A stretch of DNA of 64,000 nt from Solidesulfovibrio carbinolicus (GTDB lineage Bacteria; Desulfobacterota; Desulfovibrionia; Desulfovibrionales; Desulfovibrionaceae): NCBI RefSeq assembly GCF_004135975.1, contig NZ_CP026538.1:3782001-3846000 (forward strand), in the 5' to 3' direction. The position numbers and the translations under genes were made by a program. Positions within the stretch are counted from its first letter, which is position 1; every line of letters starts with the position of its first letter. Below the pieces are notes generated by a model. The model was not told where the DNA came from and searched no databases. It was given only the letters and a program-made list of their open reading frames with translations. Positions 1 through 64,000 of this stretch are shown piece after piece.

Positions 1-653
1 ATCCTGGTGCCCACAGCCCGCTTGCCGTCGCGTTCGATGGTGGTGGCCACCCGGGTGTCGCCGTAGAAAATGGTGCATTCCGTGCCGAGCACCTTTTTGA
101 TGTCGTCGACAAAGGCGTTGCTGGAGGACAGGTTGATGCCGGTGGTCACCGAACCGACGATCTTGCCGTCCTGGTAGACGGGATAGCCGGCGCGCAGGGA
201 AAACTTGACGGCCGTGCCTTCTTCCAGGCCAACCGATCCCTGGCCGGCCAGGGCCTTTTGGACATTGAGCTGATTCTTGACGGAATCGCCGGACTGGTCG
301 GAGTGCCCACGGGCCACCACCTTGCCTTCGGCGTCGGCGATGGTGACGAATTCGATGCGCAGCTCCCGCTGGGCGTCCTTGGCGATCTTGACCAGGGCGG
401 CCTTGTCCTTGGCCACGATGGCGCCGGCCACGTCAGGCCGGGTGGCCAGAAGGTAGGTGACGCCCTTGACCTCGCTGCTGGCCTCCTTGAGCATGGCATC
501 GACGGCGTCGGCCTTGGTGTCGATCTCGTGCTGGCTCATGCGGTTGAGCCCGTCGGACAGGTAATAATGGACGGTCAGCGAGGTGGCCAAGGTCAGCAGG
601 ATCACGGTAAAGAGCAACAATGCAATGATCTTTCCGGTGAAGGTCAGCCGCAT
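1..653 (-). CDS. Methyl-accepting chemotaxis protein, N-terminal part (runs off the window)
   Basis: Reading leftward from an ATG at 653 preceded by a strong AGGAGG site, the frame stays open to the window edge (about 217 codons). Residues about 7-29 form a membrane segment, followed by a helical and alpha/beta extracellular region to about residue 205 that resembles a single Cache sensor domain, with the typical GKVVARGHS and GSVTTGINLSS stretches. This is the usual front half of a Cache-type chemoreceptor; the HAMP and signalling domains would lie beyond base 1. Calling it a chemoreceptor rather than a sensor kinase or cyclase with the same input domain is inference. The ligand cannot be told. 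Confidence 0.75.
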   Translation of the reverse strand, partial: MRLTFTGKIIALLLFTVILLTLATSLTVHYYLSDGLNRMSQHEIDTKADAVDAMLKEASSEVKGVTYLLATRPDVAGAIVAKDKAALVKIAKDAQRELRIEFVTIADAEGKVVARGHSDQSGDSVKNQLNVQKALAGQGSVGLEEGTAVKFSLRAGYPVYQDGKIVGSVTTGINLSSSNAFVDDIKKVLGTECTIFYGDTRVATTIERDGKRAVGTR

Positions 654-853
654 ACGCACCTCCTGGGCCGCCCTGGGGTCCCCCCCGGGAAACGCCTGTC
701 GTGAAATTTTACACGATCTCTTGCCGTAGAAAAGACAGAATGATTATAGGAAAAATAATCATCCGTGGAAAGCGATTCCCACCACTGCGCGCGAATTTTC
801 CGCTCCGGGAAGACGACTTATCCGAATTTTTCACAAGCCAGGACGCTGGACGG

Positions 854-1168
854 TCACGGCCGGGCCAATAATCTGGCCAACAGGAATCCCTGTTTACCCG
901 ACCCAAGGGCCCGCACTTCCACCCAGCCCCCGGGCACGACCGTCACAACCGACACCCGATCGCCGTCATGCAGGTCTTCCAGCACATCGCAGGTCAGGCT
1001 CGGACAATCGAGCAGATTGGCCAGCGGCGCGGCCACCTTGTATACGCTGGCCGGGTCCACCGGCCCGGACGCCGTCTTGCCGCCCAGGCATCCGCCCAGC
1101 ATCATGGCCGCCGCCAACAGCATCCCCAAGCCCCCCCACCGCCGCAGCATGCAAGTTGTCGCCGTCAT
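854..1168 (-). CDS. SH3-domain lipoprotein
   Basis: The product is about 104 aa. The start was placed at 1168, where AGGAAG lies a few bases upstream; a longer in-frame start at 1216 lacks a site. A hydrophobic signal ends in the lipobox LGGC with the lipidated Cys at about residue 27. Residues 40-104 form one bacterial SH3 fold (ANLLDCPSLTCDVLEDLHDG, then the strand WVEVR and GKQGFLL), a module used to bind peptidoglycan or peptides. It probably faces the periplasm. Its partner and function are unknown. Confidence 0.7.
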   Translation of the reverse strand: MTATTCMLRRWGGLGMLLAAAMMLGGCLGGKTASGPVDPASVYKVAAPLANLLDCPSLTCDVLEDLHDGDRVSVVTVVPGGWVEVRALGSGKQGFLLARLLARP

Positions 1169-1556
1169 CAGACTCTTCCTTATTTTTTTGAGAACAAGAA
1201 TCATTCCTATTGCCAAAACAATCTGCTTGGACTATTTCTCTCCGCGTTGGCCGCGGTGGCCGCAACGGACGGGCCGACCAAGGCGGCCTGGCATCCCTTG
1301 CCGGGGCGTACCTGGCCAGGGGCCAGCCGTCGCGGCGACCATTCCGCAGCGTCGCCTTGTCCGGCCCGACAGTCGCGAGCCGCCGCGGAAAAAGTTGTCG
1401 CCCCGGCCGTGGGCGCGTTTGGTCGCAAGGCCGTGGCTGGCCCTATCGGGATGTTGCCGGCCAAGGGGCAGAACCCGGCCAAGCCGGGACAGCCCGGCCG
1501 GGAAACAAGACGCAGGGGAGTGGGTGCGGACAGGGCCATGGGCCGGCCGGCCGGAG
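1169..1556. other. Non-coding gap of about 390 bp
   Basis: The long reading frames here on both strands are compositional shadows without ribosome sites. A run of A/T bases at about 1185-1225 is the only likely promoter region, driving the SH3 lipoprotein leftward. I see no RNA gene or mobile element. Confidence 0.4.
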
Positions 1557-1916
1557 CTAGTTGCCGTCGAAGGTGCGCATTTCTTTTTCGAACGCCCGAC
1601 GAGGAGCCTGGGACGGACAGTTGCAGACGGCGTAGGCGGCGTCGTAGCGGCTGTCGGCGGTGATGCCGCCGGGGCCGGTGAACACGAGCTTCTCCGGGTC
1701 CGGCTGGGAGATGGCGTAGACGCCGGGGTTGGTGGCGCAGGACCCGCAGGTGACGTTCCAGGTGGACACGCCGGTCATCTGCACCTTGGCCACGCAGCAG
1801 TCGCCGTAAGGATCGACCTTGCCGGTCTTGACGCCGGAATCGGCCCCGGCCGCCGCGACCAGACCAAGGCTGAGGCAAAGCACGGCAACGAGGCAAAAAG
1901 TGTGGCGATGCGGCAT
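1557..1916 (-). CDS. Small secreted cysteine-containing protein of unknown function
   Basis: The product is 119 aa. The start is the ATG at 1916 with AGGGAGGA just upstream; the longer open frame before it is untranslated leader. A signal peptide covers residues 1 to about 26, cleaved around AAAGA. The mature part has a CC pair (YGDCCVAK), a CGSC pair and a CNC motif near the end, suggesting disulfides or metal binding in the periplasm. It lies divergent to the peroxiredoxin gene. I do not recognise a family. Confidence 0.6.
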   Translation of the reverse strand: MPHRHTFCLVAVLCLSLGLVAAAGADSGVKTGKVDPYGDCCVAKVQMTGVSTWNVTCGSCATNPGVYAISQPDPEKLVFTGPGGITADSRYDAAYAVCNCPSQAPRRAFEKEMRTFDGN

Positions 1917-2118
1917 GGTTCCTCCCTGGCGCGTGGCCCAAACACGGATATTTTTGGAAATTAGCCGGTCGGGACGCCCTTGTCCAGCCGGCAGCCGACA
2001 GCCCTTTGGCGACGATGGCGCAAACCAGCTTGCCTTTTGTCGCCGGGCGGGCCATAACCTGTAAGAGCGGGATTCGGACCCGGTTCCCATCCCCCAAAAA
2101 AACCAAGAGGACGTACCC

Positions 2119-2760
2119 ATGCACGATCACGACCACGAAGAATACGACGAGTGCTGCACCGAGATCCCCGAGGCTTCCGTTGGCCAGCCGGTGGTGGACT
2201 TTTCCCTGAAAGTCTATGACCCGGCCGAGGGCTTTTTCGGCGAGATGGACATGGAAAAGCTCATGGAAGACGGCAAATGGGTGATCCTGTTCTTCTACCC
2301 GGCCGACTTCACCTTCGTGTGCCCCACCGAACTGGCCGATCTGGCCGCCAAGCACGAGGAACTCAAAAAGCTCGGCTTCGAGGTCTTTTCCGTCTCCACC
2401 GACACGGAATTCGCCCACTTGGCCTGGCGCAACAGCGAAAAGCTGCTGGAAAACGTCCAGTACAAGATGGCCGCCGACCCCACCGGCAAGGTCTCCCGCT
2501 ACTTCGGCGTCTATGACGAAGAATCGGGACTGGCCCTTCGCGGCACGTTCATCATCAACCCCGACGGTGTGCTGGTCTCCAAGGAGATCAACTTCTACAA
2601 CGTCGGCCGCAACGCCGACGAGCTGCTGCGCAAGTGCCAGGCCAACGTCTACCTGCGCGAGCACCCGGCCGAGGCCTGCCCGGCCAAGTGGACCCCCGGC
2701 GACAAGACGCTGACCCCGTCCGAACAGCTCGTGGGCAAGGTCTACGAGGCCCTGTCCTAG
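2119..2760 (+). CDS. Typical 2-Cys peroxiredoxin (AhpC/Prx1 type)
   Basis: The 213-aa protein carries the peroxidatic motif YPADFTFVCPTEL (Cys near residue 69) and a resolving Cys in HPAEACPAKW near the C-terminus, so it is a typical 2-Cys enzyme reducing H2O2 and alkyl hydroperoxides. The N-terminus is rich in His and acidic residues (MHDHDHEE) and has an extra CC pair, which the family does not need and which may bind metal. An AAGAGG site precedes the ATG. No reductase (AhpF) or regulator gene is adjacent, so the electron donor is presumably a thioredoxin encoded elsewhere. Confidence 0.93.
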   Translation: MHDHDHEEYDECCTEIPEASVGQPVVDFSLKVYDPAEGFFGEMDMEKLMEDGKWVILFFYPADFTFVCPTELADLAAKHEELKKLGFEVFSVSTDTEFAHLAWRNSEKLLENVQYKMAADPTGKVSRYFGVYDEESGLALRGTFIINPDGVLVSKEINFYNVGRNADELLRKCQANVYLREHPAEACPAKWTPGDKTLTPSEQLVGKVYEALS

Positions 2761-2788
2761 TTCCTCGTCGCATCCTCAGCCATGACAG

Positions 2789-2832
2789 CGCCCGAAGCGC
2801 CCGGCCCGTCCGGCGCGCTTCGGGCGTTTGGC
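2789..2832 (+). terminator. Rho-independent terminator after the peroxiredoxin gene
   Basis: A perfect 12-bp inverted repeat (CGCCCGAAGCGC at 2789-2800 and its complement at 2815-2826) is followed by T-rich sequence. It lies 28 bp past the stop and also separates the gene from the convergent LysR gene. Confidence 0.75.
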
Positions 2833-2866
2833 GTTTTTGCCGCCTCCCAGCTCCCCCGCGCCGCCG

Positions 2867-3745
2867 TCACGGCAGCTTTTCCCGGGCCAGGGCCAGCCAG
2901 GCCCGGGCCGCCGGCGACAACCGCGCGCCCTTGCGCCAGGACAACGCCGCCCGCCAGCGCAGATCGGTCTCGTCCACCAGCACCACGCCCAGCGGCTCCA
3001 GATTGCGCCCTTCGGTCAACAGGCGCGGCAGCAAGGCCACCCCAAGACCGGCCGCCACCAGGGCAATGATGAAATCCAGCTGGCCGCTGCGGGCCGCCAG
3101 GCGCGGCGCAAAGCCCCGCAGGGAACAAGCGTGCTCGATGCGCGTATTGAGGGCGAACCCCTGCTCAAAAAGGATAAACGGGTCGTGCGCCAATTCCGCC
3201 AGCCGCAGGCGCTCCCGGCCGCGCAGGGGATGGTCGGCGGCCAGCACGGCCATCATGGGATCGTCGCGCACCGGCTGCCAGGAAAAGGCCTCGCCAATGG
3301 GCAGAAGCGACACGCCAAGCTCCACCTCGCCGGCTAAAAGCGCCTCCTCCAGCCGGGCGCTGCCCTGCTCCATGAGCTCGATCTCCACATTGGGCCAGCG
3401 GCTGCGATACTCGGCGAAAAGCGGCGCGAAAAGCCGGGCGCTGCCGAAAATCGGCAGTCCCAGGCGCAGCCGGCCCGATAAAAGCCCGCGCAAATCGGCC
3501 AGTTCGGCCGCCAGATGCTCGCTCTCGGCCAGCATGGCCAAGGCCCGAGCGTAAACCAGCTCCCCGGCCGCCGTCAGACGCACGCCGGTCCCCAGCCGCT
3601 CCAAAAGCGCCTCGCCGCACTCGGCCTCCAGCTGCCCCACCGCCTTGCTCACCGTGGACTGGGTGGAGAAAAGCGTCCGGGCCGCCCTGGAAAACCCGCC
3701 CTGGCGCACCACTTCCACAAAGGCTTTCAGATTGCGCAGTTCCAT
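2867..3745 (-). CDS. LysR-family transcriptional regulator next to the cidAB-like genes
   Basis: This is a full-length LysR protein (292 aa from the ATG at 3745; an ATG at 3751 would add two residues but has no spaced ribosome site). The N-terminal winged helix is clear (LKAFVEVVRQGGFSRAARTL, then STQSTVSKAVGQLE). The rest is the periplasmic-binding-protein-like effector domain. It is divergently transcribed from the CidA/LrgB pair with 94 bp between starts, the usual arrangement of CidR with cidAB, so it probably controls that pair. The effector is unknown; weak acids such as acetate are known for CidR. Confidence 0.88.
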   Translation of the reverse strand: MELRNLKAFVEVVRQGGFSRAARTLFSTQSTVSKAVGQLEAECGEALLERLGTGVRLTAAGELVYARALAMLAESEHLAAELADLRGLLSGRLRLGLPIFGSARLFAPLFAEYRSRWPNVEIELMEQGSARLEEALLAGEVELGVSLLPIGEAFSWQPVRDDPMMAVLAADHPLRGRERLRLAELAHDPFILFEQGFALNTRIEHACSLRGFAPRLAARSGQLDFIIALVAAGLGVALLPRLLTEGRNLEPLGVVLVDETDLRWRAALSWRKGARLSPAARAWLALAREKLP

Positions 3746-3749
3746 GCCC

Positions 3750-3764
3750 ATTCCAATACGGAAT
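3750..3764. promoter_or_regulatory. Candidate LysR operator (ATTCC-N5-GGAAT)
   Basis: A perfect 5-5-5 palindrome, ATTCCAATACGGAAT, lies in the divergent promoter region against the regulator's own start, with another half-site ATTCC at 3772-3776. It fits the T-N11-A pattern of LysR sites. This is inferred from symmetry and position only. Confidence 0.45.
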
Positions 3765-3839
3765 AGCTTTCATTCCGACAATTCATTTCACAAATGGGCG
3801 GCCCGTACCTATCTCAGAGCCAGGCAAGGAGTTGCCGCC

Positions 3840-4244
3840 ATGACACTGGAAACAACAACAATGAAAAAAGGCCTGCGAAGCCTCGTCGAGACCACGGCCC
3901 AAGGGCTCGCCCTGATCGGCCTGTGGTGGATCTGCGACGCGGCCGTGCGCGCGGCCGGGCTGCCCATCCCGGGCGGCGTGGCCGGCATGGCCGTGTTGCT
4001 GGCGCTTCTGGCCTCCGGCGCGCTGCCCGTGGGCTGCCTGCGCCTGGGAGCCAAAGGACTTTTAAACCATATGCTGCTCTTTTTCGTCCCGGCGGCGGTG
4101 GTGCTGCGGGACCATGCCGAACTGCTGGGGTCCACGGGACTCAAGGTCCTGGCCGTCATCGTCGTCGGCATCCTCTCGGTGATGGCCGGCACGGCCCTGG
4201 CCGTGGAACTGCACATCCGCCTGAGGTCGCGCCATGTCCGCTAA
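3840..4244 (+). CDS. CidA/LrgA family holin-like membrane protein
   Basis: The 134-aa protein starts at the ATG at 3840 with AAGGAG upstream. It has four hydrophobic segments and the family signature around LPIPGGVAGMAVLLALL and FFVPAAVVL. CidA/LrgA proteins oligomerise in the inner membrane and, with an LrgB-type partner, affect autolysis or export of small metabolites such as pyruvate. Its stop codon overlaps the start of the LrgB gene by 11 bp, implying translational coupling. Confidence 0.9.
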   Translation: MTLETTTMKKGLRSLVETTAQGLALIGLWWICDAAVRAAGLPIPGGVAGMAVLLALLASGALPVGCLRLGAKGLLNHMLLFFVPAAVVLRDHAELLGSTGLKVLAVIVVGILSVMAGTALAVELHIRLRSRHVR

Positions 4245-4923
4245 CCATTCCGCCCTGTTCTGGCTGGCGGCCACCCTGGCCGCCTATGTCGTCTCGCGTG
4301 TCGCCCGGCACTACGTGCGCGCCTGGTGGACCTCGCCGCTGCTTTTAACCTGCGTGCTGTGCCTGGGGCTGACCATCGGCCTGCACGCCGGCTACAGCGA
4401 ATACATGCGCGGCGGCCAGTGGCTGCTGCTGCTGCTCGGCCCGGCCACCGTCGCCTTTGCCGTGCCCATCTACGAACACCGCGCACTCATCAAACGCCAC
4501 TGGCCGACCCTGGGCGTGGGCGTCGCGGTAGGCTGCGGCCTGGCTTTCGGCGGCGGCTGGCTGCTCTCGGGGCTGCTTGGACTGTCCCAGGAAATGCGCC
4601 TGTCGCTTCTGCCCCGGTCGTTCACCACGCCCTTTGCCATGGACTTTGCCCGGGAAGTGGGCGGCGCGCCGGACCTGGCCGCCGTGTGCGTCATCGCCAC
4701 CGGCATCCTGGGCGCGTCCCTGGGCGGCATGCTGCTCAAGGTGCTGCCCCTGCGCACCGCCCTGGCCCGCGGAGCCATGCTCGGCATGGGCGCCCACGGG
4801 GCCGGCGTGGCCCGGGCCCTGGAAGCCGGCGAAGAAGAAGGGGCCATCGCCGGCCTGGTCATGATCCTCGCCGGCGTCACCTGCGCCCTCATCGGCCCGG
4901 CCATTTCGTTGTTGGAATCGTAG
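4234..4923 (+). CDS. LrgB/CidB family membrane protein
   Basis: The 229-aa protein is almost wholly hydrophobic, with about six or seven membrane helices. It has the conserved LrgB core RSFTTPFAMDFAREVGG and GAHGAGVARALE near the C-terminus. It forms an operon with the overlapping CidA/LrgA gene under the divergent LysR regulator. Calling it cidB or lrgB is not possible from sequence alone. Confidence 0.9.
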   Translation: MSANHSALFWLAATLAAYVVSRVARHYVRAWWTSPLLLTCVLCLGLTIGLHAGYSEYMRGGQWLLLLLGPATVAFAVPIYEHRALIKRHWPTLGVGVAVGCGLAFGGGWLLSGLLGLSQEMRLSLLPRSFTTPFAMDFAREVGGAPDLAAVCVIATGILGASLGGMLLKVLPLRTALARGAMLGMGAHGAGVARALEAGEEEGAIAGLVMILAGVTCALIGPAISLLES

Positions 4924-4940
4924 GAGAAGTTTTATTTTTT

Positions 4941-4982
4941 TGCCTCCGGCGGCCGGGGGCCTGAGGCCCCCGGACCCCCCAA
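4941..4982 (+). repeat. GC-rich palindromic repeat, family 1, copy 1
   Basis: The element begins TGCCTCCGGCGGCC, continues into the palindrome GGGGGCCTGAGGCCCCC and ends GGACCCCCC. It lies just past the lrgB-type stop after a T-rich tract. Together with an inverted copy at 5205-5250 it fills most of the 353-bp gap between 4924 and 5276; the stretch between the copies (4983-5204) holds no gene I can support. Confidence 0.8.
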
Positions 4983-5204
4983 ATGGGTTTTAGGGGGACG
5001 GGCGGAAGGCCGGACGAGCGCAAAGATTTGCCCCCTCCGGCGGCGGCTACCAGACCAGCCGCCGCTCTCCATACAAGAGGCCCTCGAATCCTGGCGGACT
5101 TCGAGGGCCTCATCTTTGTCGCTATAACACGATCGCCGGCCTGTGAGCGACCCGGCCGACCGGAGCACCAACCCCGCCGCCCCCCCTTTAACCCTTTCCC
5201 CATT

Positions 5205-5250
5205 CGGGGGGTCTGGGGGCCTCAGGCCCCCAGCCGCCGGAGGCATCTTC
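5205..5250 (-). repeat. GC-rich palindromic repeat, family 1, copy 2 (inverted)
   Basis: Read on the minus strand this copy has the purine tract (AAGAGAAG), GATGCCTCCGGCGGC, the palindrome GGGGGCCTGAGGCCCCC and the tail AGACCCCCC. It sits 26 bp past the stop of the minus-strand esterase gene, in the same orientation relative to that gene as copy 1 has to lrgB. Confidence 0.8.
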
Positions 5251-5276
5251 TCTTCCTCTTCTTATCTCTTCACTCC

Positions 5277-5867
5277 CTAAACAAACCACCCCTGCCAAGC
5301 CTCCCACTCCCCAACGCGCGCCGCGAAGGCGGCGTAGCCGGCCGCGCCGGGGTGGTAGCCGTCGCCCACGGTGGCCAGGCTGTCGAGGTAGGCGGACTGC
5401 CGGCACAGCGGCCGGCACATGTCGAGGTAGGGCAGCCCCATTTCGGCGCAGCTGCCGGCGAAGACGTCGGAGAGTTCCTCGATGCGCGCCCGGTAGGCGT
5501 CGTCGAGGACCGGCGGCGGCCCGACCATGAGCGTCGGGCACAGGGCGCTGGTTTTGCTGACGATCTCGAAGAGGTTGTCCACGGATTCGGACAGTTCGAC
5601 CTTGCGCCGGCCGTTTTCGATCTTGACGTCGTTGACGCCAAAGGACAGCACGATGCGGGCTTCGTCGCGGGGGAGCAAGCGCGGCGGCAGTTCGCGGCCG
5701 AGGCGGTTTTTGATGTGGCGGCTGGTTTCCGAGCGCACGCCCAGGTTGTAGAGGGTAAGCCCCAACCCGGCGGCCGACGCAGCGGCGCACAGCCGGCCGG
5801 GCCAGCCGAGGTAGGTTTCGTCGCCGACGCCCACGGTCAGCGAATCACCGACAAAGACGATGCGCAT
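5277..5867 (-). CDS. SGNH/GDSL-family esterase or lipase
   Basis: The 196-aa protein contains the family blocks in order: GDSLTVG with the nucleophile Ser near residue 9, a Gly in block II (NLGVRSE), FGVNDVK with the oxyanion Asn, and the Asp-His pair in DGYHP near the C-terminus. No signal peptide is seen, so it is probably a cytoplasmic acyl-ester or thioester hydrolase of unknown substrate. It starts 19 bp after the PNPOx-like gene with a good GGAGG site and is the last gene of a three-gene operon. Confidence 0.88.
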   Translation of the reverse strand: MRIVFVGDSLTVGVGDETYLGWPGRLCAAASAAGLGLTLYNLGVRSETSRHIKNRLGRELPPRLLPRDEARIVLSFGVNDVKIENGRRKVELSESVDNLFEIVSKTSALCPTLMVGPPPVLDDAYRARIEELSDVFAGSCAEMGLPYLDMCRPLCRQSAYLDSLATVGDGYHPGAAGYAAFAARVGEWEAWQGWFV

Positions 5868-5886
5868 GGCGGCCTCCGGGTGCGGT

Positions 5887-6360
5887 TCAGTCCCACTCGC
5901 CGTGGGGCGGGTTGGCCTTGCCGGTCATGGACGCGATGTCGATGCGCACCACGGCCGTGACGGGCACGACTTCGGGTTTGAAGCCGTCGGTCGGGCCGCC
6001 GTGGCGGCGCATGATGACCTTGAGGCCGGCCAGCTTTTCCGCTTCGTCTTCGAGGATCACGGCCGTGCCGAAACCAATGATGGACTTATAATAAGTGGTC
6101 CAGTCGCAGGGCCGATCTCCGGTGACGATCTCCACATCGGCGTCGAGTTCAAAGCACACGTTGGGATTGGCCCGCAGGATGTCCATTTTCTTCCCTTTTT
6201 TCGAGGAATGAAAATAGATGCGGCCCGGCTCGTAGCCCATGTTGACCGGCACGACATAGGGCCATTGACCGTCGAAGAGCCCAAGGCGGCAGATCCGCGA
6301 CTGCATGAGCAGTTGTTCGAGGATCGCCTTGTCCTTGATTTCCCGTTCCTTCTTGCGCAT
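5887..6360 (-). CDS. Pyridoxamine 5'-phosphate oxidase-like flavoprotein (NimA type)
   Basis: The 157-aa protein has the split-barrel PNPOx-like fold, with CRLGLFDGQWPYVVPVNMGY near the N-terminus and FHSSKKGKKMDILRANPNVCFE in the middle, the pattern of the small FMN- or heme-binding NimA-like proteins. Members reduce nitroimidazoles or bind flavin; the physiological substrate is often unknown. It lies 48 bp downstream of the amidotransferase gene, with GGAGT before its ATG. Confidence 0.85.
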   Translation of the reverse strand: MRKKEREIKDKAILEQLLMQSRICRLGLFDGQWPYVVPVNMGYEPGRIYFHSSKKGKKMDILRANPNVCFELDADVEIVTGDRPCDWTTYYKSIIGFGTAVILEDEAEKLAGLKVIMRRHGGPTDGFKPEVVPVTAVVRIDIASMTGKANPPHGEWD

Positions 6361-6408
6361 CCCGTACTCCTTGCCCGATCCGCGCCGGGCGACGTAGGCA
6401 TTGTCCGA

Positions 6409-7104
6409 TCAGGCCGAAGCCAGGGCGTCGAGAAACTGGTAGGTCAGGGCCTTGATGGCCGGGAACACTTCGCGTCCGGCGTGCATCTGCTTGGGATGGT
6501 GCACGGTTGGTCCGGGAACCGCCACATCGGCGGCGCAGTGTTTGATGAGGTTTTGCATCCCCATCGGCGTGGTTTCCAGATGGTATTGCAGCCCCACGAC
6601 CTTGTGCTTATAGACAAAGGCCTGATTGGCGCAAGCGGCCGAGGAGGCCGCGTGCACGGCGCCGGGGGGGATGGCGAAGGTGTCGCCGTGCCAGTGGAAG
6701 GCGTAGTAGGACTCGGGGAAGCCGGCGAAAACCGGCTCGGCCAGCCCTTCCGGGGTCATGGTCACCTTGAACCAGCCGATTTCCGGGACCGGATTGCGCG
6801 ACACCGAGCCGCCCAGGACCACCGAGAGGAGCTGCGCGCCCAGGCACACGCCGAGCACCGGCTTGCCCGAGGCCACGCCGGCCTCAATGGCCTTTTTCTC
6901 GGCGGCCAGCCACGGATACTGCTTTTCGTCGTATACGCCCATGGGGCCGCCCATGACCACGAGCATGTCGTAGTCGGCGGGCGACGGCGGCGTCTCGTCG
7001 GCGTACAGGCTGGTGGAAACGACCTCATGGCCGCGTTCGGCGGCCCACAGGCCGATGGCTCCGACTTCTTCGAAGGGAACATGATAAAATGCGTGCAGAC
7101 GCAT
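6409..7104 (-). CDS. Class I glutamine amidotransferase-like protein
   Basis: The 231-aa protein is a stand-alone GATase1 domain. The nucleophile elbow is GVCLGAQLL (Cys near residue 94) and the catalytic His-Glu pair is in GLQYHLE near residue 190. An oxyanion strand GGPMGVYDE is present. Proteins of this kind are annotated as GMP-synthase-like amidotransferases, but free-standing members hydrolyse gamma-glutamyl compounds or peptides. It heads the minus-strand operon, has a GGAGG site, and is divergent from the sulfhydrylase gene. Confidence 0.87.
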
Positions 7105-7221
7105 GGGAACCTCCGGTATGACGTTGGGAGCCGCCGGTCAAAACGGCCGGCCGCATGGTGGGTCGCCCTCCCCGGCTTGTCAAGGAGCAAGGCGCGCCGC
7201 GCCGACAACTTCGGGGCGTTT

Positions 7222-7249
7222 TTGGACTTTCCTACCAAAAAAGTATAGC
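7222..7249 (+). promoter_or_regulatory. Candidate sigma-70 promoter for the sulfhydrylase gene
   Basis: A -35-like TTGGAC (7222-7227) and a -10-like TATAGC (7244-7249) are separated by 16 bp in an A/T-rich patch, about 60 bp before the ATG at 7310. I see no SAM riboswitch in this leader. Confidence 0.4.
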
Positions 7250-7309
7250 ATACAAAGTCACCATGCCCGCATTCTCCGGGCGACACCGTCTAACCGGCGA
7301 GGCATCAAC

Positions 7310-8620
7310 ATGGCCGACAACACCTGGCACGCCCAAACCCTGGCCCTGCACGCCGGGCATGCCCCGGACGCCGACACCCTGTCCCGGGCCGTGCCCATCC
7401 ACCAAACCACGAGCTATCTGTTCCGGGATCCCGAACACGCCGCCAACCTCTTTGCCCTGAAAGAAGGCGGCTACATCTACACGCGCCTGGGCAACCCCAC
7501 CACCGACGTGCTGGAACGCCGGCTGGCCGCCCTGCACGGGGCCAGCGCCTGCGTGTGCACCGCCTCGGGCATGGCCGCCATTTTCTACGCCATCGCCGCC
7601 ATCACCAAGGCCGGCCAGAACATCGTTTCGGGACTCAACCTCTACGGCGGCACGCACACCCTTTTCGAGCACACCCTCAAGCGTTTCGGCATCGAGGTGC
7701 GTTTCGTCGATTCCTCCGACCCGGCCAACTTCGCCGCCGCCATCGACGACAACACGCGCCTAGTTTACACCGAGACCATCGGCAACCCGCGCTGCAACGT
7801 CGACGACCTGCCGGCCATCGCCAAGATGGCCCATGACCACGGCCTGCCCTTCGTGGTGGACAACACCGTGGCCGCGCCGCCCATATTGAACCCCTTCGAG
7901 CTTGGGGCGGACATCGCGGTCTATTCGCTCACCAAGATCATCGGCGGCCACGGCACGGCCATCGGCGGGGCCATTGTCGAGGGCGGCAACTTCGACTGGT
8001 CCGTCGGCGGCAAGTTCCCGGAGATCACCGCCCCGGACCCGACCTACCACGGGGCCAATTTCTGGGAGATGCTGTGCTCGCTGGAAGGCGGCACGCCCTG
8101 CTCGGCCTTTTGCACCAAGGTGCGCACGGGCCTTATGCGCGACATCGGGGCCACGCCTTCGCCGTTCAACAGCTTCCTCATCATCCAGGGGCTGGAGACG
8201 TTGCCGCTGCGGGCCAAGGCCCATTGCGCCAACGCCCAGAAGGTGGCGGAATTCCTGGAAGCCCATCCGGCCGTCACTTGGGTCAACTACGCCGGCCTAG
8301 CCAGCCACAAGGACCATGCCCGGGCCAAGGCGCTCTTCCCCATCGGCCCCGGCGCGGTCTTCGGCTTCGGCGTCAAGGGAGGCCTGGAAGCCGGACGCAA
8401 ATTCATCGCCTCGGTGAAGCTGTGCTCGCACCTGGCCAACATCCTGGACGCCAAGACCTTGGTCATCCATCCGGCCAGCACCACGCATTCCCAGCTCACC
8501 CCGGCCGAACAGCTCGAAGCCGGCGTTACCCCGGACATGGTGCGGATATCGGTCGGCATCGAGGATGTGGAAGATATTATCGCCGATCTGGATCAGGCGC
8601 TGACGGCTGCCAGCGCATAG
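7310..8620 (+). CDS. O-acetylhomoserine sulfhydrylase (PLP enzyme)
   Basis: The 436-aa protein, starting at the ATG at 7310 (GGCGAGG upstream), matches the Cys/Met-metabolism PLP family throughout: [23 protein letters not shown] at the N-terminus, [12 protein letters not shown], and the PLP lysine in [12 protein letters not shown] near residue 208. The length and an N-terminus typical of MetY rather than cystathionine synthase favour O-acetylhomoserine plus sulfide giving homocysteine. In a sulfide-producing organism this is the expected direct-sulfhydrylation route to methionine. It is monocistronic, ending at a strong hairpin. Confidence 0.92.
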
Positions 8621-8635
8621 AGAAAAAGACGAAGA

Positions 8636-8670
8636 CTGGGGGAAACGCTTTTAGAAAGCGTTTCCCCCAG
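8636..8670 (+). terminator. Long perfect hairpin after the sulfhydrylase gene
   Basis: A perfect 16-bp stem (CTGGGGGAAACGCTTT and its complement) with a 3-nt TAG loop starts 15 bp past the stop. It lacks a T-run directly after the stem, so it may act as a bidirectional terminator or RNA-stabilising element. Further small palindromes follow at about 8684-8696 and 8714-8736. Confidence 0.65.
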
Positions 8671-8833
8671 GCCCCCTTCGAAATAGCTGGGCTTACGCCC
8701 AACAGGAAGAGAGTCCGGGGGCCTTACCCCCGGAGCAACGTGGTTCCCGTCAAGCGCCACTGACGGCCATTCGGGCTTCCCGGCGGACAGAGAGTCAATC
8801 CTCGTCGCACCCCCTTTAAACCTTTTTCAGAGG

Positions 8834-8876
8834 TGGGGGGTCTGGGGGCCTCAGGCCCCCAGCCGCCAGCATTCTT
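8834..8876 (-). repeat. GC-rich palindromic repeat, family 1, copy 3
   Basis: This copy lies just past the minus-strand molybdopterin oxidoreductase gene. Read on the minus strand it ends with the same palindrome GGGGGCCTGAGGCCCCC and the tail AGACCCCCC, but the front block is degenerate (AATGCTGGCGGC). Together with the hairpins at 8636-8736 it fills the 263-bp intergenic space; no gene is seen there. Confidence 0.75.
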
Positions 8877-8883
8877 CCCCCTC

Positions 8884-10983
8884 CTACTCCTTCTCCACCT
8901 CACATAACAGCCCCCGCAGCTGGTACGAGCCGAAGGCCGGGTCGTAGGGCGGGCCGGCGCTCGTCAGCACGTTGGCGGCGGACTCCAGTTCGCCGAAGTT
9001 GCCCGGGCCGCGTTCCGGGAACCACCAGCCGTGGTCCAGGCTCGCCACGCCCTCCATGATGTCCGGCGTCACCCGCGCCCGCATGCGGACCTGCCCGCGC
9101 GGGCTTTTCACCCGCACCCAGTCGCCGTCAGCAATGCCGCGCGCCGCCGCCGTGGCCGGCCCAAGCTCGGCCAGGGGATCGGGACGCCGGGCGCGTAGAT
9201 GCGCGATCTGGCGGCCGTCGCTGTGGAAATACTCGCTGCGCCGCGCCCCGGTGGTCAGGATCAGCGGATAGTCGCAAGCCGTCTCGGGCGAGGCTTCCGG
9301 GCTTTCCGGCGGCGGCGCGTAGCTCGGCAGCGGATCGTAGCCCAACCGTGCCAACCCCTTGGAAAAAAGCTCCACCTTGCGCGTGGGCGTGCGAAAGCCT
9401 TTTTCGGCAAAGCGGCGGTAAGTCGGCGGCGGCATGACCATGCCGCCGCCGGCCAGCTCGGCGAAACTCACCCCGGCCGGCCGCAGCCGGGCGTCGAAGA
9501 TGTCGTGGAGCGGCTCGCCGGCCCCGGGCAGGCCCAGCCGGACGGCCAGATCGTCCAGCATGGCTTCGATCTGGCGGCACTGGCCGGTTTGAACCAGCTG
9601 GCGGTGGGCGAACACCGCACGCGGGGCCACCAGCGGCAGTTCGATGACGCCGTCCATCTCGGGCCACATGGCCGCCGGCAGCACGTAATCGGCCAGGGCG
9701 GCCGTGGGCGTCAGGAAATGGTCGGCCACGACCAAGAGCTCCAGGGCCTTGAGGCTTTCCAGCACCATCCGGGAGTCGGCCACCGTGGCCAGGGGATTGT
9801 TGCCGAAAAGCAGCAGCGCCCGAACCGGGTAAGGCTGCCCCGTGAGCATGGCCCTAAAAAGCGTGGGGATATGGGCCGAAGGCATGAACGCGCGGAAGCC
9901 GCCCAAAAGTTTGAAGCGCTCGGCCCCCAGCCGCAGCGCCTGGGCCTCGGCGGGAAGCGCCTGTCGCAGCACGGGATAGGCCCCGATGAGCTCGGTCCCG
10001 AACACGTCGCCGCCCGGAATGTCGAGATTGCCGGTCAGCCCCCGCAGCACGGCCACGGCCCGCACGGTCTGCAGGCAGTTGGGGTTCTGCTCCAGGGACA
10101 CGCCCCAATCAAGAATGGAGGGCTTGTCCAGGGCGTAGCGCCGGGCCGCCTCCAGCATCAGCGCCGCCGGCACGCCGGTGCGTTCCTCGGTCCAAGCCGG
10201 CGTGCAATGGGCCACCGCCGCCCACAGTTCGTCAAAGCCCAAGGTATGGGCGGCGACGAACTCCCGGTCGTACCAGCCTTCCTCGATGATGGCCCGGGCC
10301 ATGCCGAGCGCCAGCGCCGCGTCGGTTCCCGGGCGGATGGGCAGCCACAGGTCGCAGCGCCGGGCCGTTTCGCTGCGCCTGGGGTCCACGGCGATGCCGC
10401 GCGCCCCGGCGGCCAGGGCCTTTTTGACCGGAAAAGCCAGTTCGCCGTCCGGCCCCGAAACCAGCGGATTGTGGCCCCAAAAAAGGATCGTGCGCGGCGG
10501 CGTGTCGCCATAGTAATCCCCGACCACGAAGCCGCCGTAGGTGAGATTGGAGACCGTGATGCGCGGAATGAAGCAGTTGGCCAGCCCCGGCTCGTACCAG
10601 TTGGGCGTGCCGAAGCTGTTGGCGAAACGGATGACGTGGAAATAGTGCGGCCGGCCCGTGCCCTGCCCCAGGGCCACGCTGTGGGGGCCGGACTCCCGAC
10701 GAAACGCGTCGAGCCGCCCGGCAATGGCCGCCATCACCTCGTCCCAGGAGACCGGCTCGAAACAGCCCTGCCCGCGCTCGCCCACACGCTTCAGCGGCAC
10801 GGTCAGCCGGTCGGGATGAGCCATCATGGCCGGCGCGGACAGCCCCTTGACGCACATGCGGCCCAAATTAAACGGCGAACCAGCCCTGGGCCGCACCCGG
10901 ACAACCCTCCCGCCGTCCACCGTCACCCAAGCCGCGCAGCCGCCATGGCAGCCCCGGCAGATGCCGGGGTGGTTAGTGGGCAT
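8884..10983 (-). CDS. Molybdopterin-dependent oxidoreductase, DMSO-reductase family
   Basis: The 699-aa protein begins with a [4Fe-4S] site (C-x2-C-x3-C in GICRGCHGGC at residues 9-16, and RMCVKG near 43). It then has the bis-MGD-binding domains, with a likely Mo-ligand Cys in LANCFIPRIT and a C-terminal molydopterin dinucleotide-binding domain (TTGARRSEYFHSD). There is no twin-arginine signal, so it should be cytoplasmic. No Fe-S electron-transfer or membrane-anchor subunit is adjacent, so its partner is unknown. The family includes thiosulfate/polysulfide reductases, formate dehydrogenases and acetylene hydratase; the substrate cannot be assigned. Confidence 0.88.
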   Translation of the reverse strand: MPTNHPGICRGCHGGCAAWVTVDGGRVVRVRPRAGSPFNLGRMCVKGLSAPAMMAHPDRLTVPLKRVGERGQGCFEPVSWDEVMAAIAGRLDAFRRESGPHSVALGQGTGRPHYFHVIRFANSFGTPNWYEPGLANCFIPRITVSNLTYGGFVVGDYYGDTPPRTILFWGHNPLVSGPDGELAFPVKKALAAGARGIAVDPRRSETARRCDLWLPIRPGTDAALALGMARAIIEEGWYDREFVAAHTLGFDELWAAVAHCTPAWTEERTGVPAALMLEAARRYALDKPSILDWGVSLEQNPNCLQTVRAVAVLRGLTGNLDIPGGDVFGTELIGAYPVLRQALPAEAQALRLGAERFKLLGGFRAFMPSAHIPTLFRAMLTGQPYPVRALLLFGNNPLATVADSRMVLESLKALELLVVADHFLTPTAALADYVLPAAMWPEMDGVIELPLVAPRAVFAHRQLVQTGQCRQIEAMLDDLAVRLGLPGAGEPLHDIFDARLRPAGVSFAELAGGGMVMPPPTYRRFAEKGFRTPTRKVELFSKGLARLGYDPLPSYAPPPESPEASPETACDYPLILTTGARRSEYFHSDGRQIAHLRARRPDPLAELGPATAAARGIADGDWVRVKSPRGQVRMRARVTPDIMEGVASLDHGWWFPERGPGNFGELESAANVLTSAGPPYDPAFGSYQLRGLLCEVEKE

Positions 10984-11020
10984 GGGGGTGGAAGTGGGGG
11001 TGGGAAGAGAGGGAAGAGAA

Positions 11021-11062
11021 GATGCCTCCGGCGGCTGGGGGCCTGAGGCCCCCAGACCCCCC
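11021..11062 (+). repeat. GC-rich palindromic repeat, family 1, copy 4
   Basis: A purine-rich tract (GGGAAGAGAAGATGCCTCC) leads into the common block and the palindrome GGGGGCCTGAGGCCCCC, ending AGACCCCCC. It lies between the start of the molybdopterin enzyme gene and the stop of the DUF1772 gene, both minus strand, and so is oriented opposite to the gene it follows. Confidence 0.8.
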
Positions 11063-11082
11063 GTATGGAGAGAGGGGGAGCA

Positions 11083-11508
11083 TCAGAGGGCCGCGAAAAA
11101 GCAGATCACCGCAAAAAGGCCCAGGCCGGTGCGGATGGCGTGGAGCAGGTTCCACTTCTCCAAAAGCGCCCGGGTGGCGGCGTCGGCCGTGTCCGGGTCG
11201 GCGGCCGTCAGCTGCCGGTTGACCGGCATGATGAAGCGGTAGGTGACGACCCAGTTGGCGATGGAAAAAAGCGCCCCCGTGACGAAAAGCGCCTTGCCGG
11301 CCCAGTAGGCGGCCAGCAGGCCAAAGAAAAAACCGCCCACGGCCAGACTGGCCTGCATACGGTAGGCGCGCGGATAGCTCGCCTGCCACTGGGCCAGCAT
11401 CTCGCCGTCCAGCAGCCCGCGCCGGGCCGGGTGTTCCACAAGGTTGATGTACAGGGCCGCGCCGGTAAACGCGGCCATGAGCGCCAGAGCGATAGCGCCA
11501 AATTCCAT
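11083..11508 (-). CDS. DUF1772 (anthrone-oxygenase-like) membrane protein
   Basis: The 141-aa protein has about four membrane helices. It begins MEFGAIALALMAAFTGAALY and has conserved NLVEHPAR and WNLLHAIRTGLGL stretches typical of DUF1772 proteins. The biochemical role is mostly unknown; some fungal homologues are anthrone oxygenases. Its ATG lies 3 bp past the stop of the upstream aminotransferase gene, with a GAGG site, so it is co-transcribed with the deoxysugar operon, although nothing ties it to that pathway. Confidence 0.75.
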   Translation of the reverse strand: MEFGAIALALMAAFTGAALYINLVEHPARRGLLDGEMLAQWQASYPRAYRMQASLAVGGFFFGLLAAYWAGKALFVTGALFSIANWVVTYRFIMPVNRQLTAADPDTADAATRALLEKWNLLHAIRTGLGLFAVICFFAAL

Positions 11509-11511
11509 GGG

Positions 11512-12633
11512 TTACCTCGTTTGGCCGTCCACCTCGGCCAGGGTGTCGATAAGCGCGGCGATGGCAAAATCCTGCTCGGCGTCGGTGAGCGACGGATACA
11601 TGGGCAGGGAGAATATCTCCCTGGCCGCTCGCTCGGTGTGGGGCAGGTCGCCTTCCTTGTAGCCCAGATGCGCGTAGCCCGTCATGGTGTGGATGGGCCA
11701 GGGGTAGCTGATGTTGAGGTTGACCTCGCGGGCCCTCAGGCCAGCCAGGACGGCGTCGCGCTTGGGGTGGCGGGCGACGTAGAGATAATAGGCGTGGTCG
11801 TTGCCCGGGGCGGTCACCGGCAGGGTCAGGGACGTGCCGGCCAGGGCGGCGTCGTAGCGGGCGGCCAACTGCCGGCGGCGGGCGATGTAGGCCGGCAGAT
11901 GCTTGAGCTTGCCGCGCAGGATGGCGGCGTGGACCTCGTCCAGCCGGCTGTTGAACCCGTGCTCCAGGGCGTAATAGGTCTTTTCCATGCCGTAGAAGCG
12001 CAGCTTTTTGAGCTTGGCCGCCACGTCGTCGCGGTCGGTCAGCACCATGCCGCCGTCGCCGTAGGTCCCCAGAATCTTGGTGGGATAAAAGGAAAAGGCG
12101 GCCGCGTCGGCCAGAGCGCCGCAGATCCGGCCATGCCGGGCCGCGCCGTGGGACTGGGCGCAGTCCTCGACCACCAACAGCCCGTGGCGCTCGGCCACGG
12201 CGGCCACGGCCTCCATGTCCACGCACTGGCCAAAAAGATGCACCGCCACGATGGCCCGGGTGCGCGGCGTCACGGCCGTTTCCAGCAGCGCCGCGTCCAT
12301 GAGGTAGGTGGCCGGGTCGATGTCGACGAAGCGTGGCACGCCGCCGGCGCTGGCGATGGCCGAGACCGTGGGCACGGCGGTGTTGGAGACGGTCAGCACC
12401 TCGTCGCCCGGCTGAAGCCCCACGGCCAGCAAAGCCAGCATGACGGCATTGGTGCCGTTGTCCACGCCCACGCCGTGGGCCGCGCCGCAGTAGGCGGCGA
12501 ACTCCTGTTCGAAAGCCGCGACATTGGGGCCGAGGATGAGCTTGCCCGAAGCCAGCACCTCTTCCACCGCCGCCATGATCTCGGCCTTTTCTTCCCGATA
12601 CTCTTCCAAATAGCCCCAAACATTAACCGCCAT
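11512..12633 (-). CDS. DegT/DnrJ/EryC1 sugar aminotransferase
   Basis: The 373-aa protein starts at the ATG at 12633 with AAGGAG. It is a PLP-dependent NDP-ketosugar aminotransferase: GVDNGTNAVMLALLAVGL near residue 55, VEDCAQSHGA around 160, and the PLP lysine in SFYPTKILGTYGDGG near 185. Homologues such as FdtB and QdtB aminate the C3 keto group of dTDP-3-keto-6-deoxyhexoses made by FdtA/QdtA-type isomerases; such an isomerase is encoded upstream in this operon, which supports a C3-amino sugar. Confidence 0.9.
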   Translation of the reverse strand: MAVNVWGYLEEYREEKAEIMAAVEEVLASGKLILGPNVAAFEQEFAAYCGAAHGVGVDNGTNAVMLALLAVGLQPGDEVLTVSNTAVPTVSAIASAGGVPRFVDIDPATYLMDAALLETAVTPRTRAIVAVHLFGQCVDMEAVAAVAERHGLLVVEDCAQSHGAARHGRICGALADAAAFSFYPTKILGTYGDGGMVLTDRDDVAAKLKKLRFYGMEKTYYALEHGFNSRLDEVHAAILRGKLKHLPAYIARRRQLAARYDAALAGTSLTLPVTAPGNDHAYYLYVARHPKRDAVLAGLRAREVNLNISYPWPIHTMTGYAHLGYKEGDLPHTERAAREIFSLPMYPSLTDAEQDFAIAALIDTLAEVDGQTR

Positions 12634-12655
12634 CCCATCACTCCTTGTTCCCCCT

Positions 12656-12702
12656 ATTGGGGGGTCCGGGGGCCTCAGGCCCCCGGCCGCCGGAGGCATC
12701 TT
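12656..12702 (-). repeat. GC-rich palindromic repeat, family 1, copy 5
   Basis: On the minus strand a purine-rich lead (AAGAAGAATAAGATGCCTCC) enters the common block, then GGGGGCCTGAGGCCCCC and GGACCCCCC. It sits 12 bp after the oxidoreductase stop and 23 bp before the aminotransferase start, inside the deoxysugar gene run, and may divide it into two transcripts. Confidence 0.8.
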
Positions 12703-12714
12703 ATTCTTCTTGTA

Positions 12715-13647
12715 TTACTCACTCAACCGCGCCCGAACCCTGGCGTCGGCAATGAGCGCCGCCGCCAGGGCGGGGTCGTGGCCGTGGGCCATGGCCGTGA
12801 GCGCGCGGGTAAAAAAGCGGGCAAAGGCGTCGGCCGGCGGGATGATCTCCACCAAGCAGCCCGTGGGCGTATTGCAGGCCAGTTCCAGGGCGGCTCCGGG
12901 CGGCGGGGTGAAGACCCGGTCCAGGGAGGCGGCCAGATTGGGGCCGAGCACGTCCAGGCGGTTGGCGTAGCCGGTGTCGAAGCCGAAGGTTCCGGTGAAG
13001 CTGCGCCCGCCGGGGTAGGTCATCTGGCAGACGAAGGCGGTGTCGACTTCCGGGCCGCGCGAAAGGATTTGGCAGGCCACGGTGTCCGGCTGGCAGCCGA
13101 AGAGCACCCGGCCGGGGCTGGCGGCATAGGCCCCGAGGTCGGACAGCGCCCCGCCGCCCAGGGCGGCGACGTGGCGGAAGTTGCCCGGCGGCAGGGGCGG
13201 AAAGGAAAAGACGGCGGAAGCGCGCGCGGGGGCCGAGCCGGCGGCGGCGAAGGCGGCCATGAGGGCTTCGATGCCCGGGTGGTCGGCCCAGACCGTGGCC
13301 TCGGCCAGGGTGAGGTTCTTTTTGGCGGCCAGGGCGGCGGCGGCCTCGGCCTCGGCCAGGGTCAGGAAGGCCGGCTTGTCCACCACGACGTGGCGGCCGG
13401 ATTCCAGGGCGGCCAGGACCAAGGCGGCGTGGCGGCTGTTTTCGGTGGTGACGTAGACGGCCTGGGCCGGACTGTGGGCCAGGGCGGCCTTGGCGTCGTC
13501 GCGCCAGGTGACGTCCAGCCCGGGCGGCAGGGCCGGCCGGCGGCCGCTGCGGGAGACGATCTCGACCCCGGCCAGGCCCAGGGCGGACAGGTTCGGGGCC
13601 ACCCGGCGGGCGAAAATATCGGACGCGCCGAAAACAAGGAGCTTCAC
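12715..13647 (-). CDS. Gfo/Idh/MocA-family NAD(P)-dependent sugar oxidoreductase
   Basis: The start is the GTG at 13647, whose GTGA overlaps the stop of the upstream dehydratase gene; the product is 310 aa. The N-terminal Rossmann fold begins KLLVFGASDIFAR, and the catalytic lysine region reads HVVVDKPAFLTLAEAE (EKP-like, here DKP). In deoxysugar pathways such enzymes (TylC1/UrdS type) reduce the 3-keto group left by the 2,3-dehydratase, so it is probably the NDP-hexose C3-ketoreductase of this operon. Its coupling to the dehydratase gene supports that. Confidence 0.85.
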   Translation of the reverse strand: MKLLVFGASDIFARRVAPNLSALGLAGVEIVSRSGRRPALPPGLDVTWRDDAKAALAHSPAQAVYVTTENSRHAALVLAALESGRHVVVDKPAFLTLAEAEAAAALAAKKNLTLAEATVWADHPGIEALMAAFAAAGSAPARASAVFSFPPLPPGNFRHVAALGGGALSDLGAYAASPGRVLFGCQPDTVACQILSRGPEVDTAFVCQMTYPGGRSFTGTFGFDTGYANRLDVLGPNLAASLDRVFTPPPGAALELACNTPTGCLVEIIPPADAFARFFTRALTAMAHGHDPALAAALIADARVRARLSE

Positions 13648-15062
13648 GGCAGGGTCTCCAGCAGGCCCAGGCAGGCCATGAGGTTTCGGGCTTCGATGTT
13701 GACGTGGCCGTGGCGGGCCATGCGCCACAATTGCCCCAGCGTCATCCAGGCGTAGTGGTCCGGCAGGTCCAGAGACCTTCCGGGCGGCAGCTCCACCACC
13801 ATGTAGCGGTTCTGGAAATGGTGGAAGCGCCCGCCCTCCTCGGACTGCACGGCGTCGTAGCGCACGATGGCCCGGCCGGGTTCAAGGAAATGGGCCAACA
13901 GCGGCGGGGCGCAGGCCCGGCAGGCCCGGGCGACCACTTCGGAACAGGCGACGGTCGGCCCGATCTCCATGCCGTCGCGGTTGCCGGGTTCCAGGCTTCC
14001 CCGGGCCAGGAAATGGAGTACGCCGCCGTGGCGCTGGCACAAGAAGCCGACCAGCCCCTGGCCGTCGTGGTGAAGCAAGGGCTGGGACCAGTTGGTGGCC
14101 TCACGGGTGTGGGCCTGCACGTCCACGCCGATGACGGAAAAATACAGGCCCGTTTCGTGGCGGATTTCCGTGTCGGTCACGGTCCAGCCGCGCAGCCGAT
14201 CCAAATCCAGGGAAGAAACGCGCATGTCGTGGCGGGCCTTGCCGGCCGTGAGCCAGGCCATGAGTTCGTCCATGGTATGGCGTTCCTTGTCCGAGCGGCA
14301 AAAGGACAGATAGACGTCGAGGCCAAAGCCGCCCACGTCGTGGATCAATCCGTAATCCGGCCCTTCGTCGGGATCGGCCAGGGGAATAAGCGACACCACG
14401 GTGCGGGCGTCCATGTTGACGATGTTGTCGTGGTGCAAAAGGGCCTTGATCTGGCCCAGGGTGAGCCAGCGGAAATCCTCGTGCTCGGGCACGGGGCCGT
14501 CCACGGCGACGACCATGTTGCGGTTGCGCTTGCGCAAAAACCGCGCCCCCTGTTCAGGCTGGAGCTGGTCCAGGAGCACCCTGGCCCGGCCGGGCTCGGT
14601 GAAATATTCGAGGTAGCGCGGCGTGGCTCCGGCATGGACCCGGGAATAGTTGCTGTGGGTGGCCTGGACCGTGGGCGAAAGCTGGAGGATGTTGACGTTG
14701 CCGGGCTCCATCTTGGCCTGCATGAGAAAATGGAGCACGCCGTCGATCTCCCGGGCGAGAAGCCCCAGGATGCCCACCTCGGGCTGGTTGATGATGGGCT
14801 GGTCCCAGGATGCCACCGGGCCGAAACCGGTTTGCGCCCGAAGTCCTTCGATGGCGAAAAACCGTCCCGAGCGGTGCATCAGCCGCATGGGATTTGGCGC
14901 GTAATGCCACTGGGAAAGGGCGGTCAGCGGGGCGCGACGCACTTCGAAGCGGCTGCGGTCCTTGGCGTTAAACCAGTCCAGGACGGCGGCCACGTCCGGC
15001 AATTCCCCGGCCAGAGCCCGGCTGGAACGCAGAAAGGCCAGACGGACGGCAGCGGTGCTCAT
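13644..15062 (-). CDS. NDP-hexose 2,3-dehydratase family protein
   Basis: The 472-aa protein is built of two similar halves, each with a PIINQPEVGILGLL/PLLHHDGQGLVGFL-type segment, then GVLHFL, EPGN, GPTV and a FHHFQNRYMVV-like block. This is the internal duplication seen in EvaA/TylX3-type NDP-4-keto-6-deoxyhexose 2,3-dehydratases, which remove the C2 hydroxyl. The family is best known from antibiotic 2,6-dideoxysugars; here it sits in a bacterial surface-glycan-like operon. Its start overlaps the upstream isomerase gene (ATGA) and its stop overlaps the downstream reductase gene (GTGA). Confidence 0.88.
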   Translation of the reverse strand: MSTAAVRLAFLRSSRALAGELPDVAAVLDWFNAKDRSRFEVRRAPLTALSQWHYAPNPMRLMHRSGRFFAIEGLRAQTGFGPVASWDQPIINQPEVGILGLLAREIDGVLHFLMQAKMEPGNVNILQLSPTVQATHSNYSRVHAGATPRYLEYFTEPGRARVLLDQLQPEQGARFLRKRNRNMVVAVDGPVPEHEDFRWLTLGQIKALLHHDNIVNMDARTVVSLIPLADPDEGPDYGLIHDVGGFGLDVYLSFCRSDKERHTMDELMAWLTAGKARHDMRVSSLDLDRLRGWTVTDTEIRHETGLYFSVIGVDVQAHTREATNWSQPLLHHDGQGLVGFLCQRHGGVLHFLARGSLEPGNRDGMEIGPTVACSEVVARACRACAPPLLAHFLEPGRAIVRYDAVQSEEGGRFHHFQNRYMVVELPPGRSLDLPDHYAWMTLGQLWRMARHGHVNIEARNLMACLGLLETLP

Positions 15063-15469
15063 GGCTGGGCAACCGCCTCCAGAAAGGCTTCGTAACTACG
15101 GATGGAGCGGCTCATGTCGTAGTGGGTGCTGGCCAGCACCAGGCAGACGGCTCCGGGCGCGATGTCGCGGATGTCGATAAAGACCATGGCCGGGATGAAA
15201 AGCCCCTGGGCCGGATCGGCCAGACGCACGGACATCCGGTCGCGGCCGTCGGTGAGGTCCAGGCGAAGCGAACCCGATACGCAGACCACGAGTTGGTCGG
15301 TGTCGCGGTGGGCGTGGCCGCCGCGCTCGGCCGTCATGCCGTGCATGTAAAAGACCCGGCGGATGGGAAAAGGCACGGTCTGCCCGGCCTCGACCACGGA
15401 CAGCCAGCCCCGGTCGTCGCCGACGGAAGGTACGGCCATAGGCCGCACCCGGCCAAGGGGCCCTACCAT
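15059..15469 (-). CDS. FdtA/QdtA-like NDP-4-keto-6-deoxyhexose 3,4-ketoisomerase (cupin)
   Basis: The 136-aa cupin has the family signature VFYMHGM and RGGHAHRDTDQLVVCVSGS with the catalytic His residues of 3,4-ketoisomerases (FdtA, QdtA, WxcM C-terminal domain). It would convert the 4-keto to a 3-keto sugar, the substrate for the C3 aminotransferase encoded downstream. The ATG at 15469 has GGGAGG upstream; it overlaps the glycosyltransferase gene by 7 bp and the dehydratase gene by 4 bp. Confidence 0.87.
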   Translation of the reverse strand: MVGPLGRVRPMAVPSVGDDRGWLSVVEAGQTVPFPIRRVFYMHGMTAERGGHAHRDTDQLVVCVSGSLRLDLTDGRDRMSVRLADPAQGLFIPAMVFIDIRDIAPGAVCLVLASTHYDMSRSIRSYEAFLEAVAQP

Positions 15470-16437
15470 CGGCGCGCCTCCCGGGTCGGGGTCAGGCCGC
15501 CGCCGTGGACTTCGCGCACCACGAACTGCGGGGCGCGGTTGGCCTCAAGCAGCCCCCGGCCGACGTATTCGCCCAGAAGCCCGAGCATGACGAGCTGGAT
15601 GCCGGCGAAAATAACCACCGTGACGTACAGCGTAGTCCAGCCCGTGGGCACGTCCACGCCAAGGAGCTTCTCCAGCAGGCTCCACACGGCCATGAGCAGC
15701 CCGAAGGCGCTGACGCCAAGGCCCAGCACGGCGGACAGGCGCAGGGGGGCCACGGAGAAATTGACGAACATGGTCAGCCACAACCGGATGAGCTTCCACA
15801 GGGTGTAGCCCGAACGGCCGGCCCGGCGGGGACAGTGCTCCACCTCGATCTGGGCGATGTTGTCGGTGACCCGCAGGATCAGACCGTCCACATAGGGAGA
15901 GGGGCCGGCGTAGGCGATGATGCGCTCGACCAGGAACCGGGACAGGCACTTGAAGCTTGAAAGATAGAGATGGCGCGGCTTGCCGAGCAGCCAAGTGGCC
16001 ACCAGATCGTTGAACGCGCTGCCCCAGTTGCGCAGGGCGTTATGGCATTTTTCGCGAAAAGCGCCGTACACCACATCAAAGCCGCCGGCCACGGCGGCGT
16101 CCACCAGCCGGGCCGCCTCGTGGGGCGGATTTTGGAAATCATCGTCCATGACCACGACATAGTCGCCGCCGGACTGGCACAGCCCGGCCATGACCGCGCC
16201 ATGCTCGCCGAAATTGCGGGCCAGGCGCAGATAGGTGACGCGTCCGGGATGGCGCTCGCAACAGGCCAGGCATTCCCGGTGGCTGCCGTCGCGGCTGCCG
16301 TCGTTGACCAGCACCACGTCGGTTTGGGGCAGCGGCGGCTCGGCGATCAGGGCATCCACCAGCCGGCCGATGGACTGTTCGGCGTTGTAGACCGGGATGA
16401 CGATGGTCAGCGTGGGCGATGATACGGCTTGGCTCAT
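15463..16437 (-). CDS. Family 2 glycosyltransferase of the polyprenyl-phosphate type
   Basis: The 324-aa protein has an N-terminal GT-A domain: VIPVYNAEQSIGRL, VNDGSRDGS, FGEHGAVMAGL and the metal-binding MDDDFQNPP near residue 100. Two membrane helices follow near the C-terminus (about 232-255 and 268-290), ending GEYVGR. This is the DPM1/ArnC/GtrB layout, where a sugar is transferred to undecaprenyl phosphate at the inner membrane. In this operon it probably loads the deoxy(amino)sugar onto the lipid carrier. It overlaps the methyltransferase gene by 4 bp. Confidence 0.9.
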   Translation of the reverse strand: MSQAVSSPTLTIVIPVYNAEQSIGRLVDALIAEPPLPQTDVVLVNDGSRDGSHRECLACCERHPGRVTYLRLARNFGEHGAVMAGLCQSGGDYVVVMDDDFQNPPHEAARLVDAAVAGGFDVVYGAFREKCHNALRNWGSAFNDLVATWLLGKPRHLYLSSFKCLSRFLVERIIAYAGPSPYVDGLILRVTDNIAQIEVEHCPRRAGRSGYTLWKLIRLWLTMFVNFSVAPLRLSAVLGLGVSAFGLLMAVWSLLEKLLGVDVPTGWTTLYVTVVIFAGIQLVMLGLLGEYVGRGLLEANRAPQFVVREVHGGGLTPTREARRW

Positions 16438-17228
16438 AACCCCTTGCCGGCGTTGCGTTGGAAGTTGCCGGAAACGCCCCGGCCGGGCTTGCGGGCCAGG
16501 GCGAAAACGGACAGGCCAAAGGGGAAGGCCAGGGCCTTGCCCACGATGGCGGCGTTTTCGAGACGCCGCACGGCGGCCAGGGCGGCGTTGAGCGGTCCGG
16601 GCAGCGGCGTCAGATCGGAGACCGGCTGGCAGTCAGGCCGACGACGCCGGCGGGCCAGGCGCACCAAGGCGGCGGCCGGAAATAAAAGCGTATTGGAATA
16701 GGACAAAATGTCCAGGGTAAAACCCGCCCCGGCGAGCATTTCCCGCACCTCGCCGGCCCGGTAGCGCCGCGCCACGCCCACGGCCCGGTCATGTTCGGCG
16801 TATAGCGCCTGGAAGGCCACGAGATTGAGAATAAGCGCCCCGCCCGGGGCCAGCACCCGATACAGCTCGGCAAAAGCGGCCGGCACGTCGCGGGGCGGCA
16901 CGTTGGCCAGCACGTCCAGGGAAAGCGCCACGTCAAAGGCGGCGTCGGCAAAGGGCAGGGTCACGGCCGAGGCCCGGACCAGGGGAAAATCGCCGCGCCC
17001 CCGGGCCAGGGACAGGGCCGTGGCCGACAGGTCGAGGCCCACGGGCTGCAAATCGGCGAAAATTTCCAGCACCTTGCCCGTGCCGCAGCCGGCGTCCAGG
17101 ACCCGGCCCGGGCCGGACACCAGCCCCCGGCAGCGGGCCAGCGCCCGGCAGACCTGATCGTGCAGCCCCAGATACCACCAGTGCCGTTCCTCGGCCTGGC
17201 GCATGGCGGCGTATTCGGCTTCCAGCAT
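16434..17228 (-). CDS. Class I SAM-dependent methyltransferase
   Basis: The 264-aa protein starts at the ATG at 17228; a GTG at 17240 is possible but its GAGG touches the codon. Motif I is VLDAGCGTGKVLE near residue 48 and the post-I acidic residue is in PVGLDLS. The N-terminal EERHWWYLGLHDQV is typical of sugar- or lipid-modifying methyltransferases that accompany glycosyltransferases. It is the first gene of the minus-strand operon, so it may methylate the sugar made here; that is inference. Confidence 0.82.
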   Translation of the reverse strand: MLEAEYAAMRQAEERHWWYLGLHDQVCRALARCRGLVSGPGRVLDAGCGTGKVLEIFADLQPVGLDLSATALSLARGRGDFPLVRASAVTLPFADAAFDVALSLDVLANVPPRDVPAAFAELYRVLAPGGALILNLVAFQALYAEHDRAVGVARRYRAGEVREMLAGAGFTLDILSYSNTLLFPAAALVRLARRRRRPDCQPVSDLTPLPGPLNAALAAVRRLENAAIVGKALAFPFGLSVFALARKPGRGVSGNFQRNAGKGL

Positions 17229-17355
17229 GGTCCAACGCACCTCGAAACATTCTCGAACCGTCCGGGCCGCAACGGCCGGGACGTGAAGGCTCTGTCTAGC
17301 GGTTTGCCCGAAAAAAATCTATTGCACCGGGAAGTCCCGCCGCAACGAGGCCCCC

Positions 17356-18105
17356 ATGTCGCCGCGCCATCACCCTTCGCCGCTGTTTTCCGTGATCGTC
17401 CCCGTACTGGGCGAGGCGCGCCGCATAAACGGCGTCATCGACAACATTCATGCCGCCGGCTACGGCACGCCGCTGGAAATCATCGTTGTCGATGGCGATC
17501 CGGCCGGCGGGACCATCCGGGCCATCGACCGGGAGGGCGTGACGGGACTGACCGCCCCGCCGGGCCGGGGCAGCCAGCAAAACGCCGGCGCGGCCGTGGC
17601 CCGGGGCGAATATCTGCTGTTTCTCCACGCCGACACGCGACTGCCGGCCGGAGCCTTTGCCGAGGCGGCCCGGCTTCTGGACACCCGGGCCGAACTGGCC
17701 GCCTTTTCCCTGGCCATCCGCTCCGAGAAATGGCTCCTGCGGGCCATTGCCGCCGCCGCCACCTGGCGCTCACGACTTTTTTCCCTGCCCTACGGCGACC
17801 AGACACTGTGCCTGCGCCGGGAGCTCTTTGCCGCCATGGGCGGCTTTTGCGACATCCCGGTCATGGAGGACGTGGAGCTGGTGCGCTGTCTGCGCCGGGC
17901 CGGCGGCCGGGTGGCCGTTTCGCCATTGCGGGTGACCACCTCGGCCCGGCGCTGGCTGGCCGAGGGACCGCTTTTGGCCACGGTCCGCAATCTGGCCCTG
18001 CTTACCGGCTACACCCTGGGCCTGGCCCCGGCCCGGCTGGCCCGGTTCTACCCGCCCCGGCCCATCCCCCCGGCCCACGGCCCCGGCCCGGCCGGCGGGC
18101 GCTGA
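17356..18105 (+). CDS. TIGR04283-type family 2 glycosyltransferase
   Basis: The 249-aa protein has a GT2 core: FSVIVPVLGEARRINGVIDNI, IIVVDGDPAGGT, GRGSQQNAGAAVARGEYLLF and LHADTRLP as the DXD-containing strand. PYGDQTLCLRR is the hallmark of the TIGR04283 subfamily, often called an arsenosugar-type transferase, with the true substrate usually unknown. It is followed after 3 bp by a TIGR04282-type gene, its common partner, so the two form a conserved pair. Confidence 0.85.
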   Translation: MSPRHHPSPLFSVIVPVLGEARRINGVIDNIHAAGYGTPLEIIVVDGDPAGGTIRAIDREGVTGLTAPPGRGSQQNAGAAVARGEYLLFLHADTRLPAGAFAEAARLLDTRAELAAFSLAIRSEKWLLRAIAAAATWRSRLFSLPYGDQTLCLRRELFAAMGGFCDIPVMEDVELVRCLRRAGGRVAVSPLRVTTSARRWLAEGPLLATVRNLALLTGYTLGLAPARLARFYPPRPIPPAHGPGPAGGR

Positions 18106-18108
18106 CCC

Positions 18109-18804
18109 GTGGCGGCCGTATCGCTGCATATCCTGGCCAAGGCCCCGCTGCCGGGGCTGGTCAAGACCCGCCTGGCCGCCGTGTGCGGCGACGACGTGGC
18201 CTTGGCGGCCTATCGGGCCATGGCGGCCAACGTCTTTCGCGCCGCCCTGGCCTCGGGCCTGCCGGCCACCGTCCATTTCGCCCCGGATAACGCCCGGGCG
18301 GCCATGGAAACCCTGTGCGGCCCGGGATTTCAGCTTTCGCCCCAAGCTCCGGGCGATCTCGGCGCGCGCATGGCCGCCGCCCTGGCCGGAGCGCTCACGG
18401 CCGGCGACGCGGCCGCCCTGCTTATTGGCGCGGACCTGCCCCTTCTCACCCCGGAGCTGCTGGGTAAGGCCGCCAAGGCCCTGGAGGAAAAACCGGCCGT
18501 GCTGGGACCGGCCGCGGACGGCGGCTACTGGCTCATCGGCTTCACCCGGGCGGGATTTACGCCCGAGGTTTTCGCGGACATGCCCTGGAGCACCGCCGCC
18601 GTGGCCGGGCTGACCCGGGCGCGTCTGGCCGCGGCCGGCCGGGATACGGCCGAGTTGGCGACCCTGCCCGACTGCGACGAGGCGGCCGATCTGGCCCGGC
18701 TGGACGGACCGCCCTGGCGACAGGCCCTTGGCGGCACGCCCTTTGGCCAATTTCTGGACGCGGCCACGGCCGGGCTATTTGACCAAAATCGCGCCAACCG
18801 TTAG
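18109..18804 (+). CDS. TIGR04282/DUF2064 family nucleotidyl/glycosyltransferase-like protein
   Basis: The 231-aa protein starts at a GTG 3 bp past the preceding gene. It begins HILAKAPLPGLVKTRLA, a nucleotidyltransferase-like loop, then has LLIGADLPLLTPELL with the metal-binding Asp and GPAADGGYWLIGF, all characteristic of DUF2064 (cofC-like) proteins. Its biochemistry is not established. Pairing with the TIGR04283 gene suggests a two-step sugar activation and transfer. Confidence 0.85.
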   Translation: MAAVSLHILAKAPLPGLVKTRLAAVCGDDVALAAYRAMAANVFRAALASGLPATVHFAPDNARAAMETLCGPGFQLSPQAPGDLGARMAAALAGALTAGDAAALLIGADLPLLTPELLGKAAKALEEKPAVLGPAADGGYWLIGFTRAGFTPEVFADMPWSTAAVAGLTRARLAAAGRDTAELATLPDCDEAADLARLDGPPWRQALGGTPFGQFLDAATAGLFDQNRANR

Positions 18805-18860
18805 GGTTGAAGGAAAATACAGGCGAGCCTGGGGCTGGCCGGCACGGCAGGGAGGCGCGG

Positions 18861-19616
18861 TTGGGGACGCCTGGCGGAGAATTGCGCGCGCGCACGCTTG
18901 TCAGCTGCTTTCTGCGCTGCTACCTGGTCGGCGCGGCGTTCAACACGCGCGGCCTGCAGCACGTGGGGCTGGCCTACGCCATGGAACCGGGACTGGCCCG
19001 GCTCTATCCCGACCCGGCCCAGCGCGACGCCGTGTTCGAGCGTTACCTCAAGCTCTACAACACGCACTTTTTCTGGACCCCCTTGCTGGTGGGGCTTTTT
19101 TTGTCCCTGGAGGAAAAGATCGCCCAGGGGCTTGTGCCGCCGGAAATGCTTGACAACGTCAAGACCACGACGGCATTCACCCTCTCCGCCATAGGCGACA
19201 CGTTTTTTTCGGCCAGCGTCATGGGCCTGTGGGGGCTTTCGGCCGCCTGTCTGGCCGCCGACGGGCGCTACGGACTCCTGGCCGGGCTTACCGCCGCCCT
19301 GTTCCTGGCCGCCCAGGCCTTCAAGGCCATGACCTTTCGCGCCGGCTATCGCGAGGGCTTCCAGGTGCTGCGCCGCCTCAAGCGCTGGGATCTGGTCAAC
19401 CTGGGCCGACGGGTCAAGGTGGCCAACGCGGTGCTGTTGTCGCTTTTCTGGGTGCTGGCCCGGCCCCGGGGCGAGACCGGCTCGCCCTTGGCCGACGCGG
19501 CGCTCATCGGCATTCTGGCCGCCTGGGCCGCCACGCGGCCGTCGGTGTCCCGGGAAGCGGCGCTTTTGGCCCTGGCCGCCGGCTGGGTGCTGGCCCGCTC
19601 CATGTGGCCGGCGTAA
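18861..19616 (+). CDS. PTS mannose/fructose/sorbose-family IID component
   Basis: The start is uncertain: a TTG at 18861 has GGGAGG at the right distance; a TTG at 18807 gives 18 more residues but has no spaced site. The protein (about 251 aa) matches the IID subunit: RTLVSCFLRCYLVGAAFNTRGLQHVGLAYAM near the start, then NTHFFWTPLLVGLFLSLEEK, and hydrophobic segments at the C-terminus. IID forms the membrane channel with IIC. No IIC, IIB or IIA gene follows; HPr and EI genes do, so the permease is incomplete in this window. Confidence 0.88.
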   Translation: MGTPGGELRARTLVSCFLRCYLVGAAFNTRGLQHVGLAYAMEPGLARLYPDPAQRDAVFERYLKLYNTHFFWTPLLVGLFLSLEEKIAQGLVPPEMLDNVKTTTAFTLSAIGDTFFSASVMGLWGLSAACLAADGRYGLLAGLTAALFLAAQAFKAMTFRAGYREGFQVLRRLKRWDLVNLGRRVKVANAVLLSLFWVLARPRGETGSPLADAALIGILAAWAATRPSVSREAALLALAAGWVLARSMWPA

Positions 19617-19683
19617 AGCCGGCATAACCGCCAGGCCCGCGCCTGGCCCGCCGCCCCATAAGCGGCCGAAACGACGGTGGACG

Positions 19684-20010
19684 ATGACCGAGCCGACCCA
19701 AGCCGCCCCCCTGCCCGGGGCCGACGACATCCTGGCCGAAGCCGACGGTTTCGTGCTGCGCGTGCGCGTGGCCAACGAACAGGGCCTGCACGCCCGCCCG
19801 GCCGCCAAGCTGGCCCAGGAAGCCCAGAAATTCGCCTGCGACATCCAGGTGCGCCACGACGGCGGCGACGCCGTGGACGCCAAGAGCATTCTCGATATCC
19901 TTACCATGGCCGCCGGCCAGGGCTGCGAACTGGAACTGCGCGCCGCCGGGCCCGACGCCGCCCAGGCCCTTGGGCGCCTGGGCGAACTGTTTCGCAACCG
20001 TTTCCGCTGA
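19684..20010 (+). CDS. ptsH: HPr-family phosphocarrier protein
   Basis: The 108-aa protein contains the HPr fold, with the active-site histidine in EQGLHARPAAKL (His about residue 36) and the regulatory-serine region in AKSILDIL (Ser about 68). It has an N-terminal extension of about 20 residues compared with the usual 85-90 aa. It relays phosphate from EI, encoded 85 bp downstream, to IIA domains. The operon order IID-HPr-EI supports a PTS used for regulation or for mannose-type sugars. Confidence 0.92.
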   Translation: MTEPTQAAPLPGADDILAEADGFVLRVRVANEQGLHARPAAKLAQEAQKFACDIQVRHDGGDAVDAKSILDILTMAAGQGCELELRAAGPDAAQALGRLGELFRNRFR

Positions 20011-20095
20011 CCCCGCGACCGGTCCGTGACAGGGACCGAAAAACCCCCAACCCCGCCGCGCCGCGGATCGCCGCCGCGCCAAGGACCAGCCCGAC

Positions 20096-21877
20096 ATGGC
20101 AACCCTCAAAGGCATCCCCGTCTCGGCCGGCATCTCCATCGGACGGGCCTTTTTCTTAAACCGCTCCGGGGCCGGCCCCCTGCCCCGCCAGACCCTGCCC
20201 GAAGCCCTGGTCGGCCCGGAAACGGCCCGCCTGGATCGCGCCATCGAGCAGTTCGCCCAGGAAATCGAACAGGCCCGGGAGCGCATCCCGGCCGATCTGC
20301 GCGAACATGCGCTCATTATCGACTCCCACCTCATGATCCTCAAGGATCCCAAACTTTCGGGAGTCGCCAAACGCTACATCCAGACCCTGGGCATCAACGC
20401 CGAATGGGCCCTGGACAAGGCCGTGGCCGACCTTGAAAAGGCTTTCGAGGCCCTGGACGACCAGTATTTCCGCGACCGCATCCAAGACGTGCGCACCGTC
20501 TCGGGCCGCGTCCAGGCAAGGCTCGCCGGCCAGACCGCCGAAATACGGGCCATCGAGAGCCGGGTGGTGCTCATGGCCCACGACGTCTCCCCGGCCGACA
20601 CGGCGTCCCTGGAGACCGACAAGATCATGGCCCTGGTCACGGTCCAGGGCGGCAAGACCTCCCATACCGGCATCCTGGCCCGGACGCTTGGCATCCCGGC
20701 CGTGGTCGGCGTCACCGAACTCGAACGCGAAGTGCGCGACGGCGACCTCGTGGTGGTGGACGGGCTGCGCGGCGTGGTGGTGCTGTCCCCGGCCGAGGAG
20801 GAACTGGCCCGGCTCTCCGACCTCAAGTACCAGTTCGAGGCCTACCAGGCCGGCATCATGCGCGGCTGCCACCTGCCCGGCGAAACCATCGACGGCTACC
20901 GGCTCAAGGTCAAAGCCAACATTGAGATGCTCGAAGAAGTGCCCACCGTGGTCAACAACGGCGGCGAGGGCATTGGGCTGTACCGCACCGAATATTCCTA
21001 CATGAACCGGGCCAAGCTGCCCACGGAAGAAGAGCTTTACCAGGAATACCTGGACCTTGCCACGATCATGTCGCCGCGCCGGGTGACGCTGCGCACCCTG
21101 GACGCCGGGGCCGACAAGTTCGTCTCCACCCTGGGCAGCCTGGACGAGCGCAACCCGGCCCTGGGGCTGCGGGCCATCCGCCTGTGCATGCACCACCGCG
21201 ATATTTTCATGACCCAGCTGCGGGCCATGCTGCGGGCCTCGGTTGCCGGCAACATTTCGGTGATGTTCCCCATGATCTCCGGGCTGCGGGAAATCCGGCA
21301 GGCCAAGGCCATGCTGGCCGAGGCCCGGGCCCAGCTGCGCCAGGAAGGCCACCGCTTCAACGCCGACCTGCCGGTCGGCATCATGATGGAGCTGCCCTCG
21401 GCCGTGATGATCGCCGAGATCCTGGCCCGGGAGGTCGATTTCTTCAGCATCGGCACCAACGACCTCATCCAGTATTCCCTGGGCATCGACCGCACCAACC
21501 GGTACGTGTCCCACATGTACCAGCCCCTGCATCCGGCCGTGGTGCGCAGCATCAAGCACGTGGTCGACGCCGCCCACCAGGCCGGCATCGAAGTGAGCCT
21601 GTGCGGCGAAATGGCTTCCGATCCCTTTTGCGTACCCATCCTCATGGGCATGCAGATCGACTGCATCAGCTTGACCCCCCAGGCCATACCGGGCATCAAG
21701 CGGATCATTCGCCAGGCCACCATGGACGATTGCAAAAACCTGCTTAAATTGGTTCTGGAAAGCCCGTCCGTGACCCGGACCAATGCCCTGGTCCAGGAAA
21801 CCATCTTCCGGCAGTTCCCGGACGAGCTGATGTTCTATTCCTCCCTGCTTGACCGGGAGGACTCCCCGGCCCATTGA
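20096..21877 (+). CDS. ptsI: PTS enzyme I (phosphoenolpyruvate-protein phosphotransferase)
   Basis: The 593-aa protein is a full-length EI. The N-terminal HPr-binding and phosphohistidine domain has GGKTSHTGILARTLGIPAVVG (phospho-His near residue 190). The C-terminal PEP-binding barrel has GIGLYRTEY, RTLDAGADK, MFPMIS, FFSIGTNDLIQY and the active Cys in SLCGEMASDP near residue 505. It phosphorylates HPr from PEP in the cytoplasm. It follows ptsH in the same operon. Confidence 0.96.
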   Translation: MATLKGIPVSAGISIGRAFFLNRSGAGPLPRQTLPEALVGPETARLDRAIEQFAQEIEQARERIPADLREHALIIDSHLMILKDPKLSGVAKRYIQTLGINAEWALDKAVADLEKAFEALDDQYFRDRIQDVRTVSGRVQARLAGQTAEIRAIESRVVLMAHDVSPADTASLETDKIMALVTVQGGKTSHTGILARTLGIPAVVGVTELEREVRDGDLVVVDGLRGVVVLSPAEEELARLSDLKYQFEAYQAGIMRGCHLPGETIDGYRLKVKANIEMLEEVPTVVNNGGEGIGLYRTEYSYMNRAKLPTEEELYQEYLDLATIMSPRRVTLRTLDAGADKFVSTLGSLDERNPALGLRAIRLCMHHRDIFMTQLRAMLRASVAGNISVMFPMISGLREIRQAKAMLAEARAQLRQEGHRFNADLPVGIMMELPSAVMIAEILAREVDFFSIGTNDLIQYSLGIDRTNRYVSHMYQPLHPAVVRSIKHVVDAAHQAGIEVSLCGEMASDPFCVPILMGMQIDCISLTPQAIPGIKRIIRQATMDDCKNLLKLVLESPSVTRTNALVQETIFRQFPDELMFYSSLLDREDSPAH

Positions 21878-21991
21878 CCGCTCCGGCCGCCCGGCCTACA
21901 CACGACACGGACGCGGCGGGGCTGGCCGTGATGCGACGCCCGGACCTGTCCGGGCGCGAAACGGCGGCGGCATTGCCTGCCAAAGGACGCC

Positions 21992-22456
21992 ATGGCTGCG
22001 AAAGAATCGGGCGAAAAACTTGTCGCCCTCAATAAGAAAGCCCGCCACCTCTACGAATTTCTGGAAAAATACGAGGCCGGCCTGGTGCTCATGGGTTCCG
22101 AGGTGAAGTCCCTTCGCCTGGGGCGCATCAGCTTCAAGGACGGCTACGTGAAGTTCCAGGACGGCGAGGCATTCATGATCGGCGTGCACATCGCGCCCTA
22201 CGAAAACGCCGGCTACGCCGGCCACGAGCCCGAGCGGCCGCGAAAGCTCCTGCTCCATGCGGCGGAAATACACGCCATGCGCGTCAAAGTGGAACAAAAA
22301 GGGCTGACCGTGGTCCCGGTACGGGTGTATTTCAAAAACGGCCGGGCCAAGGTCGAGATCGCCCTGGCGCGCGGCAAGAAGGTCTTCGACCGTCGCGACG
22401 ACCTCAAGTCCCGCGACCTCGACCGCGACGCCGCCCGGGAGCTGGCGCGGCATTAA
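21992..22456 (+). CDS. smpB: SsrA-binding protein SmpB
   Basis: The 154-aa protein is typical Smp[40 protein letters not shown], the [20 protein letters not shown] loop and the basic C-terminal tail [15 protein letters not shown]. It binds tmRNA and mediates trans-translation at stalled ribosomes. No ssrA gene is visible in the window. It is read in the same direction as ptsI, 114 bp downstream. Confidence 0.96.
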
Positions 22457-22501
22457 CCGGCCCAGGCCGGATCGGACGAAACCGCTGCAAGGAACGCTTT
22501 G

Positions 22502-23011
22502 ATGGGTCGATTCCGCCATTTTTTCCTAATACTTACGGCCATGTTCCTGCTGGCCGCCCAGCCCTGCGCCGCCGCCGAGGCCGACGAACGCCTGGAGGCG
22601 TTTCTCGACGAGACCGCCGCCCTGTACGGACCAACCGAAGCCGACGTCGTCAAGAAGCTCGGTTCGCCCCGGCAGCGCCAGGCCGTGTCCTTCAGCAATC
22701 CCTACGACGCCACGCCCTACGAGATCATCACCCTCACCTACGACGGGCTGGTCGTGTCGCTGTACAGCATGGAAGAGGGCCAGCGGCAGTTTTTCCACCA
22801 GATCCGCATCTTCGCCGCGCCCGGCTGCTTCGCCCGGGGCGTGTGCCGGGGCATCCCCCGGGAACGCCTGGCCATTGCCCTGGGCCAGCCCGAGGAAGTC
22901 GAGGGCAACGTCTGGCGCTATTCGGATTTAAGCGGCTACAACGAAGTCTCCTTCACCTTTGACGCGGCCGGTCTCGTGGACATCATGACCTGGACCGCCG
23001 AAGCCGACTGA
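22502..23011 (+). CDS. Secreted or periplasmic protein of unknown function
   Basis: The 169-aa protein starts at the ATG at 22502 with AAGGAA upstream. A signal peptide covers residues 1 to about 24 (ending AQPCAAAEA). The mature part has a repeated GPTEADVVKKLGSPRQ / GIPRERLAIALGQPEEVEG pattern, each followed by a tyrosine-rich strand, which suggests two SmpA/OmlA-like or BamE-like alpha/beta units. I do not recognise a named family. The stop lies 4 bp before the next gene. Confidence 0.65.
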   Translation: MGRFRHFFLILTAMFLLAAQPCAAAEADERLEAFLDETAALYGPTEADVVKKLGSPRQRQAVSFSNPYDATPYEIITLTYDGLVVSLYSMEEGQRQFFHQIRIFAAPGCFARGVCRGIPRERLAIALGQPEEVEGNVWRYSDLSGYNEVSFTFDAAGLVDIMTWTAEAD

Positions 23012-23015
23012 TCCC

Positions 23016-24404
23016 ATGCGTCCCACCCCGAGCCTGCCCGCCGACATCCGTCGCGCCCTGGAGAACATCTTCCCCGGCGACGCCGCCGTTTTCAGCCCGG
23101 AAGAGATGTTCGTCTACGGCGTCGACGCCTCGCGCCGCCACGCCCTGCCCGCCGCCGTGGTGCGCCCCGAAAACCTGGAGCAGGTCCGGGCGCTTCTGGC
23201 CCTGGCCCAGGACAAACGCCTGCCCGTGCTGCCGCGCGGCCGGGGCACCAACACCGTGGGCGACTGCACCCCGGTCGCCGGCGGCGTCGTCGTCTCCACG
23301 GCGCGCCTTGCCCGCATCAAGGACATCGACGCCGACGACTTCGTGGCCGTGGTCGAACCCGGCGTGGTCACGGCCGACCTCCAGGCCGAGGCGGCAGGGA
23401 AGCGCCTGTTCTACGCCCCGGACCCGGCCAGCGTGAAATTTTCCACCATAGGCGGCAACGTGGCCACCTGCGCCGGCGGCATGCGGGCCGTCAAGTACGG
23501 CGTCACCCGCGACCACGTGCTGGGGCTCACCGCCGTGCTGCCCGGCGGCGAGGTCGTCCACTGCGGCCGGCGCACCCATAAAAACGTCGTGGGCCTGGAC
23601 CTCGTGCGCCTTTTTTGCGGCTCCGAAGGGACACTGGGGATCATCACCGAGCTGACGGTCAAGCTCCTGCCCCTGCCGGCCGCCACGGCCACCCTGGCCC
23701 TGGCCTTCGCCGACGTGGACGCGGCGCTTACCGCCGCCGGCGACGTGTTCCGGGCCGGCATCCTGCCCACCGCCCTGGAATTCATGGCCCGGGAAGCCAT
23801 GGCCGCCGTGGCCGCCATCAGCCCCGTGCCCTGGCCCGAAACGGCCGGCGCGGCCCTTATCATCCGCCTGGACGGTTCCCCCGAGGCCCTGGCCGCCGAT
23901 CTGGCCCTGCTGGAAGCCGCCGCCAAGCCGGCCGGGCCGGTCTGGAGCCGCCGGGCCGCCACCCCCGAGGACGAGGAAGCCGTCTGGGAACCGCGCCGGC
24001 TGCTCAATCCCGCCTCCTTCAAGGCCGCCCCGGACAAGATCAGCGACGACGTCACCGTGCCGCGCGGCAAGCTTCGGGCCGCCGCCGCCGGCATCAAGGC
24101 CGTGGCCGACGAACTGTCCCTCAAGATTCTCCTTTTCGGCCACGTGGGCGACGGCAACCTCCACGTCAACATCATGCACGACGCCGCCAACGCCGACGAG
24201 CGCAACCGGGCCGAGGCCGCCCGGGAACGCATCCTGTCCCTGGCCCTGTCCCTGGGCGGCACGCTGTCCGGCGAGCACGGCGTGGGCCTGTCCAAGCTGC
24301 CCTTCCTCGACCGCCAGCTTTCCCCCATCGAGCGCGGGCTCATGGCCCGGATCAAGGCCGCCTTCGACCCCAGCGGCATCATGAACCCCGGCAAGGCCTA
24401 CTAG
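23016..24404 (+). CDS. FAD-binding 2-hydroxyacid dehydrogenase (GlcD family)
   Basis: The 462-aa protein has a PCMH-type FAD domain (LPVLPRGRGTNTVGDCTPVAGGVVV and STIGGNVATCAGGMRAVKYGVTRDH) and a C-terminal substrate domain ending HVGDGNLHVNI and SGEHGVGLSK, characteristic of GlcD and D-lactate dehydrogenases. It oxidises glycolate or D-lactate and passes electrons to the Fe-S protein encoded 2 bp downstream. Lactate is the classic growth substrate of sulfate reducers, so D-lactate is a reasonable guess. Confidence 0.92.
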   Translation: MRPTPSLPADIRRALENIFPGDAAVFSPEEMFVYGVDASRRHALPAAVVRPENLEQVRALLALAQDKRLPVLPRGRGTNTVGDCTPVAGGVVVSTARLARIKDIDADDFVAVVEPGVVTADLQAEAAGKRLFYAPDPASVKFSTIGGNVATCAGGMRAVKYGVTRDHVLGLTAVLPGGEVVHCGRRTHKNVVGLDLVRLFCGSEGTLGIITELTVKLLPLPAATATLALAFADVDAALTAAGDVFRAGILPTALEFMAREAMAAVAAISPVPWPETAGAALIIRLDGSPEALAADLALLEAAAKPAGPVWSRRAATPEDEEAVWEPRRLLNPASFKAAPDKISDDVTVPRGKLRAAAAGIKAVADELSLKILLFGHVGDGNLHVNIMHDAANADERNRAEAARERILSLALSLGGTLSGEHGVGLSKLPFLDRQLSPIERGLMARIKAAFDPSGIMNPGKAY

Positions 24405-24406
24405 AC

Positions 24407-25594
24407 GTGTCCACGGAACTCACCCCCGTCCACTGCCTCCACGGCCAGGGCCGCCGCCCGACCTGCATCCTGTGCGGCCGCTGCCTGCCCGTGTGTCCGC
24501 TTTTTACGGCCACCGGCCGCGAGGAGCTTTCCCCGCGCGCCAAGTTTTTCCTGGCCAAGGCCCTGGGCGAAGGCCGGGCCGAGCTGTCGGCCAAGGCCGC
24601 CGAGATGCTGACCACCGCCTGCCTGTCCTGCGGCCGCTGCGAGGACGCCTGCCCCTTGGGGCTTTGCGGCCCGGATCTGGTGGCCGAAATCCGCGCCGCC
24701 CATCCCGGGTTCGCCGGGATGCTGTGGAAGCTGTGGGTCGAGCGGGCCGGGGTGGCCTGGCCCCTGGCCATGACCCTGGGCAAACTGCTGCCCGGCAACA
24801 TCCCCATCGCGGCCGTGTCCCGGGCCCGAGACGCCCTGGCCGCCCTGGGCGCGGGCAAGGCCCCGGCCCCCTGGCTGTTCCCCAAGACTTTCGATACGCG
24901 CCATGCCGGCCAAAAAGCCGTCATCTTTGCCGGCTGCGTGGCCGAGCACGCCAACCCGCGCTGGAAGGCCGAGGCCGCCCGGCTCCTGGAGGGCCTGGGC
25001 GTCGAGGTCTTGCCCGATCCGGGATTCACCTGCTGCGGCTGCACCCTGGGCCACGCCGGCGCGCCCCAGGCCCAAGCCGCCATGCAGCAGCAGAATATCG
25101 ACGCCTGGCGTCGGGCCGGCCGGCCGCTCATGGTGGTTTTCTGCGCCACCTGCCGCTGCGGGCTGCGGGCCTACGCCCGAAAGGATCTCGGGCTGGCCAT
25201 GGACGAACTCGGGCCGTGGCGGGAAAACCTCGTCTCCCTGGCCGAACTGCTGGGGGACACCACGTTCGCCATCGGCCAGGCCGCGCCCCCGGTCGTGCGC
25301 TACCACCGCCCCTGCCACGGAGCCGGCGGCAACCAGGACCTTTCGCTTTTGCGCCGCATCATGGGCCAGCGCCTGGTTTTCCGGGAAAACGAAACCCCCT
25401 GCTGCGGTTTCGGGGGGCTGACCAAGCTCACCCATCCCGACCTGTCCGAGGCCGTGGCGCGTGACGCCCTGGCCGTCTACGCCCCCAAGCCCGGGGAACA
25501 GATCGTCACCGGCTGCTCGGGCTGCGTCACCCAGCTGCGCGCCGCCGCCCCGGACGGGGTGGGAGTCGGCCACTGGCTGGAAACCATCGGCTAA
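24407..25594 (+). CDS. Iron-sulfur electron-transfer subunit (GlcF/LldE-like)
   Basis: The GTG start at 24407 lies 2 bp past the glcD-like stop; the product is 395 aa. Two [4Fe-4S] motifs at the N-terminus (CILCGRCLPVCP and CLSCGRCEDACP) are followed by two cysteine-rich CCG domains (TCCGCTLGHAG and PCCGFGGLTK), with CATCRCG and CSGCV motifs of the heterodisulfide-reductase-D type. It carries electrons from the flavin subunit toward the membrane quinone pool. The pair is translationally coupled. Confidence 0.92.
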   Translation: MSTELTPVHCLHGQGRRPTCILCGRCLPVCPLFTATGREELSPRAKFFLAKALGEGRAELSAKAAEMLTTACLSCGRCEDACPLGLCGPDLVAEIRAAHPGFAGMLWKLWVERAGVAWPLAMTLGKLLPGNIPIAAVSRARDALAALGAGKAPAPWLFPKTFDTRHAGQKAVIFAGCVAEHANPRWKAEAARLLEGLGVEVLPDPGFTCCGCTLGHAGAPQAQAAMQQQNIDAWRRAGRPLMVVFCATCRCGLRAYARKDLGLAMDELGPWRENLVSLAELLGDTTFAIGQAAPPVVRYHRPCHGAGGNQDLSLLRRIMGQRLVFRENETPCCGFGGLTKLTHPDLSEAVARDALAVYAPKPGEQIVTGCSGCVTQLRAAAPDGVGVGHWLETIG

Positions 25595-25682
25595 TGTCGT
25601 GTCCTGCGGGAAAGCAGATGTCGCCTTGCCGACAATACACTAAACCATTTGTTTTTCTTAAAAAATACTCCCGTATTTTTTA
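25595..25682 (+). repeat. About 90-bp gene-end repeat, family 2, copy A
   Basis: Directly after the glcF-like stop, this copy reads TGTCGTGTCCTGCGGGAAAG and ends AAACCATTTGTTTTTCTT then a perfect 9-bp hairpin AAAAAATAC-TCCC-GTATTTTTT (25660-25681). Copies at 30086 and 63909 match over the whole length with scattered changes. Copy A is the most divergent in its middle third. The hairpin with its T-run could terminate transcription before secA. Confidence 0.8.
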
Positions 25683-25760
25683 ACGGGCGCGGCGCGCAAG
25701 CCGTCTCGACCATTTTTCGGGGCCTTTTCCCACCGCCCCGCATCCATAAGGAGTCCCTTC

Positions 25761-28277
<2,517 letters not shown>

Positions 28278-28288
28278 CGCGCCGCATC

Positions 28289-28326
28289 AAGGGGGGGACG
28301 GACCGGCGCAACGGTCCGCCCCCCTT
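28289..28326 (+). terminator. Hairpin downstream of secA
   Basis: AAGGGGGGGACGGACC (28289-28304) pairs with GGTCCGCCCCCCTT (28313-28326), with one or two bulged bases, 11 bp after the stop. It ends in TTG rather than a long T-run, but a T6 tract follows at about 28341, so a terminator is likely. Confidence 0.6.
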
Positions 28327-28455
28327 GCCCGTTGGGCCGGTTTTTTCTACACCAAGGGAAACCGCGCCCCAGGCGTCATTCCCAGACACCACCGGCAGGG
28401 CCGTCCCCACCTGCCGACGAATCGGCGTGCCCGCGCACGCCCCTGACGGTAAACC

Positions 28456-29310
28456 ATGTTCGCGATTATCGGCATAGTGCTGGTCTTTGCCTGCGTTTTC
28501 GGCGGCTACACGCTTCACGGCGGCCACTTGGGCGTGCTGTGGCAGCCGACCGAACTCCTCATCATCGGCGGCGCGGCTGTAGGAGCCTTCCTCATCTCCT
28601 CGCCCAAGTCCGTCGCCGTCGGCACCATCAAGCACGTCTTCCATGTCTTTACCGGCAAGGAAGCCTCGGCCGGCGATTACCAGGACCTGCTCACCCTGCT
28701 GTTCGAACTCATCAATATCGCCCGCCGCGACGGCATCGTCGCCCTGGAGCCCCACGTCTCCAAGCCCGAACAGTCGGCCACGCTGAACAAATACCCGGCC
28801 ATCGCCAAAAACAAGCAAGTGGCCCACTTCATCTGCGACAACATCAAATGCCTGCTCTCCGAAGGCATCGACGCCCACCGCTACGACGACCTCATGCGCA
28901 CCGACATCGCCACCATGCACCACCACGCCATGATCGCCCCCGGGGCCGTCACCAAGATCGCCGACGCCCTGCCCGGCCTTGGCATCGTGGCCGCCGTGCT
29001 CGGCATCGTGCTCACCATGGGCAAGATCAACGAGCCGCCCGAGGTGCTCGGCCACAGCATCGGCGCCGCCTTGGTCGGCACGTTTCTGGGCATTCTCATG
29101 AGCTACGGCTTCGTCGGCCCCATGGCCACCAACCTGGAATATCAGGCCAAGGCCCAGCAGCACATGCTGCACGTGGTCAAGGAAGTGCTGGCCGCCTTCA
29201 ACTCCGGCTTCTCGCCGCTTTTGTCGGTGGAAATGGGCCGCCGGGCCATCCCCGAGGACGTGCGGCCGAGCATGGACGACATGGAAGGGGCGCTTCGTGG
29301 CAAAAAATGA
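28456..29310 (+). CDS. motA: Flagellar motor stator protein MotA
   Basis: The 284-aa protein has four membrane helices: two near the N-terminus (FAIIGIVLVFACVFGGYTL and ELLIIGGAAVGAFLI) and two around residues 165-225 with the conserved prolines (ADALPGLGIVAAVLGIV and GTFLGILMSYGFVGP). Between them is the large cytoplasmic loop that contacts FliG. With MotB it forms the proton- or sodium-conducting stator. The stop overlaps the motB start by 14 bp. Confidence 0.95.
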   Translation: MFAIIGIVLVFACVFGGYTLHGGHLGVLWQPTELLIIGGAAVGAFLISSPKSVAVGTIKHVFHVFTGKEASAGDYQDLLTLLFELINIARRDGIVALEPHVSKPEQSATLNKYPAIAKNKQVAHFICDNIKCLLSEGIDAHRYDDLMRTDIATMHHHAMIAPGAVTKIADALPGLGIVAAVLGIVLTMGKINEPPEVLGHSIGAALVGTFLGILMSYGFVGPMATNLEYQAKAQQHMLHVVKEVLAAFNSGFSPLLSVEMGRRAIPEDVRPSMDDMEGALRGKK

Positions 29311-30085
29311 CGGCAAGACCGTCATCATCTACCGCGAATCCGACGGCGACCACGGCGGTCACCACGGCGGCTCCTGGAAGGTGGCCTACGCCGACTTCGT
29401 GACGGCCATGATGGCCTTTTTCCTGCTCCTGTGGCTGGTCGTCTCCCTCAAGCCCCAGACCAAGCAGGAACTCTCCCTGGTCTTCCAGGATAAAAACGTG
29501 CCGTCCAAGGAAAAGACCCAAAACCTCGAAAAAGTGCCCACTTTCATCAGCCCCGACGCCATCAAGGGCAGCCCGGAATTCAAGCTCTCCCAGGAAAACA
29601 AGCTCAAGTACGAAATCGCCATCCTCATCAAGGAACTCATCACCTCCGACCAGAACGTCAAAAACAACTCGGGCGTGAGCAACGATTCCTCGGGCGTTTT
29701 GATGCAGGTCAACAACTCCGTCATGTTCAAGCCCGGCTCGGCCGAGATCACCCCGGCCGCCGCCAAGATCATGGACGGCGTGGCCAAGATCCTGCGCGAT
29801 TTCAAGATCAACCTCACCGTGCGCGGCCATGCCGACGACGACGAAGGTTCCGGCCCCTACCCCTCCAAATGGGAACTCTCGGCCGCCCGGGCCGCCGCCG
29901 CCGTGCGTTACCTGTCCGAAAAAGCCGGCATCCCCTCCACCCGCCTGCGCGCCGTGGGGCTGGCCGACAGCCAGCCGCTGGTGCCGCCCACCTCGGCCGA
30001 AAACAAGTCCCGCAACCGCCGCATCGAGTTCTTCTACACCAGCCCCGACATGCGCCCGTCCGAACGCTCCCAGGACGGACCCTAG
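29297..30085 (+). CDS. motB: Flagellar motor stator protein MotB
   Basis: The 262-aa protein starts at a GTG inside the end of motA. A single N-terminal helix YADFVTAMMAFFLLLWLVV carries the ion-binding Asp (about residue 34). The C-terminal half is an OmpA-like peptidoglycan-binding domain with VRGHADD and NKSRNRRIEFFY. A plug region lies between them. It anchors the stator to the cell wall. Confidence 0.95.
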   Translation: MAKNDGKTVIIYRESDGDHGGHHGGSWKVAYADFVTAMMAFFLLLWLVVSLKPQTKQELSLVFQDKNVPSKEKTQNLEKVPTFISPDAIKGSPEFKLSQENKLKYEIAILIKELITSDQNVKNNSGVSNDSSGVLMQVNNSVMFKPGSAEITPAAAKIMDGVAKILRDFKINLTVRGHADDDEGSGPYPSKWELSAARAAAAVRYLSEKAGIPSTRLRAVGLADSQPLVPPTSAENKSRNRRIEFFYTSPDMRPSERSQDGP

Positions 30086-30172
30086 TATCGCGCCCGCGAA
30101 AAGCGCATATGGCGCTTTGTAGTCAACAAGCTAAAACCATTTATTTTTCTCAAAAATACTATCGTATTTTCC
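30086..30172 (+). repeat. About 90-bp gene-end repeat, family 2, copy B
   Basis: Begins right after the motB stop (TATCGCGCCCGCGAAAAGCG), includes GTAGTCAACAAGCTAAAACC and ends in the hairpin AAAATAC-TATC-GTATTTT (30153-30170). It is clearly the same element as at 63909, and both keep GCGCATA-GGCG in the first third. Orientation relative to the upstream gene is the same in all three copies. Confidence 0.82.
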
Positions 30173-30232
30173 AAGGGACCCGACACTAGCCCCCGCCCAC
30201 CGCAGCCATTCCTTCCGCCGCCGCAGCCCATA

Positions 30233-30270
30233 CAGGGGGTCCGGGGGGGCGGTCGGCCCCCGGCGGGTGC
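30233..30270. repeat. Weak variant of the GC-rich family 1 palindrome
   Basis: GGGGGTCCGGGGG, GGTCGGCCCCCGGCGGG resembles the palindromic core of family 1 but lacks the GATGCCTCC front. It lies in the 236-bp gap between motB and the convergent unknown gene, where nothing else is seen apart from family 2 copy B. Confidence 0.4.
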
Positions 30271-30321
30271 GGGCAGAGCCCGCTCTTCTGCCTTGTATCC
30301 CTCTCATCCATCTCTCCTCCC

Positions 30322-31527
30322 TTACGGCGCGGCTGCCGACAAAATCGAGGCCACGGTGTCGGGGTGGCGGACGATGGCGGTGTGCGGACAAATATCCGTG
30401 GCCCGGGCGGCGAGGTCGGCGCGGTCGGTGACGAGGATGGCCCGCAGGTTGGGGGTATGGGCGGCCAGGGCGGCCAGCAGGGCGACGCCGGGCGAGCCGG
30501 CGGCGCAGACGAGGTGCGGGCCGTTGGCCAAGTCGAGGCCCAGGGCCTGGTCGATGTTGCGCAGCCCTTCGGCCGGCGAGAAGTCGTTCCAGAGGTCGCG
30601 GTTGGCCGAGGTGGGGGTGATGGTGACGTCGTAGCCGTCGTCATCGACACGGAAGTGTTGACGCTGAGGGTCGATGGCGTCCACGGCGTCGTGGATGTGC
30701 TCTAGCAGGGTGAGCGAGTCGTCTTCGTCGACGGAGCGGGCGGCGTCCTGGCGGGCGATGCTGATTTCACCCTGGCACAGTTGCAGGCCCGAGCCGATCC
30801 AGAGAAAGGGCAGGCGGTCAGGGGAAGCCATGAGCGTTTGGATGCGCTCGGCCATGGCCTGGGTGAGTTCGGTTTTTTCCCGGGACAAGGCGGCTTGGCC
30901 CTGGTCGCCGACTACTGTTTGCCACTGTCGGCCAAGCGACCCGGCGTAGGCGAAAGTTTGGGGCGGCAGGGCGGCCCGGGCGAGCAGGCTTGGCAGGGGC
31001 GCGTCGGTCCACAGCACGGGATGACTGCTTCGGGCCATGGCGAAGCGGCCGGCGGCCACGGCGTTCCAGGCCGGCTGGAAGCTGGTGGCCAGCCGATGGC
31101 CGGCCGGGCGGAACAGGGCGTCGGCGTCGCAGATGAGCGTGTTGAAGGTTTCGCCGGCAATGGCCTTGAGTCCCCGCCGCACGGCGTCGCCAAGGCCCGG
31201 ACGGCGTTTGCCCAGGCGTTTTCGCAGGGCTTCGCGGCCGTCTTCGAGGTAAAGCGCGTCGTTGTCGAGTTGTTCGATTTCCAGGCCGAGGTCCAGGCGC
31301 AGGCTGGCGTCCTCGCTGTGTCCCAGGGCGGCGACGTGGTCGCGACCGGCGCAGCGGCGCAGATCGGCGGCCAAGCGGGCGATTGCGGCCATGGCCTCGG
31401 GCGGCACGGGCCGGCCGGCCAGGATGGCGGCGGCGGCGGCGCGGCGGGCGCTGGCGGCGCGGTCAAGGAGCTGTTTGAGATCTTCGAGGCTGGCCGGAGG
31501 GCCGCCGGGCGTCGGGGGTGTCGGCAT
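30322..31527 (-). CDS. Conserved-looking protein of unknown function
   Basis: The 401-aa protein is soluble, alanine- and leucine-rich, without signal or membrane segments. The front (about residues 10-70) is helical with ARRAAAAAILAGRP; the middle holds LICDADALFRPAGHRLATSF; the end has LVCAAGSPGVALLAALAAHTPNLRAILVTDRADLAARATDI, which resembles a Rossmann-like unit. No catalytic motif is obvious. The start at 31527 has no clear ribosome site, so it is uncertain. Codon use (GC-rich third positions) supports a real gene. Confidence 0.6.
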   Translation of the reverse strand: MPTPPTPGGPPASLEDLKQLLDRAASARRAAAAAILAGRPVPPEAMAAIARLAADLRRCAGRDHVAALGHSEDASLRLDLGLEIEQLDNDALYLEDGREALRKRLGKRRPGLGDAVRRGLKAIAGETFNTLICDADALFRPAGHRLATSFQPAWNAVAAGRFAMARSSHPVLWTDAPLPSLLARAALPPQTFAYAGSLGRQWQTVVGDQGQAALSREKTELTQAMAERIQTLMASPDRLPFLWIGSGLQLCQGEISIARQDAARSVDEDDSLTLLEHIHDAVDAIDPQRQHFRVDDDGYDVTITPTSANRDLWNDFSPAEGLRNIDQALGLDLANGPHLVCAAGSPGVALLAALAAHTPNLRAILVTDRADLAARATDICPHTAIVRHPDTVASILSAAAP

Positions 31528-31668
31528 GGCCGCATCACAGCCGAAAACCGGCTTCTTGGCAAAGGAAATATCGGGCCGGCCCGGGTCTGGCCGGTTGCCT
31601 CGTGGCGGGCCTTGAGCTAGACAGGACGATGCCGCTTCGGGCGGCGGCGAGCCAAGGAGGAAGGGGAC

Positions 31669-32595
31669 ATGCGGCTTTTGACGCGTTCGGATTTCGATGG
31701 ACTCATTTGCGCCGTGTTGCTCAAGGAAGCCGGCGTCATGGACGAGTGGGTGTTCGTGCATCCCAAGGACGTCCAGGACGGCAAGGTGGAATGCGGGCCA
31801 AACGACATTCTGGCCAACGTGCCCTACGCCCCGGGCTGCGGGCTGTGGTTCGACCACCACACCAGCGAGGCCGACCGGCTGGGCGACATCGAATTCACCG
31901 GCGTGTCCAAGCCCCTGCCGAGCTGCGCCCGGGTCATCTGGGAGTACTACGGCGGCCATGACCGTTTTCCCGCCCGTTTCGACGAGATGCTGGCCTACGT
32001 CGACCGCTGCGACAGCGGCGACCTGCGGCCCGAGGAAGTGGCCAAGCCCTCCGGCTGGATTCTGTTGAGCTTCCTCATGGACCCGCGCACCGGCCTTGGC
32101 CGTTACCGCGACTACCGCATCAGCAATTACCAGCTCATGATGCATCTGGTGGAGTTGTGCCGCACCCAGTCCGTGGAGGCCATTCTGGCCGATCCCGACG
32201 TGGCCGAGCGCGTTACGCGCTACTTCGAGCAGGAGGAGCAGTTCGCCGGGATGCTGCGGGAGCGTTCCAGGCTGATCGGCAAGACCTTGCTCATTGACCT
32301 GCGCGAGCAGGAAGAGATTTATACCGGCAACCGGTTCACGGCCTACGCCCTGTTCCCCGAGGCCGAAGTCAGCGTCCAGGTCATCTGGGGCAAGGCCAAG
32401 CAGAACGTGGTGCTGACCGTGGGCAAGTCGATTTTCGACCGCACCAACCCCGTGGACATCGGCCGGTTGATGCTGTCCTACGGCGGCGGCGGCCATCGCA
32501 ACGTCGGCACCTGCCAGGTGCCCGAAGGACAGGCCGAGCGGATCATCAGCGACGTCATCGCGGTGCTAAACGGCGACGTCGCCATGGAAGCTTAA
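31669..32595 (+). CDS. DHH-family phosphoesterase
   Basis: The 308-aa protein begins with the metal-binding SDFDGLICAVLL and has LWFDHHTSE (the DHH motif, about residue 65) and DRCDSGDL. The C-terminal DHHA1 substrate domain ends SYGGGGHRNVGTCQVP. The family cleaves phosphoester or pyrophosphate bonds of nanoRNA, pAp, cyclic dinucleotides or polyphosphate; the substrate cannot be assigned. AGGAAGG precedes the ATG; it is followed by a clear terminator. Confidence 0.87.
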   Translation: MRLLTRSDFDGLICAVLLKEAGVMDEWVFVHPKDVQDGKVECGPNDILANVPYAPGCGLWFDHHTSEADRLGDIEFTGVSKPLPSCARVIWEYYGGHDRFPARFDEMLAYVDRCDSGDLRPEEVAKPSGWILLSFLMDPRTGLGRYRDYRISNYQLMMHLVELCRTQSVEAILADPDVAERVTRYFEQEEQFAGMLRERSRLIGKTLLIDLREQEEIYTGNRFTAYALFPEAEVSVQVIWGKAKQNVVLTVGKSIFDRTNPVDIGRLMLSYGGGGHRNVGTCQVPEGQAERIISDVIAVLNGDVAMEA

Positions 32596-32618
32596 GGCGC
32601 GACGCCCTTAGCCACCAC

Positions 32619-32652
32619 AACGGCGGGTCGGGCGATCCGGCCCGCCGTTTTC
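32619..32652 (+). terminator. Rho-independent terminator after the DHH gene
   Basis: AACGGCGGG (32619-32627) pairs with CCCGCCGTT (32641-32649), with an inner TCGGGCGATCCGG loop that can extend the stem, followed by TTTTCG. It lies about 24 bp past the stop and just before queA. Confidence 0.8.
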
Positions 32653-32683
32653 GCCTCGCCGCCCATTTTTCCAAGGATTGCCC

Positions 32684-33796
32684 GTGACCGACGCCAAAGC
32701 GCCCCACGCCCCCCCCGTTCCTGAAGATCTCCTTTCCTCCTACCATTTCGAGCTGCCCGACGCCCTGATCGCCGAGCGGCCGTGCGAAGTGCGCGACGCC
32801 TGCCGGCTGATGGTCCTGGACCGGGCCGCCGGGAGCCTGGACCACCGCGTGTTCGCCGATCTGCCGGACCTGCTCCCCGAGGGCGCGCTGCTCGTCGTCA
32901 ACAACACCAAGGTCGCCCCGGTGCGGCTCCTCGGCAAACGCCCCACCGGCGGCGCGGCCGAATTTTTGCTCCTCACCCCCGTGGCGCTGCTGACGCCGCA
33001 AACCGATCCGGCCACCGGCTGGACCAGCGCCCCGGCTTCGGGGCTGCTGCGCGTCTCCCGGCCGCCCCGGCCCGGCGACCGCATCGACTTCGCGCCCGAC
33101 CTGGCCGTCACCGCCGTCTCGCGCGGGGCCTTTGGCCATACCGAGGTGACGCTGTCCTGGCGCGGCGCGCTGCCGGCGATCCTCACGCGCATCGGCCACG
33201 TGCCCCTGCCCCCTTACATCCGCCGGGCCGACGACGCGGCCGACCGCGAAACCTACCAGACCGTCTACGCCCGCGACGACAAGCTCGGCAGCGCCGCCGC
33301 GCCCACCGCCGGCTTGCACTTCACCGAGGCGCTCCTGGCGCGCCTGGCCGGGCGCGGCTTTGGGCTCACCGCCGTCACCTGCCACGTCGGCCTGGGCACG
33401 TTCTCGCCCGTTCGCGTGGAGGACCTGCGCGACCACGCCATGCACAAGGAATGGATCGAGGTGTCGCCCGAGGCGGCCCAGGCCGTGTCCCAGGCCAAGG
33501 CCCAAGGCCGGCCGGTCATCGCCGTGGGCACCACCGCCGCCCGGACCCTGGAGGGCACGGCGCGCGAGGCCGGGGCGTTTGGCCCCTTCGCCGGCTTCAC
33601 CGACATCTTCATCCGCCCGGGCCACCGCTTCGCCGTGGTGGACGGCATGGTCACGAATTTCCATTTGCCTGGATCATCGCTGGTGATTATGCTGGCCGCC
33701 CTGGCCGGAAGAGAGTCCATCCTGGCTGCCTACGGGCAGGCCGTCGCTTCCGGCTACCGCTTTTTTTCCTACGGCGACGCCATGTTGGTCCTGTAG
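32684..33796 (+). CDS. queA: tRNA preQ1(34) S-adenosylmethionine ribosyltransferase-isomerase
   Basis: The 370-aa protein starts at the GTG at 32684, where AAGGA is well placed. Family blocks are present in order: FELPDALIAERP, DLLPEGALLVVNNTKVAPVRLLG, YNKLGSAAAPTAGLHFT-like DDKLGSAAAPTAGLHFT, HVGLGTFSPVRVEDLRDHAMHKEW, GTTAARTLEG, TDIFIRPGH, NFHLPGSSL and the C-terminal SYGDAML. It transfers the ribose moiety of SAM to preQ1 in queuosine tRNA modification. An insertion near residue 95-115 makes it slightly longer than the usual 345 aa. Confidence 0.95.
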   Translation: MTDAKAPHAPPVPEDLLSSYHFELPDALIAERPCEVRDACRLMVLDRAAGSLDHRVFADLPDLLPEGALLVVNNTKVAPVRLLGKRPTGGAAEFLLLTPVALLTPQTDPATGWTSAPASGLLRVSRPPRPGDRIDFAPDLAVTAVSRGAFGHTEVTLSWRGALPAILTRIGHVPLPPYIRRADDAADRETYQTVYARDDKLGSAAAPTAGLHFTEALLARLAGRGFGLTAVTCHVGLGTFSPVRVEDLRDHAMHKEWIEVSPEAAQAVSQAKAQGRPVIAVGTTAARTLEGTAREAGAFGPFAGFTDIFIRPGHRFAVVDGMVTNFHLPGSSLVIMLAALAGRESILAAYGQAVASGYRFFSYGDAMLVL

Positions 33797-33889
33797 CCGC
33801 CTGGCGTCTCCCCACCGCCTGGAACATTCGGGCCGGGGCGCGCTCCTGTGTTGGCGCGCGCCGATCCCTTGCCCGCCAAGGAGAAACAG

Positions 33890-34129
33890 ATGTCGCGGAT
33901 TGTCATCGACGAGCAGCGCTGCAAGGGCTGTCTGCTTTGCGTCGAGGCCTGCCCCAAGTCCATCATCGTGGCCTCCTCGCGCTTCAACGCCAAGGGCTAC
34001 AAGGTCGCGGAACTGCCCGAGGCCTCGATGGACACATGCACGGGCTGCGCCTCCTGTGCCCAGATGTGCCCGGACGTGGCCATAACCGTCTGGCGCACGG
34101 CCAAAAGCAAAGCCAAGGAGAACGACTGA
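33890..34129 (+). CDS. 2-oxoacid:ferredoxin oxidoreductase, 4Fe-4S delta subunit
   Basis: The 79-aa protein starts at the ATG at 33890 with AAGGAG. It is a two-cluster ferredoxin with CKGCLLCVEACP and CTGCASCAQMCP. It serves as the electron-exit subunit of the enzyme encoded by the next three genes; its TGA overlaps the alpha-subunit ATG. The four-gene order delta, alpha, beta, gamma is that of KorDABC/VorDBAC systems. Confidence 0.92.
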   Translation: MSRIVIDEQRCKGCLLCVEACPKSIIVASSRFNAKGYKVAELPEASMDTCTGCASCAQMCPDVAITVWRTAKSKAKEND

Positions 34130-35190
34130 TGTCGGCCAAACGCATCTTCATCAAGGGCAATGAAGCCATCGCCCATGGCGCGCTGGACGCCGGCTGCCGC
34201 TGCTACTTCGGCTACCCCATCACCCCCCAAAACGACATCCCGGAAATGCTGTCCTCGGCCATGCCGGCCGCCGGCGGCGAATTTGTCCAGGCCGAGTCGG
34301 AAGTGGCCTCGGCCAACATGCTGCTCGGCGCGGCCGCCTGCGGCGTGCGGGCCATGACCACCTCGTCGAGCCCCGGCGTCTCGCTCATGCAGGAAGCCAT
34401 CTCCTACATGGCCGGCTCGGATCTGCCCGGCGTGGTCGTCAACATGAACCGGGGCGGTCCGGGCCTGGGCGACATCGGCCCGTCCCAGGGCGACTACTTC
34501 CAGTCGGTCAAGGGCGGCGGCCATGGCGACTACCGCACCCTGGTCCTGGCCCCCGGCTCCTGCCAGGAGTGCTACGACCTGACCTTCGAGGCCTTCGATC
34601 TGGCCTTCAAGTACCGCAATCCCGTGCTCATTTTGGGCGACGCCATCGTCGGCCAGATGAAGGAGCCGGTGGCAAGGCGCGAGGCCCTGCCCATCGATCC
34701 GGCCGAGGGCGGGGATTGGAAGCTCACCGGCCGCGGGCAGCGCGCCCCGCGCATCCTCAAGTCGCTCTTCCTCGAAGACGGGGCCCTGGCCGGCCAGAAC
34801 ATCCGCCTGCGCGACAAGTACGCCGCCATGGCCGCCGAAGTGCGCTACGAAGCCTTCGAGACCGCCGACGCCGAACTGGTCGTGGTGGCCTACGGCTCCA
34901 TCGGCCGCATCGTCAAATCCACGGTGCGCGCCCTGCGCGCCGAGGGACTCAAGGTGGGCCTGCTGCGTCCCGTAACGCTCTTCCCCTTCCCCGAGGCCGC
35001 CCTTCGCGACCTGGCCGGGCAGGGCAAGCGCTTTCTTACCATCGAGCACAACCTCGGCCAGATGGTCGACGACGTGCGTCTGGCCGTGCGCGGCCTGGCC
35101 GACTCCGAATTCTTCGGTTTCCTGCCCGGCAACATGCCCACGCCCGAAGACTTCGACGCGCCCGTGCGCGCCGCTGTGAAGGGGGCCTAA
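34129..35190 (+). CDS. 2-oxoacid:ferredoxin oxidoreductase, alpha subunit
   Basis: The 353-aa subunit begins KRIFIKGNEAIAHGALDAGC with GYPITPQNDIPE, the pyrimidine-binding domain of KorA/VorB proteins, followed by SSSPGVSLMQEAISYMAGSDLP and the transketolase C-terminal-like domain (VVAYGSIGRIVKSTVRALRAEG). It contributes to the thiamine pyrophosphate site that decarboxylates a 2-oxoacid to acyl-CoA. Sequence alone does not separate 2-oxoglutarate from branched-chain 2-oxoacids. Confidence 0.93.
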   Translation: MSAKRIFIKGNEAIAHGALDAGCRCYFGYPITPQNDIPEMLSSAMPAAGGEFVQAESEVASANMLLGAAACGVRAMTTSSSPGVSLMQEAISYMAGSDLPGVVVNMNRGGPGLGDIGPSQGDYFQSVKGGGHGDYRTLVLAPGSCQECYDLTFEAFDLAFKYRNPVLILGDAIVGQMKEPVARREALPIDPAEGGDWKLTGRGQRAPRILKSLFLEDGALAGQNIRLRDKYAAMAAEVRYEAFETADAELVVVAYGSIGRIVKSTVRALRAEGLKVGLLRPVTLFPFPEAALRDLAGQGKRFLTIEHNLGQMVDDVRLAVRGLADSEFFGFLPGNMPTPEDFDAPVRAAVKGA

Positions 35191-35191
35191 C

Positions 35192-35944
35192 ATGTCGGAA
35201 CAGCTTGTTTTCACGCGCCCGGAAGTGCTGGCCGACGTGGCCACCCACTACTGCCCCGGCTGCCAGCACGGCGTCGTCCACCGCATCGTGGCCGAATGCC
35301 TGGAAGGATACGGCCTGGTGGAAAAAACCATCGCCGTCAGCTCCATTGGCTGCTCGGTCTTTCTCTACAACTACATCCTCGTCGATACCGTCGAGGCTCC
35401 CCACGGCCGCGCCCCGGCCGTGGCCACCGGCGTCAAACGCGCCCGCACCGACGCCTTCGTCTTCACCTACCAGGGCGACGGCGACCTGGCCTCCATCGGC
35501 ATGGCCGAGATCATGCACGCCGCCAACCGGGGCGAACGCATCTCCGTCATCTTCGTCAACAACACCGTCTACGGCATGACCGGCGGCCAGATGGCCCCCA
35601 CCACCATGGTGGGCCAGAAAACCACCACCTGCCCGGGAGGCCGGTGCCTGGAACGCGAAGGCGGCCCCATCCACATGTCCGAAATCATCGCAACCTTGGG
35701 CGGCGTGGCCTACTGCGCCCGCACCGCCGTCAACACGATCAAAAACATCGCCCAGACCAAGCGCGCCATCCGCCGCGCCTTCGAGACCCAGATCAAGGGC
35801 GAAGGCTTCGGCTTCGTCGAGGTCCTGGCCACCTGCCCCACCAACTGGCGCATGTCGTCGGTTGCCGCCAACGAGCGCGTGGGCAAGGAAATGATCCCTG
35901 AATTCCCGCTCGGCGTCTTCAAGGACGCGGCCAAGGAGGAATAG
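35192..35944 (+). CDS. 2-oxoacid:ferredoxin oxidoreductase, beta (TPP-binding) subunit
   Basis: The 250-aa subunit has the cluster/TPP entrance THYCPGCQHGVVHRI and the TPP/Mg-binding motif TYQGDGDLASIGMAEIMHAANRGE, then FVNNTVYGMTGGQMAPTT. It starts 1 bp after the alpha-subunit stop. This is the catalytic half that holds thiamine pyrophosphate; electrons leave through its own cluster region and the delta subunit to ferredoxin. Confidence 0.94.
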   Translation: MSEQLVFTRPEVLADVATHYCPGCQHGVVHRIVAECLEGYGLVEKTIAVSSIGCSVFLYNYILVDTVEAPHGRAPAVATGVKRARTDAFVFTYQGDGDLASIGMAEIMHAANRGERISVIFVNNTVYGMTGGQMAPTTMVGQKTTTCPGGRCLEREGGPIHMSEIIATLGGVAYCARTAVNTIKNIAQTKRAIRRAFETQIKGEGFGFVEVLATCPTNWRMSSVAANERVGKEMIPEFPLGVFKDAAKEE

Positions 35945-35946
35945 CC

Positions 35947-36495
35947 GTGAGCCTCTACCAAGACGTGATCATCGCCGGCTTCGGCGGCCAGGGCGTCATG
36001 CTCATCGGCAACTTGCTCGCCTACGCCGGTATGGAACATGGCTTAAACGTCACCTACATCCCGGTCTACGGACCGGAAATGCGCGGCGGCACGGCCAACT
36101 GCACCGTCGTCGTCTCCGACGACGCCATCGGTTCGCCCATCATCAGAAGCCCCAAAAGCCTCATCATCATGAACCGGCCGTCCCTGGACAAGTTCCAGCC
36201 CCAGTTGGTGGACGGCGGCGTGCTCGTCGTCAACTCCTCGCTGGTGGACCCCGCCCTGGCCGACGCCTCGCGCGTGCGCCTGGTGCCTGTGGCCTGCAAC
36301 GAAATCGCCGATGGCCTCGGCAACACCCGCATGGCCAACATGGTGGCCCTTGGGGCGTTTATCGAAGCCACCGGCGTGCTGCCGCTGTCCGTGGTCGAGG
36401 AAAGCCTCTCCCACGTCATCGCCAAGCACTACAGCCACCTCATCCCCCAAAACGCCGAAGCCCTGCGCGCTGGCGCGAACGCGGCCAAGGGGTAG
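35947..36495 (+). CDS. 2-oxoacid:ferredoxin oxidoreductase, gamma subunit
   Basis: The 182-aa subunit starts at a GTG 2 bp past the beta gene. It has the conserved [22 protein letters not shown] and [19 protein letters not shown], as in KorC/VorC proteins, which form the linking domain of the complex. It closes the operon; a GC-rich repeat follows as a likely gene-end element. Confidence 0.94.
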
Positions 36496-36521
36496 AGGGA
36501 AGATAAGAAGAAAGAAGAGAA

Positions 36522-36578
36522 GATGCCTCCGGCGGCCGGGAGGGGCTAAGCCCCTCCCGGACCCTCCCTGAAAGGGGG
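36522..36578 (+). repeat. GC-rich palindromic repeat, family 1, copy 6 (variant stem)
   Basis: A purine tract (AAGAAGAAAGAAGAGAAG) leads into GATGCCTCCGGCGGCC, then a changed stem GGGAGGGGCTAAGCCCCTCCC and GGACCCTCCC. Both arms differ together from the GGGGGCCTGAGGCCCCC version, so pairing is kept. It sits 26 bp past the gamma-subunit stop. The rest of the 248-bp gap (to 36743) holds a few small GC palindromes and no gene. Confidence 0.82.
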
Positions 36579-36743
36579 TTTAAGGGGGCTTTTCGTTGTT
36601 GCTTTTGACGTGGCGTTTGGATGGGAACGCCGTTGCCCCGCTGCTGAGGAAGGCTTCGCGGGAAAGGGTTCCCGGGCCAGAGGCCCGAAGCGACGTTTAA
36701 GTGGTTCCCTGATTTTCTTTCTGCCGCAGGCAAGGGCACGGAT

Positions 36744-37568
36744 ATGCAGCTTTTCGGCATCATCGGCCACCCCCTGGGCCATACGCTAAGCCCCTTGGTG
36801 CACAACTGGGGGATTTCACGTTACGGCCTGGACGCCCGCTACGAGGCCTGGCCGACCCCGCCCGAGGCTCTGCCGGCCTTCATGGAGCGCCTGCGCCAAA
36901 CGCCCATCGCCGGGGCCAGCGTCACCATCCCCCATAAGACGGCGGTCATGGCCTTCGTGGACGAGGTCAGCGAGTTGGGACAGGCGGCGGGCGCGGTCAA
37001 CACGCTCTATTGGCGCGACGGCCGGCTTATCGGCGACAACACCGACGTCGAGGGATTTTGCCGGCCCCTGGTCATGCGCGGCATCGCGCCCCGGCGGGCC
37101 CTGGTGCTCGGGGCCGGCGGCGCGGCCCGGGCGGCCGTGCTGGGGCTCACGCGCCTGGACTCCGGCGTGGTCGGCGTCACGGCCCGACGGTTCGAACAAG
37201 CCCAGGCCCTGGCCCGGGAATTCGGCGTCCTGGCCGTGCCCTGGGACGAGCGCGGCGCGTTTGGCGCGGATTTTTTGACCAACGCCACGCCCATGGGCAT
37301 GGCCGGCCGGTTCGAGGGCGTCTCCCCCTACCCGGCCCAGGCGATTGCGCCCGGCGTGGTGGCCTTCGATCTGGTCTACAACCCGTACGAAACCCGGCTG
37401 GCCGCCGACGCGGCAGCGGCCGGCGGAACCGTCGTGCCGGGCCTGGAAATGTTTCTCTATCAGGCCGTGGAGCAGTTTCGCCTCTGGACCGGCCGGCTGC
37501 TGCCCGACGACGAGCTGCGCGCGCTTTTGCTCAAGACGCTCTACGGGCAGGCCGCGCCCCGGACGTGA
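36744..37568 (+). CDS. aroE: Shikimate dehydrogenase
   Basis: The 274-aa protein has the substrate-binding start LFGIIGHPLGHTLSPLVHN, the catalytic lysine in SVTIPHKTAVMAFVDE (about residue 67), GDNTDVEGFCRPL, and the NADP-binding loop VLGAGGAARAAVLGL. It reduces 3-dehydroshikimate in aromatic amino-acid synthesis. It is followed after 73 bp by the GGDEF gene, without obvious functional link. Confidence 0.95.
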   Translation: MQLFGIIGHPLGHTLSPLVHNWGISRYGLDARYEAWPTPPEALPAFMERLRQTPIAGASVTIPHKTAVMAFVDEVSELGQAAGAVNTLYWRDGRLIGDNTDVEGFCRPLVMRGIAPRRALVLGAGGAARAAVLGLTRLDSGVVGVTARRFEQAQALAREFGVLAVPWDERGAFGADFLTNATPMGMAGRFEGVSPYPAQAIAPGVVAFDLVYNPYETRLAADAAAAGGTVVPGLEMFLYQAVEQFRLWTGRLLPDDELRALLLKTLYGQAAPRT

Positions 37569-37641
37569 CCGGCGTCGCCCAAAGGCGCGGCGGTTTCACC
37601 AAAGCCGCCCCTGTGTCGCGACGGGAAGCGGAAAGATTTCC

Positions 37642-38862
37642 ATGGAACAGATTGTAGAGGCCCTGGCCGCCCTTGACGCCAAAACCATGATCCTCATGGC
37701 GGCGGTGCTCTATTTTTCGCTGACCATGGTGATGTTCTACACCTATTTCTTTCGCAAGACCTATCCCGGCTTTGCCTCCCTGGTCCTGGGCCAGCTGTTC
37801 TGGAGTCTGGGCGTCTACCTGGTTTTTTACCGGGTCCTGGGCGACCATCTGTCCCTGGCCCTCAGCAACGGCCTGCTGTATTTGCAGGCGGTCTGCTGGT
37901 ATCACGGCATCGCCATGTACGGCGGCATCACGCCGTCGCGGCCAAGGTTTCTGACCAACGTCGCCTTGGCCGTGCTGGCCGAGCTGGCCATCCTCTATTA
38001 CGTCTACGTGGATTTCAACACCTGCCGCCGGGTGGTCATTTTTTCGGCGTTTAGCGCCCTGCTCTACAGCCGCATCGCCCTGGAACCGTATCTTGTGCGG
38101 CGCTGGAAAACCTATTCCATGCAGGGCATTTATTCGGCGATTTTCTTCTCCGTCGCCGTGGCCTTTGCCGTGCGCGCCTTCCAGGCCGTAAACGCGACGG
38201 ATTGCCAGGTCGGCGGCCCGGACGCCATCGTCAAGCTGCTGTTGCTTGCCAGCATGTGGATTTTTGCCTTTTTGACCTTTTGCGTGCTGTCCATGACCTC
38301 AAGCCGGGTCGAGGCGGAACTGCGGGAAGCCCGCGACGCCTTGCGGCAGCAGGCGCAAACCGATGCCCTGACCGGGCTGTCCAACCGCCGCCATTTTCTG
38401 GAACAGGCCCAGGCCGTGCTGGAAGACCTTGAGGCCCAGGGCGGCCGGGCCAGCTTGATCATGCTGGACCTCGACCATTTCAAGCGGATCAACGACGTCC
38501 ACGGCCATCAGGCCGGTGATCTGGCCTTGCGCGAGGCGGCCCGGCATCTGCGGGCGACCTTGCGGGAGGGCGACGTCATCGGCCGGCTGGGCGGCGAGGA
38601 GTTCGGCGTGCTGCTGCCGGGACTGAACGCCGGCGAGGCCTTGGCCGTGGCCCGCCAGTTGCGCCGGGCCGTGGCTGCCTCCCGGCCCGGCGGCCTGCGC
38701 GTCACGGCCAGCTTCGGCCTGGCCGACGGCACGCTGCGGTTGGACAGCCTGCTGGCGAAGGCCGACGAATACCTGTATGCCGCCAAGGAGGCGGGACGCG
38801 ACCGTATCGCCTGGTCTGGGGGACTGGTCGCGGACAACGAAAGCGGGGAGGCTTTGGCATGA
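37642..38862 (+). CDS. Membrane-bound diguanylate cyclase (GGDEF)
   Basis: The 406-aa protein has six or seven membrane helices in residues about 10-225 (a MASE-like sensor region of no named type), a short coiled linker (EAELREARDALRQQAQ) and a GGDEF domain starting TDALTGLSNRRHFLEQ. The active site is GRLGGEEFGVLLPG, a functional GGEEF, and an RxxD inhibitory site (REGD) lies just before it. It should make c-di-GMP with product inhibition. Its stop overlaps the next start (ATGA). Confidence 0.93.
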   Translation: MEQIVEALAALDAKTMILMAAVLYFSLTMVMFYTYFFRKTYPGFASLVLGQLFWSLGVYLVFYRVLGDHLSLALSNGLLYLQAVCWYHGIAMYGGITPSRPRFLTNVALAVLAELAILYYVYVDFNTCRRVVIFSAFSALLYSRIALEPYLVRRWKTYSMQGIYSAIFFSVAVAFAVRAFQAVNATDCQVGGPDAIVKLLLLASMWIFAFLTFCVLSMTSSRVEAELREARDALRQQAQTDALTGLSNRRHFLEQAQAVLEDLEAQGGRASLIMLDLDHFKRINDVHGHQAGDLALREAARHLRATLREGDVIGRLGGEEFGVLLPGLNAGEALAVARQLRRAVAASRPGGLRVTASFGLADGTLRLDSLLAKADEYLYAAKEAGRDRIAWSGGLVADNESGEALA

Positions 38863-39359
38863 TGGACACGCTGCGCGCGCTGGTGCGCTTTTTCGAGTCC
38901 GTGGGCCAGGTGGCGGCGGTGGCGCTTTTGGTCGCCATCGTCGTTGGCGTGGCGGTTTTCATTTGGCTGGGGGCCGCCAGCCGCAAGATGCCGCCGCTGG
39001 TCTCGCCCACGGGCGGCCCGCTTCGGGCCGACGGGCAAAATCCCAACTGGGTGTCCACCACCGCCCGCAAAAACGATCCCCTTCACTACATCGCCCCGCG
39101 CCCCTGCCCGGCCAACCCCATCCCGGCCCTGGCCGAAGCGCTGCGCCAGACGCCCGGGATGACCCTGGTGGACGTTTCCGAGCGCTACATCCACGCCACG
39201 GCCAAGTCGTCGCGCTTTGGCTTCGTGGACGACGTGGAGCTGCTCTACGACCCGGCCGCCGGCCTGCTCCAGGCCCGCAGCGCCTCCCGAGTGGGCAAAA
39301 GCGACCTTGGCGTCAACCGCCGCCGGCTGGAGCAGCTGTTCAGGGACGCCGGGCTGTAG
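38859..39359 (+). CDS. DUF1499 domain protein with N-terminal membrane anchor
   Basis: The 166-aa protein has one membrane helix (about residues 17-40, QVAAVALLVAIVVGVAVFIW) and a DUF1499 domain: NPNWVSTTARKNDPLHYIAPR, then VDVSERYIHATAKSSRFGFVDDVELLYD and the ending GKSDLGVNRRRLEQL. The function of DUF1499 is unknown. It overlaps the GGDEF gene by 4 bp, so the two are coupled, which may hint at a shared envelope role. Two ATG codons in tandem make the exact start uncertain by one residue. Confidence 0.85.
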   Translation: MMDTLRALVRFFESVGQVAAVALLVAIVVGVAVFIWLGAASRKMPPLVSPTGGPLRADGQNPNWVSTTARKNDPLHYIAPRPCPANPIPALAEALRQTPGMTLVDVSERYIHATAKSSRFGFVDDVELLYDPAAGLLQARSASRVGKSDLGVNRRRLEQLFRDAGL

Positions 39360-39378
39360 CCCCTGGCCGTCTCAACGT

Positions 39379-39413
39379 AAAAGGGGCGCGACCGTCATGG
39401 TCGCGCCCCTTTT
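39379..39413. terminator. Bidirectional Rho-independent terminator
   Basis: A perfect 15-bp stem (AAAAGGGGCGCGACC, 39379-39393; complement 39399-39413) with a GTCAT loop has A-runs on one side and T-runs on the other, so it can stop transcription from both convergent genes. Confidence 0.88.
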
Positions 39414-39433
39414 GGCGTTTTTGGCCGGGAAGT

Positions 39434-40567
39434 TCAGCCCTGGTCGAACGCGTCGAGGATGGTGAAAAACCGGGCCACATCCGTGGCGTCATTGTAGAAA
39501 TGGGGCGACAGGCGGATGCGGCCGCCGCGCGGCGAACAGGCCACGCCCCGGGCGTCGAGATGGGCGAAAAGGCCGGCCGGATCGGGATGCTCGAAGGACA
39601 CGATGCCGGAATGCCGCCCACCTGTGCGCGGCGAGACGACCTTGCGGCCCCGCTCGGCCAGCCCCTCGGCCAGGCAGCGCGTGACGCCGAAGATGTTTTT
39701 CGCCACGGTCTCCATGCCGACCTCTTCCAAAAGCGACAACGCCTCGCCGTAAGCGGCGATGGCGGCGATGTCCTGGGTGCCCGGCTCGAACCGGCCGGCC
39801 CCGTCCTTGAGCACAAAGGCCTCGGAGAGCTGCTCGGCGTCGCGCACGCTGCGCCAGCCGGCAAGCGTCGTGGCCAGGGCCGCGTCAGCCTCGGGCGAAA
39901 CATAAAAAATGCCCAGCCCCATGGGGCCGAACTGCCACTTATGGCAGCCGGCGGCCACGAAATCGACCCCCAGCGCCGTCGCGTCAAAGGCCATGGCCCC
40001 CAGGCTCTGGATGGCGTCCAGACAGCACAACGCCCCGGCCTCGTGGCACAGCTTCACGAAATCCGCCGTGGGCAGGGCCGCGCCGGTCAGCCAATCGACC
40101 GTGGAGGCCACGGCCAGCCGGCAGCCCGGCACAAGCTTTGCCGCCGCATCCATATCCAGGACGCCGTCGTGCTTGGGCAGCTCGACGAGTTCCACGCCAA
40201 GCCGGGCCAGATTGTCGAAGGGAAAGCGCACCGAGGGAAAATCCGGCCAGGCCACGGCCACCTTGTCGCCGGGCTTCCAGTCCAGACCCGCCGCCACCAA
40301 GGACAGGCCGCAGGAGGTGTTGCCGGTAAAGGCCACCCGCTCGGGTGCGGTTCCGAGCAGCCAGGCCGCTCGCTCTCTGGCGTCGTCCACCAGCCCCATC
40401 CAGCGCATGTAGTCCTTGGACGCCCGCCGCCAGCGCTCGGCGTAAATCTCGTCGCCGGCCAGACAGGCCCGGCGGGGCAAGGGCGAGATGGCTGCGTGGT
40501 TGAAAAACACCGTGTCCGCCGTCACCGCGAACTCGTCGCGCCAGTTGAGGGGGTGATTGTCGTTCAT
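39434..40567 (-). CDS. Class V aminotransferase (cysteine desulfurase-like PLP enzyme)
   Basis: The 377-aa protein begins with FFNHAAISPLPRRA and has FTGNTSCGLSLVAAGL, VASTVDWLTGAALPTADFVKLCHE and the PLP-lysine region AAGCHKWQFGPMGLGIFYV (Lys about residue 217). It fits the class V family of cysteine desulfurases, isopenicillin epimerase-like proteins and kynureninases. A catalytic desulfurase Cys loop is not evident, so its reaction is unassigned. Confidence 0.85.
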   Translation of the reverse strand: MNDNHPLNWRDEFAVTADTVFFNHAAISPLPRRACLAGDEIYAERWRRASKDYMRWMGLVDDARERAAWLLGTAPERVAFTGNTSCGLSLVAAGLDWKPGDKVAVAWPDFPSVRFPFDNLARLGVELVELPKHDGVLDMDAAAKLVPGCRLAVASTVDWLTGAALPTADFVKLCHEAGALCCLDAIQSLGAMAFDATALGVDFVAAGCHKWQFGPMGLGIFYVSPEADAALATTLAGWRSVRDAEQLSEAFVLKDGAGRFEPGTQDIAAIAAYGEALSLLEEVGMETVAKNIFGVTRCLAEGLAERGRKVVSPRTGGRHSGIVSFEHPDPAGLFAHLDARGVACSPRGGRIRLSPHFYNDATDVARFFTILDAFDQG

Positions 40568-40577
40568 GAGGAAAAGA

Positions 40578-40634
40578 GGCCTCCGGCGGCCGGGAGGGGG
40601 TTACTCCCTCCCGGCCCCTCCCTTATTGGGGGTT
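40578..40634 (+). repeat. GC-rich palindromic repeat, family 1, copy 7 (variant stem)
   Basis: The common block GGCCTCCGGCGGCC is followed by the stem GGGAGGGGGTTACTCCCTCCC and CTCCC. It is in the + orientation although both flanking genes are on the minus strand, like copy 4. It fills much of the 132-bp gap between the aminotransferase start and the O-antigen ligase stop. Confidence 0.75.
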
Positions 40635-40699
40635 GGGGGGTGGGCGGTTTATCGTCGCCCGTGTATGTCGTGCGGCGTCAAGCGCCGGCGCGCCCCCTC

Positions 40700-42229
40700 C
40701 TACGCCTTCGCCGCCCCGGCGTCGAGGAGGACGGCCGGCCGGGCCTCGGCCAGCCCCAGGACGACGTCGTAGAGAGCCAGGTAGAAAAAAGCGTAGCGCG
40801 AGACAAAGGACGTGAGGTCGTAGTCCACCAAACCATGGATGGCGACCTCGGCCATAAAGGCAGTCAGCACGGCGAAAAACATGACCAGGACGAAGTCCCC
40901 GCTGGCCGGATCGGGCGAATTCGGCGGACGGGCCAGACGGGCAAGATAGGCCATGGCGATGGGAAACGTACGCCGGATGAAAATGAAGCCCAGGAAAAAG
41001 AGCAGGAAAATGCCGGCCAAACCCATGTCGTAGTAGAAGGCGAGGTAGACGTTGTGCACCTCGAAGACCTTGATCCGGTACATGAAGCCGCCCGTGCCCA
41101 GGCCGCCGAGGATGGTCACGCCGCTTTCGCCCACACGTTTGAAGCCCTCGCGCCAGATTTTATAGCGCGTCGAGATGCCTGTGGCGTCGGAGTCGCTGGA
41201 GGACGAGGACTTCTTTTTGCTGAACAGCAACTCGCCCGTGTAGCCGAAGCCCACGAGCATCCGGTCGATGTAGCCGGGGGTGGTGACGAGCATGCCGACG
41301 ATGACCAGGACGACAAACAGCGTGGTTTTGCGCAAAAACAGGCGTCTGGTGGCCGGCAGGGCCAAAATGAGCAGCACAACCGCGCCGCAAAAGCCGAGAA
41401 GCGCCCCCCGGCTGGCCGGTAGCAGCATCATGCAGAAATAGAACATGGCGGCCAGCCCCCAGCCCGCGCGCCGGGCCCTGGTCCGGGCCAGCACGGCGTA
41501 GCCGGCGGCGATGATGCTGGCCACGCTTAAGAATCCGGCGCTCTGGTTCCAGGATTCGATGCCGCCGGCCCGGGTGGTGTAGAAATAGATCTCGAACATG
41601 AGCCGCAGCTGACGGTCCAGGGGCACGTGCAGGACGTATTCCCACTCCAGGGCCCCGAGCACGCCGGCGGCGGTCATGACGGCGCTGGCGAACAGGGTCT
41701 TAAAGAGGATGTCCAGGCGGCGCGGCGTGTCGACCAAAACCATGACGGTCCAGTAAAGGAGCAGATTCGTGGCCAGACGCGCCATGTTGGCCAGCCCCCA
41801 AGCCAAGTGCGGCGTCCACAGGAGACTTGCGGCCTCGGCCGCGAAGACCAGCAGCAGCACGGGCAGGAAGGCCGAACGCGGCCGTAGCGACAGCCGGCCC
41901 TGGGCGGACCGGGCGAGCATTCCGAGAAACGTGAAAACCAGTGGAAAGACGTAGGGATAGAGGTGAAGTTGCAGGGTATTGACGACCAGGCCGTAGATGT
42001 TTGGCGAGGCCAGGATGAGGCAAAAGGCGGTGGCGCACAGGCCGAAAAAAGGGCTGGCCAGACAGGCGACCAAAAGGGCGAGGCTTGCGGCCCCGGCCAG
42101 GGCCGCCCACCAGGACAGGCCCGAGGCGGCCAGGACCACGGCGGCCAGCCCCCCGCCGGCCAGAACGGCGGCGACGGCGGCGGCATAGCGGGGCGCGGCC
42201 GGGGCGCGCGGGGCGATGTGGTCGTTCAA
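40700..42229 (-). CDS. O-antigen ligase / Wzy-family polytopic membrane protein
   Basis: The 509-aa protein is polytopic with about 10-12 membrane helices and a large periplasmic loop in the middle (about residues 225-320). The segment GYIDRMLVGFGYTGEL and GTGGFMYRIKVFEVHNVYLAFYYDMGLAGIFLL carry the HN-x-Y-L motif seen in O-antigen ligases and polymerases. It would join or polymerise lipid-linked glycans at the periplasmic face. Its start codon is TTG at 42229 with only a weak site. No other glycan genes are adjacent. Confidence 0.85.
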   Translation of the reverse strand: MNDHIAPRAPAAPRYAAAVAAVLAGGGLAAVVLAASGLSWWAALAGAASLALLVACLASPFFGLCATAFCLILASPNIYGLVVNTLQLHLYPYVFPLVFTFLGMLARSAQGRLSLRPRSAFLPVLLLVFAAEAASLLWTPHLAWGLANMARLATNLLLYWTVMVLVDTPRRLDILFKTLFASAVMTAAGVLGALEWEYVLHVPLDRQLRLMFEIYFYTTRAGGIESWNQSAGFLSVASIIAAGYAVLARTRARRAGWGLAAMFYFCMMLLPASRGALLGFCGAVVLLILALPATRRLFLRKTTLFVVLVIVGMLVTTPGYIDRMLVGFGYTGELLFSKKKSSSSSDSDATGISTRYKIWREGFKRVGESGVTILGGLGTGGFMYRIKVFEVHNVYLAFYYDMGLAGIFLLFFLGFIFIRRTFPIAMAYLARLARPPNSPDPASGDFVLVMFFAVLTAFMAEVAIHGLVDYDLTSFVSRYAFFYLALYDVVLGLAEARPAVLLDAGAAKA

Positions 42230-42308
42230 GGGTTATCCGGTCTGGCCGGTTCGGGCCGGAAACGCCGGAAGGACCTGCTTGCGGGCAACCGTGTGCATGG
42301 GGAAATCA

Positions 42309-44708
42309 TTACCGAAAACAGCCTGCCTTGTCCCGCGTCGCATCAGGAGCCGCCGGCCGACGCCCCGGAGGCCGAGGCGCAGTCGGCCGGACACACGCCG
42401 CGCGAGCGCTCGAAATCGTCGCACACCCCGTCGCCGCATTTGCCGGCCGCGCCGGGGGGCGGACCGGGGAACCGCCGGATGAACCGGACGAAACCCGCAG
42501 CGTCGGCGAGGCCGGCTTGATGCCGGACGAGGCCGGGGCCGCCGGGCTGGACGACGAGCCGGACGACTGGGCACAATCGGCCGGGCACACGCCGCGCGAG
42601 CGCTCGAAATCGTCGCATACGCCGTCGCCGCATTTGCCGGCCGCCCCAGCAGGCGGACCGCCGACCGGGCCAGGGCTCGACGCCGGCGGCGTCACGCCGG
42701 CCGGAGTCGCCGAGCTGGACGATGCGCCGCAATCAGCCGGGCACACGCCGCGGGAACGCTCGAAATCGTCGCACACCCCGTCGCCGCATTTGCCGGCCGC
42801 CCCAGCAGGCGGACTGCCGGCCGGGCCTGGGTTCGACGCCGGCGGCGTCACACCGGCCGGAGTCGCCGAGCTGGACGATGCGCCGCAATCGGCCGGGCAC
42901 ACGCCGCGTGAGCGTTCGAAGTCGTCGCACACGCCGTCGCCGCATTTGCCGGCCGCGCCCCCAGGCGGACCGCCGGCCGGAGCGCCGACCGGTCCAGCGG
43001 CCGGACCGCCGGACGTTGTGTCGGAGGGCGGCGTCTGGCCGCCGGGACGGCAGGCGGCGTACTCTTCCTCGCTGACCCGGCCGTCGCGGTCAGCGTCGCA
43101 AGCAAGATCGCTGCGGCAGTAATTGATCAGCGCCAGTTCGGTGAGCCGGCAGCCGGCCGGAGCGCCGGCCCCGGCGTCGCAGCCGTTTCGGCGGCGCAGT
43201 TCCGTGATGGTATCGCAGGGGCCGCGCCCGGGCGCGGGCTTCCAGGCCTCGATGGCCTTTATGGCCGACAGGGCGTGGGCCGTGCGCCAGGTGGGCAGCC
43301 AGGCATTGGCCGTGTCCGGGTCGAGCAGATCCACGGCGTAGCCCATGACGCCGCCCAGGCTTTTGACGCCGCAGCCGATGGCGAGCAGGTAGTTGACCTG
43401 CTCCTTGCTCTCCCCGGCACCGGGCGCCCGGCCCGGCTCGTGGCCGTTTTCTGACGCCACCCAGGCCAGCTTGCCGGCGGCCACGATCCGCTCCACGGAG
43501 CGCAGGATCAGGTCGAGCTGGTCATTTTCAAAAAACAGCGGCTGGCCAAAGCGCGGATTGGGATTGAAAAACACCCCGTCGATGGCGGGATGCGCCCTGG
43601 CCGAGGCCCTGGCCCGGGCGTTGAGGAACAGCACGTGTTTGCTGTCCAGGGACTTGAAAAGCCTGGCGAAGTAGTCGGTTTCGTCGTCCCTGGCCCAGTT
43701 GCGGAAGGCGTAGAAATCCATGCCCTTGGGCGTAAGCCATTGGGCCGGGTCGCCGTCGCGGTCGTTGGCGGCGTCGGGAAAGGGGCGGCGGGTAAACAGG
43801 GCCGGATCGCGCACCAGCTCGGCCGGCGGCGGCACGCGGAAATCGGTGAGCGACACCTTGGGATCGCCCCAGGCCTGGCGCAGGCCGGCGTCGGTCCCGT
43901 AGCGGGCCGTGAGCCAGGAGCGAAAACGGGCGGTGAAATCCGGGGAATAGTCGGTGAACATCATGGGCCGGCGGCCCAGGCCCGGCCCGCCGCCCGGGGC
44001 GTCCACCACGATATAGTTGGGGCCGTAGCCGTCCTCGCCGGTGGGGCCAAGGCCGAAGGCCCAGCCGACCAGGGCCGGATGGGTCCGGTAGCGCCCGACC
44101 AGGGCCTCGACAAAGGCCCCGAAATCCCGCCGGGCCTCCAGGCTGCCCATGCTCGGGTTGGCGTAGGCCGTGCCGTAGGCGTCGGTCTCGCAGGACCGGC
44201 AGGCCGAACGTTCCTGATATCCGGCTCCCTGAGGGAAGCCCTGCTCGGCCAGCCACCAGCCGGGCAGGAAATGGTTGGCCGAGGTCTTGAGCACCACCTG
44301 GGCCTTGCGCCTGGCCGCATGGTCCATGACGGCGTCCAGGGGGGCGAAGTCGTAGCGGGCCGCTTGCAGCGTGGCCGGCCGGGCCGGGGAGCGGTCGATG
44401 TCACTCCACCAGACGCTGGCCATGACCAGACGCACGCCCTGGGCCAGGGCCGTGTCCACGGCCCGCTTCATGGCCTCGACCCAGCGGGGATCGCCGTATT
44501 CGGGCTGGCCAGGCATGGGATTGCCTCGGCCGGGATAGTAGTAGATTTCGACAAAACCCGAGGTGACCGGCTTGCCATCGACAAGAAGGACCGGCCGGCC
44601 GCCCTCGCGGCCAACGGCGCTTGGGGCGGCCAGGGCGCTGTTTGCGCCGGCCAGGCCGGCGGCCAGGATCAGGCAGGACAGGAAAGCCGTCAGGCGAGCG
44701 CGGATCAT
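42309..44708 (-). CDS. Secreted glycosidase-like protein with EF-hand and CGDG/CPADC repeats (frameshifted 3' end)
   Basis: The 799-aa reading frame has a signal peptide (1 to about 27), then a TIM-barrel-like region to about residue 500 with FVEIYYYPGRGNPMPG, VMASVWWSDI, VGWAFGLGPTGED and WVASENGHEPGR, resembling GH42-type or related glycosidases; the catalytic residues are not certain. An EF-hand loop DADRDGRVSEEEY follows (about 550-565). Three cysteine-rich units CGDGVCDDFERSRGVCPADC end the frame, joined by Ser/Pro/Gly linkers. A fourth unit is present in the DNA but in another frame: a one-base indel at about 42444-42575 throws the tail into unrelated sequence. If that is an error, the true stop is at 42343. 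Confidence 0.75.
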   Translation of the reverse strand: MIRARLTAFLSCLILAAGLAGANSALAAPSAVGREGGRPVLLVDGKPVTSGFVEIYYYPGRGNPMPGQPEYGDPRWVEAMKRAVDTALAQGVRLVMASVWWSDIDRSPARPATLQAARYDFAPLDAVMDHAARRKAQVVLKTSANHFLPGWWLAEQGFPQGAGYQERSACRSCETDAYGTAYANPSMGSLEARRDFGAFVEALVGRYRTHPALVGWAFGLGPTGEDGYGPNYIVVDAPGGGPGLGRRPMMFTDYSPDFTARFRSWLTARYGTDAGLRQAWGDPKVSLTDFRVPPPAELVRDPALFTRRPFPDAANDRDGDPAQWLTPKGMDFYAFRNWARDDETDYFARLFKSLDSKHVLFLNARARASARAHPAIDGVFFNPNPRFGQPLFFENDQLDLILRSVERIVAAGKLAWVASENGHEPGRAPGAGESKEQVNYLLAIGCGVKSLGGVMGYAVDLLDPDTANAWLPTWRTAHALSAIKAIEAWKPAPGRGPCDTITELRRRNGCDAGAGAPAGCRLTELALINYCRSDLACDADRDGRVSEEEYAACRPGGQTPPSDTTSGGPAAGPVGAPAGGPPGGAAGKCGDGVCDDFERSRGVCPADCGASSSSATPAGVTPPASNPGPAGSPPAGAAGKCGDGVCDDFERSRGVCPADCGASSSSATPAGVTPPASSPGPVGGPPAGAAGKCGDGVCDDFERSRGVCPADCAQSSGSSSSPAAPASSGIKPASPTLRVSSGSSGGSPVRPPARPANAATGCATISSARAACVRPTAPRPPGRRPAAPDATRDKAGCFR
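42379..42950 (-). repeat. Tandem cysteine-rich coding repeats, 156-bp period
   Basis: Four nearly identical units (about 42379-42444, 42571-42638, 42729-42794, 42885-42950). Three are spaced 156 bp, a multiple of three, but the last is 194 bp from its neighbour, one base short of 195. This spacing proves the frame change in the fourth unit. Near-identity at DNA level invites recombination and copy-number change. Confidence 0.88.
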
Positions 44709-44741
44709 GGGCAGCTCCTGGGGCCGGCGGCCCCGGCCGGA

Positions 44742-46184
44742 TCAGACGGCCGCGACGCCCAGGGTCGCGCCTGCTCCGGTCTGGCCGGCCACGGCCCAAG
44801 CCGTGGCCGAAGGGTCGGCGACAAGGAGATTGCCGCCAACGAGGTTTTTCCCGGCAAACCCTTCGAAATCATACGCATACCGGGTGGCCCGAAAGACATT
44901 GTTGGCATAGCCCAGGCCCACGGCCTCGGCCGACTCCCCTTGTTGCAACAAGCCCTGGTCGGTGTCCGGGTTGACGTAGCTCCAGACCGTTTCCCCGGCC
45001 GGCGTAATCTCCATCAGGGTTCCGGTCGCGCCGAGCGTCACCAAGGTATCGCCGTTTTCCACACGCTGGGCACCGGAAACGTAAGCCGAATAAAAGCCGG
45101 CCACGTCGCCGTCGGGATAGCGCCAAACCACCTCGGGTTCGGCAAAGGACCCGTCGGGGTCGCGCCGATACGCGCCGTCCTCGTCCACGGGCAGGACCAG
45201 TTCCAGCACGTGGGAATACTCGCCGTACGGACTTTGCCAGCCGTTGTTGAAGACCAGCACGTTGCCGGCTCCGGGCAGGCCGCTTTCGATCCACAAAGCG
45301 TCGTGCTGGCCGTAAAGCGTCTGATCGGCCAGCGTGCCGGCGTCGTAGGCCCGGGGGTTGCCGAAACGGTAGAGGAGATCGCCGCCGTGGCCGGCCTTGC
45401 CGCCGGTGGAGCCGGCCGCCTCGGCCGTGGTCGTGCCGTGGTCGATGATCCAGACCTCGCTTTGGGTGTGGACGCTTAACATGATCTGGTCGGTTTGCGC
45501 ATTGTAATCGATGCCGTTTATATGGGTCCAGTCGGAATCGACCTTGCCGGTTTCCTTGACCAGAGCGCCGAGGGAATTGATGTTGATGCGCTCGGGATGG
45601 CTCGACACCTGGCCGTAGTCGGGCAGGGCCGGGTTCTCGTCTTGCACGAGATGGTCCCAGGCGTGCCATTCCCAGACGATCTGCCCCGAATTAGGCCCGG
45701 TCTTTTGGACCTCGACCACGGAATCGACCAGCAGGCCCTTGGTGGGGATAAAGGCCGGAGAACGGCCGGCCAGATAGGCTTCCTGGGGGCTTTTGTATTC
45801 CCAGGCCACCAGCAGCAGGTTGCCGTTGGGCATGACGCAAAAATCGTGGTGCTGGCTGTAGTCCTCGCCGATGTACTTGTAGCTCCACACCAGGTTGCCT
45901 TCCCAGTCGAACTCCTCGATAAGACCGCCGGCCGGAGCGCTCATCTTGCCGACGTGGGCGTTGCGGTAGGCGACGGCGGAGCGCACGAGGTCGCCGTTGC
46001 CCAGAAGATAGGCCGCTCCCGCGCCGACATGGGGACTCGTCCAAGAGTTGACGACCTGGCCGGCATTGTCAAGGAGCCAGGTGTCGTGGCCGAACAAGGT
46101 TGCAACAAGGGTCAGGCCGGGCTGGGCGGCGACGTCGGCCGTGAAAAGGCCGACGGTTTGTTCCTGGGCGTTGCCGGTGGTCAT
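44742..46184 (-). CDS. Arylsulfotransferase-like beta-propeller protein
   Basis: The 480-aa protein matches the arylsulfotransferase (ASST) family: repeated propeller blades such as YLLGNGDLVRS, GNLVWSYKYIGEDYSQHHDFCVMPNGNLLLVAWEYKS, IVWEWHAWDHLVQDENP, DWTHINGIDYN and GQHDALWIESG. The paired His residues (HHDF and the later GQHDA) correspond to family active-site positions. ASST enzymes move sulfate between phenols in the periplasm, yet no signal peptide is visible here. It lies 33 bp upstream of the secreted glycosidase-like gene on the same strand, so the two are probably co-transcribed. Confidence 0.83.
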   Translation of the reverse strand: MTTGNAQEQTVGLFTADVAAQPGLTLVATLFGHDTWLLDNAGQVVNSWTSPHVGAGAAYLLGNGDLVRSAVAYRNAHVGKMSAPAGGLIEEFDWEGNLVWSYKYIGEDYSQHHDFCVMPNGNLLLVAWEYKSPQEAYLAGRSPAFIPTKGLLVDSVVEVQKTGPNSGQIVWEWHAWDHLVQDENPALPDYGQVSSHPERININSLGALVKETGKVDSDWTHINGIDYNAQTDQIMLSVHTQSEVWIIDHGTTTAEAAGSTGGKAGHGGDLLYRFGNPRAYDAGTLADQTLYGQHDALWIESGLPGAGNVLVFNNGWQSPYGEYSHVLELVLPVDEDGAYRRDPDGSFAEPEVVWRYPDGDVAGFYSAYVSGAQRVENGDTLVTLGATGTLMEITPAGETVWSYVNPDTDQGLLQQGESAEAVGLGYANNVFRATRYAYDFEGFAGKNLVGGNLLVADPSATAWAVAGQTGAGATLGVAAV

Positions 46185-46337
46185 GGGCGGTTCCTGGGTC
46201 TGTCCGACGAAGCAATGCCCGGCCGGCCGACGACGCCCCGGGCAGGCCTTTTGGGGCCACGCCGTTCCTGATATTTCACCAGACTGGGGGCGAAAACGTC
46301 CCCTCTCCTACCTTTGTGGTGGTAGACGCAACCCCTT

Positions 46338-46355
46338 GGCTCGTCAAGACGAGCC
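46338..46355. promoter_or_regulatory. Perfect inverted repeat in a divergent promoter region
   Basis: GGCTCGTC-AA-GACGAGCC is an 8-bp stem with a 2-bp spacer, followed at once by GGTTCC-N10-GGAACC. They lie between the minus-strand sulfotransferase start (46184) and the plus-strand DUF5343 gene, so they may be operators. The rest of 46185-46542 is non-coding leader. Confidence 0.4.
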
Positions 46356-46390
46356 GGTTCCGGTTGCCACTGGAACCGTTGCCGACGTTA

Positions 46391-46420
46391 TTGACAGACA
46401 GGTTGTTGCGTGATCTATAT
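46391..46420 (+). promoter_or_regulatory. Candidate sigma-70 promoter for the DUF5343 gene
   Basis: TTGACA (46391-46396) is a consensus -35 box; a -10-like TCTATA/CTATAT lies 17-18 bp downstream in A/T-rich sequence. The transcript would start about 110 bp before the ATG at 46543. Confidence 0.5.
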
Positions 46421-46542
46421 GACAATTCTTGTCTCTAAATATTGGTAAAGGACTTGTTTGCCAGCACGGAAAGAGGTCTGTCATCTTGCTTGCTTCATTA
46501 TTCAAGCCACGCCGTCGCAGTGCTTCCTCCAGGGATATTCCA

Positions 46543-47442
46543 ATGCCAACGAGCGCCCCGCCGAAGCCGCCCCTGTCCCGGGCCTATACGTTGAAGGCTT
46601 CCAAGATTCCAAACTACTTCGAAGTGTTGCTGGAAAATCCGGAGCCGGAGGTCTTTGACACGGCGGTTTTGGCCAAGTCCGGCTTCCGCTACGCCATTGA
46701 CCGGACCTTCATCGACATCCTCAAGGGTTTGGGATTTTTGAACGAAGCCGGCCAACCCACCCGGCGCTATCGGGATTTCCGTGACCACCGCCAAGCCGCC
46801 GCAGCATTGCGCCTGGGGCTGACCGAAGCCTACGCCGGCCTGCTGGCCGCTCTGCCCGATGCCGCAGTATGTTCCGAACGCGAGATCATGGAGGCCGTGT
46901 CCCAATATTTCGAAGGGGAATTAAACGACATGGCCGTCGGCGGCATTGCCGCCACCTACCTGGCCCTGACGCGCTACGCGGCCAGCCTCGACAACGGCGC
47001 GGCCAGCGCCGACGCGGCGGCCATTGTCGGCGCGGTGCAACGCTCGGCTACGGCCACGCTTGCGGCGTTCGAACCGCCCTCTGCGTCCCCCGACGCCAGA
47101 GGCCTTTCGGCCGCAGCTGTGGCCGAGCCTGCGGCCGAGCCGGCCGCCAATCCCGAGCCTGTGGCCGACCCCGAGCCGGTCGCGACGGCCAGCCCCGCGC
47201 TTGACGCGACGCCCCTGGCCGGGCCAGAGCCGGGCGCCGCCCCGAAAACGACAAACAAAACCGAAGGCGCGCCGGGCATCGTCATCGAGGCCTGCCCCCC
47301 CGAAGCCTGCAACCAAACCCAAGGGACGTCCCAACGCGCCATTATCCACATCACCCTGCCGGCCAGCACCGACGAGGCGGTCTACGACGCCATTTTCGCC
47401 AGTTTGAAGCGTCATCTGCTGTCGCCGGGCGACAGTGCCTAG
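46543..47442 (+). CDS. DUF5343 domain protein with disordered linker
   Basis: The product is 299 aa from the ATG at 46543 (AGGGA upstream); the longer upstream frame lacks a site. Residues about 10-155 fit DUF5343: KIPNYFEVLLENPEPEVFDT, SGFRYAIDRTFIDILKGLGFLNEAGQPTRRYRDFRD. A low-complexity Pro/Ala/Glu linker (EPAAEPAANPEPVADPEPVA) follows, then a short conserved-looking C-terminus (RAIIHITLPASTDEAVYDAIFASLKRHL). DUF5343 is often found near defence or mobile-element genes and its function is unknown. Here it is 1.5 kb outside the island. Confidence 0.72.
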   Translation: MPTSAPPKPPLSRAYTLKASKIPNYFEVLLENPEPEVFDTAVLAKSGFRYAIDRTFIDILKGLGFLNEAGQPTRRYRDFRDHRQAAAALRLGLTEAYAGLLAALPDAAVCSEREIMEAVSQYFEGELNDMAVGGIAATYLALTRYAASLDNGAASADAAAIVGAVQRSATATLAAFEPPSASPDARGLSAAAVAEPAAEPAANPEPVADPEPVATASPALDATPLAGPEPGAAPKTTNKTEGAPGIVIEACPPEACNQTQGTSQRAIIHITLPASTDEAVYDAIFASLKRHLLSPGDSA

Positions 47443-47508
47443 AGCGTTTCCCCCGCAGCAACGCCGCCCAAACGGCGTGTTGGCCGCCTGACGCACCCCA
47501 AAAAACAC

Positions 47509-47547
47509 GCGCCGCTCCAAGCCGCAGTCTGCGGCATGGAGCGGCGC
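47509..47547 (-). terminator. Rho-independent terminator for the small secreted protein gene
   Basis: Outer arms GCGCCGCTCCA/TGGAGCGGCGC and inner arms GCCGCA/TGCGGC form a long stem; on the minus strand it is followed by GTGTTTTTT, so it ends transcription from the gene at 47846. It also faces the convergent DUF5343 gene. Confidence 0.75.
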
Positions 47548-47588
47548 GCGCGCTCTCGTATTCCATCAATCGCGGAAAAGACCGGCCG

Positions 47589-47846
47589 CTACTTCGGCAG
47601 TGCCTTCCACTCCTCAATCACTTTCTTGCAGGCCGGGCTGGCCTTGTCGAGATTTTCCGGTTTGGCCACGCAACCGCGCCGGCCGCCGCCGCCTTTTTGC
47701 ACATCGGCGCAGGGGCCGCCCGGGGCAATGAGCGCGGCGCATTCTTTTTCAAACAACGCCCGGTTGGCCGTGTCGGCCGCTTCATCAGCGGCAAAGGCTG
47801 TTGCGCTCACCAGCGACAAGGCCATCACAAACAGCAAGCATCGCAT
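47589..47846 (-). CDS. Small secreted cysteine-rich protein, unknown function
   Basis: The 85-aa protein has a signal peptide (residues 1 to about 19, ending TAFAAD) and AGGAGG before the ATG. The mature 66-residue part has four Cys (CAALIAPGGPC, RRGCVAKPENLDKASPACKK), probably two disulfides. Short Cys-rich periplasmic proteins of this kind occur in sulfate reducers but I cannot name a family. Confidence 0.65.
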   Translation of the reverse strand: MRCLLFVMALSLVSATAFAADEAADTANRALFEKECAALIAPGGPCADVQKGGGGRRGCVAKPENLDKASPACKKVIEEWKALPK

Positions 47847-48038
47847 GATCTTCCCTCCTGACGGTGTTGGAGTTCGGAAAAAGTCAGCAAACTGACGCGA
47901 TCATCTGTTGAAAAGAACCTCCGCTTGGGATATGCTTGAAGCCTTCCCAGCAAGTTCAAAAAATCACAAAGTCTGCGTCTTGTCCAGTGAAAAGTTGCTT
48001 CCGGCAATGAATATGTTGCGGCCACTGCTACCGGCGCA

Positions 48039-48785
48039 TCACCGCAGCATCAGCGCAAACACGCCCCACCCCAGGTATTCGCGGGTGTACGCGGCGTAGC
48101 GCACGGGTTCCGAGGTCAGCTTGGACCGAACCTCTTCCGCCAGCTCGTCGGCAGGGTTGGCTTCAAGCCAGCGGCGCATGGTGAGCCATTTGGCCGCCTC
48201 GTAGCGGTCCCAGCCGTCCTGGTCGGCCAGGACCATCTCCACGACGTCGCAGCCCAGGCGGCCAAAAGACGCAAGCAGTTCCGGGAGCGTGAGAAAGTCG
48301 GCGACCGCGCCGGCCAGACAGCCCTTGGCGACGTCTTCCGTCGGCGGCAATTGCCACCAGTAGGGTTCGCCGATGAGGATGATTCCGCCTTCTCGCAGGC
48401 TTTGCGACAAAAGCGCAATCGTGCCGGCGACGCCGCCACCGATCCAGGTGGCCCCGACGCAGGCGGCCACATCCACCTTCTCGTCGACGACATAGCCAGC
48501 GGCGTCGCCGTGGACAAACCGGACGCGGTCGGCGACGCCGAGCTCCACGGCCCGGCTCCTCGCCTGCTCGGTGAACAAGGAACTCATGTCCACGCCGACG
48601 CCGCGTATGCCGTGATCGCGGGCCCAGGTGCACAGCATCTCCCCCGACCCGCTGCCGAGATCGAGGATGCGCGTCCCGGGTTCCAGACGCAACGCTTGGC
48701 CCAGAACGGCGAACTTGTCGGGCGTGAACGGGTTGTGGATGCGATGCGCGCTTTCCGTGATGGTGAAAATCCGTGGAATGTCCAT
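48039..48785 (-). CDS. Class I SAM-dependent methyltransferase
   Basis: The 248-aa protein has motif I RILDLGSGSGEMLCTWARD near residue 40, acidic GVGVDMS, and VRFVHGDAAGYVVDEKVDVAACVGATWIGGG. An EPYWWQLPP block follows. It is a small-molecule methyltransferase of unassigned substrate. AAGGAG lies before the ATG. It is the last chromosomal gene before the island's left boundary; the short leader at 48786-48940 holds nothing else. Confidence 0.85.
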   Translation of the reverse strand: MDIPRIFTITESAHRIHNPFTPDKFAVLGQALRLEPGTRILDLGSGSGEMLCTWARDHGIRGVGVDMSSLFTEQARSRAVELGVADRVRFVHGDAAGYVVDEKVDVAACVGATWIGGGVAGTIALLSQSLREGGIILIGEPYWWQLPPTEDVAKGCLAGAVADFLTLPELLASFGRLGCDVVEMVLADQDGWDRYEAAKWLTMRRWLEANPADELAEEVRSKLTSEPVRYAAYTREYLGWGVFALMLR

Positions 48786-48940
48786 TGGGAAAAGCTCCTT
48801 CGTGGGGTGAAGGCATTCAAAACGCGTCGGTTAGGCGACCATGCCCTTCATCGTTATGATTGGAACAGCTTTGGAGCAAATCATCAAGGCAACAAAAAAG
48901 AGACTACCGACCGAGTCAGTAGTCCCCAAAATCGTGGCGT

Positions 48941-48994
48941 CCGAGGCCGGAATCGAACCGGCACGTCCCGAAGAACAAGGGATTTTAAGTCCCT
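48941..48994 (-). repeat. attL: displaced 3' half of tRNA-Leu(UAA)
   Basis: Identical over 54 bp to the intact tRNA gene from the anticodon loop to the acceptor stem, but the sequence then departs (no 5' half), so it is a tRNA fragment and not a functional gene. It marks the left island boundary. Confidence 0.9.
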
Positions 48995-49112
48995 ATTTGG
49001 TCGTTTCACGGGGTTTCACTCGGCCTCACAAATATAGCTGAAAACCATTGATTTTACTAGAGTAATGCCCTAACCTCTTTTCACTGCTTGTCACTCATTT
49101 TCACCCCGTTTC
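48995..49112. promoter_or_regulatory. Possible integrase arm-type sites at the left end
   Basis: A series of TTTCAC-like hexamers (near 49003, 49012, 49078, 49089, 49100) lies between attL and the integrase gene. The 13-mer TTCACCCCGTTTC at 49100-49112 recurs at 59954-59966 near the right end. GGGGGACA-type repeats follow up to the integrase start. Paired repeats at both ends of an element are typical of integrase or excisionase binding; this is inference. Confidence 0.45.
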
Positions 49113-49207
49113 CATGTTTTTTGGGGGACAGGTGGGGGACAAAGTAGGGCCAAGGGATTCAAAGTCACGCACTGGAATGCCAGTGGGGGACAAACCAGGG
49201 GACAGCC

Positions 49208-50443
49208 ATGGCCTACACCTGGAAGCAAACCAAGCATGAAGGCGTCCGGTATCGGGAACACCCAACCCGCAAGCACGGCGTGAAGCCTGACCAGTATTTC
49301 GCCATCCGGTATCGCGTGGACGGCGTGCGCCGCGAGGAAGCCCTCGGCTGGGCGTCCCAAGGATGGACGGCGGCCAAGGCGGCCCAGACCCTTGCGGACC
49401 TTAAAAAAGCGGCCACGACAGGCGAAGGCCCGACCTCCCTTGCCGAGAAGCGCGAGCAAGCCGATGCCCGACGCAAAGCCGAACAGGCCGCTATGGCGCG
49501 TGAGGCCCGGCAAGGCGTGACCTTCGATGCCTTTTGGCAAGACGACTACGTGATTGCCCTCCGCAACCGGGTCAAGCCCGAGTCGTATCAAAAGGAAGAG
49601 GCCCACTTCAGGTTTTGGTTATCCCCGACCCTCGGCAAGCTGCCACTGCGCGAAATCACCGAAGCCGACCTTGAGCGCGTCCAAGACAAAATCAGGGCCG
49701 CCGGCCTGTCCGACCGATCCCATGAGTACATCATGGGCACGTTCCGTCGCGTCTGGAGGCACGCCTTCAAGCGTAAGATCGTGGCCGTGGAGTGCCCCGT
49801 GGGCAAGCTGGACATCCCCAAGCCCGTCAACACCCGGCTCCGCGTCCTGACCCCGGAGGAAATTCAAGCCCTCCTGGCGGAACTGGCGACCGTGGACCAG
49901 ACCGCCCATGACCTGACCGTCTTTGCGCTGCTCACTGGTTGCCGGGCCTCCGAGGCGTTCAAGCTGCGCTGGGAAAACGTGGACTTCGTGCGCGAGGCCG
50001 CCCTTTTCCCCGAGACGAAGAACCGCGAACCCCGCGAAGTCTTCCTTGCCGCCGACGTGCTGGATATGCTGAAACGCCGAGGCCCCGGCCGCCCTGGCGA
50101 GTATGTCTTCACCAAGCGCGACGGCACGCCCTACGACGCCGCCCCCTCCTCCTTCAAGACGACACTGGAACGCCTGGGATTCAACGAAGGACGCGCTCCG
50201 CGTGACCGGGCCACGTTCCACAATTTGCGGCACAGCGCCGCCACCTACGCGGCCAGACGCGGCGTCCCGGTCAAGGACATGCAGACCATTTTCGGCTGGA
50301 AGACCCCGAGCATGGTTTTCCGCTACGCCAAGGGCAGCGAGGATGTGCAGCGCCGAGCCATGAAGGGACTCGCCAGCGCGTTCATGGAGGATAAGGGCGG
50401 GAAGGTGGTCCCGTTCCCTGCCGGGAAGGCCGAAGGCGAATAG
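49208..50443 (+). CDS. Tyrosine-type site-specific integrase
   Basis: The 411-aa protein has a basic N-terminal arm-binding region, a SAM-like core-binding domain (about 105-205, FDAFWQDDYVIALRNRVKPESYQKEE) and the catalytic domain: Arg in LLTGCRASEAFKLRWENVDF, His-x-x-Arg in FHNLRHSAATYAARRG, and the nucleophile Tyr in SMVFRYAKGSED. It faces into the island from the left attachment site and would integrate the element into tRNA-Leu. It appears intact. Confidence 0.95.
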   Translation: MAYTWKQTKHEGVRYREHPTRKHGVKPDQYFAIRYRVDGVRREEALGWASQGWTAAKAAQTLADLKKAATTGEGPTSLAEKREQADARRKAEQAAMAREARQGVTFDAFWQDDYVIALRNRVKPESYQKEEAHFRFWLSPTLGKLPLREITEADLERVQDKIRAAGLSDRSHEYIMGTFRRVWRHAFKRKIVAVECPVGKLDIPKPVNTRLRVLTPEEIQALLAELATVDQTAHDLTVFALLTGCRASEAFKLRWENVDFVREAALFPETKNREPREVFLAADVLDMLKRRGPGRPGEYVFTKRDGTPYDAAPSSFKTTLERLGFNEGRAPRDRATFHNLRHSAATYAARRGVPVKDMQTIFGWKTPSMVFRYAKGSEDVQRRAMKGLASAFMEDKGGKVVPFPAGKAEGE

Positions 50444-50449
50444 CCCCCC

Positions 50450-50477
50450 TTGCCTTCTGTATATACAGCGATATATT
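50450..50477 (+). promoter_or_regulatory. brnTA promoter with palindromic operator
   Basis: TTGCCT (50450-50455) and TATATT (50472-50477) are 16 bp apart; a perfect 12-bp palindrome CTGTATATACAG (50457-50468) fills the spacer. BrnA antitoxins repress their own operons, so this is a natural BrnA or BrnTA operator. It lies 7 bp past the integrase stop. Confidence 0.6.
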
Positions 50478-50492
50478 CACCGGAGAGTGGCG

Positions 50493-50783
50493 TTGAACTT
50501 CACATGGGACGAAGACAAGCGGCGGGCGAATCTTTCAAAGCATGGGCTGGACTTCGAGGCGGCCGAAAAGCTGTTTGACGACTACCGCCTGGAACACCTC
50601 GACACCCGCCGGGATTATGGAGAGGACCGATGGATTGCCCTTGGCCTGATTCACGGCAACGTGGCGGTTCTGGTTTACACGGAACGCGGCGAGGACATCC
50701 GGGTCATCTCCCTTCGGAAAGCCACGCCCGAGGAGCGGCAAATTTATGAGCAAGTACGATTCAAGCGACTTGGCCCGGCTTGA
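50493..50783 (+). CDS. brnT: BrnT-family ribonuclease toxin
   Basis: The 96-aa protein starts best at the TTG at 50493, 7 bases after GGAG, giving MNFTWDEDKRRANLSKHGLDFEAAEKLFDD, a standard BrnT N-terminus; a GTG at 50487 touches the ribosome site. Other family blocks are EDRWIALGLIHGNVAVLVYTERG and VISLRKATPEE. BrnT is a RelE-like mRNA interferase neutralised by BrnA, encoded by the overlapping next gene. It stabilises the island. Confidence 0.9.
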   Translation: MNFTWDEDKRRANLSKHGLDFEAAEKLFDDYRLEHLDTRRDYGEDRWIALGLIHGNVAVLVYTERGEDIRVISLRKATPEERQIYEQVRFKRLGPA

Positions 50784-51066
50784 GGCCATGACCGACGCCG
50801 AGGCCATCCAGAACGCCCTGGACGACGCCGATAGCCCCCCCACCGACGCGGCATTTTGGGCCGACGCCGAACTGGTTGACCCGGAACCCAAGAAGGTGCC
50901 CGTCTGCATCCGCGTCCGCCCGGACATCCTGAAATTCTTCAAGCAGCGCGGCCCCGGATATCAAACCCGCATCAATCAAGTCTTGGAAGCCTACGTCGCC
51001 CACCAGGAGAAGCGGGCCGGCAGAGAGCGACAAGGACCGACATTTCCCCGGCTAGGCTGCGACTGA
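50746..51066 (+). CDS. brnA: BrnA-family antitoxin
   Basis: The 106-aa protein overlaps the brnT gene by 38 bp. Its C-terminal half has the BrnA signature VPVCIRVRPDILKFFKQRGPGYQTRINQVLEAYV, a ribbon-helix-helix-like DNA-binding unit that also caps the toxin. The front is acidic (AEAIQNALDDADSPPTD). It should repress the operon and neutralise BrnT. Confidence 0.9.
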   Translation: MSKYDSSDLARLEAMTDAEAIQNALDDADSPPTDAAFWADAELVDPEPKKVPVCIRVRPDILKFFKQRGPGYQTRINQVLEAYVAHQEKRAGRERQGPTFPRLGCD

Positions 51067-51195
51067 TCATCGTGGCCGAAAAGACGGACTCCCACCGCCC
51101 TGCCGGGGTTTTTTTGGGAGATGAGCATGGGAGGCTCAAAGTGAAAAAAGCGTATTTCTGGCACAGAGGCAAGAAGCATCTATGGACTGACACTT

Positions 51196-51663
51196 ATGGA
51201 TTTTTTCTCTGCCATTGAAAACGGCCTCCCTTCTTATGATGGGTTTGGCCGAAAGATTTCTTCTCTCAGCGAAAGGCACGCACAAGTAGCCAAAGCATTT
51301 AGAGAGTGTGCATACAAGGGGGTTACCGGAGAAGCCCCGGGCGAAGATTCAGCAATGATGGCTGGCGAAACGCTTCCGGGCAAAGGGTATATCCCAAACG
51401 GTTGCGAACTAATAAGCCTTGACAACAGATTGTTTGACACTGCCGACCTTGTAATTTTATTCCCTGCACCATGTGAATCTAGCGCCATAGAACGCTGCGA
51501 AAACGACGTGCGCTGCTTCGGGCTTTCCCCGGCAGAGGATGCGCCCAAGCCCGTTGCCGAGGGGCAGGAGGCGGCTGTGGTCGAGGCCCCGGCACAACTG
51601 AAGATACCGGCAAAAAAACAGCCTCTACGCGCGATGAACAGCGAGAAATTTGCCGCCGCATGA
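51196..51663 (+). CDS. Island protein of unknown function, possibly chimeric C-terminus
   Basis: The 155-aa frame has no recognised domain. The first two thirds (to about base 51480) are clearly more A/T-rich than the flanks, with SYDGFGRKISSLSERHAQVAKAFRECAYKG and LDNRLFDTADLVILF; after that the DNA turns GC-rich (AEDAPKPVAEGQEAAVVEAPA), suggesting fusion of foreign sequence with older DNA. The ribosome site is poor. It could be a degraded gene. The gap before it (51067-51195) has a T7 tract that may be the brnA terminator. Confidence 0.4.
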   Translation: MDFFSAIENGLPSYDGFGRKISSLSERHAQVAKAFRECAYKGVTGEAPGEDSAMMAGETLPGKGYIPNGCELISLDNRLFDTADLVILFPAPCESSAIERCENDVRCFGLSPAEDAPKPVAEGQEAAVVEAPAQLKIPAKKQPLRAMNSEKFAAA

Positions 51664-51797
51664 GGGGGGAGGGAACCCGCGACGGCTGGGGCGCTGGATC
51701 GAGCGCAACGCCGGCCGCATCGTGGACGGACTCCGTTTCGTCAGGGACGGACAGCGCAGCCGAGCGGCCTTGTGGTGCGTCAAAACGACGGGAAAAA
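51662..51797 (+). pseudogene. C-terminal fragment of a phage primase/helicase
   Basis: Translated in the frame of base 51650 this encodes NPRRLGRWIERNAGRIVDGL, which aligns with NARRLGHWLKSHKGRVVDGL at the end of the larger primase-like remnant at 51901-53035. Only the last 45 residues remain. It is followed directly by the first iteron-like array, just as the larger copy is followed by the second. Confidence 0.7.
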
Positions 51798-51900
51798 GTG
51801 AGTTTGGTGAGTTTGGTGAGTTTTTTTCCCGACCTACGCATAAGAATTCGGAGAAAAATAGTACAGCTGAGCCAAAAATAACTCACGAAACTCACCAAAC
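51798..51900. repeat. Iteron-like array 1: 9-bp repeats facing across an A/T-rich spacer
   Basis: Three direct copies of GTGAGTTTG/T (51798-51824) face two inverse copies in AACTCACGAAACTCACCAAAC (51880-51900), with 55 bp of A/T-rich sequence between. The 21-bp arms are complementary except for one base. The layout resembles a satellite-phage replication origin; a very long hairpin terminator is the alternative. Confidence 0.6.
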
Positions 51901-53035
51901 GGCTCCCTGCTGCTCACGTCGGGATATGACCCCCAAAGCCAATACTATTTCGCCCATCGCCTCAACGTCAAAATCTCTAGCCAGCCGACACGCTCGGAAG
52001 CTACAGACAAGCTGGAATTTATCCAAAACCTACTGTCAGGATTCAGTTTTGTTGAACCCGTGGACCGCACCGTCGCCTTAGCTCTGATTCTCAGTACGAT
52101 GGTACGACCCAGTCTCGACCACATTGCCTCTTTTCGCTATCACGGCACCGGTGCGCGGAAGTGGAAAATCATATTTGATGGACATTGCAGCGATAATAGC
52201 AACAGGCAGAAGGACTGCAGTCCTTGCAGCGACAACCGACAGCGCAGAACTTGAAAAACGCCTAACAGGCAGCCTTCTATCGGGAGATCCACTCGTAAGC
52301 CTGGACAACTACAATGGAACATTGCAATCTGACCTACTATGCCAAGCCCTCACTGCTAGCACGGTCAAAGTCCGACCGCTTGGCATTTCGCCAAGCGTTG
52401 AAATACCCAGCACGACCCTTTGGTCGGCCAACGGCAACAATCTGGTCTTGGCCGGCGATTTACCTCGCCGCTCCTTGCTTTGCCGGCTGGACCCAGGATG
52501 CGAACGTCCGGAGGAACGTCAATTCTCCTTTGATCCTCTCGAGCGCGTACTCCAAAACCGCACCGAGTATGTCGGCGCCTGTTTGACCATTTTGCGGGCA
52601 TACATCGTCGCCGGCCGGCCAGACATGGGTGGAACCCCTTTCGGCGGTTTCGGCCAGTGGTCTGCCCTGGTGCGTAGCGCGCTCATGTGGGTCGGCGAAC
52701 CAGACCCTTGCGCCAGCCGCAACGCCATCATGGACGAGGACCCGGAACTGGGACAACTGCGCACGCTCCTCATCCTTTGGTGGCAGGAGCTTGGAAAAAG
52801 CGCCATAAAAATCAAGCGCCTCATAGAACGCTGCCACTCAAACGACTCTGGGCTTTTTGAAGTCCTTGACGACATCGCCGGCGAAAGGAATGGCCCTGGG
52901 GTCAACGCGCGCCGCCTGGGCCACTGGCTAAAAAGCCACAAAGGCCGTGTCGTCGATGGGTTGCGACTCGTCCAAGTCCCCGGCCCGAATATGGCCAGTT
53001 GGCAGGTCGTCCAAGTCAAAACAGGCGAAGCATAG
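51901..53035 (+). pseudogene. Phage-type primase/helicase remnant, N-truncated and frameshifted
   Basis: The front, in the frame of 51901, reads GSLLLTSGYDPQSQYYFAHR then SGFSFVEPVDRTVALALILS; near 52115-52125 the frame shifts and continues as LPLFAITAPVRGSGKSYLMD (Walker A GSGKS), LVSLDNYNGTLQSDLLCQAL, STTLWSANGNNLVLAGDLPR and ends NARRLGHWLKSHKGRVVDGL. The ATPase part belongs to the primase-helicase type found in phages and islands of this bacterial group. The upstream primase domain is missing. An ATG-less piece of 303 codons from 52124 stays open, but without its front it is unlikely to work. Confidence 0.75.
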
Positions 53036-53147
53036 GTTTCTGAGGTTTTGAAGGTTCTTTCTTAAGGAGCTGACAAAAAAGAACAGTGAAGAAGATAAGA
53101 TCGTCTTGAGGGCTGGGACAAAACCTCAAGAACCTGCCAAACCTTCA
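53035..53147. repeat. Iteron-like array 2 after the primase remnant
   Basis: Directly at the stop, three 9-bp units GGTTTCTGA, GGTTTTGAA, GGTTCTTTC (53035-53061) are followed by about 58 bp of A-rich sequence and inverse units within AAAACCTCAAGAACCTGCCA and AACCTTCA (53120-53147; complement GGTTTGGCA, GGTTCTTGA). The period and arrangement match array 1 although the unit sequence differs. The region 53148-53235 is A/T-rich and empty. Confidence 0.6.
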
Positions 53148-53235
53148 CACCCCGGACTGAACGGCTTCGCCCATAACCCCCTATTCTTCACTCTACTGAC
53201 TAATAGACTTAGTTATTCTAGGAAAATATTAACCC

Positions 53236-53529
53236 GTGCTTCACCTTTTGGACCGCTCTTTCACTCCCCCGACACCACCGTCGGCCGATGACTTCAGCCC
53301 CAGTCGGCCGCTTGCCAGCCCAGCCTACCGATTGGTGCAACTGCTCACCGTCAAAGAGCCCAGCAAGGATGTCTTGGTCCTTGGAGGCCGGATCGGCTGT
53401 TGACGCTTCGACTATGGAGGCCAATGCATGCTGTTTGACATCGTGCGCCGTGACACGGGTGAGAGCTACCGAAAGATGCTCCTGCGCATGACCAAGGAGA
53501 GCGGAATCGACTCTCCAACGGATGCGTGA
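53236..53529 (+). pseudogene. Small island ORF interrupted by an in-frame TGA
   Basis: From a GTG at 53236 the frame reads through SPSRPLASPAYRLVQLLTVK and DVLVLGGRIGC to a TGA at 53401, then continues in the same frame as RFDYGGQCMLFDIVRRDTGE and ends at 53529 (97 codons in all). Codon use on both sides looks coding. The likeliest reading is a nonsense-mutated phage gene; a selenocysteine codon is a remote alternative. No family recognised. Confidence 0.45.
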
Positions 53530-53544
53530 AATTTGAAGATAGTT

Positions 53545-53982
53545 TCAATTACATGTCGAAAATGGCTGAAGCACGAGGCGCTCGAATTCTTCAAAAGGGA
53601 GCGGGCGGCTATATAAAAAGCCCTGTCCCACAAGACAGCCATGGGCGCACAGGAGCTCCGCCTGCTCGGGCAACTCTACGCCCTCGGCCACCACATCCAT
53701 GTCCAAGGCCCGAGCCACGGCGATGAAAGCTTTGACCAGTTCTGCCTTGCGACGGTCCTTTTCCACACCCGAAACAAAGGAACTATCGCTTTTGAGCACA
53801 TCGACACGGAACCGGTTGAGATAGCTCAGGGCGGAGTGGCCAGTGCCGAAATCGTCGATGGCGATGGATGCGCCCAGGCTGCTCAAGGCGTTCAAGGTCT
53901 TTTGTGTGGGGCGCACTTTGCGCTTACCAAGCGCCAACACGAGGGGTGGGCTTGCCCCACGCTCCCACCCGAAGGCCTCCAC
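53545..53982 (-). pseudogene. Truncated EAL-domain (c-di-GMP phosphodiesterase) remnant
   Basis: The minus-strand frame encodes the C-terminal half of an EAL domain: IAIDDFGTGHSALSYLNRF, VDVLKSDSSFV, VVAEGVELPEQAELL and GCLVGQGFLYSRPLPFEEFE. The N-terminal part with the EAL motif itself is absent; the first 25 residues are unrelated sequence. It cannot be an active phosphodiesterase. It lies between the phage debris and the efflux operon, marking a recombination joint. Confidence 0.75.
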
Positions 53983-53989
53983 TTTTTTA

Positions 53990-54022
53990 TTGACATGAAA
54001 AATGATAAAAACTAAAAATCAT
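53990..54022 (+). promoter_or_regulatory. Promoter and candidate operator of the TetR-RND operon
   Basis: TTGACA (53990-53995), 17 bp, then TAAAAA (54013-54018) forms a good promoter about 75 bp before the TetR start. ATGAT (54002-54006) and ATCAT (54018-54022) make an inverted repeat over the -10 region, a likely TetR self-control site. Symmetry is the only evidence for the operator. Confidence 0.5.
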
Positions 54023-54093
54023 CATTAAATTTTAATGCAGCACCTGGGGGGGCATCCAGCGCCCCCAAGGCTTACCCAATCGAGAACAACGCC

Positions 54094-54729
54094 ATGGGCC
54101 GAAAAAAAACCACCGCCTCCGATGCTGCGGCCATGAAACTGCAAATCCTCGAGACCGCCGAAAATCTCTTCCGCCAAATCGGCTACGCCAAAACCACCGT
54201 CACCGACATCGCCAAGGCGCTGGGCATGAGCCAGGCGAACATCTACCGCTACTTTCCCTCCAAGGCGGGCATCAACGAAGCCATTTGCGAGCGAGTCGTG
54301 CATCAGATCGAAGCGCAATCCTGGGAAGCATTGGTGCAGGACGGCACGTCCACCGAACGCCTGAAGCGCTTCATCAAGGAATATCACCGAACGGTCAAAA
54401 ACAGCATCATCAAGGAAAAGCGGCTGTATGACATGGTGGCCGTCGCCATGGACGAGCACTGGTCCGTCATCCAGGGCCATAGCGCACGCGTCAGGGATTT
54501 GCTCAAAATCATCATTGAGCAAGGCATGTCGTCGGGCGAGTTTCGGCGCGTCAACAGCGACAACATGGCCAAGGCCCTTAATGGCTCCCTGGCGGTCTTC
54601 ATCTATCCCAAGCTGCTCGAACACGAGATAAATGACGAAGAGCGCGGCGGCGATCATGATCGCCTTGATGCAGACCTTGACCAACTGCTTGATCTTGTAT
54701 TGAACGGCCTTTGCTCAGGCGAAAAATAG
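54094..54729 (+). CDS. TetR/AcrR-family transcriptional regulator
   Basis: The 211-aa protein has a TetR helix-turn-helix: LQILETAENLFRQIGYAKTT then VTDIAKALGMSQANIYRYFPSKAGI. The C-terminal ligand domain (about 75-200) is variable, as usual. It heads the operon with the membrane-fusion and RND pump genes 37 bp downstream, so it is the probable drug-responsive repressor of the pump. Confidence 0.92.
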   Translation: MGRKKTTASDAAAMKLQILETAENLFRQIGYAKTTVTDIAKALGMSQANIYRYFPSKAGINEAICERVVHQIEAQSWEALVQDGTSTERLKRFIKEYHRTVKNSIIKEKRLYDMVAVAMDEHWSVIQGHSARVRDLLKIIIEQGMSSGEFRRVNSDNMAKALNGSLAVFIYPKLLEHEINDEERGGDHDRLDADLDQLLDLVLNGLCSGEK

Positions 54730-54766
54730 GTTTTCGCCGGCTAACCACCATCAGGATGGTTCTTCC

Positions 54767-55897
54767 ATGTTCTTAGGAGACACCTTCGCTTTGGCAAAAA
54801 ACGTTACACGGCCGTGCGGCACGCTGCTTTTCCTGGCGGCGTTGAGCCTTGGCCTCGCCGGCTGTCACGAAGCCACGCCTCCTCCTCCGTTCCGGCCTGT
54901 GGTCAACACCATGCGGATTACCCTGGACACGGAGACGGCAAAGCGCACCTATTCAGGCGTCGTCGTGGCCCGCCACGAGGTGCAGGAATCCTTCCGGGTC
55001 GGCGGGCGCATCGAAAAGCGGCTGGTGGACGTCGGGGACCATGTCCGGGAAGGCCAAGTGCTGGCGACCTTGGACGAGAAGGATCTCCGCCTCTCGGTGG
55101 AAAGCGCCCAGGCCGAACTGCGGGCGGCCCTGTCCAACAAGGACCAGACCGCCAGCGACGACAAACGCTATGCCACGCTCCTGGCCAAGCATGTGGTCAG
55201 CCAATCCGAATACGATCTCAAGCATCTGGCTGCCGACGAGGCCCGTTCCCGCGTGGAGCGCGCCGAGAGCGCGCTCAAGCTTGCCATGAGCCAGCTTGGC
55301 TATGCCAAGCTGCTCGCCAGCACCGACGGCGTGGTCACCAAGACCAGCGCCGAGGCCGGCCAGGTCGTGCCCCAAGGCCAAAGCGTGGTCACCGTGGCCC
55401 GCAAGGGCGCCCTGGAAGTGCTGGTCGACATTCCCGAACGGCGTCTGCAGGACATCAAGGGCACCCAGGCGGACATCTCCCTGTGGGCCAACCGCGACGC
55501 CCGCTTCCGGGCCGTGCTGCGCGAAACGTCCCCGTCGGCCGACCCGGCCACCCGGACCTATGCCGTGCGCTATTCGCTGCCCGACGCCGACGCCGCCGTG
55601 CGCCTGGGCATGACGGCCACGCTCCATCTCTCCGAGGCCGCCGCCGTCCCGACCGCCCGGATACCGGTCAGCGCCCTGCTCAACCAGGGCAACGGGCCGG
55701 GCGTCTGGCGCGTCGACGTCCCAACCGGGCAATTGACCTTTGTCCCGGTCACGGTGGACCACTACACCGAAGGCGACGCCTATGTGCGAAGCGACAAGCT
55801 CGCAAACGGCGACAACATCGTCACGACCGGCGTGCACAAGCTCGACAAAGGGCTGACCGTTCGCCTGGCCGGCGCAGCGACGGAGGACGTCCGGTGA
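54767..55897 (+). CDS. RND efflux periplasmic adaptor (membrane fusion) lipoprotein
   Basis: The 376-aa protein has a lipoprotein signal ending LGLAGC (Cys about 33). The adaptor body follows: a biotinyl-lipoyl half GVVVARHEVQESFRVGGRIE, an alpha-hairpin (about 100-170, VESAQAELRAALSNKDQTAS), the second lipoyl half VTKTSAEAGQVVPQGQSVV and beta-barrel region VDIPERRLQDIKG. It bridges the RND pump to an outer-membrane channel, which is not encoded here. GTGA overlap couples it to the pump gene. Confidence 0.93.
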   Translation: MFLGDTFALAKNVTRPCGTLLFLAALSLGLAGCHEATPPPPFRPVVNTMRITLDTETAKRTYSGVVVARHEVQESFRVGGRIEKRLVDVGDHVREGQVLATLDEKDLRLSVESAQAELRAALSNKDQTASDDKRYATLLAKHVVSQSEYDLKHLAADEARSRVERAESALKLAMSQLGYAKLLASTDGVVTKTSAEAGQVVPQGQSVVTVARKGALEVLVDIPERRLQDIKGTQADISLWANRDARFRAVLRETSPSADPATRTYAVRYSLPDADAAVRLGMTATLHLSEAAAVPTARIPVSALLNQGNGPGVWRVDVPTGQLTFVPVTVDHYTEGDAYVRSDKLANGDNIVTTGVHKLDKGLTVRLAGAATEDVR

Positions 55898-58800
55898 AAG
55901 GCCTCAACCTCTCCGAGTGGGCCGTCACCCACCGTCCCCTCACCTTGTTCCTCATCATCCTGGTCTCCCTGGCCGGGACCTGGTCGTATTTCCATCTCGG
56001 GAGAGCCGAAGATCCCGATTTCACCGTAAAGCAAATGATCATCAGCGCGGCATGGCCAGGAGCCACGGCCGACGAGATGCAACGTCTGGTAGCAGATCCC
56101 ATTGAGAAAAAACTTCAGGAAGTTCCCTACTTCGACAAGGTGAACACCTATTCCAGGGCCGGCAGCGTGGTCATGAAACTCGCGATTTTGGAATCCACGC
56201 CCAAAAACGAGGTCCGGGAATGCTGGTATCAGGCCCGAAAACGGGTGGGGGACATCAAATCCAATCTGCCTTCCGGCGTCCTGGGACCCTTTTTCAACGA
56301 CGAATTCGGCGATGTGGATTCGGTGCTCTACGTCCTGACCGGCCCGGACTTCACCATCCGCCAACTCGAGGATGAAGCCGAAACCATCCGGCAAGCCCTG
56401 CTGCGCGTGCCCTCGGTGACCAAGGTGCGTTTTTACGGCGAGCAGACCGAATGCATCTTCGTGGAGCTTAACAACGCCAAGCTGGCCACGCTGGGAATCG
56501 CGCCCCAGGCCGTTTTCGACTCCATTGCCAAGCAAAACGATGTGACCCCGGCCGGAACCCTGGAAACGGCCGCCGACGCCGTCCATATCCGCGTGGACGG
56601 CGCGCTCAAGGGCGTCGAAGCCCTGGCCGAGGTGCCGGTGGCCAGCGGCGGCAAGGTCTTTCGCCTGGGAGACATCGCCAGCTTCCACCGAGGCCCGCAG
56701 GACCCGCCGACGTTTGTCGCCCGCCATGAGGGCCAGCCGGCCATTGCCATGGGCGTGGTCATGGCCCAGGGCGGCAACATCCTGGATCTGGGGCGCGAGC
56801 TGGACGCCGCCATGGAGCGCATCCGGGCGGACCTGCCGCTGGGCTTCGAGATCAGCCGGATAGCCGACCAGCCGCAGGTCGTGGAAGAATCCGTCAACGA
56901 GTTCATCCGGTCCTTCGTTGAAGCGCTGGTCATTGTGCTGGCCGTGAGTTTCCTGTCCCTGGGCTGGCGCACGGGCATCGTCGTGGCCCTGGCCGTGCCG
57001 CTGGTGCTGGCCATGGTCATGACCGTCATGAGCGCGCTAGGCATGAGCCTGGAGCGCATCTCCCTTGGCGCGCTCATCATCGCCCTGGGGCTTTTGGTCG
57101 ACGACGCCATCATCTCCGTGGAAATGATGGTGGTCAAAATGGAACAGGGCTATGACCGGGTCAAGGCCGCCACCTATGCCTGGACGGCCACGGCCTTTCC
57201 CATGCTCACCGGCACCCTGGTCACGGCGGCCGGTTTTCTGCCCGTGGGATTCGCCAAATCCTCTTCCGGTGAATACGCCGGCGGCATTTTCTGGGTGGTG
57301 GCCATTGCCCTGGTCGCCTCCTGGCTGGTGGCCGTCATATTCACGCCGTACCTTGGGCTGAAGCTGCTGCCGGATTTCCATCATGGCGCCCATGACGATC
57401 CCAACGCCATTTATCGTACGCCAATCTATCTCTGGCTGCGCGGCCTCGTCACGTGGTGCGTCGACCATCGCAAGACGGTCGTGTGGTCCACCGCCCTCCT
57501 CTTTCTGGCGTCCCTGGTCGGTTTCTCCTTCGTGTCCCGCCAGTTCTTCCCCTCATCTTCCCGTCCGGAGCTTTTGGTCGAAGTGCGGCTGCCTGCCGGC
57601 TCCGCGTTTGGAACCACGGCCAAGGCCGTGGAAGCCCTGGAAGCCGTTTGCAAGGCGGACCAGGAAGTCAAGACCTACACCAGCTACATCGGCGCCGGCG
57701 CGCCGCGTTGGTTTATGCCCATGTCGCCGGAACTCCCGGACGTCAGCTATGGCGTCATTGTCCTGAACACGGCGGACGGCGCCTCCCGCGACCGCGTCAA
57801 GGCCCGCCTCGAAGCCTACGCCGCAAACGGGGGACTCCCCGAGGCCAGGGTGCGCGTGACGACGCTCTTCTTGGGTCCGCCGGTCGGCTATCCCGTGCAG
57901 TTTCGCGTCATCGGCCCCGACGCCAAGCGGGTGCGCGACATCGCGTATCAGGTCCGCGACGTCATGCGCGCCAACCCCAACACCACGGACGTCAACCTGG
58001 ATTGGAACGAGCAGGCCAGGGCGATCCGGCTGGTGGTGGACCAAGACCGGGCCAGGCTCCTGGGGCTCACCCCCCAGGATATTGCCCAAGCGCTTCAAAC
58101 GCTTCTTTCGGGCGTCACCATCACCCAGGTCCGCGACGGCATTGAACGGGTCAACGTCGTGGCCCGAGCCGTCCCCGAGGAACGGTTGCGGCCCGAGATC
58201 CTGGCCGATCTGACCATCAGCATACGCGACGGGAAGATCATTCCCCTCTCCCAGGCGGCAAGGCTGGAGCATGTCTACGAGGAGCCCATTCTCTGGCGGC
58301 AAAGCCGTGACTTGACGATCACAGTACGTTCGGAAGTGCTGGCGGGCTTGCAGGCCCCGGATGTCACCATGCAGATAGCGCCCAAGCTCAAATCCATCGA
58401 GGACACGCTGCCGCCAGGCTACCGGATCGAAGCCGGCGGGGCTTTCGAGGAAAGCAGCAAGGCCAACCAGTCCATTGTCGAGCTGTTGCCCTTGGCTGGA
58501 GGAGTCATGCTCCTGTTGCTGATGTTCCAGGTGCAAAGCTTTCCGAGCCTCTTTCTGGTGCTCACCACAGCGCCCCTGGGGTTGATCGGCGCAGCCGGCG
58601 CATTGCTGCTGTTCGGCCAACCCTTCGGGTTCGTGGCCATGCTCGGCGTTCTCGCCTTGGCCGGGATGATCATGCGCAACACCGTCATCCTGGTGGATCA
58701 GATCGGCAAGGACATCGAGGAAGGGATGGCGGCCGGGGAAGCCGTCATCGACGCGACCATCCGCCGAACGCGCCCGGTGGCGCTGACGGCCCTGGCCGCG

Positions 58801-58956
58801 ATTCTGGCCATGATTCCCTTGGCGCGCAACATCTTCTGGGGCCCCATGGCCGTGGCCATCATGGGCGGTCTCTTCGTGGCGACCGTGCTGACGCTGCTCT
58901 TCACCCCGGCCCTGTACGCCATGGTTTTTCGCATCGACAAGTCCGGAAGGCAGTGA
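55894..58956 (+). CDS. RND-family multidrug efflux permease
   Basis: The 1020-aa protein starts at a GTG with GGAGG 7 bp upstream. It begins WAVTHRPLTLFLIILVSLAG (TM1), has a porter domain with GRAEDPDFTVKQMIISAAWPGATADE, and TM4 with the proton-relay pair in LGLLVDDAIISVEMMVVKME. The second half repeats the layout (TM7 about 520, TM8-12 from 870: GVMLLLLMFQVQSFPSLFLVLTTAPLGLIG, MRNTVILVDQIG). Length and motifs fit the HAE/AcrB type rather than a heavy-metal CusA. The stop overlaps the next remnant. Confidence 0.93.
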   Translation: MKGLNLSEWAVTHRPLTLFLIILVSLAGTWSYFHLGRAEDPDFTVKQMIISAAWPGATADEMQRLVADPIEKKLQEVPYFDKVNTYSRAGSVVMKLAILESTPKNEVRECWYQARKRVGDIKSNLPSGVLGPFFNDEFGDVDSVLYVLTGPDFTIRQLEDEAETIRQALLRVPSVTKVRFYGEQTECIFVELNNAKLATLGIAPQAVFDSIAKQNDVTPAGTLETAADAVHIRVDGALKGVEALAEVPVASGGKVFRLGDIASFHRGPQDPPTFVARHEGQPAIAMGVVMAQGGNILDLGRELDAAMERIRADLPLGFEISRIADQPQVVEESVNEFIRSFVEALVIVLAVSFLSLGWRTGIVVALAVPLVLAMVMTVMSALGMSLERISLGALIIALGLLVDDAIISVEMMVVKMEQGYDRVKAATYAWTATAFPMLTGTLVTAAGFLPVGFAKSSSGEYAGGIFWVVAIALVASWLVAVIFTPYLGLKLLPDFHHGAHDDPNAIYRTPIYLWLRGLVTWCVDHRKTVVWSTALLFLASLVGFSFVSRQFFPSSSRPELLVEVRLPAGSAFGTTAKAVEALEAVCKADQEVKTYTSYIGAGAPRWFMPMSPELPDVSYGVIVLNTADGASRDRVKARLEAYAANGGLPEARVRVTTLFLGPPVGYPVQFRVIGPDAKRVRDIAYQVRDVMRANPNTTDVNLDWNEQARAIRLVVDQDRARLLGLTPQDIAQALQTLLSGVTITQVRDGIERVNVVARAVPEERLRPEILADLTISIRDGKIIPLSQAARLEHVYEEPILWRQSRDLTITVRSEVLAGLQAPDVTMQIAPKLKSIEDTLPPGYRIEAGGAFEESSKANQSIVELLPLAGGVMLLLLMFQVQSFPSLFLVLTTAPLGLIGAAGALLLFGQPFGFVAMLGVLALAGMIMRNTVILVDQIGKDIEEGMAAGEAVIDATIRRTRPVALTALAAILAMIPLARNIFWGPMAVAIMGGLFVATVLTLLFTPALYAMVFRIDKSGRQ

Positions 58957-59066
58957 ACCGTTTCGAAGAGTGGAAGAATCGGGCAATAGTGGCCCGGGCC
59001 AACAAGACCGCCCGAATAGTCTGGGCTGTGCTGGCTAAGGGGGAGGCCTATAAGGAGGCAGCATGA
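58953..59066 (+). pseudogene. C-terminal remnant of an IS110-type transposase
   Basis: In the frame starting with the GTG at 58953, overlapping the pump gene's stop, the sequence reads NRFEEWKNRAIVARANKTAR then IVWAVLAKGEAYKEAA and stops. ANKTARIVWAVL is the usual C-terminal ending of IS110/IS1111-family transposases. The rest of the gene is gone, so the element was cut by the insertion of the pump genes or by deletion. Confidence 0.6.
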
Positions 59067-60072
59067 TGAACAGCTTCAAGCCTTGGCGAAAAAGTGAGGC
59101 GATGGTTGTGGCGTCGGCAGGGTAACTGCTCAGAATTTCCTACCCATTGGATGCGACAAGAGATGATTGATGGCACGACAGGTCGAACCGGCTTGCGAAA
59201 AACCTGATTTGGACAAAGGCCATCGAAGGCCGATGAAATGATGAGGAGCGCAAGCGCGGATTTCCATCGGGGCAGCGGGCCATGCCCGACATGCCGGATA
59301 CATGGCTGCATTCAACCTGGAAGCCGTCAGAAATCTCTTGCCATCGGGGTGCGGTCCATACATGGCGTAGGCCGCTCCCGCCCACTGAGTATTCCCCGAA
59401 TATGGGGAAAACCTCCCGTGACGCTGTAGGTGGCCGACTGGTGCGCTTTCGCCCATTGCGCAACCTTCGGGCTGGATTGCGGGGGAAAGGCGCTGTGCGT
59501 GGCGCTAATGCGGTCGGCCTGGCGCTTCTCAAATCTGAGAATTGTGAAATCGCTGGACAAGTCTGGCCGGGCTGGTTTGGTCCTCAGTTTTGAGGAGCAA
59601 AGGCCGGGCATGGCCTGGGAGGTTTACGCCATGGCTGGCGAATACCCTCGGCACTGACGATGGAACTCATGGGGGACTCACAACCGATGTGCCCCCTGGT
59701 GTCGGTGCTGGCGACGGCGGGTAAGTTGATCCTGCGCCAACTCGGGGGCGGGGGTGTCGGTACTGGCGACATCTTTGCTGGGCGGGGTGGGCCGCATGTC
59801 ACGCCCCCTGGCACTGAGCGAACTTTTACGCCGAGTGGGTGGTGGCTGGCGGCGCAATTCTACGCCGCGAGATTTTGGTGGGGGACGGTCACGGCAGGAG
59901 GAAAAACAGCCTTGGGCGGACAGAGCACACAGAGGGCCTGGAACTCGGCAACATTCACCCCGTTTCACCCTACATAAATTATTCTAGCGGGACCAGAGCG
60001 GGACCAGGAGCCTTCCCCAAAAACAAAAGGCGCGCCCGGCCGTCTTTGACCGTCGCAACCTCTTGATTTCAT
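59067..60072. other. Decayed right end of the island (about 1 kb, no supported gene)
   Basis: The first 250 bp resembles the 3' flank of IS1111-type elements. The short frames on both strands lack ribosome sites and family likeness. A near-identical 18-mer pair, GGTGTCGGTGCTGGCGAC (59699) and its one-base variant (59755), is present. Just before the tRNA, TTCACCCCGTTTC (59954-59966) repeats a left-end 13-mer and GCGGGACCAGA/GCGGGACCAGG (near 59988-60009) forms a direct repeat, possible integrase arm sites. Confidence 0.5.
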
Positions 60073-60159
60073 TGGTGCCCGAGGCCGGAATCGAACCGGC
60101 ACGTCCCGAAGAACAAGGGATTTTAAGTCCCTGGCGTCTACCAGTTCCGCCACTCGGGC
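60073..60159 (-). tRNA. tRNA-Leu (anticodon UAA), CCA encoded
   Basis: On the minus strand the acceptor stem is GCCCGAG/CTCGGGC with discriminator A and encoded CCA (60073-60075). The anticodon stem-loop is GGGA-CTTAAAA-TCCC with anticodon TAA, a long leucine-type variable arm follows and the T-arm is CCGGTTCGATTCCGG. The gene is whole and serves as the right junction of the island; its 3' half lies within attR. Confidence 0.93.
60079..60132 (-). repeat. attR within tRNA-Leu
   Basis: 54-bp perfect copy of 48941-48994, from the anticodon loop into the acceptor stem. The crossover rebuilt an intact tRNA on this side. Confidence 0.9.
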
Positions 60160-60377
60160 ACTGAAACCCGCTTCTTGCCCCGAATCCCGCGCCGCGTCAA
60201 TTCCAACGCCATGGAGAGCGGGCCAAACCAACCGCCGCCCGAGGGCCATGGCCGGCAATTTCAGGCCTCCCCCGCCGCGTGCCATCGCCCCGCATCAGCA
60301 TGGCCTCGCCCGCCGCGGCGCCACCGCCCCTCCCCGCGCGTAGCCAGACGCGCCCTTTCCTGCTACACCTCCCCACC

Positions 60378-61703
60378 ATGTCGCAGCTACGCAAACGCAC
60401 GGTCGTCCTCGGTCTCGACGGGCTTCCCCGCACCCTGGCCCAAAGCCTGGCCGCCACCGGCCGGCTGCCCAACCTCGCCCGCCTGCTCGCCATCGACGCG
60501 GCAAGCATCGAGGCCGAACTGCCCGAACTCTCGCCCGTCAACTGGACGAGCTTTTTGACCGCCGCCAACCCCGGCCGCCACGGCGTCTACGGCTTCGTCG
60601 GCATCGACCCGGCCAGCTATCGCCTGGGGCCCGTGGACGCCTCGGCCATTGCCGCGCCCACCCTCATGAGCCGTGCAACCGAGGCCGGGCTGGTCGCCAA
60701 GCTGGTCAACATCCCCTGCGCCGCGCCGGTTTCGCCGCTGCGCGGAGCCATCATCGCCGGCTTTCCCGAGACCGACCTCGCCCGGGCCGTTTATCCGCCG
60801 GAGCTGGCGCAAAATCTGAAACTGGCTGGCTACCGGATCGAGGCCGACACCACCAAGGGCGCGGCCGATTTCGATACCCTTGCCCGAGAGCTGCGGGCCA
60901 CCCTGGCCTCGCGTCGGGCCGCCCTGGAAATGCTCTGGGCCGGCGGCGACTTCGATCTGTTCATGATCGTTTTGACCGAAACCGACCGGCTGTTCCATTT
61001 CTTCTTCCCGGCCGTGGCCCGGCCCGAGCATCGCCTCCACGGCCCGGCCCTGGATCTTCTGGCCGACTGGGACAAGCTGATCGGCCTGGTCCTGGACCGC
61101 TACGAGGCCCTGCCCGGACCCAAGCGCTTTTTCGCCCTGGCCGACCACGGATTTACTGAACTCGAAACCGAGTTCGACCTCAACGTCTGGCTGGCCGGCA
61201 AGGGGTTACTTCGCCTCGAACCCGGGGCCACCGGCGAATACGACGCCCGCATCGTGCCCCACCACACCGCCGCCTTTGCCCTGGACCCGGGGCGGGTCTA
61301 CATCAATATCAAAGAGCGCTTCGCCCGGGGCGTCTTCCACGAGCACGTGGCCGAAAAGCTGGCCGAGGACCTGCGCGGCGAACTGTTGGCCATCGTCCAC
61401 GACGGCCGGCCGCTTATGGAGGCCGTGCACCTGCGCGGCGAGATCTATGCCGGCCCGCAAGTCCGCCGCGCCCCGGACGTCGTGTGCGTGCCCCGGGCGG
61501 GGGTGAGCCTCACGGCCAAATTCAACCGCACCGAGCTGACCGGCAACTTTGGCCGGTTTGGCTGCCACAGCCCGCACGACGCGCTGTGGTGCGACTCCGA
61601 AGGCTCCCGCCCGGAGCGCACCTCCGACGCCGGGGCCGTGGTCGCCGCCTCCCTTGGTCTGCCCGAACCCAAAGAGTTTCCATGGATTTCGCCCGCGAAC
61701 TGA
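60378..61703 (+). CDS. Alkaline phosphatase/phosphodiesterase-superfamily protein
   Basis: The 441-aa protein begins TVVLGLDGLPRTLAQSLAAT (metal-binding Asp) and has the nucleophile Thr in SPVNWTSFLTAANPGRHGVYGF (about residue 55), VLTETDRLFHFFFPA, and FALADHGFTELETEFDLNVW, the metal-binding Asp-His of type I phosphodiesterases and nucleotide pyrophosphatases. No signal peptide is seen from the start at 60378; an upstream GTG at 60279 would add 33 residues but lacks support. The substrate is unknown. Its end overlaps the helicase gene by 22 bp, so the two are co-transcribed. Confidence 0.85.
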   Translation: MSQLRKRTVVLGLDGLPRTLAQSLAATGRLPNLARLLAIDAASIEAELPELSPVNWTSFLTAANPGRHGVYGFVGIDPASYRLGPVDASAIAAPTLMSRATEAGLVAKLVNIPCAAPVSPLRGAIIAGFPETDLARAVYPPELAQNLKLAGYRIEADTTKGAADFDTLARELRATLASRRAALEMLWAGGDFDLFMIVLTETDRLFHFFFPAVARPEHRLHGPALDLLADWDKLIGLVLDRYEALPGPKRFFALADHGFTELETEFDLNVWLAGKGLLRLEPGATGEYDARIVPHHTAAFALDPGRVYINIKERFARGVFHEHVAEKLAEDLRGELLAIVHDGRPLMEAVHLRGEIYAGPQVRRAPDVVCVPRAGVSLTAKFNRTELTGNFGRFGCHSPHDALWCDSEGSRPERTSDAGAVVAASLGLPEPKEFPWISPAN

Positions 61704-63898
61704 ACCCGGCCCAGCTTGAGGCCGTCAGCACCACCGAAGGGCCGGTCCTGGTCATCGCCGGCGCCGGCAGCGGCAAGACCCGCACCGTCGTCTACCGTCT
61801 GGCCCATCTGGTGCTCAAGGGCGTGGAGCCGGCCTCCATCCTGCTTTTGACCTTCACCCGCAAGGCCGCCCAGGAGATGCTCACCCGGGCCGGACTGCTG
61901 CTGGCCCTTAGCGCGCAAGGCATCTCGGGCGTGGCCGGCGGCACCTTCCATGCCTTCGCCTTTGCCGCGCTGCGCCGCTACAGCGAGGCGGCCGGTTTTC
62001 CCACAGGATTCACCTGCCTCGACGCCGCCGACTGCGAGGACATCCTGGGGCAGTGCAAGGACCGGCTGGGCCTGGGCAAGGGCGACCGGTCGTTTCCCCG
62101 CAAATCGGCCATCCTGGGACTGCTCTCCAAGGCCCGCAACAAGGAACTGGAAGTCGGCGACGTCATCGCCCGGGAAGCCTTCCACCTGCTGCCCTATGCC
62201 GAGGCCATAACGAGCCTTGGCCAAGCCTACGGCGCGTTCAAGGCCGAGCACAATCTCCTCGACTACGACGATCTGCTCTTCACCCTGGAGCGGCTCCTGG
62301 CCGACCCCGCCGGTCCCGGCGCGCTCATTCGCGCCCGCCACAGCCATGTCATGGTCGACGAATACCAGGACACCAACAAGGTCCAGGCCAGGCTCACGCG
62401 CCTTCTTGCCCCGGAAGGCGGCAACGTCATGGCCGTTGGCGACGACGCCCAGTCCATCTACGCCTTTCGCGGCGCGTCGGTGGACAACATCCTGGATTTC
62501 CCGAGCCTGTTCCCGGGCACCAAGCTCATCAAGCTCGAACGCAACTACCGCTCCACCCAGCCTATCCTCAACCTCACCAACGCCGTGCTGGCCGGAGCCG
62601 GACGCAAGTTCGAGAAACATCTCTTCACCACCCGCGAGGACGGCCCCCAGCCCCAGTGCATGCGGCCCTTTTCCGACCTCACCCAGGCGTCCATGGTGGC
62701 GGCCAAGGTCAAGGAACTCTCGGCCACCTTCCCGCTGCATGAAATCGCCGTGCTGTTTCGGGCCGGCTACCAGTCCTATGCCCTGGAAGTGGAGCTCGGC
62801 AAAGCCGGCATCCCCTTCCAGAAGTACGGCGGCCAGAAATTCTCCGAGGCCGCCCACATCAAGGACGTGCTGGCCTACCTGCGCCTAGCCCGCAACACGG
62901 CCGATTTTCCGGCCTGGTCCCGGGTGCTGGCCTTCGTGCCGGGCATCGGCCCCAAAACGGCCACCAGGGTCTTCGAGGCCATCCGGGCCGGCGACCGGGC
63001 GATGCTTGGCAAGATGGCGGCCAAGTCGGGCGAATTCAAGGCGCTGATCGAATTCCTCGACGCCCTGCGCGCCCTGCCGCCCTCGCCCCAGGAGCTGCTC
63101 GCCAAGGTCATCGAGGCCTATGCCCCGCTTTTGGCCGAAAAATACCCCGACGACTATCCGCGCCGCCAGGCCGGCCTGGACCAGCTCGAACAGATCGCCG
63201 CCGCCTACGCCGACCTCGACGCCTTCCTGGCCGATCTGGTCCTGGAAAACCCGGACGAGGACCGCAAAAAGGCTCGCGAAGGCCATCTGGTGCTGTCCAC
63301 GGTCCATTCCTCCAAGGGCCTGGAGTGGTCGGCCGTGCTCATCATCGATCTGGTGGACGAACGCTTCCCCTCGCGCCATGCCCTGTCCCGGGCCGAGGAT
63401 CTGGAAGAGGAACGCCGGCTGCTCTACGTGGCCTGTACCCGCGCCCGGGACTATCTCGGGCTTTTCGCCCCGGAAACGCTCTACCAGCGCCAGGGCGGCG
63501 GCTGCGCCCCGGCCATGCCGAGCATTTTCTTGCGCGAACTGCCCCAGGGCCTTTTGGCCGAGCGCCGCGAACGCCTGGGCGGCTCCGGCGCGGCCAGCTT
63601 CGCCTGTCCCGCGCCCACGGCCGCCGGGGGGACTCCGGCCTTTACCCGCCAGCCCGTGCGCCGGGCCACCTCGGCCCCGCTCTCGGCCCGGCTGCCGGCC
63701 CGGGAGGACGCCCCGGCCCCGCGCCCGGCCCCGGACCCGTCGACCCTGGGCTACTGCCGCCACAAGATCTTCGGGCGCGGCAAGGTCATCGGCGTCCTGG
63801 ACGACGGCAAATACCGGGTCAATTTTCCCAATTTCGGCCCCAAGGTGATCCTGGCCGCTTTTCTGGAAATGGAGGGAGCCGCCTCGCCCGAGGCCTGA
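61682..63898 (+). CDS. UvrD/PcrA/Rep-family superfamily 1 DNA helicase
   Basis: The 738-aa protein shows all SF1A motifs: LNPAQLEAVSTTEGPVLVIA with GAGSGKTRT (motif I), LLTFTRKAAQEM (Ia), MVDEYQDTN (II), AVGDDAQSIYAFRGA (III), LERNYRST (IV), STVHSSKGLEW (V) and LLYVACTRARD (VI). The C-terminus has a UvrD-type KIFGRGKVIGVLDDGKYRVNF tail. It unwinds DNA 3' to 5' in repair or replication restart. I cannot separate UvrD, PcrA and Rep from sequence alone. Confidence 0.94.
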   Translation: MDFARELNPAQLEAVSTTEGPVLVIAGAGSGKTRTVVYRLAHLVLKGVEPASILLLTFTRKAAQEMLTRAGLLLALSAQGISGVAGGTFHAFAFAALRRYSEAAGFPTGFTCLDAADCEDILGQCKDRLGLGKGDRSFPRKSAILGLLSKARNKELEVGDVIAREAFHLLPYAEAITSLGQAYGAFKAEHNLLDYDDLLFTLERLLADPAGPGALIRARHSHVMVDEYQDTNKVQARLTRLLAPEGGNVMAVGDDAQSIYAFRGASVDNILDFPSLFPGTKLIKLERNYRSTQPILNLTNAVLAGAGRKFEKHLFTTREDGPQPQCMRPFSDLTQASMVAAKVKELSATFPLHEIAVLFRAGYQSYALEVELGKAGIPFQKYGGQKFSEAAHIKDVLAYLRLARNTADFPAWSRVLAFVPGIGPKTATRVFEAIRAGDRAMLGKMAAKSGEFKALIEFLDALRALPPSPQELLAKVIEAYAPLLAEKYPDDYPRRQAGLDQLEQIAAAYADLDAFLADLVLENPDEDRKKAREGHLVLSTVHSSKGLEWSAVLIIDLVDERFPSRHALSRAEDLEEERRLLYVACTRARDYLGLFAPETLYQRQGGGCAPAMPSIFLRELPQGLLAERRERLGGSGAASFACPAPTAAGGTPAFTRQPVRRATSAPLSARLPAREDAPAPRPAPDPSTLGYCRHKIFGRGKVIGVLDDGKYRVNFPNFGPKVILAAFLEMEGAASPEA

Positions 63899-63908
63899 CC
63901 GCCCGCCT

Positions 63909-64000
63909 CGTGTCGCGTCCGCGAGAAGCGCATAGGGCGTTTTATAGGCAACGAGCTCAAACCACTTGGTTTTCTTAAAAAATACTACCGTATTTTTTAA
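63909..64000 (+). repeat. About 90-bp gene-end repeat, family 2, copy C
   Basis: Starts 11 bp after the helicase stop with TGTCGCGTCCGCGAGAAGCG and ends AAACCACTTGGTTTTCTT then the hairpin AAAAAATAC-TACC-GTATTTTTT (63977-63998), two bases from the window edge. It is the most complete copy. Confidence 0.82.

Follow-up and report, generated by a model that had tools for sequence, protein, structure and literature searches.

A sugar 2,3-dehydratase and a 3,4-ketoisomerase share a gene cassette in Solidesulfovibrio that probably specifies an unusual deoxyamino sugar for the cell surface

The enzymes that remove oxygen from C2 of nucleotide-linked sugars, the 2,3-dehydratases, are known chiefly from antibiotic pathways, the setting in which PMC8987622 describes them. 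What, then, might one be doing in a cassette that recurs among environmental sulfate reducers, together with a 3,4-ketoisomerase and an envelope-type glycosyltransferase? We addressed this question for six genes in a 64-kb stretch of Solidesulfovibrio carbinolicus DNA (the window). All six lie on the minus strand with clear family matches (Table 1), and the enzyme families proposed in an earlier, sequence-only reading were borne out by matches in Pfam, PDB and NCBIfam. That reading had also described the genes as overlapping, which holds from the methyltransferase through the reductase (4 nt for methyltransferase and GT2, 7 nt for GT2 and isomerase, 4 nt for isomerase and dehydratase, 4 nt for dehydratase and reductase) but not for the aminotransferase gene, which follows after an 81-bp gap containing the palindrome GGGGGCCTSAGGCCCCC. 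This palindrome occurs five times within the window, against 0.14 copies expected. The program-made list of open reading frames places the starts of the reductase and the aminotransferase too far upstream; the most likely starts are GTG at 13647, giving 310 aa, and ATG at 12633, giving 373 aa. As had been noted, neither rmlA nor rmlB has a match inside the 64 kb, and a search of the same genome located both elsewhere (rmlA at C1:687420-688274, 494 bits; rmlB at C1:2978854-2979813, 446 bits).

Table 1. Positions of the cassette genes and neighbouring features within the window
Feature	Position	Strand	Match or remark
SAM-dependent methyltransferase (Methyltransf_11)	16434..17228	-	Pfam 69.9 bits
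GT2 polyprenyl-phosphate sugar transferase, ArnC-like	15463..16437	-	Pfam GT2 98.8 bits
Sugar 3,4-ketoisomerase, FdtA/QdtA family	15059..15469	-	PF05523 FdtA 119.6 bits
NDP-4-keto-6-deoxyhexose 2,3-dehydratase, EvaA/TylX3 family	13644..15062	-	PF03559 473 bits
Gfo/Idh sugar ketoreductase, window-type clade	12715..13647	-	Gfo/Idh 49.3 and 40.1 bits
PLP sugar aminotransferase, C3 type (DesV/QdtB-like)	11512..12633	-	DegT 370 bits
Palindrome GGGGGCCTSAGGCCCCC	12668..12684	.	Inside reductase/aminotransferase gap
Small Anthrone_oxy (PF08592) protein	11083..11508	-	Pfam; 3 bp past aminotransferase

The dehydratase is an EvaA-type enzyme, with a PDB match to EvaA of 377 bits and two PF03559 repeats in one chain that together account for the Pfam score, and it is predicted to carry out 2,3-dehydration. 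Its E119 and E170 correspond to E139 and E190 in pocket A of EvaA, a pair whose mutation is reported to abolish activity (PMC8987622), and the pair was kept in 93/93 aligned dehydratases (counts of catalytic residues for the dehydratase, reductase and aminotransferase take one best row per locus and leave out L160-L168). We considered whether pocket B might serve these enzymes alone as an additional active site and discarded the idea, as the aligned Glu358 is also found in 60/70 actinobacterial rows.

The best PDB match of the reductase is the sugar 3-ketoreductase 3RBV (81 bits). Its catalytic Lys, the residue altered in 3rcb, and a Tyr that we take to be catalytic in C3-ketoreductases of the KijD10 type were both kept in 65/65 rows. 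We assign its C3 regiochemistry by homology only, since window-type reductases form a clade separate from that of the antibiotic-type loci (tree support 100/100). For the aminotransferase, PDB matches to 7B0D (named a scyllo-inositol transaminase; 317 bits), 2OGA (296 bits), QdtB 3FRK (284 bits) and 2PO3 (137 bits) place it nearer by bit score to enzymes that we take to act at C3 (2OGA as DesV, and QdtB) than to the presumed C4 enzyme DesI (2PO3). The catalytic Lys of the DegT family is present (K208 in the numbering of the over-long ORF) rather than the His of 3-dehydratases, and was found in 16/16 non-actinobacterial rows.

The isomerase has a PDB match to FdtA (81 bits), and its HAH motif (HxH; the FdtA variants 2pae and 2pak each have one of the two His residues changed) was kept in 24/24 dehydratase-linked rows. 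At position 97 (QdtA numbering) the window isomerase has Ile and the linked rows are aliphatic in 24/24 (Ile/Leu/Val), whereas Arg or His occupies this position in 21 of 24 free isomerases (R 15, H 6, G 2, V 1); the window protein thus lacks the Arg or His sought there, a residue not known to be strictly required. Two sequences run against this pattern: read by eye, the isomerase of L049 has the non-aliphatic Thr at this position, and the free isomerase of L195 has Val. The dehydratase-linked isomerases form a single clade (tree support 100/100) that holds none of the free isomerases examined, apart from a contig-edge fragment (L172). Such a clade with an aliphatic residue 97 is as expected for a changed substrate, and a 2-deoxy sugar is what the active site seems to have been adapted for.

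The cassette, in part rearranged, is also present in other Desulfobacterota and in one Chloroflexi MAG. In our sample of the order, ten genomes of the same genus, including that of the window, contain the dehydratase and one same-genus genome among those listed does not; 259 genomes with no dehydratase match fall outside the rows listed, which are apparently sorted by kinship. We set aside chance or misannotation, given these ten genomes and the rearranged cassettes of other genera; that further genera and families carry these genes tells against chance. The adjacent Anthrone_oxy gene adjoins the cassette in 7/17 loci, each of the seven from the same genus, and its product probably lies outside the core pathway.

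We counted gene content by hand over 31 distinct non-actinobacterial loci, all chosen for having the dehydratase; the actinobacterial comparison comprises 70 loci, those of the closest relatives of the window dehydratase, viewed up to 8 kb to either side. An FdtA-type isomerase occurs in 24/31 of the former and, within about 8 kb, in 0/70 of the latter, some of which are not established as antibiotic clusters; isomerases may lie farther off, or occur in clusters less closely related than these. The antibiotic-type clusters in our sample thus do not typically show the pairing, and an origin of the pair in such clusters finds no support; the earlier suggestion that it is unusual outside them is reversed in these loci. 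The isomerase accompanies the window-type reductase in 22/23 loci, the single miss being at a contig end, and the other reductase clade in 0/5; it is found in 17/19 loci with a C3-type DegT enzyme versus 0/3 with a C4-type enzyme, and all 17 isomerase-positive loci with a DegT gene in view have the window-type reductase, though these counts are not independent because associations are inherited within clades. The C4 assignment rests for L122 on 238 bits to 2PO3/DesI versus 141 to QdtB, and for L164 and L167 on their match to L122. A methyltransferase homologue is present in 17/19 C3-type and 0/3 C4-type loci (hand count). As isomerase, one reductase clade and C3-type aminotransferase go together among dehydratase loci, the earlier proposal of a 2,6-dideoxy or 3-amino sugar stands as to its two modifications, while its "or" gives way: most likely both are in one sugar.

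The glycosyltransferase has PDB matches to ArnC (132 bits) and sll0501 (128 bits) and scores 154 bits against the ArnC-type NCBIfam model PRK10714, under the equivalog cut-off of 529. The polyprenyl-type transferase recognized earlier is therefore ArnC-like, and with an enzyme of this type the sugar is probably destined for a surface glycan. The methyltransferase, whose best NCBIfam match (the DVU_1556 family) is below cut-off, may act on the amino sugar. A GtrA gene adjoins the cassette in L127, and PF04138 matches nothing in the window's genome. Ten proteins beside other cassettes (by reading, mostly large membrane proteins, and including the GtrA of L127) gave no match above cut-off to GT-C families, the neighbour in L110 matching PMT_2 weakly (18.5 bits versus a cut-off of 26.1); one neighbour, modelled from two sequences with a mean pLDDT of 39, had no match in the window's genome in a search run without a positive control. 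That genome has 14 PMT_2 matches, 13 over cut-off and none inside the window. With no neighbour above the GT-C cut-off and no PMT_2 protein tied to the cassette, we dropped the idea of a dedicated C-type glycosyltransferase.

From the genes present, their families, catalytic residues, order and co-occurrence we infer the substrates, step order, stereochemistry, nucleotide, methylation and acceptor of one linear route to an undecaprenyl-phosphate-linked 3-amino-2,3,6-trideoxyhexose, to which we give a probability of about 0.56; the operon product is probably an unusual 2-deoxy-3-amino sugar for the cell surface. RmlA and RmlB, encoded elsewhere, would supply dTDP-4-keto-6-deoxyglucose, which the 2,3-dehydratase would convert to dTDP-3,4-diketo-2,6-dideoxyglucose and the Gfo/Idh enzyme would reduce at C3 to a 4-keto-2,6-dideoxy sugar. 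The isomerase would then shift the keto group from C4 to C3, setting the C4 hydroxyl without a 4-ketoreductase, and the DegT enzyme would aminate C3. After probable N-methylation (or O-methylation), the ArnC-like enzyme would place the sugar on undecaprenyl phosphate for transfer, in the periplasm, to a surface glycan. The available text of PMC8987622 has the dehydratase mechanism start from a 4-keto sugar, so an isomerase acting first should not feed the dehydratase. The contrast between C3-type and vicenisamine-like C4-type loci suggests that the isomerase is present where a C3-reduced sugar would need C3 amination.

An unlikely alternative is direct amination, in which the DegT enzyme would act on the 3,4-diketo sugar at C3, as for vancosamine and angolosamine, with the Gfo/Idh enzyme then reducing C4 and the isomerase employed otherwise, for example in epimerisation or on another keto sugar. 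C3-type DegT enzymes can indeed occur in such a set without an isomerase: L168 (genome G321), which contradicts the linear route, combines a dehydratase, a reductase of the other clade, a C3-type DegT enzyme, a GT2 and a methyltransferase in a genome with no FdtA match, and the actinobacterial loci L050, L065 and L118 have close C3-type DegT enzymes (425-429 bits) with no isomerase or Gfo gene in view. The window reductase also sits in a clade of its own, and for angolosamine the authors of a study on kidamycin proposed on sequence grounds that a 3-aminotransferase acts before a 4-ketoreductase (PMC9452638). An optional isomerase is nevertheless hard to square with its invariant HAH motif and its near-constant pairing with the reductase, whose nearest solved relative carries a 3-ketoreductase name.

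Quite improbable, to our minds, is that two sugars are made, isomerase and DegT yielding a dTDP-3-amino-3,6-dideoxyhexose of Qui3N/Fuc3N type and dehydratase and reductase a 2,6-dideoxyhexose. By their names FdtA and QdtA act on a 6-deoxy-4-keto hexose, the DegT enzyme is close to QdtB, and sampling through the dehydratase places any isomerase and DegT pairs without one outside our loci. Against this, the operon has a single glycosyltransferase and, by Pfam, no N-acetyltransferase; the reductase accompanies every isomerase-positive locus with DegT in view; and the isomerase differs from most free FdtA genes at position 97 and, L172 excepted, in clade. We think it very improbable that the sugar belongs to a soluble secondary metabolite, as the antibiotic source of described dehydratases (PMC8987622, in part) might suggest, given the ArnC-like transferase, the GtrA gene beside the L127 cassette and the absence of PKS or NRPS among ten window proteins scanned.

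If the linear route is correct, the isomerase lets a 2-deoxy sugar be aminated at C3 instead of C4 with no need of a 4-ketoreductase, the cassette would be an enzyme source for daunosamine-like sugars, and its predicted product would be a sugar to seek in Solidesulfovibrio surface glycans. More tentatively, at somewhat less than even odds, a distinct clade of dTDP-4-keto-2,6-dideoxyhexose 3,4-ketoisomerases together with a C3-ketoreductase may replace the usual 4-ketoreductase and equip the surface glycans of Gram-negatives with a 3-amino-2,3,6-trideoxyhexose whose skeleton is daunosamine/acosamine-like, independently of antibiotic clusters. Among the matches listed from the literature searched, which mostly excludes subscription papers, no Gram-negative pathway is described as combining a 2,3-dehydratase with a 3,4-ketoisomerase.

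Vicenisamine carries its amino group at C4. Its pathway, for which 4'-N-demethylvicenistatin is named, uses the same four enzyme kinds as the window, starting from dTDP-4-keto-6-deoxyglucose: 2,3-dehydratase, 3-ketoreductase, aminotransferase and N-methyltransferase (VinD/VinE/VinF/VinG; PMC11284099). The first three of these make the C4-type loci L122, L164 and L167 resemble it, whereas the window adds an isomerase, which the accessible part of PMC11284099 does not list, and its DegT enzyme is of the C3 type. Angolosamine and vancosamine likewise combine a 2,3-dehydratase with a C3 aminotransferase to give 3-amino-2,3,6-trideoxy sugars, and where the available text of PMC9452638 proposes a 4-ketoreductase for kidamycin, the window operon has a C3-reductase homologue and an isomerase instead.

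The angolamycin sugar cassette may also contain an isomerase. The Fuc3N and Qui3N systems (FdtA/FdtB and QdtA/QdtB) share the 3,4-ketoisomerase, the C3 aminotransferase and the link to surface glycans. They lack the 2-deoxygenation for which the window has a 2,3-dehydratase, have an N-acetyltransferase (absent from the window operon, unlike Qui3NAc/Fuc3NAc operons) in place of the methyltransferase, and differ in the isomerase, with His at position 97 in the FdtA and 4ZU7 sequences where ours is aliphatic. In the window's genome the GtrA of the three-gene Gtr system finds no match; the GT2 resembles ArnC/GtrB-type enzymes, aligning with ArnC over nearly full length (residues 8-319 of 324), but would differ from these in using a dTDP-deoxyamino sugar as donor.

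As judged from sequence, the deoxyamino-sugar cassette is a recurring and coherent unit, and every one of its core components is of a known family. Its first five genes overlap successively by 4, 7, 4 and 4 bases, and a gap of 81 bp, in which one copy of a REP-like palindrome sits, separates the reductase gene from the aminotransferase gene. The five copies of this palindrome (0.14 expected) all lie in the first 13 kb. The Anthrone_oxy gene is present in 7 of the 17 loci of one comparison set, all seven from the same genus as the window, and the TIGR04283/TIGR04282 pair also occurs at same-genus cassette loci.

Features of the cassette and its surroundings (positions within the window)
Feature	Position	Strand	Remarks
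Six-gene cassette	11512-17228	minus	One direction; transcription order: methyltransferase, ArnC-like GT2, FdtA/QdtA-type isomerase, EvaA-type 2,3-dehydratase, Gfo/Idh reductase, DegT aminotransferase
Anthrone_oxy (PF08592) small protein	11083-11508		3 bp downstream of aminotransferase
TIGR04283/TIGR04282 pair	17356-18804	divergent	Adjoins cassette; over cut-off; named 'arsenosugar biosynthesis glycosyltransferase'
Mannose-family PTS EIID-like protein with probable HPr and enzyme I	18807-21877		Last two by reading
Palindrome GGGGGCCTSAGGCCCCC	4955, 5215, 8844, 11037, 12668		Copies span 4955-12684

Searches of the PDB identified EvaA as the best solved relative of the 2,3-dehydratase (377 bits), FdtA as that of the isomerase (81 bits; a QdtA variant, 76) and ArnC as that of the GT2 (132 bits). 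The reductase, searched with one extra residue, was closest to 3RBV, a named sugar 3-ketoreductase that we take to be KijD10 (81 bits), and the aminotransferase, searched with two extra residues, matched 7B0D (317 bits), 2OGA (296), QdtB (284) and 2PO3 (137); family profile scans of both proteins used versions with over-long starts. We assume that 2OGA is DesV, acting at C3, and 2PO3 is DesI, acting at C4, and we class aminotransferases as C3-type or C4-type by this likeness. Catalytic residues were compared in alignments of one best row per locus, with L160-L168 left out. A review reports that mutation of the two catalytic glutamates of EvaA abolishes its activity (PMC8987622); this pair corresponds to E119 and E170 of the window dehydratase and is kept in 93/93 aligned dehydratases. 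The reductase Lys and Tyr are likewise kept in 65/65 rows, and the DegT Lys in 16/16 non-actinobacterial rows. At the DegT site 38 actinobacterial rows carry His (28) or Lys (10), and His there is described in the same review as the mark of 3-dehydratases (PMC8987622).

The dehydratase was found in 18 of 297 genomes of the order sample and 10 of 395 of the phylum sample, the window's genome included in each. Among named relatives of the window enzyme, the closest, at 97% identity, comes from Solidesulfovibrio magneticus isolate UBA7700. Every locus compared was chosen for having the dehydratase, and the pairing of isomerase with aminotransferase was examined within such loci. Within flanks of up to 8 kb, shorter at contig ends, the isomerase is present at 24 of 31 distinct non-actinobacterial loci (the window, L042, L043, L048, L049, L110, L121-L137 and L160-L168, with L110 and L166, on the same contig, counted once, and the duplicates L041 = L130, L044 = L123, L045 = L134, L046 = L121 and L047 = L125 removed), in contrast to none of 70 actinobacterial loci (L050-L120 minus L110). 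The seven non-actinobacterial loci without it are L122, L137, L163, L164, L165, L167 and L168; the contig stops at the dehydratase in L137 and just upstream of it in L165, and another contig of the L165 genome carries at its edge a fragment that belongs to the linked isomerase clade.

The reductases split into two clades in a tree that sampled a third of the 48 actinobacterial reductase frames and omitted the overly short L043. With support 100/100, the window clade takes in 22 of the 43 rows: isomerase-bearing rows plus L165. In counts made by hand, which are not independent of one another as the association is inherited in the isomerase, reductase and dehydratase trees, the isomerase accompanies 22/23 loci with a window-clade reductase but 0/5 with the other clade (three further loci, all at contig ends, have no visible reductase), and 17/19 loci with a C3-type aminotransferase (L165 and L168 being the misses) but 0/3 with a C4-type enzyme. 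The C4-type loci are L122, L164 and L167, so called because the L122 aminotransferase best matches 2PO3 (238 bits; QdtB, 141) and the other two resemble it (483 and 414 bits). In a quick dehydratase tree the isomerase-positive rows do not form one clade; four changes are implied, at least two of them forced. At 6-3782 of L165, two C3-type aminotransferase genes, one cut by the contig end, flank two frames that by eye resemble a toxin-antitoxin pair of the AbiEi/AbiEii kind, an arrangement suggestive of gene duplication around an insertion.

The linked isomerases (24 rows from 23 distinct loci) form, with the contig-edge fragment L172, a single 25-row clade (support 100/100). At QdtA position 97 they carry Ile, Leu or Val in 24/24; the L049 isomerase, an incomplete open frame outside the tree set, has Thr by eye. 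Among 24 free FdtA relatives, taken from 19 of the higher-scoring loci with weaker matches set aside, the residue is mostly Arg (15) or His (6), with Gly in 2 and Val in 1. A residue that we take to be part of the pocket lining thus differs in the linked enzymes, and we read the difference as a likely adaptation to a 2-deoxy substrate. The QdtA variant 4ZU7, presumably the Y17R/R97H double mutant with altered product stereochemistry, has His at this position. Five Desulfobacterota genomes (L182, L183, L184, L185 and L187) hold tandem FdtA-family pairs with HAH in one copy and HAY replacing the motif in its neighbour, possibly an active/inactive pair.

Our best reading is that the sugar would be deoxygenated at C2, reduced at C3 and, after its keto group had moved from C4 to C3, aminated there by the DegT enzyme. 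The 2,3-dehydratase removes the C3 proton and C2 hydroxyl of a 4-keto sugar (PMC8987622), and 3,4-ketoisomerases can, in general terms, shift the keto group in such pathways (PMC8987622, Fig. 2 legend). An isomerase acting first would shift the keto group to C3 and should block the dehydratase, so that the two enzymes would compete unless the isomerase acts later. Acting after the dehydratase, it would bring the keto group to C3 for the C3-type aminotransferase, and reductase and isomerase together would do the job of a 4-ketoreductase. Alternatively, the aminotransferase could act directly on C3 of a 3,4-diketo sugar, the Gfo/Idh enzyme then reducing C4. Such amination without an isomerase is favoured for L168, a real exception to the best reading: this locus has a C3-type aminotransferase, a methyltransferase and an other-clade reductase, and its genome yielded no match to an FdtA-type isomerase. 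A less likely rival is that the operon makes two sugars; as every locus was chosen by its dehydratase, this rival gains slightly in weight at the expense of the best reading.

The sequence-only reading had noted that rmlA and rmlB are absent from the cassette and should be sought. The window's genome has one of each over cut-off, so the missing precursor genes exist, though unlinked; by reading, rmlB adjoins an rmlD-like frame. In the same genome the 2,3-dehydratase is encoded once (two matches, single frame), and the FdtA family gives one match. As for the destination of the sugar, undecaprenyl phosphate is the carrier suggested by the ArnC-like GT2. A GtrA gene adjoins the cassette in L127, and a search of the window's genome gave no GtrA match. 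A methyltransferase homologue occurs in 17/19 C3-type loci (absent in L135 and in L165, a short locus) as opposed to 0/3 C4-type loci, a distribution that fits a possible N-methylation of the 3-amino sugar; by reading, a methyltransferase-like frame of another kind lies close by in L122.

The vicenisamine route proceeds through a 2,3-dehydratase, a 3-ketoreductase, an aminotransferase and an N-methyltransferase (PMC11284099). The C4-type loci L122, L164 and L167 carry homologues of its first three enzymes, whereas the window shares its first two steps but has a C3-type aminotransferase and an isomerase. It is this combination, together with the isomerase clade, that appears to be new, varying the known pathways to 2-deoxy amino sugars.
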